From Heliocybe sulcata (lineage: Eukaryota; Basidiomycota; Agaricomycetes; Gloeophyllales; Gloeophyllaceae), in assembly GCA_004369045.1 (NCBI GenBank), contig ML213522.1:62001-126000 (forward strand): 64,000 nt of DNA, written 5' to 3'. Under the pieces are notes generated by a model. It saw only the letters and a list, made by a program, of their open reading frames with translations. It was not told the origin of the DNA and made no database searches. Shown one piece after another: positions 1-64,000 of this stretch (positions are counted from its first letter, which is position 1; each line of letters opens with the position of its first letter). The position numbers were made by a program, and so were the translations under genes.

Positions 1-875
1 TCAAGAGGGCGATGTGCCAGTGTGTGGGTAGCTGGTGGGAGGAAGCGGGAAGCCGAGATGGTTTGCTGACTTTAGCTTTCATTGATGCAGGTCGTTGAGT
101 CAGTCGCATGTTTACTCTTGTACAAGGTGTATTTCGAGACAAGAGGCAGTATTCGACTACAACTTGCCCTGCTCCTAGTGCCCGTTCATAAGAAATTCGG
201 ACGGCCTACGCGTAGCGGAAATCCAGATCTGAGTGAATGCAATAGTAGGTGCGATACTTACAGCGATGAACTGAACGGTCAGTACTTCAGTGGCGCAATC
301 GGGCATCTTATGCTGACTAAGCGTGTGCTGTGCCTGACTCGCACGAAGCCGGTTGACAGCCTGGAGAGTTGATGGCAGAAGCTGGGCCCACATCTCCAGA
401 GATGAGTGCTGTTTAGGTTCTGTCAAGCTCTATAACGGGTACGAGCAGCACCGCACCTCGAGTTCTAAGAGTCGGACTGTTCTGCAATATTCGTAGTCTG
501 TATGCAGAACCCGCGAAGCTGCATCGCCTCCAGAGGCGGGTGCGGAAGCTTCGACGAGGCCCGCTGCCGCCACCGACACCTCCCGGTAAAGTGGTTGACC
601 ACGAGGAGGTGTGGCGCACGTTCTAGGAACGACGCGTCCTGATTGGCTGCCCCCGCGAACGTGCAAGGTACTGCAGGCCTGCGCCCAAGATACCAACTCT
701 ATCACGGCTGGATCTGGCCACGGCTGCTCTCCCGAACATGTCCATTCCTGTAAATCTTCTTGGTATACTTAAAGCTCGCCAGTCTAACTATCTCCGTTCT
801 ATATAACTTACCACGCATCCCTCCTCGACTCCCAACCCGCCTCTCTCCCCCCTCGATAGTCGCCATCTGCCCCCC
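1..875. other. Intergenic region / upstream region of the phosphate transporter
   Basis: No convincing gene is seen here; the open frames are short, lack splice partners and resemble no family I know. The right-hand part is the promoter and 5' leader of the PHO84-like gene. It holds two inverted GCACGTT-type sites, one GACGCGTC palindrome (631-638) and an ATTGG (CCAAT) box just after it. The stretch from about 785 to 875 is strongly pyrimidine-rich on the + strand, as is common just before fungal start codons. Confidence 0.6.
616..664. promoter_or_regulatory. Paired Pho4-like GCACGTT sites upstream of PHO84
   Basis: GCACGTT lies at 616-622 and its reverse complement AACGTGC at 658-664, about 210-260 bp before the PHO84 start codon. 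In Saccharomyces the bHLH factor Pho4 binds CACGTG and the weaker GCACGTT form in phosphate-starvation promoters. Use by a Pho4-like factor here is inferred from the motif and from the identity of the downstream gene. Confidence 0.4.
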
Positions 876-2856
876 ATGGCTGCTTATCGCAACCAAGAGA
901 AGCTGTCGCACACCGACTCCGACCCCCATCTGGCGGGCACCGACGCTTATGCCCTCGACGAGCGTCGCCGCGCCGCCCTCGCGGAAGTTGATAACGCAAA
1001 ATTCTCGCAAGTTCCTGCTGTTTACCTTACTTAACTCACTCTAACATGGTGTGCACCAGCTGGTTCCATGTCAAGGTCTGCATGGTAGCCGGTGTCGGTT
1101 TCTTCACCGACGCGTACGACATTTTTGCAATCAACATTGCATCGACAATGTTGGGCTATCTCTATGGCCACAGTGAGTGCAGTTTATTAGCGTGATAGGA
1201 CGGCACTTACCCCGGCTGTCCAGAATTCAACCTCAACGCCGCTCAGAGTTTGGGTGTCAAGGTCGCCACTCCGGTTGGGAATGTCTTTGGTCAGTTACTG
1301 TTCGGCTGGCTGGCAGATGTCTTGGGACGCAAGCGGATGTGTGAGTTAACCTTTGGAAGCGCAGGGACATCCCCTTACTCAATATTTCTTAGACGGTGTC
1401 GAGCTGATGATCATCATTGTCGCAACTTTCGGTCAAGCCGTCAGCGGTAACGGCCAAGCCGTGAGTATCATCGGCGTTCTCGTCGTCTGGCGGTTCCTGG
1501 TGAGCCTTTCCGCCCTATCCAATCCTTGCAACTATTGACACAAGACCCAGATGGGCGTCGGTATCGGGGGCGACTACCCACTCAGTGCAGTCATCTCGTC
1601 CGAATTCTCCTCTGCCCGGATCCGCGGGCGGCTCATGACGGCCGTCTTTGCCGCGCAGGGATGGGGCCAGCTCGCCGCCGCCATCATCGCCCTCATTCTC
1701 GTGGCAGCGTACAAGACCCCGCTCCTGCACGACCCCTACCCCGTCCTCAACCACGTCGACTACATGTGGCGGCTCCTCATCGGCCTCGGCTGCGTCCCCG
1801 GCTGCGTCGCGCTCTACTTCCGCCTCACCATCCCCGAGACGCCCCGGTTCACGATGGACATTGAGCGCAACGTCGTGCAGGCGGCGCAGGATGTCGAGAA
1901 CGTGCTGTCGACGGGCAAGTTTTACCATGACCCCGATGCGGTGGTGCAGAAGGCGCAGACGCCCCGCGCGTCCCGCCGCGATTTTCTCGCGTATTTCTCG
2001 AAATGGGAGAACGGCAAGATTTTGCTCGGGACGGCGTACTCTTGGTTCGCGCTCGACGTATGTATCTCCCCCTCCGCGTGGTTGTCTATGGTTCTCACAC
2101 TTGCGTCGTATAGATCGCGTTTTACGGTCTCGGTCTGAACTCCTCCATCGTCTTGACGGCCATCGGCTACGCCAGCCCCTCGCCAAAGTCGACCCTGGAC
2201 GCATACAACTCCCTGCGCAACATCTGCGTGGGCAACATCATCCTCTCCGTCGCGGGGCTTATTCCGGGGTACTGGGTCGCCTTCCTCTTCATCGACTCGT
2301 GGGGCCGCAAGCCGATCCAGCTTATGGGCTTTGCGATGCTCACGGTCATTTTCGTGATTATGGGGTTTGCGTACGATAAGCTGACGGCGTCGACCTCGGC
2401 AAGGGGGGCGTTTGTCTTCCTCTACTGTCTTGCGAACTTTTTCCAGAACTTTGGGCCGAATACGACGACGTTTATCGTGCCGGGGGAGGCGTTCCCCACG
2501 CGGTACCGGTCGACTGCGCATGGGATCTCGGCGGCTGCTGGGAAAGTGGGTGCCATCATCGCGCAAGTGGGCTTTGCGCAGCTCGTCAATATTGGTGGGA
2601 CGAATCATTTTGTGCAGCACATGTGAGTGGCCCGAGTGCTGGTGGTGGTTAGTGTGTGGCTGACTGGTTTTGTTGCAGCCTTGAGATCTTTGCGTTCTTC
2701 ATGTTGACGGGTATTTTCTCGACGTTGTTATTGCCTGAGACGAAGGGCCGGACGTTGGAGGATGTGTCGAATGAGGACCAGAATGGGTTTGTGCAGGGTG
2801 TGGCGGGCGCTTCTTCCCCCAAGAATAATGCGTCTGTCACGGTCGAGTCGCGATGA
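876..2856 (+). CDS. PHO84: High-affinity inorganic phosphate:H+ symporter, Pho84 type (MFS)
   Basis: This is a major-facilitator phosphate:proton symporter of the plasma membrane. After removing six short introns the protein is roughly 540 residues with about 12 hydrophobic helices. Family marks include NAKFSWFHVK before helix 1, VGFFTDAYDIFAIN, the helix-4 block MGVGIGGDYPLSA with an SSEF follow-on, RIRGR, IPETPRF, the loop-8 DSWGRKP block and the C-terminal LPETKGRTLE. The ATG at 876 starts MAAYRNQEKL and gives the usual short cytosolic N-terminus. The first intron (1007-1059) fits only as GC-AG: the exon ends TC before GCAAGT and joins C-TGG-TTC, giving FSWF. The next introns begin near 1173, 1339, 1500, 2058 and 2625. 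Phosphate-starvation control is suggested by upstream Pho4-like sites. A broken fragment of a second copy lies downstream. Confidence 0.95.
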
Positions 2857-3378
2857 GCGTGGTTCTATTTCTTTGCTTCATCGCGTTGGACGGACGAGTC
2901 GGATCGGATGTTGTTGTCTGTTGTTCGTGCTAGCGGTGATTCCTCAGGCTACCTCGGCTCCGCGTCACAAAAGTGAATGTACCGTATTATTTATAGGAGC
3001 GTATGTTGCCGAGTTGTATCTTTAGGCGATTTGGGGATTTTAGATTAGAGGGGAGATTAATGAATGGTGTCTTTGCGAGCGATGAGTAGTGGATGCGGTG
3101 GAGGAAGGTTTGATTATGGGGGTTGTTTGATTGAGAGGTCCATTCAGATGTGGCATGCCTGTGTAGTAAGTAGGGTATTTCAGGCTCAAGTGCTGTTCAT
3201 AGTATGTAGGAGTTGCTGAGAACAAGACGCCGAAGTACCCGCGGTCTGTCAAGAGGTCAAGAGTCTGACTGACCATGATGAAGCCCGTCGGGGAAACCCG
3301 GGATGTAAGTTTGGGCTTCGGCTTCGGCTACGGACTTTGATCCTCACTTCCTTAACGAATGACGTCGGGCTGTAAAGT
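2857..3378. other. 3' flank of PHO84, no gene seen
   Basis: About 520 bp following the transporter stop. It would hold the 3' UTR; I see no open frame with family resemblance. A short cttcgg-type direct repeat occurs near 3316-3330. Confidence 0.5.
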
Positions 3379-3512
3379 TTGCGAAGGCTGATATTAACGT
3401 TGATAATGCGAAATTCTCGTGAATATTTTCAGCACTGCAATGTGATCCTTACTGAATTTGAGGGATAGGTGGTTTCGTGTTAAAGTGTCCATGGTAGCCG
3501 CGTTATTTATCC
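3379..3512 (+). pseudogene. Fragment of a second PHO84 copy (exon 1 end, intron, exon 2 start)
   Basis: The sequence reads as the end of PHO84 exon 1 (VDNAKFS, 3400-3418), an intron-like spacer, then the start of exon 2 (WFRVKVSMVA, about 3470-3510). The same block of the intact gene reads VDNAKFS / WFHVKVCMVA, and the base match is strong on both sides of the spacer. Similarity stops just after GTAGCCG and nothing further of the transporter follows, so this is a short remnant of a tandem or ectopic copy. Its spacer begins GTGAAT where the intact gene has GCAAGT. Confidence 0.8.
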
Positions 3513-3833
3513 CTCGAGCCGAAGCCGCTGTATCCTTATGTTGTACTACGAAGATGGATCAACTACGTATTAGACAAATGTCGTGCAGGCTGCCATTATT
3601 AATGCTTGCAACTAGCACCACATGCATACCGACGAACGATCTGAGGCCACGAAGAGACGCCACATCGGGCCACGCTCGTCATAGCAGGCAAGGATCGACG
3701 TCGTTGACGGCTGTTGGGTCGATCGCGGGTATAAGGCAAGGCTTAAGCTTCACCAGACGGTCACCTCGCTAAATATTACTTGGCCCCTTCCAGACGCGCA
3801 GACGGTGTGTTGAAGTTCCATTTCATCATACTT
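3513..3833 (+). other. Spacer between PHO84 remnant and small Lys-rich ORF
   Basis: About 320 bp with no supported gene. An open frame of about 100 codons crosses it but begins inside the PHO84 remnant and resembles nothing known. Confidence 0.4.
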
Positions 3834-4972
3834 AACCCTCATAGGCACGCAGCACATTCTAGCTGACGGACCAACCGAGATGCCGCCGAAACTCGAGAAC
3901 CCACCACCGTCAGCCTTCGCGGAGCCATCAGAGCCATCGGTGCACAAACCAGAGGACAATCCCAAGGAGCAGTTGGCAAAGTCGCAGGAGGAGAACCCTC
4001 AGGTCGTAGCTCACAAGGCAGACAAGAACGACAAGGGCAAGAATAAAAAAGGGAAGGAGAAGTCGAAGTTGTGATAAAAGTGCGGTGCGTCTGACATAGA
4101 GCGGACATGTACAGTCGAGGTCCTCATGCCCTGTTTCAGAGAAGCGGGTCTGGTTCAGCTGCCGAGCTGAGCCGTCAACATGTACGATTATAGGAGAAGG
4201 GTCGAAATGCAGCATTTAGACCAGCAGTAAAACAATGTGAAATCGCCTCATCAGCCAATAAGACGTGTCCACTCGACAGACTATGCCACCGCTTTGGACT
4301 TTTTCTGCGCACACAGACCAGTTAGCATCAGAATACGCAGGTGAAAGGACGCATACACCCACATAAGATACCGCATCAAGATCGTATTTGATCCCCAGCT
4401 CCTCCAGCTTGCGTTTCCTCGCATCCTGCCGATGCAGCAACCTTCTCTCCGCCTTCGCCTGCTCCTCCAGAGTCCTTGGCTAAATTCAGACGTGTCAGCG
4501 CCATTCCGCGCAAACGCCATAGGGGATCTGACCTTGTTATGCTGCACCCTCGCAATGCGATCCCTCGGCACGACCCTCCACTTTCTATTCGCACCGACCC
4601 ACAGTTCGGGGTGCACTTCCTCCTTGGGAATAATCTTACATTGAAGGATGTGCCCCATCAATAGGTAGTTGTGCATCGTGTCTGCCACGATTTTTGCGAC
4701 CTCAGACGAAGCGAACTCGACAAAGGCGTAGTGTTTCGAGCTGCCGGTCTGGGTTAACTAGTGAGTTAGGTGTGACGAACAGAGGACATAGTAGAGGAAC
4801 CTTCTTGTTGCGCGACAAGCGCAAACGAGTGACCTCCCCGAACTGCGAGAAGTACCCGCGCATCTGGTCCTCGAAGAATCCATGAGGCAGGCGGCTGATC
4901 CAGATCACCCCCCGGTCCTCAGTCTATACATCTCGGCATTCGTAAGTCTGTAAGAACAACCGACGGACGAAC
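3834..4972. repeat. Duplicated block A (source copy; partner 15117-16236)
   Basis: This block holds the small Lys-rich ORF and the 3' half of the NOP15-like gene and recurs at 15117-16236 at roughly 90% identity by eye, in the same orientation. It starts at the shared AACCCTCATAGGCACG and ends around the shared GGACGAAC. It is the left-most part of a larger duplication that also includes blocks B and C. Confidence 0.9.
3880..4074 (+). CDS. Small hydrophilic Lys/Glu-rich protein (64 aa), unrecognised
   Basis: A single-exon ORF starting MPPKLENPPP and ending KKGKEKSKL. It is highly charged, with no membrane segment or known domain. The middle, with EDNPKEQL and SQEENPQVV, is conserved almost residue for residue in the second copy at 15163, although that copy has a length change in the Lys-rich tail. 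It converges on the NOP15-like gene, with about 206 bp between the two stop codons. It may be a real small protein or a chance frame inside the NOP15 3' flank; base changes between the copies are too few to decide. Confidence 0.4.
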   Translation: MPPKLENPPPSAFAEPSEPSVHKPEDNPKEQLAKSQEENPQVVAHKADKNDKGKNKKGKEKSKL

Positions 4973-6602
4973 TATGCTGGTTACGTACCGGTTGCCGCTT
5001 CGCCTTCTCCAGCCTCCGCTTGACAGTCGCATCGTCCTTGGCGATAGTGGTGAGTTTCGCAAGTTCGAGCGGGTCGGCGTCCGGAAGGTCGCCCTCGTCC
5101 TCGTCCGAAGAGTCTCCGGAATCTGAGAAGCCGTGCAGGTGAACGGATGCGTTGTCCGAGTCAGCGGCGTCCTCTTCGTTAGAGTTCATTTCTGCGGCAG
5201 GTGAAGGTGATCTTGGCACGACGGGAGCTTCAGCGCGCTTGGACTTCTTGGAGGGAGCCATGGGTTTGACAGGTGCGAGCTCGGAAGAGATGGAGGTCAT
5301 GGCAACTATGGGCGTCGTCTCCTCCAGTTGCGGGTTCTCACTCAACGATGGGGATTCCTCAGCCTCAGCCACGCTACTCTCCGCCTGGGCAGCAAGAGCA
5401 GCCTCTTGCCTTTTTTCGGCTCGGCTCTTTCGCTTCTTCTTCGCTGGTGGCTCTGTGCTGAGTGTCGACCCAGGAGTGGGGCCGGACGCCTCTGGGCTCG
5501 CCTCTGGAGCAGCCTCAGCTTCCGCCTTCTTCTCGGCCTTGCTCTTCCGCTTCTTCTTCGCTGGTGGTTCTGTGCCGGGTGCCGACGCAGGAGCGATCTC
5601 GGACACCTCTGCGCTCATCTCTGGAGCAGCCTCAACTTCCGCCTTCTTCTCGGCCTTGCTCTTCCGCTTATTTTTCGTTGGTGCCTCTAAGCTGGGTGCC
5701 GGCGCAGGAGAGGAGACCTCTGCGCTCATCTCTGGAGCAGCCTCAACTTCTGTCTTCTTCTCGGCCTTGCTCTTCCGCTTCGTCTTCGTCGGCGGCTCTG
5801 CGCTTGGGGAGATAGCAGCAGTCACAACGCCAGAGACATCTCCATCAGCCTGCACGGTAGCCTCAGCTTCAGCCTCAGCCTTCTTCTCGGCCCTGCTCTT
5901 CCGCTTCTTCTTCGTGGGCTCCTCTGTGCTTGCGGAAAGAGCAGCAGTAACAGCGCCAGAGATATCTGCATCAGCCTGCACAGTAGCCTCAGCCTCAGCC
6001 TTCTTCTCTGCTCTGCTCTTCCTCTTCTTCGCAGGTGGCTCCACGCTGGAGGCAACAGGAGCAGGAGCGGAAACCTGCGCAATGGCTTCTAGATCTGTAA
6101 GAGCCTCAGAGTTCTTCTCCGCTTTACCCTTCCTCTTCCTTGACGGCTGTTCAGCGGTGGGGGCCGAGGTGGTGACAGGCTCGGGCTCCGGGTGCATCGC
6201 GTTCTCCTCAGCCTGACTCTCACCTCCTTTGCCTTTGCGCTTTCTCTTCTTCTTCTCTGGGCTCTCCACATCTGGCATAGCCTCTTCCTCAGCAGCCTCC
6301 TTCTGCACGGGTGCAACGTCCTTGGCCTCTACACTTCCCTTCGCTTCCTTTTGCTCCTCCGCTACCTTTGACACTTTCCGCTTCCTTTTCACTCTCTTCT
6401 CGCCTTCGGTTAACACGTCCTTGTTGTTCCCGGCAACATCGATCTTCTCTGCAGCAGCACTTGAGGGAGGCGAGGTCTTCGAAGATTCCTTGATTTTGAG
6501 AGCGGGTGTCCCCAGAACAGAGTCTTTAGCAGAAGCAGAGGCACTAGACCGCGCCTTTTTGTCAGCTTTGGAAAGCCTTTTAGATTCGACGTCCTTCGCC
6601 AT
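4281..6602 (-). CDS. NOP15: Nop15/NIFK-like nucleolar RRM protein with repeated N-terminus
   Basis: Probable ribosome-assembly factor of pre-60S particles (Nop15 in yeast, NIFK in animals, needed for ITS2 processing). The C-terminal half has one [23 protein letters not shown] (RNP2 region), [17 protein letters not shown], then [10 protein letters not shown] (RNP1) and [17 protein letters not shown], followed by the family's [13 protein letters not shown] tail. The start is the ATG at 6602 ([10 protein letters not shown]). The last exon is tiny: a tyrosine codon, an intron starting GTGGGT with a CTAAC branch, then KKSKAVA and stop at 4281. The N-terminal exon of about 540 residues is low-complexity and carries seven 36-41-residue repeats around [11 protein letters not shown]. 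Yeast Nop15 is only about 220 residues, so this extension is unusual. The 3' half is duplicated at 15543-16191. Confidence 0.88.
5380..6150 (-). repeat. Seven tandem coding repeats in the NOP15-like N-terminus
   Basis: Degenerate units of 108-123 bp each encode a basic core of the form [14 protein letters not shown] followed by an Ala/Glu/Ser/Pro-rich acidic spacer. Spacing and order of basic and acidic segments recall Nopp140/Treacle repeats. The length is a multiple of three throughout, so units can change in number without frameshift. Confidence 0.85.
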
Positions 6603-7258
6603 AGCGTCGCAGTCAATGCAGCTTCAGACCAGTTCTCATTCGCAAGGAAATTTCGAGCTCGCCGTTGATGGCAAATCGCGTGGCTTCCACGTGGTACATT
6701 GATCTGTGATCGCGAGCGCCCCACCGCCACAAACAGACCATACTTCGAGAAGGAAATTTCTTGCTCGCGCTTGCGAGTCTACCGTCAAAAGGTCTGTCGA
6801 AACCACCTTGACTTTGTATACGTGTTGCTATAGATGTGTTATACTTTGTGAGTGGCATATTTCCGTACATTTCTTTCAGGATGGGCATCATGCCTTTCGT
6901 CATATTAGCATGTTAGACTTCTGACGCCCTGCGTGGTTGAGGACATCATTTCGACGCTGATTCTCTGGCATCATCCTGAGGAGCTGCGTGCTGACATTTG
7001 CTTTTTCGTTCTTAGGTTGTGGAGTGAGTCTGTAGTCAGACATTTAACTCTGGCGTAGTTCGCCACCCTCGATGCATCTTGCAGAAGTCGCCCAGTAAAA
7101 TGGGTCACGTTTTGGAAGTATCAAGTCGAGTACTGTGTATAACTACAGGACCAATCACAAGAACATGGGTACGATAAAGCATTGCCGCAGCTCGACCCGC
7201 AGACGGACAAAGTCTAGACCGCGTGGACTTAAGACGTCTCAAAATGTCGCGGCCTCTA
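6603..7258. other. Intergenic: NOP15 promoter and SRS2 3' flank
   Basis: About 655 bp between two genes on the minus strand. No gene is supported. It must hold the promoter of the NOP15-like gene (right after 6602) and the terminator region of the helicase gene (before 7258). Confidence 0.5.
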
Positions 7259-10200
7259 TCATTGCGGAGGTTTGAACTTCTTGTTCGCATAGCCAGTAGC
7301 AATCCTTCCCATACCCAGTCGCCTCTTGACAGGCCGGGCGGCGACCACGGGCGGTGTAGCCGCGCCTGGAGAACTAGATCCTTGCTCCGACGAAGGGAGG
7401 AGAGTGCATTGCGGGTATTTCAGACTTGATTCCACGTCATTTGGATGCACCGTCGCCGGAGTAGCCATGGGCGGGCACCTTGGAGGCTGCTTGCTCCTTG
7501 ATTCAGATACCCGGTGCAATGACGGGCGCTGATTAGAAAGTCCAGGATAATGAGCAAATTTTGAAGGTCGGTGGTGATTGGAAGAGTCTCCCAACAGATA
7601 TTGCGGCGCAGAAAAGGCCGTAGGTGCAAGCTTGACTTGCTGTCCTTCATTTTGAAGAAGGGCATGGGTTTGATATTTCTGCGTCACTGTAGGAAGCGGC
7701 ATCACTCCAAGACCGCGGCTAGGAAGCTTGTCCGTCAATTGGCGCTGTTCAACCGACTTGCCCGCGTCGGCTCGATAGACAGCATCAGCTGCTACGAAGG
7801 TAGTCGACATAGCTTTACTTGACGTGTCTGTAAACTGATGGTAGTGGTCTGTCCGGTAGCTGCGAGCAGAATTAGCGACGTCACCGTCCGAGTCTAGTAA
7901 ACCCCAAGACTTGACATGAACGTACAATTCAGCTAGCTTCCGTGCTACAACCTCTTCACTGGGTATCTCTCTGGCCAGGATAGCTGCCATCTGCTCCAAA
8001 GCGGCTCTGTCGAACTCGGGCATGTTTTCCGCGAAAATATCCTTCACGCCAGCGATGTATCAGTATTTGATTCTGCCACCGAAAAGTCGCACATACCGGA
8101 CTATCCTCAATTACAGCGCACACAAAGCCAGACAACTTCCTGCCCATCTGCTTCCCGGCCACAAGCCGCTTAGTGCAGTGCGACAGGTACAGAAGGTTCT
8201 GTGCCCGCGTGCAGGCCACATAAAGCAGTCGGCTGAGGCAGGAGTAGGTATTGGTGTTTGGACAGTGTGTATAGCTACCAGATCAACTCACCGTTCTTCA
8301 TTCGTATCTTCTGATAGAGCAAAGGGGAAGGTACCTTCCTCAACTGTATAACTGTCAGCGGACGCTCACAGGAATCGTAGAGCGCATACCAGCGGGGACG
8401 AATACGACAGGCCACTCTAATCCTTTCGCCGAGTGGCAGGTGGAGATAGTCACTTTCTGTAAGACACAGGTTCGGTACAGTAAGAACCATATGGATGTTT
8501 GCGACGTACCTCCCGTTCACCCTCTTCACCTCCCTCACCGGAATCGCCAGAGAGCATAGATGCCTGTAAGAAGAGTCGGAGAGGGGTGGACCTGCTAAGC
8601 CAGCTGAGCTCTCCAGGTCATCCTCTTAGCAATACGGCGCCGCCACTTACGCTTCTGAGGCCCTGTCCTCCTGCGCTGCTGCGATTCCGGGCGTCGCAGG
8701 CTTAACCTCGACGAAGCCCTCCTCATCCAACTCAACAGCCTCAGTCTCAGCCGGCATGTCATCCCAATCTTGATCCCGCTCATTATCCCCACCCGCTTCA
8801 ACATCCTCGGTGAGGTCTTGCAGAGCATACTGATAGTCATTCAGATCCGTCTGCACCTCACTCGCAAAGTTGATCAGCTCCATGACGTTCTCCCATCGCG
8901 TATCCGCATCTGGCTGCGTCCTCTTAAGATGCTCCTCATATTCCACGAGTCCTAGCAGCGCGCGGATGATGTCGGCGGGCATCGTTCCCTAAGGCCGGCA
9001 TCAGCTCAGAGAAGAGACAACACAAGGAAGCCCGAATACGCACCTGGCGAGCCGCAGTCCTGAGCTCACGGACAGCTTTGACGAAAGATGCGATCTTGCG
9101 TTTGACAGGCGGCTTGGTGTCGGGGACTCGCCCGTCGTATATGCGCTCGATAAACGCGAGCGGGGAGATGTGCTTGGCATGGGCGGCACGTAGGATCTCT
9201 CCTAGAGTCTGCAGAAGGAAGAAACGTGGGACATTGTGGCATTTACGCAGAGGTACCGGAATTAGGTCGAGAGGCTGACCTTGTCGCCGATGCCCCTACC
9301 TGGGACGTTGATAACCCTCTCGAAGGCCGGAACGAAGTCGGGATTGTCGACCACTTGCAAGTAGGCTAGTATGTCCTTGATCTACGGAAGGGGGAAGCGA
9401 TCGGTCAAGCCCTTACTCAAGGGAAAATCTATGCTGCTGTCTCGCCTCAAGACGTTCGAAGAACTTTTGTCCCTTCAGAACCCTGCACGGAATCCCTTCC
9501 TTCCGAAGCGCGCTCTCAAGGCTTCGCGAGAGCGAGTTCATACGGACTGCAATACGCGGCACATTAGTGAATATTTGAGGGACATCGTATCGCGACGTAC
9601 GCAAGATAACGAAATCCTCCCACCCCAGCAGCCCGCCCGACGCTGCCGATAGCCGCTTGATCTCCCGTGCAATGCAAGCTGACTCCTCTTGCTCAGAGGG
9701 GAAGCATTGTAGCACGGGTGTGCACCCGTTGGAATGCGATGTGTGGAGGGTTTTGGGAATGCGGGTTTTGTCTAGAGGGAAAGTATGAGTACGCGAGGCA
9801 AGGTGGCGGAACGATAAGGTGTAACAGTGACTGAATGGGTTGTGAGGGGAGACTGAGAGGACGAACCCTGAGACACGATGGCCATGGATGCGCGGAGGAT
9901 AGAGGCCGTGGAGCGATAGTTTTGCTCCAAGTAGATTTGCACGGTCGCTGGAAAATCTGCAAGAAGCAAATGTCTGGTCCGCAAGGATAGGCAATCTCAA
10001 AGGAGGGTACTCTCTTACCCAGTTTCATTCTTGCCAGGTTGGCGACTTCGGCGGATCTCCAGCCGTATACTGTATGCGCATGCATCAGCAGTGACAATGG
10101 GTAGTGACCTACTAAGACGGATTTTCGTACTAGATTGGTCCGGATCACCAACGATGGTGACGCATCGAGAGGAGGAAGCGATATGGCGCATGAGGTCGTA

Positions 10201-11107
10201 CTGTAGGGTATTTGTATCTTGGCTATGAAGACGGTGTCAACCTCGCCTTATTTGAGATAGGCGAATGGGAAGTTCGACGCACAACTCATCTACCAGGACG
10301 TGCTGACACCAGTTCGAGACTTGCTGCTGCGAGAACAGCCTAACACCATATACTAGGAGGTCGTCGAAATCGAGGCTGTTATTCTCGCGGAGGAACCTTT
10401 CGTAACTCTCGAACAGCTCCCCAATAACATGGTCGATGTCGTTGGATGAGGTGGCGAGATCGTGCGGAGTTTGCCCTTTCGACTTGGCTTTGGAGATAAC
10501 GGACATGACTGTGCGGACCTCGAGGGAGAGGTGCCTCTCGTCGAGGTAGCCTTTATATGGGTTCAGGAGTCGCTTCAGGATGGTCTTACTGAATGACAAA
10601 AGGCGGTAAGATAAGCGGAAATACAGATGACTAGTCCATTGTACCTTTCATCCGAATCGCATACTGTGAAGTTGCTTTTCACGCCCACGCGGTTCGGATA
10701 GCGCCTCAAGAACAAGGCGCACAGAGCGTGGAATGTTCCCGTCTTGACTTCCTCCACCTTCGCTTTCCCGATCAGCTTAGTTAGCCTCTCTTTCATCTCC
10801 CGAGCCGCCTTATTCGTGAACGTCACGGCGCATATAGACTGTGGCTGGATGTGCTCGTGGAGGATTAGATACGCGATTCTTGAGGTAAGGACCTGTCTCA
10901 AGCTGTCTGGTGAGGGCGTATAACGGAGATGTATGCTCCATACCTTGGTTTTTCCACTTCCAGGGCCGGCCAAAATCTGCAAAGGGACGTGATGTGGATG
11001 TCGGACAGCTGTCGATCTGTTTCATATCTGCGCTTGTTTAGGGCAGAATATAGGCACTAACCTCGGAGCTGTTCTGTATTCAGACATCTGAGGTATTCGT
11101 CGGCCAT
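7259..11107 (-). CDS. SRS2: Srs2-type UvrD/Rep family DNA helicase
   Basis: Predicted 3'-5' superfamily-1A helicase that removes Rad51 filaments and limits recombination at forks. The ATG at 11107 begins MADEYLRCLNTEQLR; splicing gives AVRHPHHVPLQILAGPGSGKTK, with Walker A GPGSGKT. Next come motif Ia (CAVTFTNKAAREM), TGTFHALCALFLRR, FDDLLVYGVRLF, the Walker B/DEFQDT motif completed across an intron (VDEFQDTNTLQYDLM), VGDPDQS, IYGWRSAEV, LEQNYRSTASI, ISTCHSAKGLEWPVVFVPA and EERRLLYVACTRAQN. The C-terminal tail of about 250 residues is disordered and ends RRLGMGR...GYANKKFKPPQ, an Srs2-like ending in fungi. It is divergent from the orphan gene at 11530, with about 420 bp between starts, and has a GACGCGTC box 14 bp upstream of the ATG. 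Exons 1-2 and a piece near 8.8 kb are duplicated at 16239-16568. Confidence 0.93.
8775..8922. repeat. Duplicated block B (source copy; partner 16239-16386)
   Basis: About 148 bp of the SRS2 coding region (encoding TRWENVMELINF and neighbours) recur at 16239-16386 at about 95% identity, with a few substitutions. In the copy the block is joined directly to block A on one side and block C on the other, marking two large deletions. Confidence 0.88.
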
Positions 11108-11120
11108 CTGTAGTAGCGTC

Positions 11121-11128
11121 GACGCGTC
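11121..11128. promoter_or_regulatory. GACGCGTC (MCB-like) palindrome before SRS2
   Basis: The palindrome lies 14-21 bp upstream of the SRS2 start codon. ACGCGT is the core bound by MBF-type (Mbp1/Swi6) factors in fungi and marks G1/S genes, including many DNA repair genes. The duplicate at 16581-16588 reads AACGCGTC, keeping the core. Its role is inferred. Confidence 0.4.
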
Positions 11129-11445
11129 GATACAATCCGAGCTTGCGCAGCAACGCGGTTTGTCACAAGGGTCACGTGCGTCACGGCGTCGCAAGAGGCG
11201 TCGCGGCAGGTGGCGCCGAGTTTGCGCTCGGACAAGGTTGCTGAAAGCCTCTATCACTGGTCTTCTTACCAAGGCGCATTCCTTCATTGTCTGGAAGAAT
11301 GCTATGGTATGTCGAAACTCGAACTGGACGCTGCGGAGGGCGACAATGTCCACATGTCTTTCTCTCCAAGCTTTGGATCCCGACTGCACAGACACCTAAC
11401 GGCGGCTGACAGTACGCCTGACAACTCGTCAGCCGCAGGGCAGAG

Positions 11446-11454
11446 ATATATAAT
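11446..11454 (+). promoter_or_regulatory. TATA box of orphan gene copy 1
   Basis: ATATATAAT lies 76 bp before the ATG at 11530. It is conserved in the second copy (16916-16924), and the third paralogue has ATATAAATT at 24521-24529. The distance to the ATG is 73-84 bp in all three genes. Confidence 0.6.
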
Positions 11455-11529
11455 ACTCGCACAATATTTGGCATTGACTTCTTGTCCTTATATCATCTGG
11501 CATACCGGAATATCCACCTGCAGTCAATC

Positions 11530-13000
11530 ATGGCGTTCAATCTCACCCCGCTGCTCTGGATTGTCGGACTCCTCTCTGTTATCGGACTCGCGACTGGTCT
11601 CGTCGCTGTCGTTCGCAGTTATCTGGCGTATAGGAACCATCCTCAGCCCTATCGCTTCACGTGGCTCTCGGACTCGGATTCTGTCGACCAGGTCGATGAT
11701 GGCGACGACGAAGAAGTGTCTTTCATCCATGTGAGCATGTACCACATATACCTTTGGACTTCTTCCTAACGTGGTTCCATCAGTGGGCACTGGGATATAA
11801 CGATAGCTACTGGCTGAAATCTGAGGACGAACCTGGTCGCATTAAACTCTGGTCAAAGCAGCTGGTGCGTGTGAGACTGCCTGTTACACCAACCTCTCCC
11901 TTACACCGTTGTCTCAGATGAACTGCTGCTCTCAATGGCGCAACGACCTCAGAACTCCCTGGACCCGCATTTCCACGATGGTGCCATCCCTGCTCCTCAC
12001 CTCACCCTCCGGCCGAAACCTCCCCGTGCCTGCAGTCAGCCTGCCCAACTCAAGACCTCGCCGCACCATCCTTTCTCCACGTCTGCTCTTCCCCAAGTGG
12101 AAACCACGCAATCTACCTCGCATTATACGCAACATGCCTGACGGAAGCGTCACACCACTGCTCGACGCCATCATCCCTTCACTCAGTTCTTCCTCGGTTC
12201 TCCTCCCTATTCCGGAAGCGCCTACTCCTGCGTCGCAATGGACTGCTCCGCCTACTGCTAGGAATAATGCACCGTCTATCTGGCTTGCCGCTGAGCCTCT
12301 CGCGAACACTATTGCTGCACCTGCCCAACCAAGTCTCCCTCTGAAGTCGATCAAGCAGCCTGTACTCGTCCAGCCTATTCATTCTATTGCCACTAAGCCT
12401 CTATCTCCCATCTCGACTCGCCCTGCTCCTCGTGTCATCACTCGGCCTCTTTCTTCTATCACAGCCCGGCCCCTCTCAGCCATCACTCGTCCTGCCTCAC
12501 TTCCTGTCTCGCCTCAATCTGCTCCTCCTATCCTCACCCGGCCACGCTTCCCGAGCATGGAGCACATCAAGCTCCCGCCTACCCCTCAAGAGCTCGCCAT
12601 CGCGGAGAGCCACGAGCGCATGAAGAAACTCATGTCCAACTTCCATACGAACGAAGCTGGACTGCCTACCCCCCCAACTACCCCCGTCCTCGACGTCAAT
12701 ACGATTAACAACTGGAGTCAATACACGCCTCGTCCTCACTTCGACGTCGATGCTACCGTCAGGGCTCCGGATTCCAGCGTGTTTATCATCGGCGATGACT
12801 CGGAGGAAGACATTCCACGTTTACTTGGCTCCAGCACCTCCCTGCACGACATGAGCCCTAAGCCTCCCTACATTACTACTCAAGCCCTGGGTTCCACCAT
12901 GGTCTCGGCGTCCTTGTTCAAGAAGGTCAAGGAGTCCGCGCCGTACAGACCCTCTCCCTTCCAGGTTACGATCGATATTACGCGGAGGATGACTGTTTAA
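11530..13000 (+). CDS. Orphan membrane-anchored Pro-rich protein, copy 1 (TSPSGRN family)
   Basis: I do not recognise this protein. Three exons: exon 1 (11530-11730, 67 codons) encodes a single N-terminal transmembrane helix (LLWIVGLLSVIGLATGLVAV), then RSYLAYRNHPQPYRFTW and an acidic Asp/Ser stretch. Exon 2 (27 codons) starts at a Trp codon, WALGYNDSYWL. Exon 3 is long and disordered, with the block PSLLLTSPSGRNLPVPA, PIPEAPTPASQW, a run of about eight-residue ITARPLS-like units, AIAESHERMKKLM, AGLPTPPTTP and FIIGDDSEEDIP. With a single helix at the extreme N-terminus it could be a signal anchor with a large cytosolic or lumenal tail. A near-identical copy starts at 17008 and a divergent paralogue at 24602 with the same three-exon plan. 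TATA at 11446. Confidence 0.82.
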
Positions 13001-13193
13001 AGGAGTTGCTCGAGGTGTCATGACTTACAGATATCACGAGTATTTTCCTATTATGAAGTGCGTCTATACGCCCATGTCTCTTTATTTCTGTGATTTTTCT
13101 TGGAATATTTTATCGGATAGATAGCGATGGGTGTATGAATACGGTGAAATGTGTGGCGCCCATCTATCATAACTTCTCTCTTGATGAATTGTG

Positions 13194-13513
13194 TTCGTGC
13201 TAAGGGCAGCGTTCACAACACCGCCGGCCGATTGTGTGGTACAAACATAAGCCCTTCTGGCTGCTAATGTCGGCAGTACAGAAGCAGTCAGTAAGTTGGA
13301 TGGTGACGCGTAACGGCTCGTGCGTCGATGTCACAGATCCTTCGAACTGCTTCGTGCCCGTCATGGGACTACAGACGACCTACCAACCTCAACAATTACA
13401 TCCTCAATCTGCAGGAGAGTACATATACTGGTACAATTTGCCGCCCACCGTAGCAGCGAGTACTGTGGACGCAAAGTTAGAGGCATTGCTGGCGGCACTA
13501 CAGGCATACGAGA
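13194..13513 (+). pseudogene. Truncated internal fragment of the LRR-like gene at 20.2-22.1 kb
   Basis: From the shared TTCGTGCTA to CAGGCATACGA this stretch matches 20479-20855. It keeps the intron donor context and the TTYQPQQL...SAGEYI(Q/Y)WYN coding block. It has lost a 10-bp piece near the start and about 60 bp around the intron acceptor. Nothing 5' or 3' of the gene is present: the left edge abuts the 3' flank of orphan gene 1, and the right edge ends in unrelated sequence. It cannot encode the full product. Confidence 0.85.
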
Positions 13514-13568
13514 TAATGCTGAAGGTACTAGCCATCTCCAATTCCGACGCATCCAAGACAGATCCTGG

Positions 13569-13625
13569 CTTGCTGACGAATCCATTCTTGCTGATGAATG
13601 CATTCTCGCTTGATGACGAATCCAT
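13569..13625 (+). repeat. Three imperfect 18-21-bp tandem units
   Basis: Units of the form CTTGCTGACGAATCCATT, CTTGCTGATGAATGCATT and a third slightly longer variant follow one another between the LRR-like stump and the dehydrogenase start. They lie about 100 bp before the ATG at 13724, in its presumed promoter or leader. Confidence 0.6.
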
Positions 13626-13723
13626 ACTGGTACTCATGACTGATCCATCGATCTACCCTATAAGTATGAGAGTTCCGAAGACTGGATACACATCCACACG
13701 TTCATCAATCAGTCAGACGAAGT

Positions 13724-15021
13724 ATGACGCAGCAGAAGGCATTGTTCCTCAAAGAGAAGCAGGGTGCTTGGGAGGTCAGTGCGACCTCGATTCCAGAGCC
13801 GGGCGCCGGGGATCTGTTGGTCAAGATTGAGGCCACTGCTTTGAATCCCGTGGACTGGAAGATCCAGAAGTATGATTGGTTGGTTGAGGAGTATCCTGCC
13901 ATCGTTGGTACAGACGCTGCCGGAGAGGTTGCGGCAGTCGGTGACAGTGTTGCCGGATTCAAAGTAGGGGATAAAGTGTTAAGTTTCTGCTCCTTCCACG
14001 CCATGGGGAGCTAAAGTGCTTACGCGCCCTCTGCTAGGTTCCACCAGGGATGGTTCTCGAACAACAAGGCGACGTTCCAGCAGTACACGACCGTCCCTGC
14101 TGAGATAGCTGCTAAGGTCCATCTACTTCCACATGAACGTCCTACAGAAAGAATCGCTAAGGCCATCTCATTCAGCTCCCTTCAAACATCTCCTTGGACG
14201 AGGCCGCTTCTATTCCCCTTGGGCTTGCGACCGCTGCTCTTGGCTTGTATAGCACACTCGATAAAGGAGGCCAGCGGGGCGCTGGCCTGACTCCCCCATG
14301 GGAAGATGCTGGCCGCGACAAGTACGCAGGCAAGCCCATCCTCCTCTTCGGGGGCGCAACCTCTGTTGGACAGTACGGTAAGAGCAACCCACATTTTCCC
14401 ACTTACTCACTTACTAATACAAATGCGTAACTTAGTCATCCAACTCGCCAAGCTTTCTGGGTTCTCCCCAATCATCGCCACCGCTTCCGCCAAGCACACG
14501 TCGTTCCTGAACTCCCTCGGTGCCGACCACGTCATCGACCGCAATAAACCTCTTTCCGAACTGACTGAGCTTGTCTCGCTGACCAAGTCACCTCTGGAAG
14601 TCGTCTACGACGCGGTGAGCTTTCCCGAGACACAGCAGACGGGTTACGATGTCCTGGCCCCGGGTGGGACTCTCGTCATCGTCCACGTTGAGCAGATCAA
14701 TAAGGACTCGTCCGCAAACAAAACAGTTACACAAGTCTTTGGTACTGTGCACGGGTCGGCCGAGCGTGCCACAGGTGTGAGTCTGTACAGCAAGCTCACT
14801 AGTCTAGTAGAGAAAGGCGAGATCAAGGCGCGTAATATCATGTATCCTTGCTGACGCGACGTACCTTGTTGACCTGACGTATCTGCTAGCCCAACCGAGT
14901 CGAGGTCCTGCCTAACGGCTTGGCCGGCATCCCCGACGGCCTGAAGCGTATGGAGGAAGACAAGATTAGCGGAGTGAAATTGATTGCTCGCCCACAAGAG
15001 ACATCCTTATTGTCGCAATAG
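13724..15021 (+). CDS. MDR-family NADPH-dependent reductase (zinc-type alcohol dehydrogenase-like, ToxD-like)
   Basis: Medium-chain dehydrogenase/reductase. The N-terminal GroES-like part has PEPGAGDLLVKIEATALNPVDWKIQ and PAIVGTDAAGEVAAVG, typical of the zinc-free quinone-oxidoreductase/trans-enoyl-reductase branch rather than catalytic-zinc ADHs. The NADPH-binding motif is LLFGGATSVGQ, with the Rossmann continuation VIQLAKLSGFSPIIATAS and LGADHVIDRN. It ends RPQETSLLSQ at 15021. The first intron has donor GTTAAG within the GTG codon of DKV and rejoins at FHQGW; three to four more small introns follow. Usual length is about 350 residues and this fits. The substrate cannot be read from the sequence; relatives act on quinones, enoyls or polyketide intermediates, but no biosynthetic gene cluster lies around it. 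It sits between the two copies of the duplicated segment. Confidence 0.88.
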
Positions 15022-15162
15022 TTGGCTACCAGAATTAATATCGCCACCTTCTCTTGAATATCATCTGGATGTTTCCCAACGGACCAGTGAAGTAACGACT
15101 GTCCATGCTAGGTTATAACCCTCATAGGCACGCAGCACTTTCTAGCTCACGGACCACCCAAG

Positions 15163-15357
15163 ATGCCGCCGAAACTACGACTGTCAGCATTCGCGGAGCC
15201 ATCAGAGCCATCGGTGTACAAACCAGAGGACAATCCCAAGGAGCAGTTGACGAAGTCGCAGGAGGAGAACCCCCAGGTCGTAGCTTGCAAGGCAGACAAG
15301 GCGACAAGGGCAAGAATAAAGAGAAACAAAAAGGAAAGGAGAAGTCGAAGTTGTGAT
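15163..15357 (+). pseudogene. Second copy of the small Lys-rich ORF, tail frameshifted
   Basis: It begins MPPKLRLSAFAEPSEPS and keeps EDNPKEQL and SQEENPQVV. A length change in the Lys-rich part moves it out of frame, so the tail GKEKSKL and stop lie in another frame. Read in the starting frame it extends past that point to RSCDKSGVRLT. It could still make a small protein with a different end, but is more simply a decayed copy. Confidence 0.55.
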
Positions 15358-15542
15358 AAAAGTGGGGTGCGTCTGACATAGAGCCGACGTGTATCCTCAT
15401 GCCCTGTTTCAGAGAAGCGGGACTGGTTCAGCTGCCGAGCTGAGCCGTCAACCTGTACGATTATAGGGATAGGGTCGAAATACACCATTTACACCAGCAG
15501 TAAAACAATGTGACAGTCAATAAGACGTGTCCACTCGACAGA

Positions 15543-16191
15543 CTATGCTACCGCTTTGGGCTTTTTCTGCGCACAGATACCGGTCAGCATCAGAATAAGC
15601 AGGGAAAGGACGCATACATTCACATAAAATACCGCGTCAAGATCGTATTTAATCCCAAGCTCTTCCAGCTTGCATTTCCGCACATCCTGCTGATGCAGCA
15701 GCCTTCTCTCCGCCTTCGCCTGCTCCTCCAGAGTCCTTGCCTGGATTCAGACGTGTCAGCGCCATTCTGGGGCCAAACACCACAGGAAATCTCACCTTGT
15801 TATGCTGCACTCTTGCAATGCGATCCCTTGGCACGACCCTCCACTTTCTATTCGCGCCGGCCCGCAGTTCGAGGTGGACTTCCTCCTTTGGAATAATCTT
15901 ACATTGGAGGATGTGCCCCATCAACAGGTAGTTGTGCATCGTGTCTGCGACGATTTTTGCGACCTCGGACGACGCGAACTCGACAAAGGCGTAGTGTTTC
16001 GAGCTGCCGGTCTGGGCTAACTAGTGAGTTAGGTGTGACGAACAGAGGACATAGTAGAGGAACCTCCTTGTTGCGCGACAAGCGCAAACGAGTGACCTCC
16101 CTAAACTGCGAGAAGTACCCGCGCATCTGGTCCTCGAAGAACCCATGAGGCAGGCGGCTGATCCAGATCACCCCCCGGTCCTCGGTCTATA
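15543..16191 (-). pseudogene. 3' stump of NOP15-like gene (RRM and tail only)
   Basis: This duplicate of the RRM exons has no N-terminal exon and no start region. The frame is still open through [28 protein letters not shown] region, [14 protein letters not shown] and the last exon KKPKAVA, with the splice sites largely kept. Substitutions hit conserved sites (QFGEVTRL has become QFREVTRL, NKK has become NKE, and the GANRKW context is changed). Without a promoter or N-terminus it is probably not functional. Confidence 0.82.
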
Positions 16192-16238
16192 CATCCCAGA
16201 ATACGGAAGCCTGTAAGAATAACCGGATGGACGAACAA

Positions 16239-16568
16239 CCCGCTCATTATCCCCACCCGCTTCAGCATCCTCGGTGAGCTCTTGCAGAGCATACTGATAG
16301 TCATTCAAATCCGTCTGCACCTCGCTCGCAAAGTTGATCAGCTACATGACGTTCTCCCATCGCGTAACCGCATCCGGCTGCGTCCTGAGATTCTTGTTCC
16401 GTACTTTGGTCTTTCCACTTCCAGGGCCAGCCAAAATCTGCAGAGGGACGTGGTGTGGCTGTCGGACAGCTGTCGATCTATGTTATGTCCGCGTGTGTTT
16501 ACGGCAGAATATAAGAACGAACCTCTGAGCTGTTCTGTATTCAGACACTTGACGTATTCGTCCGCCAT
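16239..16568 (-). pseudogene. 5' stump of SRS2 (exons 1-2) fused to an internal SRS2 piece
   Basis: The ATG at 16568 starts MADEYVKCLNTEQLR. The same first intron is kept, and exon 2 reads AVRQPHHVPLQILAGPGSGKTK with Walker A intact. A deletion then joins this to block B', giving a short bridge followed in frame by RTQPDAVTRWENVM and a stop, where the intact gene has a Glu codon. The predicted product is about 57 residues, P-loop only. It probably has no helicase function. Confidence 0.8.
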
Positions 16569-16915
16569 CGTGGCAGCGTCAACGCGTCGATACGACCCGA
16601 TGCTTGCGCATCGACGCGGTTTGTCACAACTGTCACGTGCGTCACGATGTGGCGAGAGGGCGATGGCGCAGGGTTTGTGCTCGAACAAGGTTGCTGAAAG
16701 CGCTGAAAGCCTCTATCACTGCTATCGCTGCCAAGGCTCATTCCTTCATTATCTGGAAGAATGCTATTGTATGTCAAAACTCCAACTGGACGCTGCGGAG
16801 GACGACAGTGTCCACATATCTTTCTCTCCAAGCTTTGGATCTTTGGATCCGGACTGCACAGACACCTAACGGCGGCTGACAGTACGCCTGACAACTCGTC
16901 AGCCACTGGGCAGAG

Positions 16916-16924
16916 ATATATAAT
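16916..16924 (+). promoter_or_regulatory. TATA box of orphan gene copy 2
   Basis: ATATATAAT lies 84 bp before the ATG at 17008, in the copied divergent promoter. Confidence 0.55.
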
Positions 16925-17007
16925 ACTCGCACAAAGGCATTGACTTCTTATCCTTTTACCATCATCTATCCGTATTGACATACCGGAATATCCACCTGCA
17001 GTCAATC

Positions 17008-18490
17008 ATGGCCTTCGATCTTACCCCGCTCCTCTGGATTGTCGGATTCCTCTCTCTTATCGGACTAGGAACTGGTCTCGTCGTTATCATTCGCATGTAT
17101 CTGGCGTACAGGAACCGTCCTCAGCCCTATCGCTTCACGTGGCTCTCGGACTCGGATTCTGTCGACGAGGTCGATGATGGCGACGACGAAAAAGTGTCTT
17201 TCATCCACGTGAGTATGCATGTTTACCTTTGGACTTCTCCCTAACGTAGTCCCATCAGTGGGCGCTGGGTAATGACGATAACTACTGGCTGAAATATGAG
17301 GACGAGCCTTGTCGCATTAAACTCTGGTCAAAGCAGCTGGTGCGTGTGAGACTGTCTGTTACAGCAACCTCTCCCTTACGCCATTATCTCAGATCGACTG
17401 CTTTTCTCAATGGCGCAACAGCCTCAGAACTCCCTGGACTCGCGTTTCCACGCTGGTGCCATCCATACTCCTCACCTCACCCTCCGGCCGAAACCTCCCC
17501 GTGCCTGCAGTCAGCCTACCCAACTCAAGACCTCGCCGCACCATCCTTTCTCCACGTCTGCTCTTCCCAAAGTGGAAACCCCGCAACCTACCTCGCATTA
17601 TACGAAACATGCCTGACGGAAGCGCCACACCCCTGCTCGACGCCATCATACCTTCCGTCAGTTCCTCCTCGGTTCTCCTCCCTATTCCGGAAGCGCCTAC
17701 TCCTGCGTCACAATGGACTGCTCCGCCTACGGCTAGGAATACTGCACCGTCTATCTGGCTTGCCGCTGAGCCTCTCGCGAAGACTATTGCTGCACCTGCC
17801 CAACCAAGTCTCCCTCTCAAGTCGATCAAGCAGCCTGTAGTCATCCTGCCTGTTCGTCCTATTGCCACTAAGCCTCTACCTCCCGTCTCGACTCGCCCTG
17901 CTCCTCGTGTCATCACTCGGCCTCTCTCTGCTATCGCAGCCCGGCCTCTCTCTGCCATCACTCGTCCTGCCTCACTTCCTGTCTCGCCTGTACTCTCTCG
18001 ATCCACTCCTCCTATCATCGCCGAGCCACGCCTCCCGAGCATCGAAAACATCAACCTCCCGCCTACCCCTCAAGAGCTCGCTATCGCGGAGAGCCACGAG
18101 CGCATGAAGAAGCTCATGTCCAACTTCCATACGAACGAAGCTGGACTGCCTACCCCCCCAACTACCCCCGTCCTCGACGCCAATGCGATTAACAACTGGA
18201 GTCAATACACGCCTCGTCCTCAGTTCTGCGTCGATGCTACCGTCACGGCTCCGGATTCCAGCGTGTTTATCATCGGCGATGACTCGGAGGAAGACATTCC
18301 ACGTTTGCTTGGCTCCAGCACCTCCCTGCACGGCATGGTCCCTAAGGTCAAGTCTCCTTGCATTGCCACTCAAGCCCCGGGTTCCTCCATGGTCCCGGCC
18401 TCCTTGTTCAAGAAGGTCAAGGAGTCCGCGCCGTACGGGCCCTCGCCCTTCCAGGTTACGATCGATATTACGCGGAGGATGACTGTTTAA
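17008..18490 (+). CDS. Orphan membrane-anchored Pro-rich protein, copy 2 (TSPSGRN family)
   Basis: Intact duplicate of the gene at 11530 with the same three exons. Exon 1 encodes MAFDLTPLLWIVGFLSLIG and the rest of the single transmembrane helix, followed by the acidic stretch. Exon 2 begins WALGNDDNYWLKYEDEP, and exon 3 has PSILLTSPSGRNLPVPA, PIPEAPTPASQW, TRPLSAI-type repeats, AIAESHERMKKLM, AGLPTPPTTP and FIIGDDSEEDIP, ending DITRRMTV. Small in-frame insertions and deletions distinguish it from copy 1 in the proline-rich region and near the C-terminus. No stops interrupt it, whereas the neighbouring copied genes have decayed; this argues that the product is used. The function is unknown. 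Confidence 0.82.
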
Positions 18491-18672
18491 AGGAGTTGCT
18501 CGAGGCATGACTTACAGATATCACGAGTATTTTCCTAGTATGAAGTGCGTCTATACGCCTATGTCTCTTTATTTCTATGATTTTTCTTGGAATATTGTAT
18601 CGGATAGATAGCGATGGGTGTATGAATATTGTGAAATGTGTGGCGCCCATCTATCATAACTTCTCTCTTGAA

Positions 18673-20211
18673 TAAATTGTGGCGATCGAATCCTACGAGT
18701 GGTGGCGAGCTATCAAAATTTCACTCGTACTGGAGTCAATAGTGTCTTCGCTGAGGAAAATAAGCAGCGGACCAGCGCCCAAGTAGGGAATTTTTCTGAT
18801 TTCTGCTCGCTGATTGGCCTGCAACGAGCCCCACTCGCAGTCAATAACTTAGCGAATATGTTATCCCGGTAAAAGCTCGCCGATGATACAGATTATGCCG
18901 GAAAACTATCGATTCGAAGCTCAGAAGCAGCGACAAAATCATTGTGTTTCTCCACAACGCATCCATATCGAGAAAGTTTCCCTTACCAAAACAGTCTGGA
19001 TGAAGGCTTCCCCGAGCCAGGAAAGAGGGGGGGTCTGGTCACACTTCACGCAGTATGATAAAATGCTCGCAAGGGAACCTTCACCTAGAAAGCACCTTCA
19101 CCGCCGCCTGGCCGTGCCCTCAGTCCTTCCGGCAGCTGCCTAGGCTCAAGCAACTGAAGCACTGGAACCTGCGACGTGCCGGATAGTTCGACGCTGCGAG
19201 AAGGAGATATCAAGGCGTCACCAGCCGTTTTCCAAGGTCCATGGCGTGCCGTCGCATCTTGACTTTCCTGGAACCACTGAAGGAAGATGGAAGGGGTGAT
19301 GTTTGGCGGGGGGGAGGCGACCCAAGGTACGTTTGTCTATACGTTCGGTTATATCTGTGGTAGGATCGCAAAGACGACCAGCGTAAGCGTAGCACGGGTG
19401 GAAGCAGTAATACGCAAGTCGCAAGTCGCGGGCCCTCGTGCCATTCCACTCGTCCACCCGAAACGCAATGATTCCTGCCCTCGGTCTGAGCCCTTGCAAA
19501 TGCTCTGTTTCTCTTCTAATTGGAGCCCGAACGTCTGCGCGAGGTCGCTGTCTTCGTCCGTGTGAGCGATTTGTCATGTCGTCGCTGTGCCTACGTATCA
19601 AATGAAAACGCGTAATGGAGATGTGAATCAGCGACCGACCGCTTCAAGCCATCTGGAATGATACCGAACGAACCTTGACTCTCGTACTTAACTGACGGCA
19701 CAAGGGACTGGTCGAAGTCTCCAGGACTCGCAGGACTCGCGAAAATGAGGTGTATACTGATGTGTTGACATGTGTCTTTCCACTCATACGTACGGCGCCG
19801 CGTCCTCGGCGGTAACTGAGTTCCAAACTAGAGGCGGCATCTGCTCACATTAATGCTCGTTAGCAGAATGTCGCCCAATCCTTTTGCATTGCCCACATAC
19901 TGGAATCCTTTGAAGCCCTATCTTGGAATCGTAGTCGTGTGCGCGAAAATAGTCAAGACAGCAGAGCCACCGCAATCAGCTCCAACATTTTTCGGAGCTT
20001 ACCAACTTTGTCTGGGAGTAATGTTTCCCGCAGGTGCGTTTGCTATAACCGATCGGTTTCTCTAGAGCAGGGAAGAGAAATCCTTGAATGGGAAGATGGG
20101 CGCAGAAGAGCCGAAGCAAGTATAACCCACCCTTAAATCATAATAAACGTCCTCCGACCTCCCAGGATTCGGTCTGCTGTCGAGGGATCATCTCGCCTGG
20201 GCAAGGTTGAT
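18673..20211. other. 1.5 kb without a supported gene
   Basis: Several open frames exist but none shows family resemblance, good splice partners or conservation with the other duplicate. The corresponding stretch is absent at the 13.19-kb junction, where orphan gene 1 abuts the LRR-like stump directly. Any 5' exons of the LRR-like gene would lie at its right end. Confidence 0.45.
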
Positions 20212-22084
20212 GTGCGACAGGCCATGACTGCCCGTTCTCATCAAGTCTTCGCGATTGCTCGCATCGGGCCTGGCAGTGGCTTTTCGGAGGAGGAGAGGAG
20301 TTACAGATGCGTCGCCGCGCTGCATCACGAGCGATGCTACGGTCCTCTGGCGGTTCAGGCTATGCTCCGCTGCTTGGTCCTGGTCAAGCAGAGGGAGAAC
20401 GCGGAGGTCGTCCGCGCTGAGCTCCGGTCCATCGATGGGCAGTACGAGCTCCCGGCCATTCCATGTCCATATATCGCCTTCGTGCTAGGGGCAGCGTTCT
20501 CAACAGATCTGGGCACCGCCGGCCGATTGTATGGTACAAACATCAGCCTTCTGACTGCTGATGTCGGCAGTACAGAAGCAGTCAGTAAGTTGGATGGTAA
20601 CGGCCCGTGTAACGGACTACCTGACAGCGCGGACAGGCAACACGGACGGCATATCGATCGTCGATGTTACAGATCCTTCGAACCCAGCCTACTGCTTCGT
20701 GTCGGTCAGGGGGCTACAGACGACCTACCAACCTCAGCAATTACGTCCTCTATCTGCAGGAGAGTACATACAGTGGTACAATTCGCCGCCCACCGTAGCA
20801 GCGAGTAGTATGGACGCAGAGTTAGAGGCGTCGTTGGCAGCACTACAGGCATACGAAGTGGTCGACAGACAGGCCCTCTTCGAGTCATGGCCGACGGAGT
20901 ATGGAAGCGAGATATTCAGGCAGAGCATCGACATCCTAAGAGCTCCCGACCGGAAGATGCTGTCCCTAGCGGATCTCGCTATAGGTCCGGCTATGGAGTA
21001 TGCTTTGCAGGAAGATGACTTCTCCGGCATCGTGGAGGCACTCATCATGCCCGGCAGAGTAAACATCGTGCGGGATTACTTCAACTGCATGCGGCCCATC
21101 CCCGACTCAGCAATATACCTGCTGCACGAGGTTGTATCAAGCCTCGATGGACTTGCAGAAGGTCGTCTCGACCTTTCGGATATGTGGCTGTCCACCGAGC
21201 AGATTCTTGACATCGTGGTGCACGTCGGGGATGGTGTGAAATCCCTCAACCTGTCCTTTAATCCTAATGTCATGTCAGACACTGTGCAAAGCGTCATCAT
21301 GGCATTACCTCAGCTGCGTCGTCTGGTTGTCATGGGATGCTCCGGCCTGTCAGGACAGGACTTGGCCCAACTGTTCCGCAGAGAACGCCATCTGTTCTCG
21401 AACATGGAAGCGCTCATCCATCCGTTCATCCTGTCGTTCGATGCCTCGCCTATGAACTGCCTGTCCGTGGTGACCTACTCCCATGGGCATGGCATAGCGA
21501 GAACTACGGTCCCGTTTGCCACCCCGCTGTGCATCGTCCAGAACCTGATCGATTACTTGAAGATCTTCATCACCGGCCATCCGGACGCATTTCAGATGGC
21601 CAGTTCCAGGCCTTGGATTGCGTGGTCCGCCTTCGGAGCAGCACCTAAAAAGATGGGTCAGTCATGGGCCGAGAGAAGTTTGGTATGCATACCCGCGTTC
21701 TCTACGGCTACGATGGATGGGGAGGGGTGGATGTTTCTTCTCAGTGCCGATGGTGCCATGCCCCAGCCCCGCAAGACCTGGGGATTTATCAGGTTCCGAG
21801 AGTCGAGTCAGGATAATGGCATGAGTGAACCGTCTACCGAAGAGATACCTTCTGGTGGACGATCGGGAGATTTCACTACGGTCGAAGACTCTGGACGCAC
21901 TTTGGAGATTCACAGCTTCCGTTCATTCCTTCAGATCATCACCGCCGACAGTCGAGACGAACCTTCCGAGGACGTCGTGCAGGAGTTGGAACAGATCCTA
22001 GACCAACTTCATCAAGAGCAGAATATGGAGATCATGGACCATCGAGATGTCCGCCAGCATTTGTTCGACGTGCTGAGGAGATGA
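20212..22084 (+). CDS. LRR-like protein of unknown function (5' end uncertain)
   Basis: I recognise only repeat features. A first exon (frame open from the ATG at 20212, containing GPGSGFSEEERSYRCVAALH and ELPAIPCPYIAFVLG) ends at 20584 before GTAAGT. The intron closes at 20636 (or 20627), giving SNTDGISIVDVTDPSNPAYC. Exon 2 runs open to the TGA ending DVRQHLFDVLRR. It includes TTYQPQQLRPLSAGEYIQWYN and a leucine-rich region (DGVKSLNLSFNPNVM, ALPQLRRLVVMGCSGLSGQD) that looks like two LRR units. No membrane segment, F-box or NTPase motif is seen, so it may be a scaffold protein. The true start may be further upstream in another exon. A stump of the same gene is at 13194-13513. Confidence 0.68.
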
Positions 22085-24520
22085 TGCTGCAGGCGCTGTA
22101 CAGCCTGCGTTGGTAAGTGAAATAGCATCAACGGCGCACGACTTGTCTGATTCATTCCCCCAGATTGTGTTGTGTGTATCGCTGCTTTCGAGCGCTGCTT
22201 CAGGCCCAGGGCCTGACCGGTGCTCTTCTTTTTCTTTTCTCGGGTTCCAATTCTTGTGATGGACTGCTGTAAGGGTAGACGAGCGACATCGGCACCAGAC
22301 GCTGGTGTTGGTGGTAAAGGTTGTTCAGGGCATGAGATGCGCCGTGTTAATATTTTCTTGACTTCTGCGCTGGGGTTCACAGGCATCTTCGCCGCTGGGA
22401 TGTCTGATACTACTAGCAATGCCGGAGAAAATAAGGCAGCCAGCGTTTGGACAGGGAGCAGGCTCTCGTAGACAGCGCCGGATGCGTAGCAGTCTCCAGT
22501 CCTGACTACTGTTCCATTATTTGAATCGCCTGCATGTTTGACAAACATACAGTACTGAACTCGGTCCATCTCTGCCGTGCTCGGGCCAACTTAGCGGCTG
22601 TTCCACGTGGGTTATTGATCCGATCACTGTCCAATCAGCGCCCTCGCGATCTGCAGTAAGTAAATGACCTCGGCTTAACTAGTGGTCAATGCACAGGCCT
22701 CAGGCCTCAGCGCTCAGCAGTCGGCTGGCATCTGTCGCCTTCTGTCGCGCGTTCTCGTCAGGCGAGACGTCTAGCTCACTATGCCTCGCACGACTCAGCA
22801 TAGGAAGAAGCCCGAACAGAATGTTATCATGCTCTTGTGCGCAACAGTTCGCAAGCAGCGACGACTCTGGGTACGTATCTCACCTTCGTCTCCCAACCTC
22901 TGTATGCATATACTTACAATCTCCTTTAGAAATATGCTTGCGGTCGTAGCTCAACAAATGCAGGGTTTGCTTCTCCCATGGTTTAACATGCTTCAAGCGT
23001 TATGTACATAATTGACGGAGTCGTGGGACAGCGTCCTGGGAGAAGAAGAAGAAAGAGAAGGAGAGCAAATTTCTGCATTTTGTGAGGAAGGAGCTGGAAC
23101 AAAATGTGCGCCTTTCTGTTGGGTTTCTTCTTCGCTCTCTGATGCGGATGCCGACCTGTTTACTGTTTAGCTTACCGCCTACGTAACATAGCTCGCCAGG
23201 AACACGGAGGTGTGTTCCATCCAGCTGTTCTTTCCCCGGTCAATTGTTCACGCGGACATGCATCCGATACCTCTTCTCCCCGTTCCGAGCGCATATACCC
23301 CTCTTCATGACACTTACTGAGGCTCCGCAATGCATGTGTGCCCCAAGGCATCGGGAACAGGGATGCCTATGATACAACCGCTCTGACTCGGCTTTCAGGA
23401 GCAAAACATACGAGTTATTCGTGTCCGCTTACGTCGAGGCCGAAGACGAAATCCGTGCGTTGTGGGAACAACTTGTGGAGGAGCAAGGGATTTTCCTTGG
23501 GCGTCCATCCATCCCCGATAGCTGGCTTTCCTGTCGCCTCGTCTAATCACCTATGTTCCCTGCCGAGCTCCTACCAGCTCCTACCTCGTGCTTTCTCGTC
23601 CATCTCACTGATCTCTCCTCCCGCGCTCTTTCACACCTATACCTTCCGGCTCTCTCATGTTGTACGTGGTAGCTCATCTGCTCCCATACAGGACCTAGCG
23701 CGGCGCAAGTGCGAGTCCCGATCCAGTGCCGAGTCCGCGCGCGAAGATGCTGACCTGCAGGGCATGGCGCAATGTAAACGAGCTTGTGAAGATCTGCTCT
23801 CTTGACGGGCCATGCTTTCAGGATACTACTTGCTCGCATCTCTAGACTCGGGGACGTTAATTTCGACATCGATGCAATAAACTTCGTGTATATGCTCTTC
23901 CTTGCCGCCCAGTTGCCCGTGCTACGTCCTTGTTGCTCGGATGCCGTTTGTTGCGCTTGTCGCTTTCGAGAAACCGTAGGCCATGTATTCCCCTTTTACT
24001 GTACCATAGGTGCCTACGGTATTGCGATGTGATGAGGTCAATGATTTCTCAGCCTCAGCCTCAGGTTTTGATATCGCAGATGTGCCAGGGATCATATATC
24101 ATATGTAGGGGAAGCTCAAAGTTCAAGATAGGACGGTACGCGTGACACAGCCACTGCCACCACTGCCACCCCCTCCACCCCCTCGCTTGAGAAGTACCGT
24201 AGGTACTGCCACTCGGATATGTCAACGCACTACGCTTTTGAAGTATTACAACCAATATTCTCTTCTCCGCAGTCCTGGAAGAAGGCGAAGAAGGACTGCA
24301 TATAAGGCAATTGGACGAGTCGCAGGTCCATCTCACCCTCCATGCTCAGTTTCCGAGTTACTTTCGACGATACAAAGTCTACCAAGCTTCGGCCTGCCAG
24401 GAGGTACAGAAAACTTTGTAGTTTGTACTAATGAACGAGCTCATTAGGAGATCACATCTGTCAATGGCGCCGGAAGGAGTAAATTCAGTGTCAGCCGCTG
24501 GCTGACTGCCCAGGTGCGCA
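22085..24520. other. 2.4 kb without a supported gene
   Basis: The largest gap in the window. The longest candidate is a minus-strand frame of 185 codons with an ATG at 22569 that overlaps the tail of the LRR-like gene; I do not accept it. Notable simple sequence: a purine run (GGAGAAGAAGAAGAAAGAG, near 23040) and a C-rich tract near 24145-24185 whose minus strand has several G runs. Confidence 0.45.
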
Positions 24521-24529
24521 TATAAATTC
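24521..24529 (+). promoter_or_regulatory. TATA box of orphan gene copy 3
   Basis: ATATAAATT lies 73 bp before the ATG at 24602, at the same distance as in the two other family members. A TCAGCCGC element just upstream also resembles the copies at 11430. Confidence 0.5.
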
Positions 24530-24601
24530 CTGTTCAGACGTTGAGGCTTTCTCGTGTCTTACATCGATCTTCGAGGTTAGCCGCACAACGACTCTACCAT
24601 C

Positions 24602-26091
24602 ATGGTTGCAATCCTTCTTATACTCTTGGTGCTCGTGGCTATCTCTCTCTTCGGTGTCGGCGTTTGTCTTGGACTGCTCTACCTGGACTACATGCACCGC
24701 CCCGTTGTCTACACATTCACCCCGGATAGTCAGGAGAATACTATGCAGGAGGACAGTTTCAAAGCTGTGAGTATTCGGTGCTCTGCGAGGTTACGGCGAC
24801 ATGACTGACAGCTCAATTATCCAGTGGCTATTCGCCAAGAATCAAGAGCAAATGTTCGTTCGACCGAGCCGTCTCAAGTGCCTGGTATGCGTTTTATTAC
24901 CTTGTAAACATTATCGGTTCTGATCTTCCCCAGGTGGTCGCTATATGCGATGTGCCAGGAAACATAAAGTTTTTCATCATCGAGCTACCGCTCAACCTCA
25001 TGGCAATATGGACCAACCTCTTTCCGACCGGACCTTCCCTCCTCCTCACCTCGCCCTCGGGCAGAAATATTCCGATGCCAGCCGCCGTCCGGCCGGCGCG
25101 GTATCGGTTCATAATGATACCACAACCCTTGTTCCTGCACACTTACTGGACGCCGCGCGAGACTCAAAACACTCTCTCTGAAGAAATGTGCACTCAGGAA
25201 AGCGCTACACCTATGCTCGATGCTCTCGCCGACGGCCTGTCTACCTCTGTCGACAGTCCTCCGCAACTCCTGCCTGTTCCCGAAGCGCCTACGCCTGCAT
25301 CGCATCAATGGTCTTCTTCTTGCTCTCTCAGTGCTGAGTCGTCACCCATCTGGCTCTCCACTGACTGTGCTGCTTCCAGAGAGCCCGAGCTCACTGCTTC
25401 AACTGCTATGGAGGAGCTTCCTTTGCCCGCGACAGCCGCCAGCACACCAGCCAATGCGACTCGCCGTTGGAGCTTGCCTTCCTTCCGGATATCAAGCGGC
25501 ATCCGAGACTATAAGGATAGCCGTGAAACCTGTGGACGCTGGAGCTTGGCTGGAGCTGAAAACTTGACGCCCACGCTTAGGGAATCGGTTACCCTTGAGG
25601 AGGAACTGGCGGACTCACACGAGCGTATGCGGGTCCTTATGTTTGGTGCTGCTCTGCGGGACGCTGGCAAGGACACCATTGCGGATAACCACAAGCGGAT
25701 GAGTCTGCTGATGGAGAAGACGGCTAAGTACGATGCGATTAAGAACCAGGCAGGACTTTTCACCCCTCCACCAACGCCTGCGATGGAGAATGCAGACTTG
25801 GAAGCGAACTGGCCGCAAGGTAACGAGTGCTGCTCTACCTTTTTGAGGGTAAACGGAGTTGACATTGCCCGCCCAGAATCCACTTCGGCGACGTATCTCG
25901 TTCAATCGGACAACTCTGGCGACATCGCTTCGTGCCTTCTCTCCCGCAAGATCACCATTTCAGCTTCCAAGAATATCAAGACGGTTGAAGGGCTCGAGCA
26001 CATCGAGGTGGCAGTGGCGCCCGAAGTTGCTCATCACGAGTGCGAAGCTGTCATCGGATACTGGATGCCAGAGGCTGGTCTGACCGCCTAG
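24602..26091 (+). CDS. Orphan membrane-anchored protein, divergent copy 3 (TSPSGRN family)
   Basis: Paralogue of the genes at 11530 and 17008, older by its divergence. The plan is the same: exon 1 with one N-terminal helix (ILLILLVLVAISLFGVGVCL), then MHRPVVYTFTPD and an acidic end; exon 2 of about 22 codons starting WLFAKNQEQ; long exon 3. Shared blocks in order are PSLLLTSPSGRNIPMPA, ATPMLDAL, PVPEAPTPASHQW, ADSHERMRVLM (with a second, related DNHKRMSLLM downstream) and AGLFTPPPTPAMEN. The run of ITxRPLS units of copies 1 and 2 is absent. The C-terminus has a different sequence and ends MPEAGLTA. Conserved intron positions and the spaced motifs make the relationship secure even though the function is unknown. 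Confidence 0.82.
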
Positions 26092-26398
26092 ATGAAGCAG
26101 GAGAGAAAAGGAACGGTGGATATCCGGATGTCGTTACTATTCATTATGGACCCTCAAGCTAGTTCTATGCGGTATATCTTGGTTTCATGTATAAGATTTG
26201 GGCCACGATTCATTGCTTCATGTCTGAGAACGCCTGTATGGCGCGTGCGTGAAAGGGCGTGTCCACCATCTCGATTAGACCCGTAGCCTCCCACTCTGAT
26301 TGTCCTTGCACACATATTAGTATTCAGTATCAGTAGAGAATATGGCAACACTAAGATGTAAAGATCCGCTCAGCGCCAACATACAAAGTGACGCGATA
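26092..26398. other. Convergent 3' flanks of orphan gene 3 and TSC13
   Basis: A 307-bp stretch between two stop codons on opposite strands; no gene or clear signal seen. Confidence 0.5.
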
Positions 26399-27767
26399 TT
26401 AAAAGACAAAGGGGAACATTGCCTTCCTGCCTCGAGGGTACTTGTCGCCGAACTCCTTCTTGTAACTCTTGTGCTTTTTGACAGCCCACTGGGCCATCTG
26501 GACCGTGGATACCGCTACAAAAATCCAGGCTATAACGTCCGAGTCAGGGTCAACGGCGCGGACAGCGCTCGAAAAGTTACTCACCGACCCAACTGCCCGT
26601 CATCACAGCAATACTCGACCAAGCTAAACATTCAAAGAAGTAGTTTGGGCAAGAGACGAGGTTGAAGCCATAGCCGTACGGAATTGCCCGTGCCCGTGTG
26701 CCTGCTGGCCGGAGGTTGCGAAGAGTCAAGTGGGTGGCCAAGTTCGAGAGCTCAGAGAACTGGAGGGGCGGTGAGCGAATGAGTCCACGTATACGGGAGG
26801 GATCCATTGGTTAACGTACCAGCCAGACAGCAGTGCAACCTAGCAGGAACCCGGGTTCATTTCGGATGGTTCCGCGAATGTACGGCGATGATGCCGAATA
26901 TGTTGGACTGTAGACGGCGTAGGCCAGGGCGAGACCTGACAATCAAGGTTGTGAGACTTAGCATAAGCCTCAGCATATTGGACTGACCACTCAAGAGATG
27001 GTAGTGCGCAGAGCTGGATTTCCAGATCAGCGAGATTCAAGTATGTTTCACTAAACCAAGACGCCTACTTCTTGAAGATATTGCGGGCAGGCATGGTGTC
27101 ATGCGAGAAACGGTGGACGCTGACCTGCGTAAGGATGTATTGAAACATGTGCAGTTGAACTCACAAGAGGGTCTCCAGCTCTCTCTTCACGAAGTGCACC
27201 ATAACAAGCCCGTACACGTATCTGCGCACGTCATTCGTCCTGTCAGTTGTACAGCACCGGCAGGCGACTCACTGCTGTAGCAAACTATGTTGTACATGTC
27301 CGCCATAAAATATTCTTGGGAAGTGGTAGATCAAGGGGTGAATGGCCAGCGGCCCACCCTTGCGGCCATATAAGCACACGACAGCCGAAGTAGGATCACA
27401 CCGAGCACTCACATATTCCACTAGGAAGACAGTGCGCCAGCTAATCTGCGGACCCAGATCTTTGACATTGACTTCGGTCACGTCTCCCCCTGCTGCCTCT
27501 ACCAGCCTGGTCTCATCTGAAAGCATCTTAGATTGTCCCTTGAGCGCGACTTTTTGGCGAGAAGGGTAGAACTATGTCCAGTTCAGCACTGCATAAGCGT
27601 ATCATAAGAGAACTCAAACGTACGCTTGGGAACTTGTCCGCAAGGGCCTGTTTCACATCTGCCACAGTAACATCCTCCGCGCTCTTGTCGGCGATGTCCA
27701 ACGTAACCGGGAGACCTCGAGCAACAGCGGGCATCCTCCCTGCCGCGGCGACTGTGATACTGACCAT
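26399..27767 (-). CDS. TSC13: Very-long-chain (3R/2E) enoyl-CoA reductase, Tsc13 type
   Basis: This ER membrane enzyme catalyses the last step of very-long-chain fatty acid elongation, reducing trans-2-enoyl-CoA with NADPH; products feed sphingolipid synthesis. The ATG at 27767 starts MVSITVAAAGRMPAVARGLP. The N-terminal ubiquitin-like part (VADVKQALADKFP, FYPSRQKVALKGQ) is followed by KDLGPQISWRTVFLVEY, GPLAIHPLIYHFPRIFYGG, VMVHFVKRELETL, VHRFSHDTMPARNIFKK and the C-terminal 5-alpha-reductase-like domain LSNLATHLTLRNLRP, IPYGYGFNLVSCPNYFFE. It ends KKEFGDKYPRGRKAMFPFVF. At least seven small introns interrupt it. The order and length (about 310 residues) match the family. Confidence 0.95.
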
Positions 27768-28294
27768 ATTCTAGACTGAGTCTAAGCGTTCAAATCAAAG
27801 TTTTGTGCGAGCAGGCCACGAGTGTCTTCGGAGTCGGAAAGACTCAGCCTTAACTCTCAAAGGATGAAACTCCGTGACGGATACAACTGCGACATTACAC
27901 GTGCCTGTGACAGGAAGCAACTGTGGCTTTTGTGGCATCACCGTGGCATACGGACATCTGAAACTGCTTGGTCTCTGGAAGCGCGTAAACAGCTGAATAC
28001 ATTAATAACACAATGACCCAAGATTATTACTGTTGACTGTTGATACGAGTGAGAAATCAAATTGGAGAATAGATGATCGGCATACTACAAACATCAAGAG
28101 CAACTGGAAGACATACACGAGGGAAGTTGAGTATGGAATACAACGGACGTGCCAGAATCAAGCAAATACAGATAGATTATACCATTAGGCCAGATGGAAG
28201 AAGCTTACACAGACCGTTCTAGACATGCCCGCCCGGAGCTTGACGAGAGACAGCCTTCCCCTCCTTTTGTGCACTGTGGCCGTTGAGCTGTTGC
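27768..28294. other. TSC13 promoter and 3' flank of an orphan gene
   Basis: About 527 bp, no gene supported. The part next to 27768 should carry the TSC13 promoter. Confidence 0.5.
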
Positions 28295-29488
28295 CTAGCG
28301 AGCCATCGCGCGAGAAATGCTCCTCCTGGTCTCCTCTGAAAGCGCGGCAAACATGTCGGGCGTACTAGGTTCCAGGAACCACACTCTCCTCGCTGCCCTA
28401 TGCGGCCTGCCCGACATAGTGGATGACAAGCATGACTTGAGCTTGCTGGCAAGCGGTTTCACAGAGACGATCTTCTCACGTTGGGCTGCTCTCTGAGCGG
28501 CCTCGTCGAGTAGCCTGCGGAAGACGGAGTCGGCAGGTTTTTTGTGGCAAGCCTTGCGAGGATGTGGGTGGACATGAACGGACTGCTGCTTCTTGGAAGT
28601 AGATGTGGCCTGTTCCTCCTTTTTGTCATCACGGCGAGGAGAGTCGCACCGAGATAAATATCTACGGATAACGGGAGACAGCTCGGGCGCGACGAAGCCC
28701 AGCTTGTCTTGGGGCTCCGGCGTCAGATAGCGGAAGCCAGTCAGCATGAACTGGGATGGCCGCACGTCCTGGACGAGCGATGTGTCTGAACATTCGGCAA
28801 GGAGCTTTGGAGGGGGATGCGGAAATGGTGTCGCCTCATAGGCAAGGAAGCGCCTACCAAAGGCTTCGACCGGAACGACACGCCTGCTGTAGGCCGGAAG
28901 CGTGGGGTGGGTAGAGGCCTCCTCAGAAACTTCAGCGTCGGAATAATCCGCCTAATATTCCACAATGCCACATGAGGAGACAGGACCCGGTAACGGATCA
29001 AAAGAGGTTTACGAACCTTTACAGATTCGGACAAAGGAATAACGTCTTCTCTACTACTCTGCATCCCTTCCGTATCCGTGGCTGACTCTGCCCGGTAGTC
29101 GCTTCCCGAGGCACTCTGACCTGAAGGATACCGTTAGAGTTGTGCTGATACCAATGTACTGTTCGCAAGCTTGCCTTCGCTACAGGTCCAATCAGTATCA
29201 TAGAAATTAGTCTCTAGTGTGTCTATGCTGCCTTTCATCCCGCCCTCCACCCAAGACTACAAGCCACAGTAAGTGAGGCCGTCCGTGAGTATAGATGTGG
29301 CAGATCCGCTTACGAAGAAATCCGTAGATTCTGGAGTCGAGCGAAGCGAGTTTGTAAGGGTATCGCTGGAGCAACTATCATAATGCGTTACGAGTGCAAG
29401 TGGGTTCTAGGAGGAACACGACCTACTCGCTGAACAGCATGTCAAAGTTATGAAGCACGGCAGGGTGGACGGAGTCGGTGGAAGACAT
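28295..29488 (-). CDS. Orphan hydrophilic protein with basic C-terminal half
   Basis: Not recognised. The ATG at 29488 gives MSSTDSVHPAVLHNFDMLFS; splicing (donor GTAGGT, acceptor at CTCCAG) continues ESTDFF, then SWVEGGMKGSIDTLETNFYD. The next intron (29121-29174) works in frame only as GC-AG, giving SEG-QSASGSDYRAES. The following exon ends LSESVK and continues ADYSDAEVSEE. The final exon has VRPSQFMLTGFRYLTPEPQD, LGFVAPELSPVIRRYLSRC, HPHPRKACHKKPADSVFRRL, EAAQRAAQREKIVSVKPLAS and ends EETRRSISRAMAR. Length is about 290 residues, with many charged residues and no membrane segment or known domain. The coherent splicing over five introns and the conserved codon phase make it a likely real gene. 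Confidence 0.68.
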
Positions 29489-30001
29489 TGTGAATTGCCG
29501 TATATGAAGTGGCAGCGCTGCTGTGATATTCGTAGTCGTTATCGGTACCCAATAAGCCAGTGTAATCGAGGTAGAAGGCAGGTAAACAAGTGTGTCCCAA
29601 AGCAAGGAGGGAACTGTCGGTGAAGAGAGGTGTCGCTGGTGGAGGTAAGGAAAAGGGCTCAAGCCTGCGTCCCTAAATAGTCGTGGACAAAGGAATGCCC
29701 TTATTCCACATGTGGCTTTGATGGCAAGGCAACTAGTGGAGAAATGTGGCAGGCCACATCGACCAGGGTCCAGGGTGACCCTTTGTGATGCGTCACATCA
29801 GGGACCCACAATGACAAACTGTGGCACAATATCAAAGTTCATCACTGCCTCCGCGGACGTTTGTACCTAGACTGGCCTTGAACTGTGTCCAATGAAATGA
29901 GGATAGCAATATGCATTGGTCAATGTTAAGGGCGGACGAAACTCTGAGGAGAACAAGTACAGTACATAGAAAGAGAGCATGTCGCCACTCCAGCGTCCGT
30001 A
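29489..30001. other. Promoter region of the orphan gene at 28.3-29.5 kb
   Basis: About 513 bp. It includes a perfect 10-bp palindrome CCACATGTGG at 29706-29715 (an E-box form) and, on the minus strand, a TATTTA element near 29678. No gene is seen. Confidence 0.45.
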
Positions 30002-32031
30002 TTAAGCCCCCATAGTCCGGCGTCGCTTGCGACTTCCCTTCTTGTTGTCTTGCACACGAACGACAGGATCCTCTTGACTGACTTCTCTTGCTGTGCGAAT
30101 GAACTCTTCGAAGAACGAAGCCAAAGGCCTGAGAGGCTTCGACGCGGCGTCACCTTCAACGTAACAGCCAGATTCTTGTAGCGACGCAGGGGGCCGTTCT
30201 TGCTGTCCAGAGAGCTGCACTGAAGCGGGTGGCATAGCGGTCCGTAAGGAGGCATCGGCAGGCTCATCTAGGAGGACTGAAACTTCCAATCCATCGGTAT
30301 CATCGTGACAATCATTGACATCCCGCTGGCTGTCCAAAGGAACAAAGGAGCTTTCATCATTAGCTTCGGTGGCACTGCAAAGATCGAAGACAGGCCAATC
30401 TTCAGAATCGAGCTGTATATCTGGCTCCTCCGCTTTGACATCCAACGATGCGCCGGAGTGTTGGGTTTCAACTCCAGGATTCTGCTGTGGAGGCCGCATA
30501 TGTCCTGCCTGTGGCAATGATACCGTCCGTAGCCCAAGTCTGCGACGTCCCAAGAGCTCGTTCCTGAGTGATCTGGAATGGAATCAACGGCACATATAAG
30601 GATGGGATGCCATCATGTCTTACGGTCGAAAATCCGTCGTGTCGTCAGCCTCACTGCGAGCAGGTACAAACTTCAGAGGCATACGCGAGGATCCTTCCAT
30701 GGCCCGTGAGCGGAACGTTTTCTGGGCAGTACCACAGTTTCCCGAGAGCTCGTCTGATTGACCTAGGCGGGGCTGTATAGACCAATGTGACAGAGGTTTG
30801 GCATGGGCGTTCAAGAACTGGCGCTTGGCAGAGAAATCAGAAACGGGAAACAAGACAGGCCGTCGCCAAGAGGAAGTCGATGGTTTTCTTTGCGTCTCCT
30901 CATTGTCGGGAGAAAGTACAGCTATTTCAGGTTCGGCAGTAAACTTAAGAGGGCGACGATCGGAGCCGCCGTAGACTGCATCCTCTGGCAAATCAACATG
31001 GGCGAGGACAGCAGCTGTGAACATTCTCTGCGCCAGAGACTTCGGCGGGCGGCGAGGACGACTTTTCCTTTTCCTATTTCTTGTCGCCGACGAGCGCTTT
31101 CTCGAGATTCTGCCGCTGTTAATTTCCGAGACACGAACCGGCCTGCCGCTTTGTACGCTGGATTGGCTGCTGCAATCAATATCCGAGACTGGACCGGAAG
31201 TGCTTCCTTCGGTACTGGGGGACTTGCTTTCGATACGCCTTCGACATCGAGCGCGGTACCGCCTAAGCCGAGCAGATCTGGGAGCGGCTGTATGCGCCTC
31301 TTCCGAGGCGTTATCTGCTTCAAACGTTTGTTCGTCCTCGGATTTCCGAGCGAGAGGATCGTGTCCCTGAGCTTCCAGGAGGGGAGCTTCACCAAAAGTC
31401 CGCAAGGCAGCCGTTCCGGTATAACTTGGTGAGTAGCGATATGGAGTGGCGACAGGAAAGCGGCCAGCAGGTGCCGATGATTCTTGCCTCGTAGGAGAAG
31501 GATCACAGCATGGAGACCCAAGAGCATGAGCGACGGATGGCGGCGACTGATCCAGCATTACAGAGGAAACTCCCGCAGTAGGAGGTAGAGGTGACGGTCG
31601 AAAACCAGCAAGAACAAGAGGAGTCGGCCCGCATACATCGTGCGTAGTCACTACCGTTCGAGGTGATTCATGTCGATGCAAGTAGGAGCCTAGACAAGGG
31701 TCCACCGGCGCTCCTGTTCTTTTTCGTTTCCTCTTGATCTAGTGCGAAGGGTAGACATGTCCTACACAACGAGTGGAAAAAAAGTACCTACTTGCACGAA
31801 ATCGGAGACGACCGACATCTTCACTAATGAGCGGTCATCGACCCCGCTGTGCCGCAACCGCCTACACCGTTCACTGGGGGTCTTCAAGAGTGACGGTAAC
31901 CAAACAAGAGCTAGCGGAGCTACTTGCCGAGCACCTTCTATTGACGGTCCAGGACGGCAATTGCCGTGGGCAAGTTGCCTTGGTCTCTGCCATAACGGAA
32001 AGGAAATAACTGGGATGCCCTCCTCCGCCAT
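30002..32031 (-). CDS. Large orphan disordered protein, basic, Arg/Ser/Pro-rich
   Basis: Not recognised. The first exon from the ATG at 32031 (MAEEGIPVISFPLW) ends SVVSDFVQ before GTAGGT. After the acceptor the frame continues IKRKRKRTGAPVDPCLG through a long open exon (CGPTPLVLAGFRPSPLPPT, RNRKRKSRPRRPPKSLAQRM, AAVLAHVDLPEDAVYGGSD) to DDTTDFRP. A last exon starts near RRRLGLRTVSLPQAGHM and ends NKKGSRKRRRTMGA at 30002. Length is about 620 residues. Several basic clusters could act as nuclear signals and most of it is predicted disordered by composition. Both this gene and the next one downstream (28.3 kb) are minus-strand, hydrophilic and basic at the C-terminus; they may share a nuclear role, but no domain supports this. 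Confidence 0.6.
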
Positions 32032-32346
32032 CCCGAGATCGCCAGGCTTCAAGCTCAAGCCCTGACGATATGAAAGTCTGGCAGCTGCTACTAGCTGCTG
32101 AAGGGATTGACTCCCGTTCTGGAATCTGAGGACCTATCGGCGTCAGAGTTTAGGCAGGTTCATGAAGGACTTGTGGGGTCATGCAGCTTAGAAAGATATC
32201 AAGCTAGCCCACTTCAACCAGCTGGTACTCGGAACATCCTCGTGCTATACTGCTCAAGAGAGTCTTGAAGGCTATCACGCGAAGGTGTTCTTCTTAATCG
32301 TCTCGTGCGCGCCAGTGAGTGTGTATGGGGCTCTTCGTCTTGAAGA

Positions 32347-32957
32347 ATGCTTACGGTGTGTCAATCCGCTCAGGTGCAGGACATGTACCCACTTCACCAA
32401 GCCAACACTCTGACCGTCTCCAAGCCCGCAGGATACGCGCCCACAGCGGTCGAGATGTCGAGGATGCTGGGTCTGGATGATGCAGATATGTGCTTGCTTC
32501 GCGGACAAATCAACAGTCACGGCAACGTCCTCACAGTGTTCGACCGTTTACTCAGCAAATTCGATTCATACGAGCTTTGGCTGGAGGGCGATGATGGATC
32601 AGTTGGTGCAACGCCCTCTGGCACTTGCACTTGCTCACTCGTCCTGTGTAGCCGAATATCTATGATGTCCGCGCACAGCATGAGAAGCTCTGGTGGCTTG
32701 TACAGGCTCCTCGTCGCCGCCTCAAATGCGAGGTCGATCCCTTGGTACTGGCTCACCGCGAAGCAAAGGGTATTCCTCTTCCGCCCCTGCCCAACCGAAA
32801 CTTGATCGCTATTAGCTCAGGTCTTGCTCGCGATTTGTCCGGTGCTGCAGAAGAAGTCCACCAGCTTCTCAAGGACTGGGAGAAGACTTCGGTAATGTCA
32901 AGCGATGGAAGGACTGCACCCTTGCTTCGTCCGCTACTCCTCCGGTCACAGCACTGA
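32347..32957 (+). CDS. Small two-exon hypothetical protein
   Basis: Not recognised. The ATG at 32347 opens MLTVCQSAQVQDMYPLHQAN; the frame continues VSKPAGYAPTAVEMSRMLGL and LLRGQINSHGNVLTVFDRLL to LWLEGDDGS. An intron from GTTGGT to CTGTGTAG rejoins in phase 0 with PNIYDVRAQHEKLWWLVQAP, EVDPLVLAHREAKGIPLPPL and RDLSGAAEEVHQLLKDWEK, ending LLLRSQH. The first codons may belong to intron if an upstream exon is joined at the CTCAG before GTGCAGGAC. Short, soluble, no known motif. It ends only 56 bp from the convergent MetRS stop. Confidence 0.5.
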
Positions 32958-33013
32958 ACAGCATCTTTCAATAACAAACTTAACACTACACTGGCGCGTT
33001 TGCGAAGAACAGA

Positions 33014-35782
33014 TCAAGCTGATTGCTTTTGTAAGCTGATAAGCTCAGCCTTCAGCTTCTTCAGAATCTCCACATTCGCCGCAATCTCATCCTCCGTCTC
33101 TTTCGTCTTCGGCCGGCTCTTGAGCTCCCTAACCACATTGCCCTGGTCAGCAACCTTCTGCTCCCAAGCCAGCACTTCCGGGGACTTCGGCGCATCTGCC
33201 TTACTAGCAGCAACCTTTTTTGCAGCGGCGGCAGCCTTCCGCTTAGACATGCCCGGAGCAACATGCGTCGCATCCGCCTTCGTGTCAGCAGGAGGGGCAG
33301 CGCTGCTCGGCTGCCCGCCGAACTTTGCGCGCCACGCATCCGCCATCTTTTCGTCAATCCTCTTGAACAGATGCTCCGGCTTGCCGATCTGATGACCTGG
33401 CAAAATATCAATTGAAAAGACATCGGGCACGGACCGCGGCGGCGCGTTGATCTGCTCGAGAATCGACTCTGAGGTTGCCGGCATGAAGGGGTGGATGAGC
33501 GCCGACAAGACATAGATCAAGTTCAAAGCCCGTGTAACCACCTGTGCGCAGCGCTTCGGGTTCTCGGTCATGAGCGCCTTGCTCAGGCCGGACGCCTGCA
33601 AGTACGTGTTGCCACGGCTCGAGAGGAGCATGACGGTCTGCAAGCCGAGACGCAACTTGACGGATTCCATGGCGTCAGTGTACTCCTTGATCAGAGCATT
33701 CACGTCGGAGACAAATTCGGCGTCGACCTCATCATTGGGTGACAGAGGACCTGGTACGTCGCCTTCGGGAAGAACACCGTTGTACTGGCTGGAGATGAAC
33801 TTCGTGGCGCGGTTGACGAAGTTGCCGAAGCTACGGAAGAAGATCAGAGAATAGACGGGACTCCCGAGATTATGTTACCTACTTGTTGAGAAGAATGTTG
33901 TTGTTCGCTGCGATCTGTTTGGAATGGTGGCCGTGTAAGCGGACTTTTATAAGTTAACGACAGGGAAGACATACACATTCATCCCATGAGAACATGGCGT
34001 CGGACGACTCCGGCCGTACGGACAGAAGATAAAATCTCCAAACGGTTGAGGGAATTCCAGTCTCCTTAGCAGCAGGCCCGAACACACCACGATTGTGGCT
34101 TTTCGAGAACTTGCCACCCTCGTAGTTCAAGTACTCTGCATACATGTGAGGAAGAGCTGAGAGTTGGGGGGTAGTAGACTCACCCGTGGTGGACAAGTGG
34201 TGCAGCGTCGTCCAGGGCCGTCCATCACCCAGTTGAATGGCTGGGAAGTAAATGGTATGGAAGTACACGTTGTCCTTGCCCATGAACTGGTACAGACGGA
34301 CGTTCTGGTGGTTGAACCACCATTGCTTCCATTCTGGCGTGTAGTTTGCTGTAATACTCGGGTATCCGATAGGTGCATCGAACTAGGCAGCGAGATCAGA
34401 AGGGCACCTTCCACCGCATTGCGACCACGTACCCAAACATCTGCGTGGGACAGACGTCAGTTAGAGAAAGCAATTACAGGACCAGCGAACTCACATAACA
34501 CCTTTCCTCTCATAGCCTCATCCTCTGGACCTTCAATCGGCACAGGCACACCCCACTGCAGATCTCGCGTCACAGGACTCGGGCGCAAGCCCTGCTTCAT
34601 CCTCGCATCCACGATCTCTCCCTCAGCGTTGATAACCGAATTAGGACTCCACTTCCCTTCCTTGTACGACTTCTTGATCCACGCTTCCGTGCGAGGCTGG
34701 AGTTTGTCCAGCTTCACGTACATGTGTTCCGAAGAACGGGTGGTCACGGTGTGTCCGCGGTTGACGAGGCAACGCGGATTGATGAGGTCAACAGCATCGA
34801 GGGTCCGAGCGCAGACGTCGCATTGATCTCCCCGTGCGTCCTGCGCAGCGTTAAGCGAGTTTAGAAAAATGGATGCTCGGGTCTAACGTACATCAGCACC
34901 GCAGTGAGGGCATGTACCTTCTACGAAACGATCTGCAAGGAATCTGCAGTATTATGAGAGGGTGAGATGCTATGGAGTGCAAGAGCTCACTTGGAACAGC
35001 CTTCACAGTACGTCTGCTCTTTCGTCTGCTTCTCTAGGTAGTCGTTATGTTTGAGATGTAAGTAGATACTCTGCGAAATCCTGCAGCTCAACATTAGGAA
35101 GGTCCGTTTCCCGGATGGTAAGACCCACTCGCTATGAAGGGGCGTTGAAGTCCTCCCAAAGTAGTCGAACCTACCATCGATCAGTATGCGCGTGCGGTAA
35201 TTCCACGAGCAAACGTACCCGATCTCGAACCACTTGTATGTCTCCCTATGCAACTCGTTGTACTTATCGCAGAGCTCCTTTGGTGTCACGCCCTCCTTTA
35301 ATGCCTGCGTCTCTGTCGCGGTACCGTATTCATCCGTGCCGCATATATACAGCGTCCTTCGGTTTCTAGTGCCTGATAGTGCACTTCCCTGAGCCTATCG
35401 CACGCACAGGGAGCAGTTGAACGTACGGTTATATCTGGGGACTTTAGATGAGAAAACATCCTGAACAGAGGGATACCGGTACATGCCTCGCAAACACATC
35501 CGCGCTGAGCGTGCTCCCGATGATGTTCCCTTTCGTGCAAGCTCTCAAGGTAGGTCCAAGCTGAGTGCAGCATACTCACCGAGATGAGGAACGTTATTGC
35601 AGTAAGGCAGTGCAGACGTGATCAAAACATTCTTTTCTCCCTCCTTGGGTAATCTGTCAGGCGCAGTGGTCAGTTTGCGATCGCCACTTGATAGTCATTC
35701 GACCCGACATTGCTTCGCCCGGAGGAAAGCTGGTACGCAGCAGAGAATCTGCGTCCCTGATTTTTCGTGCTGCTGTCGACAT
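33014..35782 (-). CDS. MES1: Methionyl-tRNA synthetase, cytosolic
   Basis: Class I aminoacyl-tRNA synthetase charging tRNA-Met in the cytosol. Order of motifs: [29 protein letters not shown] (HIGH-type), [33 protein letters not shown], zinc-knuckle cysteines ([16 protein letters not shown] region), [41 protein letters not shown] (KMSKS-type), [14 protein letters not shown], and an anticodon-binding helical domain ([20 protein letters not shown]). The C-terminal about 100 residues are Ala/Lys-rich and helical ([10 protein letters not shown], then [14 protein letters not shown]), a WHEP-like RNA-binding or coiled tail. The start is taken at the ATG at 35782 ([11 protein letters not shown]), spliced to LPKEGEKN; the exact first intron is uncertain. 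Many short introns are present. Confidence 0.94.
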
Positions 35783-36434
35783 GAAGCGAATACTGCAAAA
35801 AGACCTATAATACAAGAACAGAGGTGATCGATGAAGGAGCGACAGGATGACTAGCACGCGCTGCAGTAACTGCGAGCGCTTTGGCGGTGACTCGACATTG
35901 TAGTGGAGATCGTTATCGGGAAAATATTGTAAAGGTGTCCGGGGCTCTGCACTTCAGAGCTGGAAATGGCAGCAGTACTATAATCAAGTGCAACCTTGCA
36001 GTCTTTGAAAATGCATATACAGCCATCCTCTTCTATTCGAAAGATAATTGGAGGATAGTATAGCTGAATGGTGGAAATCCAGAGACTTCACAATCGATGA
36101 TACTAGGCAGTACTGTCCAGGGTCTACAAAGGAGCACGCGAACAGCACAGCCACGTACGATCTCGCTTCGTTCCAAGCTTCCGCCCTACAGTCCCTTCAG
36201 TCCCTTCGTGCATCCCGTGCGAGAACCTAGAGAGAGCGCGGCCGTCGCGAGAGCATGTAGTTCCTCGAGTTGCACACAGAGATATTACGACGCGTGAAGA
36301 CTCGTAGCGAGGGGAAACGATCACTACGATGCAGCAATAGTCCGAGTTACACGAGATATTAATACAGACAGTCAGGTCGCGCATTTGTCCATCGCCCTAC
36401 AGCAGTGGAGATATCTCTCGGTAGAGTCAGCCAA
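35783..36434. other. MES1 promoter and 3' flank of the ferric reductase gene
   Basis: About 650 bp with only short open frames in all phases; no gene supported. Confidence 0.5.
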
Positions 36435-38861
36435 TCACGCATAGCCAAATGATTCCACGTGCAGCGTGATGCTAGGTGCACCTTTCAAGATGCTGTTCGG
36501 CCCAGCAAAAGGATTCACCCGCAGAGAGGACCTAACAGCCCTCGCTATGCCCTGGGAGCCACAAACTATAGAGCATATTAAGGATCTTGAAATAGGGTAT
36601 AGAACGAGCCACTCACCACAAACGCTCGTATGTCCGGAGGCACCATACAACTCGCTATGGATCAGTCTGTCGAATGCAGGCCGGGAGTATGACACCTGCA
36701 CAGCCCGCAAATCAAACAAGTCGACGCCGGTGCTGGTCTTCTCCAAGTCAAACGGCTCGCTGTGACCGGTATCCAAGGACTCCGTACTTCTCGCCGGCAT
36801 CCCACCTAGATTCAAGTTCACGTTCACTTGCGCAGGCAAGTCAATTGAGGACGTGGATGATGCTGTTATGTAGATGGAAACGGAGATTGACATGCTACCC
36901 GGAGCGAGCGACAGGGCCTTCACTATGGCGGGCGACACCCACCGAAGGTGACCTGGGGATCAAAGTGAGGAGGTGGTGGCAAGCATCAAAGATGGTACGT
37001 ACTCGAGTCCCGGATGGACCAGATGAAGTGCACCCTTCGGCATCTGCCATTTTTCGCCAAAGACAGAAGCAGGGGCAGGGTGTACGAGATGCCCGTTCCG
37101 CCTGATATCAGGAGTTAGCATGCAGTGATGAGTCCATAGGTGCAACCATACCTGCAATGAGTACCACAGTGTCTGAGCTATCAAGGTCAGGAGACGATCC
37201 GTATGGTCCATCCAGCAGCACTGTCATCGCTGATTCGCCCTTCTGCGATACCTTATCAGCCAGGCGCTTAGTGAACCCAGTCCGGGCGCTTATGAGGAAG
37301 ACGACGTCATTCCAGTGCTCCTTCCCCTTCTCCTCCGACCCTGATTCACCCGCCAGGTCGGCGTCGTGTATGCTTGCAATGGAGAATGGGTGCGCCTCGA
37401 TCGGAAGAGTCGAGACGGAGGGTACAATAATGTATGATAATTGACCGGGGGACCAGCAGAAGCCCGGAGGGCGAGGAACGCGCAGTCGCACGAGATCGGG
37501 TGCAAGCATATCTGCACGGGCGGAGCTTTCTTGGCTTTCCGTGGATTTGGAGCGGATAAGTCGGGGTGACACAGCGTAGATGATGACACGGAGCAAGCGA
37601 ATGAAGCGGTCCAAGCCCCACACAAGGAAAGAAGGCCAGACGTATTGCTGGAAGCTACATGAATCGTGGAGGTTTAGCACTGGGATAGAAGTGGATTATC
37701 GGATGAGGCGTACTTGAAATTAGCAGTGTGATACACCGCCCCGAGGAGAACGACACTACAGCACGAAACATCTACATGTCAATATCGTGGATCGATAGAG
37801 AGACGTGTCACTCACAAGGCTAGAGCGAAGTGCATGTAGAAGAAGAACTCGTAGGCCACAGCGCGGATTGGACGAAGTGAAACTATGGCGAGCAGGCTGA
37901 ACGCGAACACGGATACGTATCCGAGGTTGAGCCAGGTAGTGCCGATTTCGTCGGCATCGATCCTGAATTGCAAAAATGAGACTGGGCTTTCCTTCAGTCC
38001 CCACCATGCTTACCCGTCAGCCACCGCCAGCTAATTGCAGATATAAATCAATGAGCCCCCACCGTTGTATCACAAGCAAGAACTCACTTTGGATCCGGCA
38101 TGAAGCCATAATAGTACAAGTAGTACGCGAGCAGACATACGATGGAGATTATTCATCTGCAACGACTGAGTCAGCCAGGAAAAGGCGAGAACGACGAATA
38201 AGCTCTACCTTCTCGTAACTGATGCCAGTGAGAACTGAGGCACAAACGTGGGTCCAAGGTGAGCAAGGGACTAGATGAGATACGTACGAGTGAGGACGTT
38301 ATTCTTGGTACCCAGAACAGTAATGAGCGGAAATTGGCTGGCGGCCAGTGTACCAGCCCGATTGCTGTAAAAGCTCCAGTCGAACTTGACACCCTCCAGA
38401 TCCGTCGCTATGGGGAGGAAGAGTCACCATTAAAATTGTTCTACAAATGCAGTAAGACTGGACTCACTATTGACCAAGGCCCAAACGAAGAGGACCAATA
38501 TATAGGCGAACGTCACGAACATATCCGCAAGACAGATGGAGTAGGATTTCCCTATCTGCAGAGTGGAGCGGAAGGCAATGACACGCCAGGCATTGGCCGC
38601 AGCTGTTGGAATCCTGCGGAGGGAGGTAGTGCCTCTACTCAAGGACGTCGGGCTGGCCAGTTCAGGATCGGACCCATAAGAGCCGCCGGTCTGAGAAGAC
38701 GGTGCCCGCCGTCGATGCAGCCTTTGGAGAACGAACGAGATCACGCGGACAAGAGAGAGCAAAAATATGAAGCTAGCGACGAAATACCAGATTTCCTTCG
38801 GGTACGTCTTAGCGAGAGCGACCCGGATGGTCTTGTCCGTGACCTTGGTTGCTCCAGGCAT
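36435..38861 (-). CDS. FRE-type ferric/cupric reductase transmembrane component
   Basis: Flavocytochrome that moves electrons from NADPH through FAD and two haems to extracellular Fe3+/Cu2+, the first step of reductive iron uptake. From the ATG at 38861 (MPGATKVTDKTIRVAL): an N-terminal helix (IWYFVASFIFLLSLVRVISF), a long loop, then helices with FDWSFYSNRAGTLAASQFPL and NNLHRMSARVLLVLLWLHAG, whose histidines fit haem ligands. A helix VAYEFFFYMHFALAL follows, then the FAD domain with RVPRPPGFCWSPGQL and AHPFSIAS (HPFT-type motif). The NADPH domain has LLDGPYGSS, the cysteine-glycine motif VVCGSQGIARAVR, and ends LHVESFGYA. About 9 short introns. It is divergent from the OPT transporter, with about 430 bp between. 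A TATA element lies on the minus strand about 55 bp before the ATG. Confidence 0.92.
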
Positions 38862-39289
38862 AGTTCCGACCGGCGGTTCTTAGGGATGAGACTGAACAAA
38901 CAGCTCCTGTCCATTATATACAGTTTGATGCGTTGATCAAGTCACCAGCATGTATAATTAAACACAGTTCGCAGGGGAGTTATGCACCCGTAGCTTTGAC
39001 GACGAACACATTGCCATGCAGAAATAGACAGTTGACATCTTCTTTGCGGTGACAGCACGGCCATTGAACATGCACTCTGCACGCAGTCTATCCAGGACAA
39101 ATAAGAAGCTGCAGCGGTGCTCTAACGTATCATTCAGTGAGAATAGAGGTGGCAGATTGAGGCAAGAAGTAATTGTGGCGTGGCATCGGTCCGTTCAGTG
39201 AATTGCCGGTGTGGCGCGGACTTGAAAGCGCTAGCTACCGTCTACGCTGAGCGCAGCGAGCGTCGAGTACAAGCTGTCCGTCGTCCGCG
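38862..39289. promoter_or_regulatory. Divergent region between ferric reductase and OPT transporter
   Basis: About 428 bp. On the minus strand a TATATAA box (38915-38921) stands about 55 bp before the reductase ATG. I looked for GATA-type iron-repressor sites (ATCWGATAA) and found none complete, so iron control cannot be read from this region. Confidence 0.5.
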
Positions 39290-41962
39290 ATGTCGGCGTG
39301 GACCTGTATCAGGTTCGCGAAAGGATCTCATCGACACGTACCCTGTCTCATGATCCGTGTTGTCTCAGAAGATATATTGGACAGGGTATCCGCCCGAGCG
39401 GTACATCACAGGCTGAATTCACGGTTTGTTACAATCCTTTCAACCTTGCGACGAGTACCGCTCATGGGACCGCAACTAGCTCCCAGCGGTTCTCCTGGGT
39501 CTCTTGATAGGCTGCCTCTTGTGCTTTACGAACTTATACTTCGGCCTGCAGACAGGATGGATAAGCATGTACGTGACTTCGCTCTCATGATCGTGTCCGC
39601 GTTGTGATACCCTGCTCCTCGCAGGATGTCCCTACAGTCTGCTCTCATTGGGTTTCTTATATCCCGTCTACTTCCGAAGCCAATGACCCCTCAAGAGAAC
39701 ATTGTTCTGCAAACCACGGCGGTCGCGACGGGAACAGTACGTACATTATGATTTCTCTGCGTAATCTCACAGTCCTGATTCGCTCAACGACAGATGCCTC
39801 TTGCTGCCGGTTTTGTGGGTATCCTTCCCGCCCTGGGACTCCTTGATGAGGAGCGAGATGGCGTACCCCCTCTACATCTCTCATGGATCGCCGCAGTAGG
39901 TTGGTCATGCGCTGTGGCCTTCTTTGGGTAAGTACTGAGAATGATTTTCCGAGATAGCTCTAATCAAATTTATCTTTCAGTGTGTTCCTTTCCCCGCCTA
40001 TCCGGAAACAGGTGGTATGCACGCACACACCTCGAGAATTAGCATTATGACACTACGATCCGCTCTAGATTATCGAAGAGCAACTCCCTTTTCCATCCGG
40101 GACGGCAACGGCCCAACTGATCTCCGTGCTGCACAAACTACCTCCCCCGGATACGACAATCCGCAGGCGCCATACAGGTTACCAAGCGCTTACAGTCGAG
40201 GACGGGGATGATGGCCACTTTCCGGATACACCTGCGACTGCCGATGTTGTCGAAACCGTGGAGCCTCCAGCGCAAGAACCTGTGGAACAAAAGGAAAGCT
40301 GGATGGCGTTATTATGGAGTTTCGTAGCTTCTGGTATCATGACAGTAAGCGGAATCGAGCGTAACGTTTATCTTCGCGACTTACTCGCCTTCCTCAGCTC
40401 CTTGCTTATTTCTTCCCTATCGTCTTCTCCATACCTCTCTTCGGCAATTATCTAGCTAAAGAATGGTTGTGGTCTTTCACACCAAGTTTGTCATACATTG
40501 GGCAAGGTGGGCATCCGTAGATAAACACTTCCACGATCTCGTTAACGGACTTAACAGGTATCATCATGGGTTTCCCAACCACGCTGAGCATGAATCTTGT
40601 AAGGTCCCCGTTTCCTGCTATAGTCCAAAGTGTAATCATCTCGCAGGGCATGCTTGTCGGCTGGGGCATCCTCTCTCCCCTCTCGAAATACAGTGGGTGG
40701 GCACCAGGCCCCGTCGGTGACATGAGCATCGGTGCGCGCGGCTGGATCCTTTGGGTCTCTCTGGCCATCATGTGCGCCGACAGCGCTGTATCCCTTTTAC
40801 CCGTTATTGCCGAATTTATTACGAAGGAACTCCGCAAGCGCCGGGGCGACGATGCCGCGGAGCATCTCAAGGATAACAATGAGGTGGAAACGGAGGATAG
40901 ACTGGTGCCGAACAGCTGGGTGCTGTGGGGACTTGGGTTTAGTGTCCTTCTTGGCATATTGTTGGTTTGGCTTGTTTTTGGTAACGAAGGTATCAAGCCA
41001 TGGGCAACCGTGGTGGGGTTCATTATGGGTGGATTGCTTAGTATTCTTGGGTACGTCGTTCTGCAGTATATTTGGCCGATAATGGGCTTACCATTATTGG
41101 GCAGTGTACGTGCGCTTGGTGAGACGGATCTAAACCCCGTCAGTGGGCTGGGAAAGATCAGTCAGTTGTTGTTTGCTGTCATCCAACCGGGCAACATCGT
41201 CGCAAATATTATCGCTGGTGGAGTAGCTGAAGCTGGCGCGCAACAGTACGCTTTTTCATAGCTAACGACGCGGGCATCCTGATCATAGGGAATTCTTCAT
41301 GGCAGAGCTGGTGATCTCATGCAAGACCTGAAGACTGGTCATCTTATACACGCATCCCCACGAGCGCAGTTCTACGGCCAACTGATCGGGTCGGCCCTGT
41401 CGATCGTCGTAACCTCCACGGCGTACAACTTATATAGTCGGGCTTACACCATTCCTGGGCCGTCCTTCCCTGCGCCTACAGCATACGTGTGGCTGAGTCT
41501 AGCGCGTCTGCTACGTAAGTATCTGCGCTCTCCTGATGGTTGGCTTTCGATTGACACTTAATGGCGAACGCAGGGGATGGTCAATTACCGGCGAAGAGCG
41601 GGTTGTTCATGCTCGTGTTCGCGCTGATCTTTGGGGCAATCGCCGGCTTGAAGGCTTATGCCGTCCGCCGTCAACCGCCCTACGCCAAGTGGATACCATC
41701 TGGTGTCGCATTCGCAATAGGATTCCTGAACACGCCTTCGTTCTCCCTGGCTAGGTTGGTCGGAGGCATCACCGAATACGTTTACCATAGACGTGTAGTC
41801 AAAGACGGTCATGATATCAGGCTGATCATTATCGCTAGTGGGTTCGTCCTCGGCGAGGGCGTCATTAGCGTTGTCTCTCTCGTCCTGAGGACTTTCGGGG
41901 TGGGGGTCACAAGTTGTTGGGGGTGTGGGCATGGGCTTTGTTCTGGTTGTCCTGCTTCATAG
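39290..41962 (+). CDS. OPT-family oligopeptide/metal-peptide transporter (YGL114w-like)
   Basis: Multi-spanning proton-coupled OPT transporter of the small YGL114w-like branch. Recognisable blocks in order: EFT-LPAVLLGLLIGCLLCF, TNLYFGLQTGWISM, MSLQSALIGFLISRLLPK, MTPQENIVLQTTAVATGT, PLAAGFVGILPALGLLDEE, a hydrophilic loop, KESWMALLWSFVASGIMT, SYIGQGG, GIIMGFPTTLSMN, VGWGILSPLSKYSGWAPGPV, RGWILWVSLAIMCADSAVSL, LPLLGSVRALGETDLNP, QLLFAVIQPGNIVANIIAGG, AGAQQ-AGDLMQDLKTGHLI, RAQFYGQLIGSALSIVV, and the final helices to 41962. The 5' end is uncertain: upstream of EFT two short exons can be drawn (around YQ-KIYWTGYPPERYITG) but the phase does not close cleanly, so the start could lie at or before 39290. 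Relatives carry peptides, glutathione or metal chelates; the substrate is unknown here. Confidence 0.88.
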
Positions 41963-42277
41963 ATGTCCTTGATAGTGCACGTGTAGTAAGTATACTTAGA
42001 AGGTTCATGGGCCTGTAGCGCTATGTATGTTATACAATCATATGACAAGATGCTGGACAGTAAATCGTGTATTCCCTACCGAACTGCTTCTGTCTTCCCT
42101 ATGGTTCAGAAATGACAGTACACTGCCGTTCAAGTTCCACACTATCGGTGTGAGAATCGAGGGACGCGCATCTTCACCCTGACCCAATTGCACGATTGTG
42201 CTCCAAGTCTCCAGGAAGTGTCTTGGTCAAATCCCCGCTCTCCACGTCAGGCTGAGTGGAAAGCATTCAGGGAGGCC
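41963..42277. other. Convergent 3' flanks of OPT and DUF6534 genes
   Basis: About 315 bp between opposing stops, no gene seen. Confidence 0.5.
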
Positions 42278-43782
42278 TTAGATGGTACAGGGACCACGCA
42301 CCTCGTTCGCCTGTCGATGAGCTAATTCCAGGCGTATCGGCGGTTGATCCTAAAAGCGTCTGAATTATTTGTTCAAGAGACGGGTAACGGAGACCTACCG
42401 TATGAACGGAGCGTGTTGCAGCTCGGAACTCGTCCAATATGGAGAAGGTTACAGGTTCATTGGTCATGGCTTGTCGGATGTGTGCGCGGGAGTTGAGACT
42501 TGATCACCAGCGAATCAGTCAGTCAGGACAGGCTGTCGGGGACCATACAACGCTGGGTGACTCACGTAGTCAACAGAGAGAGTGAAAATACTGGGGTCGT
42601 TCAGTTCATAGTGAAGGTGAATGTCGGAAATCTTACATTTCGGAAGTACGATGAAAGGTGCTGTCCATAGTCCTGCATCGGGAGAGGAAATCTGAATCAA
42701 CATGCCAAACTAGGTACGATGTCCTCACCGGTGGTGGGCGATACTGATGCCTGAGACGATGTTTCGTTAGACACGGTGTACTCGCGGTTTCGAGAGGGTA
42801 ACCGCACCAAAATCGCAGTCGTAACGGCACATACACTGATCCGGGTCTCGGTAAGGACTTGGCCCCGAGCATAGAGCGGAACCTTGCCTTATAATAATCC
42901 CAGTCTCTGGAACCAAAGTGAGCTTGACGTTGAAAAGAGTTAACACGGACCTACGCAGACTCCATACTATCAGCTTTGCGATTGTTCTCCTGGTATTGCT
43001 TTTCGGAACTTTCTTCAGAACAGCAGTATTCTAGTGAAGTGACGTGTATACCTGAAGGTCTTGGGCCTCATGGACCAAAGGATGATACACAGTGCTGCGG
43101 TGTTGTACACTTCCAACACTGCCACGGTGATAAAGGTACCTGTTATCGCGATACGCTCTCCAAAGATACCCGTGTAGTCTTCTGACGTAGCCGATATGAT
43201 GATGAGGGCAAGTGATCGTGCCAGCTTGGCGGCGGTCGCCACCCACCCCAGTAAGGGTACTAGTATCCGACGGCGGGAGAGGGCATATACTCTGGAAGTG
43301 AAGAAAACCTGTTTCTCCGAGAGATTAGGAATACACAATGGCAAGACAAGATAGTATAGTACCTGGACAAGTGATGACATGACCATCTCAGTAAGGAAGA
43401 GAGAGATCTGAGCCGCCACCTCTGGCGTCCTCACAACGGAAGTGTCACTGGGGTGAAGGATAGTGAGGCCATACAGGTAGATCCACATGGCGATAGTATG
43501 GAAAGCATCGAAGACCCTGGGACAGCGACGGTCAATATGGATAGTATTTTGAGGATCCTAAGCTTCGCATACACTACGAGAGCCACCTGTTGCGCTTCAG
43601 CCAACATCATGCGCTAGCTTATCACGACTCACAACAAGCCGCAGCCACAGACTATCCTTCACGGCACTACCCGGTTGGGTCTGTGACTTGTAGTATTCAT
43701 AAGACTGTATCAAGCTGACGCCGTACAAACAGGAGGACAAGACGCTACCGATTTCCGCTGCGCCTGCGGCAGTGGTGGCCAT
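42278..43782 (-). CDS. DUF6534-family seven-helix membrane protein
   Basis: A member of the large basidiomycete family of predicted 7-TM proteins with a C-terminal DUF6534 domain. The ATG at 43782 starts MATTAAGAAEIGSVLSSCLY-GVSLIQSYEYY, the usual first helix. Later exons include MWIYLYGLTILHPSDTSVV, LTEMVMSSLVQVLYYLVL, FFTSRVYALSRRRILVPLLG and ALIIISATSEDYTGIFGERI. The DUF6534 end LWTAPFIVLPKLFSLSLL-TTLNSRAHIR is reconstructed across two introns and reads like the family's conserved VNSLLATLNSR segment. The short cytosolic tail ends ANEVRGPCTI at 42278. A receptor-like role is often guessed for this family, but the function is not established. Such genes usually occur in many copies per genome. 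Confidence 0.85.
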
Positions 43783-44424
43783 GGTGGAGTGTCCCACCGA
43801 TTATTCGTGCAAGATCGCTTTTGCGTGCCTTATATGGGCTGGGAGGACCCGCTTGAGCGATGGCATCTATCAAATCAAAGCGGGAGATCATCGAGAAGAT
43901 GCTGCGGCAATTTTGATCCTCTGTTATGGGAACGCTTCCGAGGCCCACTGGCAGCTGCAGGTTGTGGTGGATGAAACAGCAGCAGTTTCCCGAGAAGCCT
44001 GATATCTCGGTACTGGAAAGGCAAGACGATGCGGTGTGCTGAGGCGCCCCTTGATGAAAGTGGAGATGCATTGTTCGCAACAGGTAAACGACCCGAGTGC
44101 AGCCGCAACGTCTTTGTCTTGCCGGGTGTGCAGGTAGCGCAACTTCACTCAGTCCGTTCTCGAGATGCACAGTACTAGTCAAGAGCGTCAATACACATAG
44201 AAACATACTCAGCTAATTAAGGATGCACTGTATAGGCCTTTGCGCAGTCCGGGACACGTATCTCCACGTCATTTCGTTTAAGCAGTAATGCGTATACATG
44301 CGGCCCTTCCACCTCTTCAAGCTTCCAAGCCTTGGTCGACGATCTCTCAGGAGCTAGGAAGTGATTCCGTCAAGAGAGTCAGAAACACGAGTAGTAGTCA
44401 GCTCACAAACGACTGTCCACCAAG
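43783..44424. other. Divergent region between DUF6534 gene and SARAF gene
   Basis: About 640 bp. Overlapping open frames on both strands between 43770 and 44200 have no family resemblance. A signal-peptide exon of the SARAF gene is expected at the right end, but I could not place it convincingly. Confidence 0.45.
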
Positions 44425-45504
44425 ATGTCTCGCGTGGCCCTTGCGTCCATACCGGCTTTGACGTTCTACAAGGACGAATTAACGGCGGCAAGACGGACTG
44501 CTCCTGCACAACAGCTGAGTTGCGTCGGGAAGGCCTGTAGCCTCTATACACCAGACGCCGTTAGGTGCACGAACTTGGGCGGGACGGGAACGGATATCGA
44601 TTGGAAGGTATGAAGCGTCGGAGTTTCGCCGTTATGCTAAATATTAATGGTAGCTTCCGTAGTGTGAAGCCGATCTGCCTGAATCACTACGATTTGGGAG
44701 AGTGCAAGTCTCATGCGAGGGATGGGAGCGACCTGGTGATCCCTACGTTCTGCAAGGTACGCCCTGATGTATCACCATAGCGTGCCTTTGAGCGTTAACC
44801 GTTACCTAGGGTCTTGCGGTCTCGAGTACCGTCTTGTCGAGGTTCCAGGAGCGCTGCGCAGCCGTAAGGATGGCACTCACCGACCACCCACTCGGTTAGC
44901 ACGATGGTGGAACGGTAAGTGCCCTTTGTCACGAACGCTGTGAAAGCCGTTCTTATTCTTATTCTCAGGAATTGGAATGGGGGACCTTGTGTTCGGACTG
45001 GCCTGGGCAGCAATACTGGTCTTCATACTCTACAAGCTATTCCAATCCTGCTGTAGTAGTACGAGTGACCGCCGTTCCAGACCCTCCGACAACTCGAGCT
45101 CCGGTCCCACTTGGCCGCACGACCCGCCTCCGCCCTACAGCAAACGCCCGGCTGAATCACCTACAAGAGACGGATATGATAGAGGCCATAATGACTCGCA
45201 GTCTGGCATGAACTGGGTCACGCGCAGTCTCCTGGGCGGCCTCGCCGCCGAGGCATACCACCAAGCGCGGAACTACGGGAATACTCGTGAACAGCGGGAT
45301 CAGCAGTACGACTGGGAGCGCGAGAGGACCGGCGGAAGAGAGGCCTTTAGAGATCAGCAGCAGGGACGCGATACTACGGCGTACGCGAGTGCAAGAAGAG
45401 CGTCCCCTGGATTTTCGAGCTTCGAGGACCGGGGAGAGGGATCGTCGTCTGGTCTGGGATCCATGAGGCGAAGTACGGGTTATGGAGGCTCCTCTGTGCG
45501 ATGA
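44425..45504 (+). CDS. SARAF (TMEM66)-like ER membrane protein
   Basis: Homologue of the animal store-operated Ca2+ entry-associated regulatory factor. The lumenal domain matches in order: SRVALASIPALTFYKDELTAARR, QLSCVGKACSLYTPDAVRC, DIDWK-CEADLP (joined over intron 1), LRFGRVQVSCEGWERPGDPY-VLQGSCGLEYRL; all six family cysteines are present. One transmembrane helix follows (GDLVFGLAWAAILVFILYKL), then a cytosolic Ser/Pro/Gly/Arg-rich tail with DPPPPYS and GMNWVTRSLLGGLAAEAYHQ, ending GSSVR. The ATG at 44425 lies exactly where the mature protein would begin in relatives; an upstream exon with a signal peptide is likely missing from this model, because an in-frame stop lies 30 bp upstream and a splice acceptor could join just before. 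In animals SARAF damps STIM/Orai channels; the fungal role is unknown. Confidence 0.88.
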
Positions 45505-46122
45505 AGGTTCTTCGATTTAGTGCTTGGATTGTTACCAGATGTGTGCTTCTCGCTGATACGATGTATCCATCCATCCCAGTCTACGTTACACCACAAGGTC
45601 TCTATCCAATCCGTTCCAGACGATCCAGAATGCCGCTGTAGACGTCTGAGCTTAATACGACCGCCTTCAGGTTCACAGGTGATGCAAGGGCTACTGAATG
45701 TATTCGATCTCAGTAGACGATGAATAAGAAGGCGGCAACCGTCCAGGACGGATATGTACGTCCCACCGGGAATAAGTTGCGCACAGCCCAGATACTTGAC
45801 GGAACGGAAGCAGAGACGGGTAACGAGCATCAACCGCGAGTCCCAGCGCGTTCTGGGTTTGTAGCCATATGCAACAGTTGCGCGGAGGAAGTTCAGAGAC
45901 ATTACCTTGCGATTGTATAGTAAGGTCTCTGTCTGGCGTACGAGAATGAAACTCATCGTTCCTTGTTTCTTTCTCAGTACGGCAGCCAACGCCACAACGG
46001 TCTGTACAAAGTCAAGCAATCCCCGTGCTCAGTGAATCCGCGCAGTCAACGTCAAGTAAATCTGCTAGTCGCAAGCGAGCATGCAAGCGCTACTCGAGTC
46101 TCTCTCTAATCCACAGGAGCAA
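45505..46122. other. Convergent flanks of SARAF and VAO genes
   Basis: About 618 bp. A minus-strand frame of about 180 codons crosses this stretch and the SARAF tail but has no ATG at its head and no recognisable domain, so it is not called. Confidence 0.45.
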
Positions 46123-48058
46123 TCATCGGTTCGTTCCATTTATCGCCGTCTTCTCGTCGTCCGGCAACAATTGGAAGCCTCTCCCTCTGAATCTCTTTGG
46201 CCAGATACCTGCTCGCCCCGGAGCCAGGATACCATTTGGATCCAACGCGTCCTTGATCGTCTCGTTAAGTCGCATGAGCGCCTGGTCGCCCCAGCCATAC
46301 GTCCGTGCGATCTGGTCCATGAAAATCAAGTGTGTCCTGTATTCTCCGTACCCCTGCGCTGCCGCCTCTGCTATCATCTCCCGCATGCAAGCTATGGCTC
46401 TCCGCTTCTCGTCTTCGTCCGCGCGATCGAACAGAATTTCTGCAATATAGTGCATCTCTCTTCCGGACACGCACCACGTCGGCAAGGAGTCGAACCCCCA
46501 CTTCTTGTGCAGACGGGTGACCAGCTCGTGGACGATCTTGGCGTCCTCGCCTTTCGTTGGTGTAATGGGAGAGAAGGCTAAGTGCGCACAGTTTGGCTTC
46601 CAGTTCAGCCAATCCAACTCGCGCAGCTCAGGTACCCCTGAGCATATTCTAACTCGGGCATGGAGGTAGTGGTCCTCCGGTACGTCTTGCGGTAATATGA
46701 ACTTGGAACCCGGAACCTTGGCGAATTCCTGACGTATAACGTCCAGCTGCATCTTGCGTGTCTCCTCTGGACCGTACACAGTGCCGTAGAAGACCCAAGC
46801 ACAATCCCCGCATGGCATATTCTTTGCATGTGACCGAATCACTTCTTCCGGCACGGGATCCTTTCCCTGGTAGAAATGTGATTTTGGTTTTCCAGTGACA
46901 GCCAGTTCCTGGATAACGCTCCGCAGTTGTGGGATGTTGCCGAGAATACGGTTCAAAGCCAAAGGTCGGATAATATCTATTATCTGCTCAAAGTCCTCTT
47001 CTTTCGGGAACGTGATCATGTAGCTCTGGTGCTCCGTTTCGGGCATGAGCCACATCCCCATCTTCGTCACGATGCCGAAATTCGACTGACTGAAGATCCC
47101 GTCGACAGAGGGACCGTAGGCGTGCTGGAAGGCTTGCCAGGATGGGTTGTCGGCGCCGTTCTTTCCTGGCAGGGCGCCCATGCCCGTTCTGACTAGTTCG
47201 CCGGATGGCAGAACCACCTCCATACCGCAATGGTTGGCGAAGTGGTCTCCGTAGGGCGTGTAACTGGCAGAGAGCGCTCTCGATCAGGCATTGGGAGGTA
47301 CGCAATTAGGAGACACATACCCGACGCCTCGGTCTACGCAGTTTCCTAACACACTTCCACCACCTACGTCCGGCGTGTCAATCCACAAGGGAAGCCCGGT
47401 TTTCTGGATCTCCTCGTAGAGGGCAAAATAAGTCACCCCCGGCTCGACGATGCAAGTCGCGTTCTGGCCGTCAATCTTCAAGACCTTCTTCATGCGTCTC
47501 CCGAGGTCTATGATGACCGACCCGCGCAGCCGAGGTGCGGCACCTCCATATCCCAGGTTGCGGCCCATGGAAATCGGGAACACGGGAATCAAGAACTTGT
47601 TTGCCCAGCGCACAATGGCCTGCACTTCTTCCGTGGACCCCGGATAGACGGTCGCGGAAGATACGAGCTCGGACTGTTCGACTACATGGAATGCGTCGTG
47701 GGTGTTCCTGCAGTGACGGGCGCTAGGTCAGACGGCATCCGGACGAAGAGCTGAAGCGGACTCACGGGTGCTCCATGTACCACCCGTCGACAAGCGGCTT
47801 GTCGTTCAACTCGACGTGTTCCTTGCCTAGACTCTCCTTCAGCTCCGCTATAGCTTTATTGAAGGTGTCGCGGTCCACGTCCGGTGGAAGCACAGGCAGC
47901 TCTCCCGCTCGGGGAACAGACGGAGGAAGCGTCTTGTTCGAATAAATCCGCGCCTTCGACTCCTTGCATTGCTCTACGTACCGCTCCGGTATACCAGAAT
48001 GCGTCGCGGGAAAGAGAGGTGTCGGAGGCAGGTCTGTCAACGCATCGGCGGTGGCCAT
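46123..48058 (-). CDS. Vanillyl-alcohol oxidase-type flavoprotein
   Basis: FAD oxidase of the VAO/PCMH family, acting on para-substituted phenols such as vanillyl alcohol or 4-(methoxymethyl)phenol and yielding aldehydes and H2O2. The ATG at 48058 starts MATADALTDLPPTPLFP. FAD-binding PCMH domain: [114 protein letters not shown]. The substrate domain keeps the family's GREMHYIAEILFDR and EYRTHLIFMDQIARTYGW, including the Tyr-Arg pair equivalent to the active-site Tyr503/Arg504 of Penicillium VAO. It ends DPNGILAPGRAGIWPKRF and a short tail. Length is about 560 residues, as in the reference enzyme, with only two or three introns. There is no signal peptide, consistent with a cytosolic or peroxisomal enzyme. 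The next gene downstream on the genome (48.7-49.75 kb) is an NmrA-like reductase in the same orientation. Confidence 0.93.
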
Positions 48059-48684
48059 CCTAGCAGTGGGTGTTTCGCGGTCCTGTGGGGCGTGAGGTAT
48101 CTATTAAGGCTCGGATCGCCTTCTCACTGAGTTCTTCGCTAGCGAGACAGGGACTCGTATAAGTAGTAGTTGTTCATTCCATACCCGAAGACTGTTCTCA
48201 GGTGATCATAATTAGGACAAATCGCAGGGCCGTGTGGACGAGTCGAAGTTGTTGTGGGCTCTGCGCCTAAATGTTTTGCCAGGCTCGGTGGCCACAGGAC
48301 TCGTCAAGAGACCTGACCGGAAGAGTATCGCATGATAAACTTTGGGCCAACTTGATTTGAGATCTTTCGTGCGCCATTGTCAACTGCAGCGTCAGGTTCG
48401 ATCAGCAATGCTCTGATATATTCTCCTTCAGACATCTTGGACTTGCCTATACATGGCATAGGACGCCGCTCTACGGTCGACGGAGTGACGTAGACTGTAA
48501 AACGAGTACGGTTGGGCATGAGAAGTACGTCGAAACTTATCCATACGTGTACAAGCTCTGCTGATTTGCGGTTCGACAAGCTGCGCGAAAGTCCAACAGA
48601 TATCACACAGTATTTGCAACGGGATAACTGCTGCAGGAGACCCGAGACAACACTCTGTGCACTCGTACATGTCCCGATGGCATC
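48059..48684. other. VAO promoter and NmrA-like gene 3' flank
   Basis: About 626 bp with no supported gene. Short minus-strand frames near 48300-48670 lack start or family resemblance. Confidence 0.45.
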
Positions 48685-49751
48685 TCAGCTATAAGTCTCC
48701 ACCAAGGCATCGACTGCCGGAGTCGGGTTCCACTCCGGCCACAGCTTATTCGCAAGCTCCTCATCGCTCTTCACCAGCACACCATCCCCTTTGTCCCAGG
48801 AGACATATCCCCATGCAAGGATATATGGGATGGACGTGTTCGGGTTGTCCCTCATCACTGCTTCCTGCTCCGAAAGGGGGTGGTAAGTGACCTGGAGTTT
48901 CCTCCCCGTCTTCGCTTCATAGCCTTGCCAGATCTCGTTGAGAGTCTAACGAACACCGTTAGACATCCGTCGGCTATGTGTAGGGCGCTCATACCTTTCG
49001 GTCACCTTCGATGGGCAGTTCTTTCCAGTACAGCTGCTCGGGCGGGAGAGTGGTCAGTACGTGCGCGACGAATCGCCCTACGTCTCTCCGATGCGTATAG
49101 CTGATCGGCCCATTCCCTGCTCCCCATATGTCGACCTTCCCATTCGGGACGTCCCATCCGAACATGCTATACTATCCATCAGACCGCACTACCATCTTCA
49201 CCTAGAATTGAACTCACGTATTAAATATAAAGTCCGACCAACACCCGTTAAACACCAACAAGTACGGCAAGCCGATGTCCCTCAGTTTCTGATGCAGCTT
49301 CTGCTGGTTGCTCGTGAACCACTCGTGCCCCTCGCCCCTCTCCTTTCCGGCGCTCGACACTGTCCCCCACTCTGAGGGCAAGAACAGCTTCACCCCCGCT
49401 TCCTTTGCGGCGTCTGCGAGTGCCATATGCAAGTGGAGCGCGGGCGCCGGCAGGCACGATATGACGACGTCGACATGGTTGGAGGTGAGTGCCGCAGTAA
49501 CGGTCGCAGGCGCGGACCAGTCGACAGTGGCAATGGTAGCGCCGAGAGAAGCGAGCTTGTCCAGCGTGCCGTCAGACCTCTGGGACGGTTGGTGAGAATG
49601 GTATGCGTGGATGAATGAGAATACGCACCCCGCGCGTCAGGAGGACAACAGAAGATACGCGTCCCTCAGCCTTGAGCTTGAGGAGCTCCTCCGCTACAAA
49701 CTCCCCTATCCGATGGACACCTGAGATGGCGAAGTTCTTGAAACCAGGCAT
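48685..49751 (-). CDS. NmrA-like / isoflavone-reductase-like NAD(P)-binding protein
   Basis: Atypical short-chain dehydrogenase of the NmrA/PCBER family. The ATG at 49751 starts MPGFKNFAISGVHRIGEFVA; the nucleotide-binding turn is GVHRIGEF, a variant of GxxGxxG lacking the second glycine spacing of classical members. Then come RVSSVVLLTR, a split SDGTLDKLASLGATIATVDW, VDVVISCLPAPALHLHMALA, DAAKEAGVKLFLPSEWGTVS, SNQQKLHQKLRDIGLPYLLV, GCWSDFIFNTMFGWDVPNGK, SYTHRRDVGRFVAHVLTTLP, and a C-terminus with KSDEELANKLWPEWNPTP ending ALVETYS. About 300 residues with several short introns. Relatives reduce aromatic ethers or act as redox-sensing regulators; the Lys of the catalytic family is not clear. 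The position next to the VAO gene suggests a role with phenolic compounds, as an inference only. Confidence 0.85.
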
Positions 49752-50259
49752 TGTCAGCTCGGTGAGCTACTGCCGACATTTATGATTTATAGCCGCACCT
49801 TTGTAATTGTAATTACTAAAGGCTGAGTGACGTGCACTGGCGGCATCGGCAATGGGCTTGAGGACCTCCGTAATGTCGGAAAACTCAGATATGGCTTTAC
49901 CAGGCCTGATCAGCCCATCTGCATCAGGTATAAAACGCCTGAGAAGCACCTGATCAGCTCGACTATCAGGGCGTATAAGGCCATCAGGTTCTGCCAGGGC
50001 TTTCCGACATAGACGAATCGCCCCGGCACGATGAACGTTGTCTGCGTCTCACCCAGAGTCCAGTAATCCATGGGACGGTCCGACGGTCGGATACAAGGCC
50101 ATACCGTCGCATGCAGCTTCAGCTCCAACCTCCGGATGGATCTCAGATCGCTCTTATATGGTTTCGGAAGTGATGCTTCGCAAGTGCAAGTTTACTCTGA
50201 GGTACTGACATCAGCAGACACAAAACGCAAGTCTCCCATACGCGACGAGATCACTCTAC
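49752..50259. other. NmrA-like promoter and F-box gene 3' flank
   Basis: About 508 bp without a supported gene. Confidence 0.5.
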
Positions 50260-51503
50260 CTACTTCCTAAAGCCAGGCATCTGTTTGGTCGCGGCCATCA
50301 TCATCCCGACCCTCTCCTCTAGCTCCTTCCTTTTCTTGCTCTTCTTCCTAACGCCCTTGACCTTCACACTCGCTACCTCACTCTGCGGCTTCAGCTCGTC
50401 CCGCACACGTCTGATCTGCTGGCACATCCCCCAGATCCACTCCCGCACGTTCATACTTTGCGTGCGATGGACGTGGCTCAGGTATAGCAGCCAGTCCGCG
50501 TCCAGAGGAGACTCCTCCGCGCTTGCCATGACTATGCCGTGCTCCTTGCCTTGCCGGTATTCGGCTAGTAAAGGTATGGCCCAGTCGAGCTGGAGGACGC
50601 GGGAGCGGGCGTGCTTTTGCCATGCTGTGAGTGCGTGTCGCCTCAGGGTGCGGCAGGTCGAGGTGAAGCAGATGTATGCGGGGGTTGTCATGTGCGAGAT
50701 TAGCTTTTCGAGGACGGCCATCGGCAGGCTCGTTATCGTATCTTTGGTCTCTGGAGCATTTTCGAAGCCCTTCAGTCGGGCAGGGGTCACGGCCGGGTGG
50801 AGTTTCGGGAAGCTACACGAATGAGTCCCTAGCATACAGCTAAGGGCCAAGAGTAGAACTTACGTGTCGGGCCGCGTCAGGAGAAATGCCAGCTCGCTGG
50901 CCTTCAGAGCGTTGTAGTCGAAAGTGTTCAGCCCCGGTCCATCCCCAGGAAGCCAAAACGGCGCGAGGTCGACTCTTGCGAATCGTCCGCAGCGGATGTC
51001 TCCGTAGTTGATCTGTTCATACCGCCCTTGGTATACTCCTCCCCGCGCTTTACCGAGGATCTCCTCCAGCTCGACGAGGTCCGTCAGCGACTTTACAGAG
51101 TCTTCCTCGGCATCCATGGCACGACGGAGAAGTCTTCCGCACACGGTATGAAATATAGGGCACTTGGTTGTGTGAGATAAAGTATGACTCTTGGCGCGAC
51201 AAGATACGTACGGTCAGGTTGCCGCTCTCGTTATCCCATGAACAGACCATCGGGAAATTGATTCCATCGATAGTAAACATGTTGGAATCTGCCCTGCGGT
51301 TCAAGAGCAACCCCTTTACGACGTGCGGATTACTCACCGAGATACTTGATGGGTGCTGCCACTCCGACCAACTGCCATCCTACACCAAGGCCACGTTCAA
51401 AGTACCTCCGCTGGCGCTCGGTCAAGACTCCCGCAGGTACAGGTCTGGGAGCGACCGACTCTGGATGAGCGACAAACGGCAAACAGCAGACAGTGCAGGA
51501 CAT
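50260..51503 (-). CDS. F-box-like protein with unusual N-terminal region
   Basis: From the ATG at 51503: MSCTVCCLPFVAHPESVAPR, TERQRRYFERGLGVGWQLVG and VAAPIKYL, then across an intron DSNMFTIDGINFPMVCSWD. A further exon carries GRLLRRAMDAEEDSVKSLTD, GRYEQINYGDIRCGRFARVD and PGLNTFDYNALKASELAFLL. The last exon contains a likely F-box: TITSLPMAVLEKLISHMTTP followed by YICFTSTCRTLRRHALTAW. It continues LQLDWAIPLLAEY and ends in a basic, helical tail (VRKKSKKRKELEERVGMMMA). F-box proteins recruit substrates to SCF ubiquitin ligases through Skp1. Here the box is near the middle rather than the N-terminus. About 350 residues. The N-terminal half is not recognised; the substrate is unknown. Confidence 0.75.
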
Positions 51504-52089
51504 GAGAGATAGAGAAAGAGGAGGAGGACAAGGTGTTGTCTCCGAACCAGACCTTTTGTATCTGAATCAAGAACATGTGAAGAGCTCCGGAAGAAGCTCC
51601 TCTCGTGTCGTGATCCAAATTCAGATTAGCCTTGATATGCGAGTGCCCGCAGCCTCGAGGTATACTGCATGGTTTATCGTCTGCAGCGTCTCGTCGATAG
51701 GAATAAGCATAGTCGAGAGTTAGCAATGCCGGTTGGCCCGCTTTTGTTGGTCCAAGTTGGGTTCAAGAAAGGAACAAGGCATCGCAGATCCATTGCACAG
51801 CCTCCTAGCCAAGCCTTTCCTTCCGTCACCCACGCCACCTCGTCTCGCAGGATTCACGGCTACTAACTAATAACTATCAAGGTCGCCATGCTACATGCAC
51901 TGCGTGACATTCTCTTACGAGGGTCAGTGAAGGCTAGCAAACGACGATGAACGCCCATCAGAACTTCATCACGCCGCACTGGTTGGGCGCGAGGTGAAAG
52001 ATGGCGGGCTTGGGTCACGATACCGAGCACAGGGTCCTCCGCAGAACAGAGCAACAACAAACCACAGCAGATACATTGCTTTATCTACA
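51504..52089. other. F-box gene promoter and RPN6 3' flank
   Basis: About 586 bp without a supported gene. Confidence 0.5.
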
Positions 52090-53933
52090 TCATGCAATTT
52101 TGACCGTCTGAGTAACAGTCCTGATCAGTGTATGTACTCGAGCGGGAACAGGGAAGTTATGTACCTTAGCATATAATGAATCGACGACGTTGCCCACTTG
52201 TGCCAGAGTATCAATGGCAGCGCCGTAGGAGTTCTAATTAGGAATCATCAGTATCAGCCGTTGTAGAACGATTAGAAGAGACAGGCATACATCGACCTCC
52301 GGTTCGTCGTACACGAGCAGGCATCCTCGACCCTGGTCTAAAACCCCATGGAATATCTTGTCCAGGATCATCTGCGACAGTCTGTGACAGAGGTCAGAGA
52401 CCAGGAATCTCCGTAGCAGCCTACATATAATGCTCACTTGGCCTCGACCTCCTGCCTCCCCTGGCCGACCTGCTGCGCCACATACTCAACCTCCACCACC
52501 GAGTACGGCTCCACAATTCTCAACAGGTTTTGCTCGAGGAGCGTGTCATACAACGCAGCGAGGTGGGAACGGATAGTCGGGTCCGAGGAGAGCTCTGCGG
52601 GGCTCCAGTCAGTCACTCATAGTGCGCGAATAACAACCGAAGGCGTACCGTCGCGGTAGTCCCGCAGGGCCTTTTCAAAGTCGGCGAGGTTGCGGTTCTG
52701 GTGTGCGCGTGCGACAGCGCGCATGCTCTCCACTTCACGGAGCTGCGCGTACTTGGCCGCCAGCTTAATCGAGAGAAGCAAATTGACGTCTTCCGACTGC
52801 ACCACGCACGTCAGATCATGATCAGTCGGGAACATATTCCAGTGGTGCTCACCAAGTTCAGCATGACCTTGCACAGCAACATGTACTTGAGTGCCTTTAG
52901 GCTGCCCTCCTCGTCGCCCTGGTTCCCCATGTTCTCGAATGACTCGAAGAAGTACGAGTACGCCGTGGTGTAGTCCTTGTCTTCGGCATGGAGGACCCCC
53001 GACTGCAGATCCAGGGCCGCTTGGAGATGCGGAGGGCAGTATATTGAGTTCGCGGCAGTTCGTGCGGACGTCAAGGCGGCCTAGAAAAGGGACTGAGTAC
53101 GTCGGCGAGCGAAGAGCGGCATAACGTACCTTTGCCTTTGGCATGTTTCCTGTTCCTCTGTAGACACGGCTCTCGATCAGGTGAACCTCGGTCAAGATCA
53201 TCTTGTCATCGAGGCGACGGAGTTCCGTCAGCAGGGAGTCGATTAAGGTCAAGGCGGGCTTGAACTGTAATGTATCGAGGTAGCTGCATAACAAGACGAT
53301 GAAGAAACTAGATGGATGGAATTTGGGCGGTAGACGTACATGCCCGCCAGCCGCGTCTCCAGACTCTGCTTCAAGAATATCCGCTTCTCATTCTTGGCCC
53401 ACTCGATGTTGTCTTTGAGGACTCGGATTTGTGTCGGCGCGCTATCGGGGATGGGAGTGAAGAAATCGAGGAGGGTACGGACTGCAGGGCTTGGCTGTTA
53501 GTACTGCGTACAGACGACGTTATTCTCCGTGCGACGCACTGAGCTTGGCAGTCTTTGCCTTCGCGGTAGATGACATAAACGACCGGGAGAGTGTGATAAC
53601 TTCAGCTAGACCCTCTGCATTCCTGAATGGCGAGGGATTCAGTGAGTAGCAGCATGCCAGGAAGGGAGAGAACGCACTTGTTGTCTCGGTAGAGCTCTCC
53701 TAGGTTTACGAGAGCTGTCTCCTGATCCCGTAGCGACTGATCGCGTTCTCCATTGCTGGTGCGGGGTTCCGAGGGCCCTACAAAGATACCCGGTCAATAC
53801 AATCCATTGCCTGTTCCACTTCGCACACGCCTGCCGTATGCTGGAGAATTCGCTTGTATATCTTCTCAGCTTCAGCAGGTTTCGAGGACTTCAGTTCGTT
53901 GGCTTGTTTCAGGAGATCTGCTGTAGACGACAT
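52090..53933 (-). CDS. RPN6: 26S proteasome regulatory lid subunit Rpn6 (PSMD11)
   Basis: Structural clamp between the lid and the 20S core/ATPase ring of the 26S proteasome. The ATG at 53933 starts [20 protein letters not shown]; then [43 protein letters not shown] and a solenoid of TPR-like helices with [100 protein letters not shown] and [15 protein letters not shown]. The PCI domain has [80 protein letters not shown] and the end [14 protein letters not shown]. About 10 short introns; full family length of about 415-425 residues. It is divergent from RPN7 over 159 bp. Confidence 0.96.
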
Positions 53934-54092
53934 ATCGGAAGTATAAGCAAGGACTTAAGAGAGAAGGACTTGTGCAAGCAGGCGTAAGTGACGCGTCGCG
54001 ACCGTGGGAAAAGCCTGACGCGTCCTCTGTAGTGCATTGCCATCCGAACTTCCTCAGTACAGTACTCCTGCTTCACAACTCATATCTACAAT
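53934..54092. promoter_or_regulatory. Shared bidirectional promoter of RPN6 and RPN7
   Basis: Only 159 bp separate the two start codons. Two identical palindromes GACGCGTC lie at 53990-53997 and 54017-54024, 27 bp apart and roughly in the middle. I see no yeast PACE box (GGTGGCAAA). The arrangement suggests one factor controls both lid subunits. Confidence 0.7.
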
Positions 54093-55565
54093 ATGGCCGA
54101 AGATATTGTTTTGCCGATCCCAAACCTCAGTCTTTCCCAGCATTACTTCACCCTCTCGACACCCTCCTTATCCCATTTACATGGAACGGCGCGGAAAGAG
54201 CTATTGGAAGGCATCAAAGCGGAACGTGAGCAAAGGCTGCATTCTACTACGCTGACGACCGGATATAACATGGCGTACAGAGATGTCACCGTACTATCGT
54301 ATTGTGACCTCAACCTCTGCACTACCGCTCGACCAGGCGCTCCTGGACACGATGGAGAAGGCGAACAAGGAGGAACTGGAGAAGTTGGACGAACGGCTAG
54401 CGGAGGCAGAGAAGACCGAGGGCGAGACGGAGATTTCAGATGTGCTACGCGCAAGAGCGAATTACTTCACGAGAGTTGGTGACAAGGTACGTGTAATATG
54501 GTGCTCTAACGATAGCTCTCACTTACCGATGTTAGGATCGGGCCGTAGAGGCGCAGAAGCTTGCACTGGAAAAGACGCCAGGACTGGGATCACGAATAGA
54601 CATTGTCCTGACCCTCGTTCGAATAGGCTTCTTCTTCGGCGACCACCAACTGATCACGTCCAACCTCACGAAAGCGGAGGAGTGAGTTGTCAATATTCGG
54701 GATGAGCAAATAACTAACACCATGTATCAGGCTGATTGAGAAGGGTGGTGACTGGGATCGCCGCAACCGCCTCAAAGTCTACCAAGGCCTTCACCTGCTC
54801 TCCATCCGGCAGTTCAAGCCGGGTGGCGAGCTTTTCATTGACGCCCTCTCGACATTCACCGCGACGGAACTGCTTAGCTATAATGACTTTGTCGCGTTGA
54901 CAGTTGTCGCGAACACCCTGACCCTGACCCGGCCAGATTTAAAGAAGAAGGTCGGTTTCCTCGCGCGGAAGGTGTGCTACGGCATTAACTGGGTCTGCAT
55001 AGATCATCAGCGCCCCAGAGGTCATTGGTGTACTTCCTGAACTGCCGATCCTAGCCGATCTGACGAAAAATCTCTACGAATGTCACTATGACAAGTTCTT
55101 CCTTGCACTAGGTAAGCTTGCTCCGTGCCGCTTGTTTTAGTATTGATGCATTGCCGCAACAGCGACAGTCGAGCAAACCTACCTCCGCTCGTCTCGCCTC
55201 CTCTCTCCACACACCCGGTACTACGTCCGTGAAATGAGAATACTCGCGTACACGCAGCTCCTCGAGTCGTACCGCAGCCTTACGCTTGAGAGTCTTGCGG
55301 CTGCGTTCGGTGTGTCTGTAGAATTCGTCGATAGGTGCGTTGTATGTCCCGCCTTGCTGGTTCGTGCAACCCTGACCAATCGTCCCCGTTTAGCGAGCTA
55401 TCGAGATTCATCGCTTCCGGCCGGCTTCATTGCATGATCGACAAGGTGCACGGCGTGGTGGAGACCACCCGGCCGTCCGTGAAGAATGCCCAGTATGACA
55501 CTGTCATACGCCAAGGAGACGTCCTATTGAACGCGGTGCAGCGGCTGAGTAAGGTACTCTATTGA
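54093..55565 (+). CDS. RPN7: 26S proteasome regulatory lid subunit Rpn7 (PSMD6)
   Basis: PCI-domain subunit of the proteasome lid that contacts Rpn6 and Rpn3. The ATG at 54093 starts [20 protein letters not shown]; the first intron gives [21 protein letters not shown]. Then [158 protein letters not shown] and [20 protein letters not shown]. The PCI winged helix [40 protein letters not shown] is complete, ending [15 protein letters not shown] at 55565. Family-normal length of about 395 residues with six to seven short introns. Confidence 0.96.
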
Positions 55566-56161
55566 TGCACATGCGAGCCCATTGGCATGCGGTTATGATT
55601 GCTTCCATGGACTCAAGTGAAGGCGCGCCGTGAAGTCGGTATAGCGGTACCTTTGTGCGCGAGTCTCCCCCGTGCTTTATCCTGCAGCCGACTGTGTACG
55701 ACGAGCGGATGTTCAATGTATTTGGAGCAAGTGGTTCTTCGCATGCGGGAGCTGCAATGGACAGCGTGGCGTGCCATGAAAATGTCGCCTTCGCCAGCCA
55801 CCCGCGAGTGTGGTTTCGAGTGCGCCCAGTGGGTCCATTACTCCGTGTGTCGGAGGAATATTGGACGGATGAAATGCAACGTGCGATGCCATGAAGGCAA
55901 TATTAGATTACTTGCGGCCCTAAAGCGCAGTGTCCTACTACGGGTATTAGAGTTGTTATTGCAGCGTTAGACGTTTTAGGCTTAGAGCCTAGGCGAGATG
56001 TGATTGGCTCCCGCCCGCGAAGCGTACTATTAATTAGCCGGCGAGCCGAGGCAGTTATATCGACCGAGGCGTCTATCGGCATGCGAGCTTTCCTCGGACG
56101 CGCCGTACGACGTCGGACACTTTGGAATCCACGACTCTCAGTCTTAGGGTTTGCTTCATAT
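55566..56161. other. RPN7 3' flank and BTB gene promoter
   Basis: About 596 bp. A frame in phase with the BTB gene extends upstream of its ATG to about 56000, so a longer N-terminus (containing GMRAFLGRAVRRRT, which resembles a mitochondrial leader) is possible. Nothing else is seen. Confidence 0.45.
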
Positions 56162-57200
56162 ATGTCAAGCGACGGAAAATCCGAAAGAGTGAAGCGAAAT
56201 GAGAAGTTTTGGCTAGACGACGGATCACTTGTTGTCCGAGTAGAGGACAATGCATTCAAGGTCCATCGGACACTTCTGACCCGACAGAGCCCTGCGGTTG
56301 CTTCACAGACATGGTCTGAAGAGGACAAGGTGGATGGATGTGCAGTCATCTCCATTCCAGCCAGCACTGGCGTGTCGGCGGACGACTTCCAGGTGCTGCT
56401 AGAGCACATCTACCATGATGCGTGAGTGCTTCCTCCTGCTTATTCAGTATGAGATCTGCATTTCCTGTTGAACCTTGACAAAGCTCGTTCCAAGGCCATT
56501 GGCAGCCGATTCCCCTTTCTCCCGGACCGCGGCAGTCCTTCGCGTCACGTCGAAGAAGCAGCTGGATTTCCCTGCCATCTACGCACTAGCGCGGAAGCGC
56601 TTCGCGGAAATGTATCCAAGTGGGCCACAACCATTTGTTCATCCGGATAATATAGAGGAGGCACTTGAGCTGGCTGTAGAACATAATATTAAATCAGTAT
56701 GTCTCATCTATGTTGGGAACACTATTGCCGTGTCCGTGGCCTGATAGAGACTATAGGTTCAGAGGGGACTCTTCTACAGTATAGTAACGACTTCTGAACT
56801 CCACGATGATGAGGATCCCGCAGCATCCAGCGAGGCACCTCCGGACCCGGAAGCCGTGCCGCTTGACAGCAGACCCTTGTCGCCTGCAAATAAAGAACGA
56901 GCGAAGCAATTAATGAGCTCCATCATGGATTACTTCACGCCCATTTTGTTTACTGTCGAAACGGCAGAACATATGGCTTGCACCGACGTGTTTGCGGATA
57001 AGTGGATGCCACTCGTCATCGCACCAGCGCTCGCAAGCGGTGGTGTGGGCAAGCCACTGGAGACGCTGCAGAACATCATAGAGGTTGACTGGGAGAAGGA
57101 GGGGCTCTGCGCCGGATGTGCGGCGCTGAAGCGGGGGGAGTGGCGGGAGCAACAAGAGGGAATATGGGAGAAGATAGGTATATGGCTCGCGGAAGCGTAG
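56162..57200 (+). CDS. BTB/POZ domain protein
   Basis: The ATG at 56162 starts MSSDGKSERVKRNEKFWLDD. The BTB fold follows at once: DGSLVVRVEDNAFKVHRTLL, TRQSPAVASQTW, VISIPASTGVSADDFQVLLE and HIYHDA, then after an intron PLAADSPFSRTAAVLRVTSK and KKQLDFPAIYALARKRFAEM. It continues YPSGPQPFVHPDNIEEALEL, AVEHNIKS, and a last exon with an acidic linker and DYFTPILFTVETAEHMACTD, ending KIGIWLAEA. This layout (BTB plus a variable C-terminal region ending in a helical segment) is common in Agaricomycetes, where such genes are many. About 310 residues. BTB proteins often dimerise or link substrates to Cul3; the partner is unknown. Confidence 0.85.
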
Positions 57201-58534
57201 ATCGTGTCCATCGAAGGTACCGGTATGCGCCGGCTGATCGCTAGCTCTCAGAGAAGGTTTCCACCAGCCACATTGCTATGCAGAGTCGTTGGCATGGGAA
57301 GCTCCAGGCTGTGACATGCATACCCGAGCTGATGGCTACGGCCTATGGTGCGCAAGCGGGGACCCACTGATCCGCCCCCCTGCCATGCTAGAGTGTCGGC
57401 CGCCTTGCGCCAACTGCAGGGGTCGATAATGTTCGACAAGGGGACACTTCCGCGCTAGTCTGTGATGCCTTTTTGCAATACACAGGTTGAGCCGATTACT
57501 AGCAAGTGCGTACCGATCGGGCAATCGACCCCCACTGCGAGCCGTATTCCGCCCAGCTGCGGGCTACTCGGGCATGCATCAGCGGTGAGATGATGTATTA
57601 TTGCTAGCGATTTCACTGCTCAGAACCTAACGTCCGGTTAGCGGAGAGGATGGTCGGTTTCGTGCTCTTCTCCTTCCACAATGACCCAGCTTGTCGCGTC
57701 GTACCCCGGTCCTCTACCCTGGAGATCCGGGGCAAAGTATAGCGCTACGACAAAGCAAATCATCGACTGATGCCATGCACGGGAGCTAACGCTGTTAGCC
57801 AGGGGGAAGACTCTTGTGTTACAATACCCGCGCCGCACACGGGATATTCCGATGCTTTGGAAAACCAGGAGCGTGCCACCATATTGTAAGCTGTGTATGT
57901 CATGGGCGCGGCGTCGCTCAATATTCTCTAGTCGTGATGGCCTTCTTACCAGAACGTTGTATTTTTGAAGACACAGTGTAACTCCACCCGCCGTGCCTGC
58001 AGATGGACGATGGTAACCGGGCATAGCCCCGGCATACGCGAAATGCAGCACGGAGCTTCGGGGTACGAAACGCTGTTTTCCTAGTACCGGTCAAGACCGG
58101 AAATGGCCTCCGAAATAAACGCATCCACCCACGTAATGGATATAATATACGCGGAGTCAAAGCAAGCATCAGGGCTCGGCGGACAATGGCAGAATAGGTT
58201 TGTGTTCAAACTTATCATGAAGATGAGAGAACCTTGTGTGGCAGGTGCGTGGCACCGACAGTGATCGAGAGATGACGATGTCATTCCGAGACGCCATGTC
58301 TCACTGTATGCAGGCGCCTCGACTCGCGCCCTCCGGGGCCTACAAACCTCCTGCTCTTCAGCCACGTTAAACCGAGTACGGCTAGACGCCCACATTGTGG
58401 TGAGGACGCTTATATTCATTTGATTTCTTTCAGCCAAATCCGTTACAGCCGAGCCTAGAAAAGACGAGCTTCTGACAGCCCCTTCTGCTCAGTTATCTCA
58501 CCTCTGCATCCCATAGACCTTCAATACGCCTCCG
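57201..58534. other. 1.3 kb without a supported gene
   Basis: Minus-strand frames at 57638-58051 and 58081-58419 could be strung together by introns, but no segment resembles a known family and no clean splice chain was found. Treated as intergenic, including the promoter of the ABC gene. Confidence 0.4.
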
Positions 58535-61306
58535 ATGAACCACGATAGTAATGAGGACAGTTTGTTACAGGAGTCGTCCTTGTCCAAGGAAAGCGAGAGA
58601 AGTGTTCCATCACCTCACATGGCGGAGCCCCTGGCGAATGTCACGACTCATGGCGGCCACAGTGGCCGCTTGAAGAGTCTTACTTGGGGTATCTTCACTA
58701 TAGTGTACGAAACCTGTACTCCAGTCCGCTGGAGCATCAGCTCCTTTATCAAGACCGCGCAGAATATCAGGCAAGACTCAAGAGCTGTGGCGAGGCTGTT
58801 CTGGGTTGTCTTCCACCTTGCACCTGTTACCCTGCTGCTCCACCTTTTTGCGACCGTATGGAGCGCATTTCTTCCTTCGTTGGCGCTCTATTCATACAGC
58901 CTCCTATTCCGCATAGTAAGTGGTACATTCTTCGCAGCATTCATTTGTTCATCAGCAGCAGATCACGACGGGCATCGTTCGAGGAGATCCACAGATATGG
59001 AACGTCAAGCTGATCCTTCTCGTCTTCGTGATGTCGAGTGTGATACGTGTGGCGGTTGACTGGCTTCTGTGAGCAGCGTCGATGCTTCGCTAGATAGTTC
59101 CATCCTGATGGAGGCCTAGCCGAGACACAACAGCCTTGCTCAGGAGTCACCTCCGAGGACATTTTCTGCCTTCCCTGGTCACGGGTGAGCTATCTACCTA
59201 CACAACGGTGAAGCTTCCCTGAGACCGTCTTGCTCATCGCAGCATCGCTGTCGCTGGATCTCCAGACTCTTCAAGGTGCGTGCGCTCCCTCCTATATTCA
59301 TCTTCATGCATTCAGAAATATTCAGATCCCAGGATTGCCTCTTATTTTCCAAAAGAATATCTATTCGAGGACGCAGCACCTGGATGGGAGGCAATCGGGG
59401 AAGGTTGCAGACTCATAGGCATCGGCATCACATTCTTATCTCACGTTATTGTCGTCCTCTCAATCTTGCCGAAGGAGGACGAGCTCACACCTGGGACATG
59501 CTCGCTCTGGTTCACAGCTTATCTTGCTCTTCAGTACTTGCGTCCCTTAGACGGAGCCGCAAAACGCCGTAAGTCCAGTGCCACTGCATCCGTCGGATGT
59601 TCCTCGGACACCTTGTTTCAGCGTTTATATTCTACTCGGACAACCCTATCTATGAGAGATTGAGCATCTTATATAGGACCGCATTTTCCCCAGACATGCG
59701 GGAGAGTCTGGCATCTGACGGTGGGGCGCCGTTCCTCGCCCGAGGTAAGTCGGCCATCTTATTCATATTGGGCCAGTCTTAACGGATGCCACCAAACTCA
59801 GAATTCCGGAAAGCAAGTCAAGCGTTAGGACCGGGAAGGAATGATCCATCGCAACTACGATATACGATCCCCAAACCATGGTACTGGGCTATCTCACAGC
59901 AGATTTTGATGGAGCTACCTCTAGTATGTCACGCTCCCGCAGGCAATGATGAAGCCTTTATACTATTGCTAGGTTTCATTCCTGTGCTTAGAGCTTTGGA
60001 AGTTCACCCCTGCGTCGTTAATTTCCATCTTCCTGGTTTGGCAAGGACAGAACTCCCTTCGATGTAACGTACATTTTGCAGATGCCTGTGCCTCGTTCCG
60101 CAGAGCATCTTTATCTGCGGTCACCTTATTCGAGGCCTTGAATATTACCCATAACCGGCCTATCACTTCATCATATCCTGACGCTCAACTGAGCACCATC
60201 GAAGGTGCAAAAATCTCACTCCGGTGAGCATTCGGATCGAGTTAACGTATACATCTATTGACTGTCCTGTATAGCAATGCGTCTTTCGCGTATCCCATTA
60301 CAAGCTATTATGACGCTTGTCAGGAAGAAGCAAGGACTGTGCTACACGATATCACATTCGACATCCTGCCAGGCACGCTTACCCTTGTAGTCGGAAAGAA
60401 TGGCAGCGGAAAATCCACCCTGTTGAAGTTGGTATCTGGACTATTCAGACCTCAAAGCGGGGACGTGTTAATCGATACGTTGTCGATGTCCAATCTCAAT
60501 GAGAGCGACCTCCGCCGCTCCGTTTGCCACCACCCTCAAGAACCCCGATTGTACCCGATGTCCTTGGTGGAGAATCTGCTCGTCGGACTGGATCACGCTC
60601 CAGAACGGAGTTCCATACTTCGTGCAGCGGAACAGGCCGGCATCTTGGATCTTGTGGAGAGACTACCGAATGGCTTTGATACCCTAATGGGTTCGGTGGC
60701 AACTGCGTACCGTGGCGTTGCCGAGGCGTTCGTGGACGGCGTCTCCACGAGCGATGTCTGTCCAATGCTGAACCAAGAGTACACAAGACATTTCAAGGTC
60801 GGGCCAGTGCTATCACGCAAGTCTCATTTCTTCACGGCCAACGTAGTGTCTAACTGTCTAACTAACGATTCGCAGAAGGAGAGAAGCAACGATTGGCACT
60901 GTGTGTATCGATTGTCTCAGGTTTCATATCATCCATGCTCACCGGTGCGAACAGAGCCCGAACGATATTGAAGCTCGAGAACGAAGATGTTAGGTTATTA
61001 CTCGTGGACGAACCCGCCTCAGCACTGGACCCAGTGGCAGAAATGGATTACTGCACGAAACTTAAGGCATACAGCCGAGGCCGGACTGTAATCGCAGTGA
61101 CTCACCACTTTGGACAGCTGGCAAGACAAGCGGATATGATCCTGTAGGTTATATCTATAATCAATGCGATTTGCCGCTCAGCGTTTCCTCCCTTCAGTTG
61201 CATCGAGGACGGCAGGATTGCAGAGAAAGGCAAACATGACGAGTTAATGGAATCTGTAGGTGTTTATCAGGAACTCTATGACGCCCAACGAAGAAGCGAG
61301 TGCTAG
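58535..61306 (+). CDS. ABC-type ATPase with divergent membrane region (half-transporter-like)
   Basis: The ATG at 58535 starts MNHDSNEDSLLQESSLSKES. Hydrophobic segments near the N-terminus (FWVVFHLAPVTLLLHLFATV, AFLPSLALYSYSLLFRI) and later (IGIGITFLSHVIVVLSILP) suggest a degenerate transmembrane domain. The nucleotide-binding domain has ITFDILPGTLTLVVGKNGSG-KSTLLKL (Walker A), VCHHPQEPRLYPMSLVENLL (Q-loop region), an ABC signature and LLLVDEPASALDP (Walker B), then VIAVTHHFGQLARQADMIL (H-loop) and IEDGRIAEKGKHDELMES. The signature LSQGEKQRLAL appears only after removing a GC-AG intron (60817-60875). It ends DAQRRSEC at 61306 after a last intron. Such NBDs with weak membrane regions occur in basidiomycetes; substrate and direction are unknown. 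Confidence 0.8.
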
Positions 61307-61578
61307 TGTACGGCCGTGCTAGATTATGTTATGTTCTCGGGATCTGTCGGACACGCAGAGATCAACTTGAATTTATAGTATCACGTAGGATATGATTCAG
61401 ACACAGCGAAATATTTGGACTTAAAATACATTCTTTACTACACGACAATTCGAACGCAAGAACGACGGCATATAAAAAGCGACTACGCTATTGTCAACTG
61501 AAGAGTCAGTCAACCGTAATGCAACGGGAGAGCAAATGTCGTGCAGGTACCGTGGCCTCTCGCCACTGCTGGACTCCG
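61307..61578. other. Convergent 3' flanks of ABC and EPL1 genes
   Basis: About 272 bp between opposing stop codons; no gene seen. Confidence 0.5.
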
Positions 61579-64000
61579 CTAAAACCCATTCGGAGCACCG
61601 CCAACCATCTGCTGCGCCTGTTGGTGCGGCATGGAAGGTGACGCCATAGGTGTATGAGTTTGAAGAGGAGGTGAAGAGTGGACTTGGGGCGATGATATAT
61701 TCACGTTATGCAAGAGTGGGGAGGACGAATGCGGAGTGAGATGTGCGATATTAGCTGGAGAGCCTTGCATAGCGCTGGGGGGGCGACCTATCATGGCCCG
61801 CGATGGCACACGGCCCGGTATACCAGGCATAGGATGTGGAATGCTGATATTTTGGTTGGGAGGCGACATGGCACCGTTCATATGCATCAGCTGACTCGCG
61901 TCCATCCCGTTCACGTTGTGCCCATTTACAGAAGGCGGCCTAGGCGGATGATGATTGGCCCACTGCATCTGCCGCTTGGGTGGCAGATTCAGATTGAGGG
62001 ACGCATTACCCAGAGGGACATTGAAGTTGACGCCGTTCGGTACTACATGGCCAACATATGAACCAGGCCCTCGAGGTTGCATACCTGGATTCACCGGTAT
62101 CGAGAAGCCTTGGCCAGGCTGAACAGGAGGGAAGACGTTCTTGATAACTTCAACTTGCTGCGGACTGAGATTGCCGTGATGCATGTAAGGAGAGCCGTTC
62201 GGAAGTGAGTTGGGGAAGCCGTTCAGCCCAGGGACATGGTAACCATTCACAGGCATGGTCGGCTGAGTCTGAGAGCTAGGCCGCACAGGTGAGCCATTAG
62301 ACGCGCTTGAAGATGGGCGATCAAACGGCTGAACACCATCAGGTTGGCCCGCTTGATTCGGCACCCCCGGACTCTGACCATGCGACAGCGCAGAAGCAAT
62401 GGCTTCAGCCCCAGAAGAATTTACAGGAGGCTGGCCGGAACCAGAAGCAGAGGTAGAAGGCGTCGGAGTGGCATTCGAAGCCCGAAGTTGGGCGGGCAAA
62501 GAATGCGAGGGCGAAGGCTCTATGGATGGCACATTCGGCTGCGCAATGGGCATCGTAGGCAGCCCCCTTTGTAACCCAACGGCCGATGATATCCGCACAC
62601 CACCTTGCATCATCTTGAGGTGGGTCGGAAGAGATACCGGCGCGCCGCCTGATCCAGACGGCATAGTCAAAGGAACACCATTCGGATGCATAACGCCAGG
62701 GTGCGGTGGAGCCATTGGGTGCGGTCTCTGCATATCACGTCGCAGGGCAGGAGAAAGGCCGAGCTTGAATGGTACCACCGACTGGCTGCGACCATCAGCG
62801 TTGACAATGGTGAGCGTCGGATCGTTGGAGAGCGCTTGGAAATCCTGATCGCTGAGGAGAGTCATAGCTTGTCGCAGGTACCTGAACGCAATCCATCAGC
62901 ATTCGGTGTTCCATAATAGGCGTATCAACTTACTTGGGATCATAATCGTCGACTAGAACACGATCAGATTCCTCAGCACCGTCAGGGCCAATGACAGGTA
63001 TATCGTCGTCGGCATCATATTTCCATCGTTCCGCAATGCGCAAAGCGCGCTCCTGCTCCTCCGCCTCGTCGACTTCGCGATCCCGCCGGAAACGCGGCTG
63101 ATAGCGAGTGTATTCAAAAGGGGAAGCCTCCGTGCCATCGAGCCGTAGTGGCCGAGTCCGACGGTCCATCCACGTTCGACCACCACGACCCACGCGACGG
63201 CGTATGGCGCGATACACGGGGGCTTCCTCTGGAGAATTCGGCGTAGACGTAGAGAATTTGTAGTGCCTTTGAAGCCATGACAGCGGTGGCGACTGATGCG
63301 GGATCTGCGATTTCGTGAGCGCACGCGTCAGAGAATGTGGCAGGCGGACACTCACATCGATACCGTCTTCCCAGTGATGGTCCCGCTCCTTCATCGCAGC
63401 CAGCTCACGCTCGATCTGTTTATTAATTATGGCAGTTCGGTCGCGAGGTTTCATGGCTGGTTCAACGTGCGGGCTGGGCGAACCAACGTCCCCGCTGTCT
63501 CTTGTCCGTAACTTGATGGACGGTGGCATGCGACTGCAAGTTTAGGATGATGTAAGCAAGCTTGTAGGTATATCAAATATCGCGTAGCGTACCCGGACAG
63601 CGGTACATCAGGCTTGGTCTTCTTCGCAACTCGCTCCTTGTCAAACAGTAGCTCCTCGTCTTCCTTTGCTGCCAGAGCGGGAAACCTCATCCTCAGCTCT
63701 ACAAAGGCCTGTCGCTTCTCCCAAACTTGTTGTGCCTGCTGCGCGGCATCCCACTTCAGCATTTCCCTTTGGTGGACATGCCCGCTCAAATCGAGAGCTA
63801 ATGCCAACTCCGACTTCAGCCGTACGAGCTTGTCCGAGTAGGACACCTGTGAAGCACGGGTCTTTCTGACGGCCTTCAGCTCTCGTCGTCTGAAGCAAAT
63901 GAAGGATTCATTCTTCGTGTCCGTCTCGTCAAACTAAAGAGAAATGGAGTCAATTCTATGGTACAGAGCGGAGTACGGATATTATCTCACGTTTAGAGCA
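61579..64000 (-). CDS. EPL1: Enhancer of polycomb-like protein (NuA4 subunit Epl1), 5' end beyond window
   Basis: Scaffold of the NuA4/Piccolo histone H4 acetyltransferase complex. Visible from the right edge: FDETDTKNESFICFRRRELK-AVRKTRASQVSYSDKLVRLK (EPcA domain core with the FRRRE and VRKTR motifs), then LDLSGHVHQREMLKWDAAQQ and a helical stretch to FDKERVAKKTKPDVPLSG. A further exon has MPPSIKLRTRDSGD, RDHHWEDGIDV, SWLQRHYKFSTSTPNSPE, RAIRRRVGRGGRTWMDRR and FRRDREVDEAEEQERALRIA-ERWKYDADD. The long last exon (YLRQAMTLLSDQDFQALSND, then Pro/Ser/Asn/Gln-rich) is disordered and ends GGAPNGF at 61579. The start codon and N-terminal EPcA part lie beyond 64000. The domain order and the length of the visible part fit fungal Epl1. 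Confidence 0.93.

Follow-up and report, generated by a model that had tools for sequence, protein, structure and literature searches.

What do three related genes of the fungus Heliocybe sulcata encode, each with one hydrophobic helix at the N terminus followed by a long tail that is predicted to be disordered? The genes lie in a window of 64,000 nucleotides, by which we mean the whole stretch of DNA analyzed, and an earlier note made from its letters had called them a three-member family and suggested a docking platform. On the comparisons below, they belong to a genuine multigene family of diverging, single-anchor membrane proteins. The reading we prefer, and hold tentatively, is of membrane-anchored docking tails that would recruit 14-3-3 when phosphorylated and that carry a candidate phosphodegron in some members. 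The docking platform stays plausible and becomes more specific: all 10 members carry R-x-x-(S/T)-x-P cores, and 4 of the 10 carry TPPxTP.

Gene models and family size

All family coordinates given here are on the forward strand. The gene c1 spans 11530..13000 (exons 11530-11730, 11784-11864, and 11918-13000; 454 amino acids), a model that rests on in-frame exons, GT-AG introns, and homology to c2-c6. Its recent segmental duplicate, c2, spans 17008..18490 (exons 17008-17208, 17259-17339, and 17393-18490; 459 amino acids). The third gene, c3, spans 24602..26091 (exons 24602-24766, 24825-24884, and 24934-26091; 460 amino acids) and is without the LF(K/R)(K/D) block that c1, c2, c4, and c5 carry at the C terminus. 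These models agree with the earlier note on the position of the genes and on a common three-exon plan: a hydrophobic helix at the N terminus, then a short exon with Trp first, and a long exon of predicted disorder. Exons consist of whole codons throughout c1-c3 and all six predicted introns are GT-AG, at splice sites picked by the analyst. Exon 2 had been described as 22 to 27 codons long and starting with Trp. The Trp holds, while the length does not for c3, whose predicted exon 2 has 20 codons. The TATA-to-ATG distance of 73 to 84 bp claimed for the genes fits if measured from where the box ends; from its start, the distances are 83 (c1), 91 (c2), and 81 bp (c3). c1 and c2 are 86% identical, and c3 is 27 to 29% identical to both and 44% identical to c4. 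In a three-sequence comparison, BLASTP relates c3 to c1 and c2 at E values of 5e-17 to 4e-23.

How large is the family? Three members proved too few, as the genome holds 10 genes and one decayed relic. Five genes (c1-c5) are on the contig of the window, C20, and five (c6 and d2-d5) are on C9, with the relic on C28. All 10 gene models follow the same exon plan, with whole-codon exons and a second exon opening with Trp. The match between C9 and C20 members beats 500 of 500 shuffles for each C9 member. Genome-wide, the link is weak (E values of 0.006 with c3 as the query, 0.28 with c4, and 1.3 with c6), and genome-wide searches with c1, c5, and d2 did not retrieve the group on the other contig. 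By these alignments, the relationship between the two groups is distant yet above chance.

Duplication and selection

The genes c1 and c2 sit in a left copy (10926..13184) and a right copy (16387..18671) of a duplicated segment, each consisting of a 5′ flank, the gene, and a 3′ flank. The copies share families D1-D5, D7, D9, and D10, at a spacing of 5461-5490 and 85 to 97% identity. Judged from these matches, c1 and c2 are one recent segmental duplication, flanks included. For this reason, the promoter and introns that c1 and c2 have in common prove little, and the conserved introns and promoter spacing listed in the earlier note cannot count for these two genes as separate evidence.

Are the genes maintained by selection? 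All 11 pairs computed have a dN/dS ratio below 1, and the family is under purifying selection. For c1 and c2, the comparison that the earlier note had proposed, with a ratio near 1 counting against its claim, the value is 0.58 (Fisher p 0.009 on rounded counts), so that this comparison does not refute the claim. Values are 0.28 to 0.45 in the six pairs among d2-d5, 0.25 to 0.28 for c6 against d2, d3, and d5, and 0.29 for c3 and c4. Decaying or spurious open reading frames are therefore a highly improbable explanation: one relic and one frame-changed copy do exist, but the frames are long and intact, one exon plan spans 25 to 30% identity, and dN/dS stays below 1. What about a fast-turnover self/non-self or conflict family (allorecognition, for example) that diversified through local duplication? 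We consider this unlikely. The loose groups on two contigs, the decayed relic, the frame change in d5, and the variable tail repeats in d2-d4 would all suit it, as would the ratios of 1.8 and 1.1 found in 2 of 8 segments of c1 and c2, where counts are small. The overall ratios below 1 in every pair speak against it, however, and so does the lack of a Pfam domain in c1 and c3.

Predicted membrane anchor and disordered tail

N-terminal hydrophobic segments 19 or more residues long are present in all members; the residues before them have a net charge of 0 to -2 and include no Lys or Arg. The flank after the helix has a net charge of +2 to +4 in c1, c2, c5, c6, and d2 and of 0 to +1 in c3, c4, d3, d4, and d5. 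By the Kyte-Doolittle scale, hydrophobic segments occur only near the N terminus, plus a weak one at 75-93 in c3. In d2-d5, about 50 N-terminal residues are hydrophobic and could form a hairpin. The short N terminus, neutral or acidic, leads into a hydrophobic helix, behind which half of the members have a clearly basic flank. An N-out, C-in orientation therefore appears most likely, and it would place a tail of some 400 to 580 residues in the cytosol. Secreted or cell-surface disordered proteins, with the signal sequence cleaved or uncleaved, are a decidedly unlikely alternative. The very N-terminal position of the hydrophobic segment, the tail rich in Ser, Thr, and Pro, and the missing basic flank in 5 of 10 members favor such proteins, against which stand the absence of Lys or Arg before the helix, the length of the hydrophobic segment, and the basic flank of the other five.

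In the predicted structure of c3 exon 3, helices are found at 9-29, 215-242, and 252-270, and no further helix or strand is long enough to report. The model was built from six sequences and has a mean pLDDT of 41, so that disorder of the exon-3 tail is supported, not proven. A single N-terminal membrane anchor with a long, predicted-disordered tail bearing spaced short motifs, as first described from the letters, finds support here.

Known families and relatives

Does the family resemble anything already described? A Pfam-A search with c1 and c3 returned no families at E values up to 1. A PDB search with a six-member exon-3 profile returned only two chance-level matches (E values of 0.36 and 0.92), and Rfam gave none at gathering thresholds over the 64,000 nucleotides. 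A single peptide pattern centered on LLTSPSG gave 29 matches in viral contigs and 7 in prokaryote genome contigs, none of them confirmed; a viral or prokaryotic origin accordingly finds no relative in either contig set. A literature search for such a family returned nothing similar, which is not proof of its being unpublished, and one on septal pore cap proteins gave no candidate feature to compare.

The Snowball family (SNB1, DUF6533) of Agaricomycetes was considered as well. Like the present proteins, it is a fungal membrane family with disordered parts whose mechanism is not known. As described in PMC10949477, Snowball has seven helices and a Pfam-type domain, whereas one N-terminal hydrophobic region is found here and c1 and c3 are without a Pfam match. 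Identity with it was rejected, as the Kyte-Doolittle profiles do not give seven membrane helices. We regard these genes as an orphan family, and not as a novel type of system, where orphan refers to Pfam (c1 and c3), the PDB, and the viral and prokaryote contigs.

Short motifs shared by subfamilies

The spaced motifs reported for the three genes recur in c1-c3 in the order given: PSLLLTSPSGRN (PSILLTSPSGRN in c2), P(I/V)PEAPTPAS, SHERM(K/R), and AGL(P/F)TPP. The LLTSPSGRN block lies at 11993..12019 in c1, 17468-17494 in c2, and 25042-25068 in c3, as placed by coordinates and alignment. Is TSPSGRN the block that defines the family, as had been proposed? TSPSG is exact in 6 of 10 members (c1-c6) and altered in the four C9 members d2-d5, and we rejected it as a hallmark. 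At the DNA level, the LLTSPSG pattern has 22 matches in the genome versus 17 for a backward control; with all 22 translated, only c1-c6 provide a family context.

SHERM occurs singly in c1 (12608-12622) and c2 (18092-18106). In c3, it is paired with NHKRM (SHERM at 25615-25629, NHKRM at 25687-25701; together 25615..25701), and the two fall on two helices of the low-confidence model. SHxRM is absent in d2-d5.

Might the family instead be a membrane scaffold, such as a septal, endoplasmic reticulum, or plasma membrane structural protein, whose main partners bind TSPSG, the Trp exon, and the SHxRM helices, with R-x-x-S-x-P incidental or serving only as kinase sites? This is possible, if somewhat doubtful. 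P-x-x-LLTSPSG is the strongest block common to c1-c6, the SHxRM-helix region has the highest model confidence (blocks of 50 to 70 pLDDT), and every tail has 9 to 19 S/T-P sites. Yet d2-d5, which are under purifying selection, have an altered TSPSG and no SHxRM and still keep R-x-x-S-x-P. Under the 14-3-3 docking reading that we prefer, the helices with SHxRM, like the TSPSG block, would probably be additional partner sites.

Candidate 14-3-3 sites

The pattern R..[ST].P is found in all 10 members, two or three times in 9 of them and once in c3. In c1, the sites are RVITRP (12431-12448) and RPASLP (12488-12505), together spanning 12431..12505; their c2 counterparts are at 17906-17923 and 17963-17980, and the c3 site is RRWSLP (25462..25479). 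RVITRP of c1 and c2 has no counterpart in other members. Could such a short motif arise by chance? Shuffled single proteins contain at least one in 28 to 56% of cases. Across c1, c3, c4, c5, and c6, there are 10 sites versus 2.7 expected in shuffles, and the reversed pattern occurs once; the P value of 0.0005 overstates independence because the five representatives are related. When c6 is compared with d2, d3, d4, and d5 in turn, 17 of the 18 hexamer residues in the three sites are conserved, versus 48 to 61% overall (P 0.005 to 0.010, uncorrected for multiple tests, as are the values that follow). Conservation is weak within C20: c4/c3 7 of 12 (P 0.26), c5/c3 8 of 12 (0.05), c5/c4 7 of 12 (0.09), c4/c1 6 of 12 (0.08), c1/c2 12 of 12 (0.32), and c1/c3 1 of 12 (0.96).

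The genome search finds 14-3-3 matches at one place. A looser form of the 14-3-3 motif is RSXpSXP. In PMC9523730, the core of the mode I site consists of R at -3 with P at +2; the optimal form, from which many partners deviate, adds a basic residue at -1 and either Ser or an aromatic residue at -2. All 10 members have the core. None has the optimal form: position -1 is I, A, W, F, or T and never basic, and Ser at -2 occurs only in RSFS(L/M)P. The binding of a pair of sites within a single chain is described in PMC12017986 as the common high-affinity mode of 14-3-3, with CFTR as a membrane example. Clients of the CFTR R region type resemble the present proteins in having a membrane-attached tail, here predicted to be disordered, with R-x-x-S-x-P-like cores, at least two per chain in 9 of 10 members here. 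They differ in that CFTR is a channel rather than a protein with one helix and that -1 is not basic here, and the likeness claims no homology. In the mechanism we propose, basophilic kinases would phosphorylate the R-x-x-(S/T)-x-P sites, of which a member has one to three and which start between residues 251 and 302. A 14-3-3 dimer would then dock on the phosphorylated sites at the membrane, on both of them where one chain has two.

If the 14-3-3 reading is true, the family would provide a widespread signaling adaptor with a membrane scaffold specific to this lineage; if false, it remains an example of short motifs that persist while the disordered sequence around them changes fast. Comparing 10 paralogues separates the persisting parts (kinase-type sites, short helices, and the subfamily TSPSG block) from a freely changing tail. 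The persisting parts give concrete peptides and partners to test, which is rare for orphan membrane proteins with disordered tails.

A candidate degron in c1-c4

TPPxTP occurs once each in c1 (TPPTTP, 12668..12685), c2 (18152-18169), c3 (TPPPTP, 25762-25779), and c4 and is absent in c5, c6, and d2-d5. A Cdc4 degron universal to the family was accordingly rejected. The contexts are AGLPTPPTTP, AGLFTPPPTP, and AGVYTPPTTP. Between c1 and c4, all six residues are kept at 27% overall identity (P 0.011); the other pairs are not significant (c1/c3 5 of 6, 0.07; c3/c4 5 of 6, 0.14; c3/c5 4 of 6, 0.21). PMC8955265 quotes [TS]PPx[TS]P as the Fbw7/Cdc4 consensus and describes most known Fbw7 targets as nuclear transcription factors. 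The c1-c4 site, which follows Gly and hydrophobic or aromatic residues, resembles substrates of the MYC and cyclin E type. Unlike those mostly nuclear targets, however, these are predicted membrane proteins, and 6 of 10 members are without the site. In c1-c4, proline-directed kinases would phosphorylate TPPxTP to create a Cdc4/Fbw7-type degron limiting the life of the protein.

A bolder version, which we think rather unlikely, has these unnamed membrane-tethered docking tails coupling three phosphorylation codes per chain: sites for basophilic kinases that a 14-3-3 dimer would read, proline-directed sites, and the Cdc4-type degron of one subfamily. Signaling would then set both membrane recruitment and the lifetime of the anchor.

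The neighboring helicase gene

Divergent from c1, on the reverse strand, lies a UvrD-type helicase gene (8598..11021, approximate ends) with UvrD_C on the open reading frame 9413-10000 (E value of 8e-8) and an AGPGSGKT-bearing frame at 10578-11021. A remnant of the helicase region lies by c2, also on the reverse strand (16239..16569). It consists of two adjoining pieces (families D8 and D4) that match 8775-8922 (95%) and 10926-11108 (85%).

Members of the family

Spliced at GT-AG sites, the loci c1 (11530-13000), c2 (17008-18490), and c3 (24602-26091) yield proteins of 454, 459, and 460 residues. In a three-sequence comparison, c1 and c2 are 86% identical, and c3 shares 27 to 29% identity with both (E 5e-17 to 4e-23). 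The three genes are thus confirmed at the stated loci, and the spaced motifs described earlier, whose coordinates have been determined, occur in all three in the same order. The family is larger than the three members first proposed. Searches of the 31.6-Mb genome (51 contigs, with the window at C20:62001-126000), using exon 3 of c1, c3, c4, c5, and c6 and 359 residues of d2 exon 3 as queries, brought it to ten genes and a relic. On C20 these include c4 (231608-233343, reverse strand) and c5 (58369-60120, forward strand). A sister group of five lies on C9 at about 682 to 947 kb: c6 (721902-723735, reverse strand), d2 (about 946 kb), d3 (682 kb), d4 (691 kb), and d5 (754 kb), the last with a frame change in exon 3. 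The relic (C28:110480-111190, or about 110.5 to 111.2 kb) is decayed, with stops and frame changes; its nearest family member is c3. With c6 as the query, C11 gave a marginal match (E 0.14). A G-rich, glycine-coding repeat directly follows the c5 stop codon (from position 2842 of extract L009).

All ten models share one exon plan: exon 1 of 165 to 201 nucleotides, exon 2 of 60 to 81 nucleotides with TGG as its first codon, and a long third exon, every exon comprising whole codons. Splice sites were picked with homology in mind, and the exon borders are predictions; the predicted introns, 50 to 58 bases long, are compatible with a fungal genome. Exon 2 of c3 has 20 codons in the present model, fewer than the 22 to 27 given earlier for the family.

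Do the C20 and C9 groups belong together? Genome-wide, the link is weak: c3 retrieved c6 at E 0.006, the c4 query gave E 0.28, and c6 found c3 at E 1.3, while c1, c5, and d2 as queries did not retrieve the other contig group. In a direct comparison of six sequences, c6 aligned with c1-c5 at E values from 3e-4 to 4e-9. Best bit scores against c1-c5 were 44 for c6, 35 for d2, 40 for d3, 34 for d4, and 33 for d5, and shuffled controls, with head and tail randomized apart, reached at most 29 (500 each). Because the scores exceed the shuffles and the exon plan is common, the groups are taken as one family. A tree separates them with full support, its root being arbitrary and c5 and the C9 group carrying a long-branch warning.

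Orphan families are common in fungi. This one is an orphan with respect to Pfam (scanned with c1 and c3), PDB sequences, viral_contigs, and genome_contigs, searches of which yielded no relative, and paper searches in an open-access library turned up no account of a family like it.

Duplication and selection

A repeat search revealed a segmental duplication, with about 10926-13184 around c1 matching 16387-18671 around c2 at 85 to 97% identity and spacings of 5461 to 5490. The c1 and c2 flanks and introns are 86 to 94% identical. For c1 and c2, this one duplication accounts for the shared promoter spacing and intron positions noted earlier. Measured from the start of the TATA box, the distance to the ATG is 83, 91, and 81 bp in c1, c2, and c3, which agrees with the 73 to 84 bp first reported if that was measured from the far end of the box. 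Upstream of c1 on the opposite strand is a UvrD-type helicase gene (8598-11021, reverse strand; UvrD_C match, E 8e-8, and reading frames); upstream of c2, the repeat search found only two adjoining pieces of the helicase region (16239-16569, reverse strand). Downstream of c1, 13346-13511 matches 20691-20856 at 90%, the latter within an open reading frame (20561-22084, 507 amino acids) with no Pfam match. The two copies, we infer, have lost different neighbors. Between c1 and c2 lie a zinc-binding dehydrogenase (14306-14854, forward strand; ADH_zinc_N, E 3e-14) and frames (15546-16186, reverse strand) that we take to resemble an RNA-binding, RRM-like protein.

Nei-Gojobori dN/dS was below 1 in all 11 pairs computed. 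The check proposed earlier, c1 against c2, gave 0.58, and a Fisher test with the counts rounded gave P 0.009; two of eight c1/c2 segments had ratios of 1.8 and 1.1, with few changes each. Values were 0.28 to 0.45 for the six pairs among d2-d5, 0.25 to 0.28 for c6 against d2, d3, and d5 (dS near 1), and 0.29 for c3/c4 (dS 1.5).

Protein anatomy and tail motifs

Net charge is 0 to -2 before the N-terminal helix in all ten members and +2 to +4 after it in five. Under the positive-inside rule, these values suggest that the N terminus is outside and the C terminus inside. AlphaFold, given six sequences, modeled c3 exon 3 with a mean pLDDT of 41.3. The model places helices at exon residues 9-29, 215-242, and 252-270, and nothing else in it is long enough to report. 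The last two helices span the SHxRM-type motifs, double in c3-c5 and single in c1 and c2. A PAVVAATATKVVKASQPGN-type tandem repeat, its copy number variable, is present in the d2-d4 tails.

The TSPSG block is kept in c1-c6, as P-x-x-LLTSPSG with prolines and then a distal W after it, the second L always kept with the next residue. It is altered in d2-d5 (VVTSPLHND, LVTSPSSND, LVTSSSSND, and LVTSSND) and reads LLLTAPLGEN in the C28 relic.

What might such a tail do? We propose a membrane-tethered, phospho-regulated docking tail with candidate 14-3-3 and degron sites, because of its 14-3-3-like cores, the two-site binding mode, the PF00244 matches, and an Fbw7-type consensus. The 14-3-3 site core, R(-3) and P(+2), is found in RSFSLP, RSFSMP, RRWSYP, and RRTSLP. 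A review gives mode I as R[S/aromatic][+](pS/pT)XP, from which many partners deviate (PMC9523730); the family sites depart from it in lacking a basic residue at -1. Binding through a pair of sites on a single chain is the common high-affinity mode (PMC12017986). The 14-3-3 model PF00244 has two neighboring matches in the genome, both on C2, which are probably exons of a single gene.

Every member has the R..[ST].P pattern, with sites that start between residues 251 and 302: one in c3, two each in c1, c2, c4, and c5, and three each in c6 and d2-d5. Five representatives (c1, c3, c4, c5, and c6) hold 10 against 2.7 expected from shuffles (P 0.0005, a guide only, the sequences being related), and 28 to 56% of shuffled single proteins have at least one. 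The reversed pattern has a single occurrence each in c1 and c2 and is absent from the remaining eight members. When c6 is compared with d2-d5, 17 of the 18 residues in the three hexamers are unchanged (P 0.005 to 0.010 against random hexamers). Inside C20, P was 0.05 to 0.26 for c3-c5 pairs, 0.08 for c4/c1, 0.32 for c1/c2, and 0.96 for c1/c3, and conservation within this group is therefore weak or untestable.

The TPPxTP motif equals [TS]PPx[TS]P, a consensus derived from known Fbw7 degrons (PMC8955265). Among the ten members it is confined to c1-c4, and 0.7 to 4.7% of their shuffles contain it by chance. It is fully kept between c1 and c4 (P 0.011); other pairs gave P 0.07 (c1/c3), 0.14 (c3/c4), and 0.21 (c3/c5).
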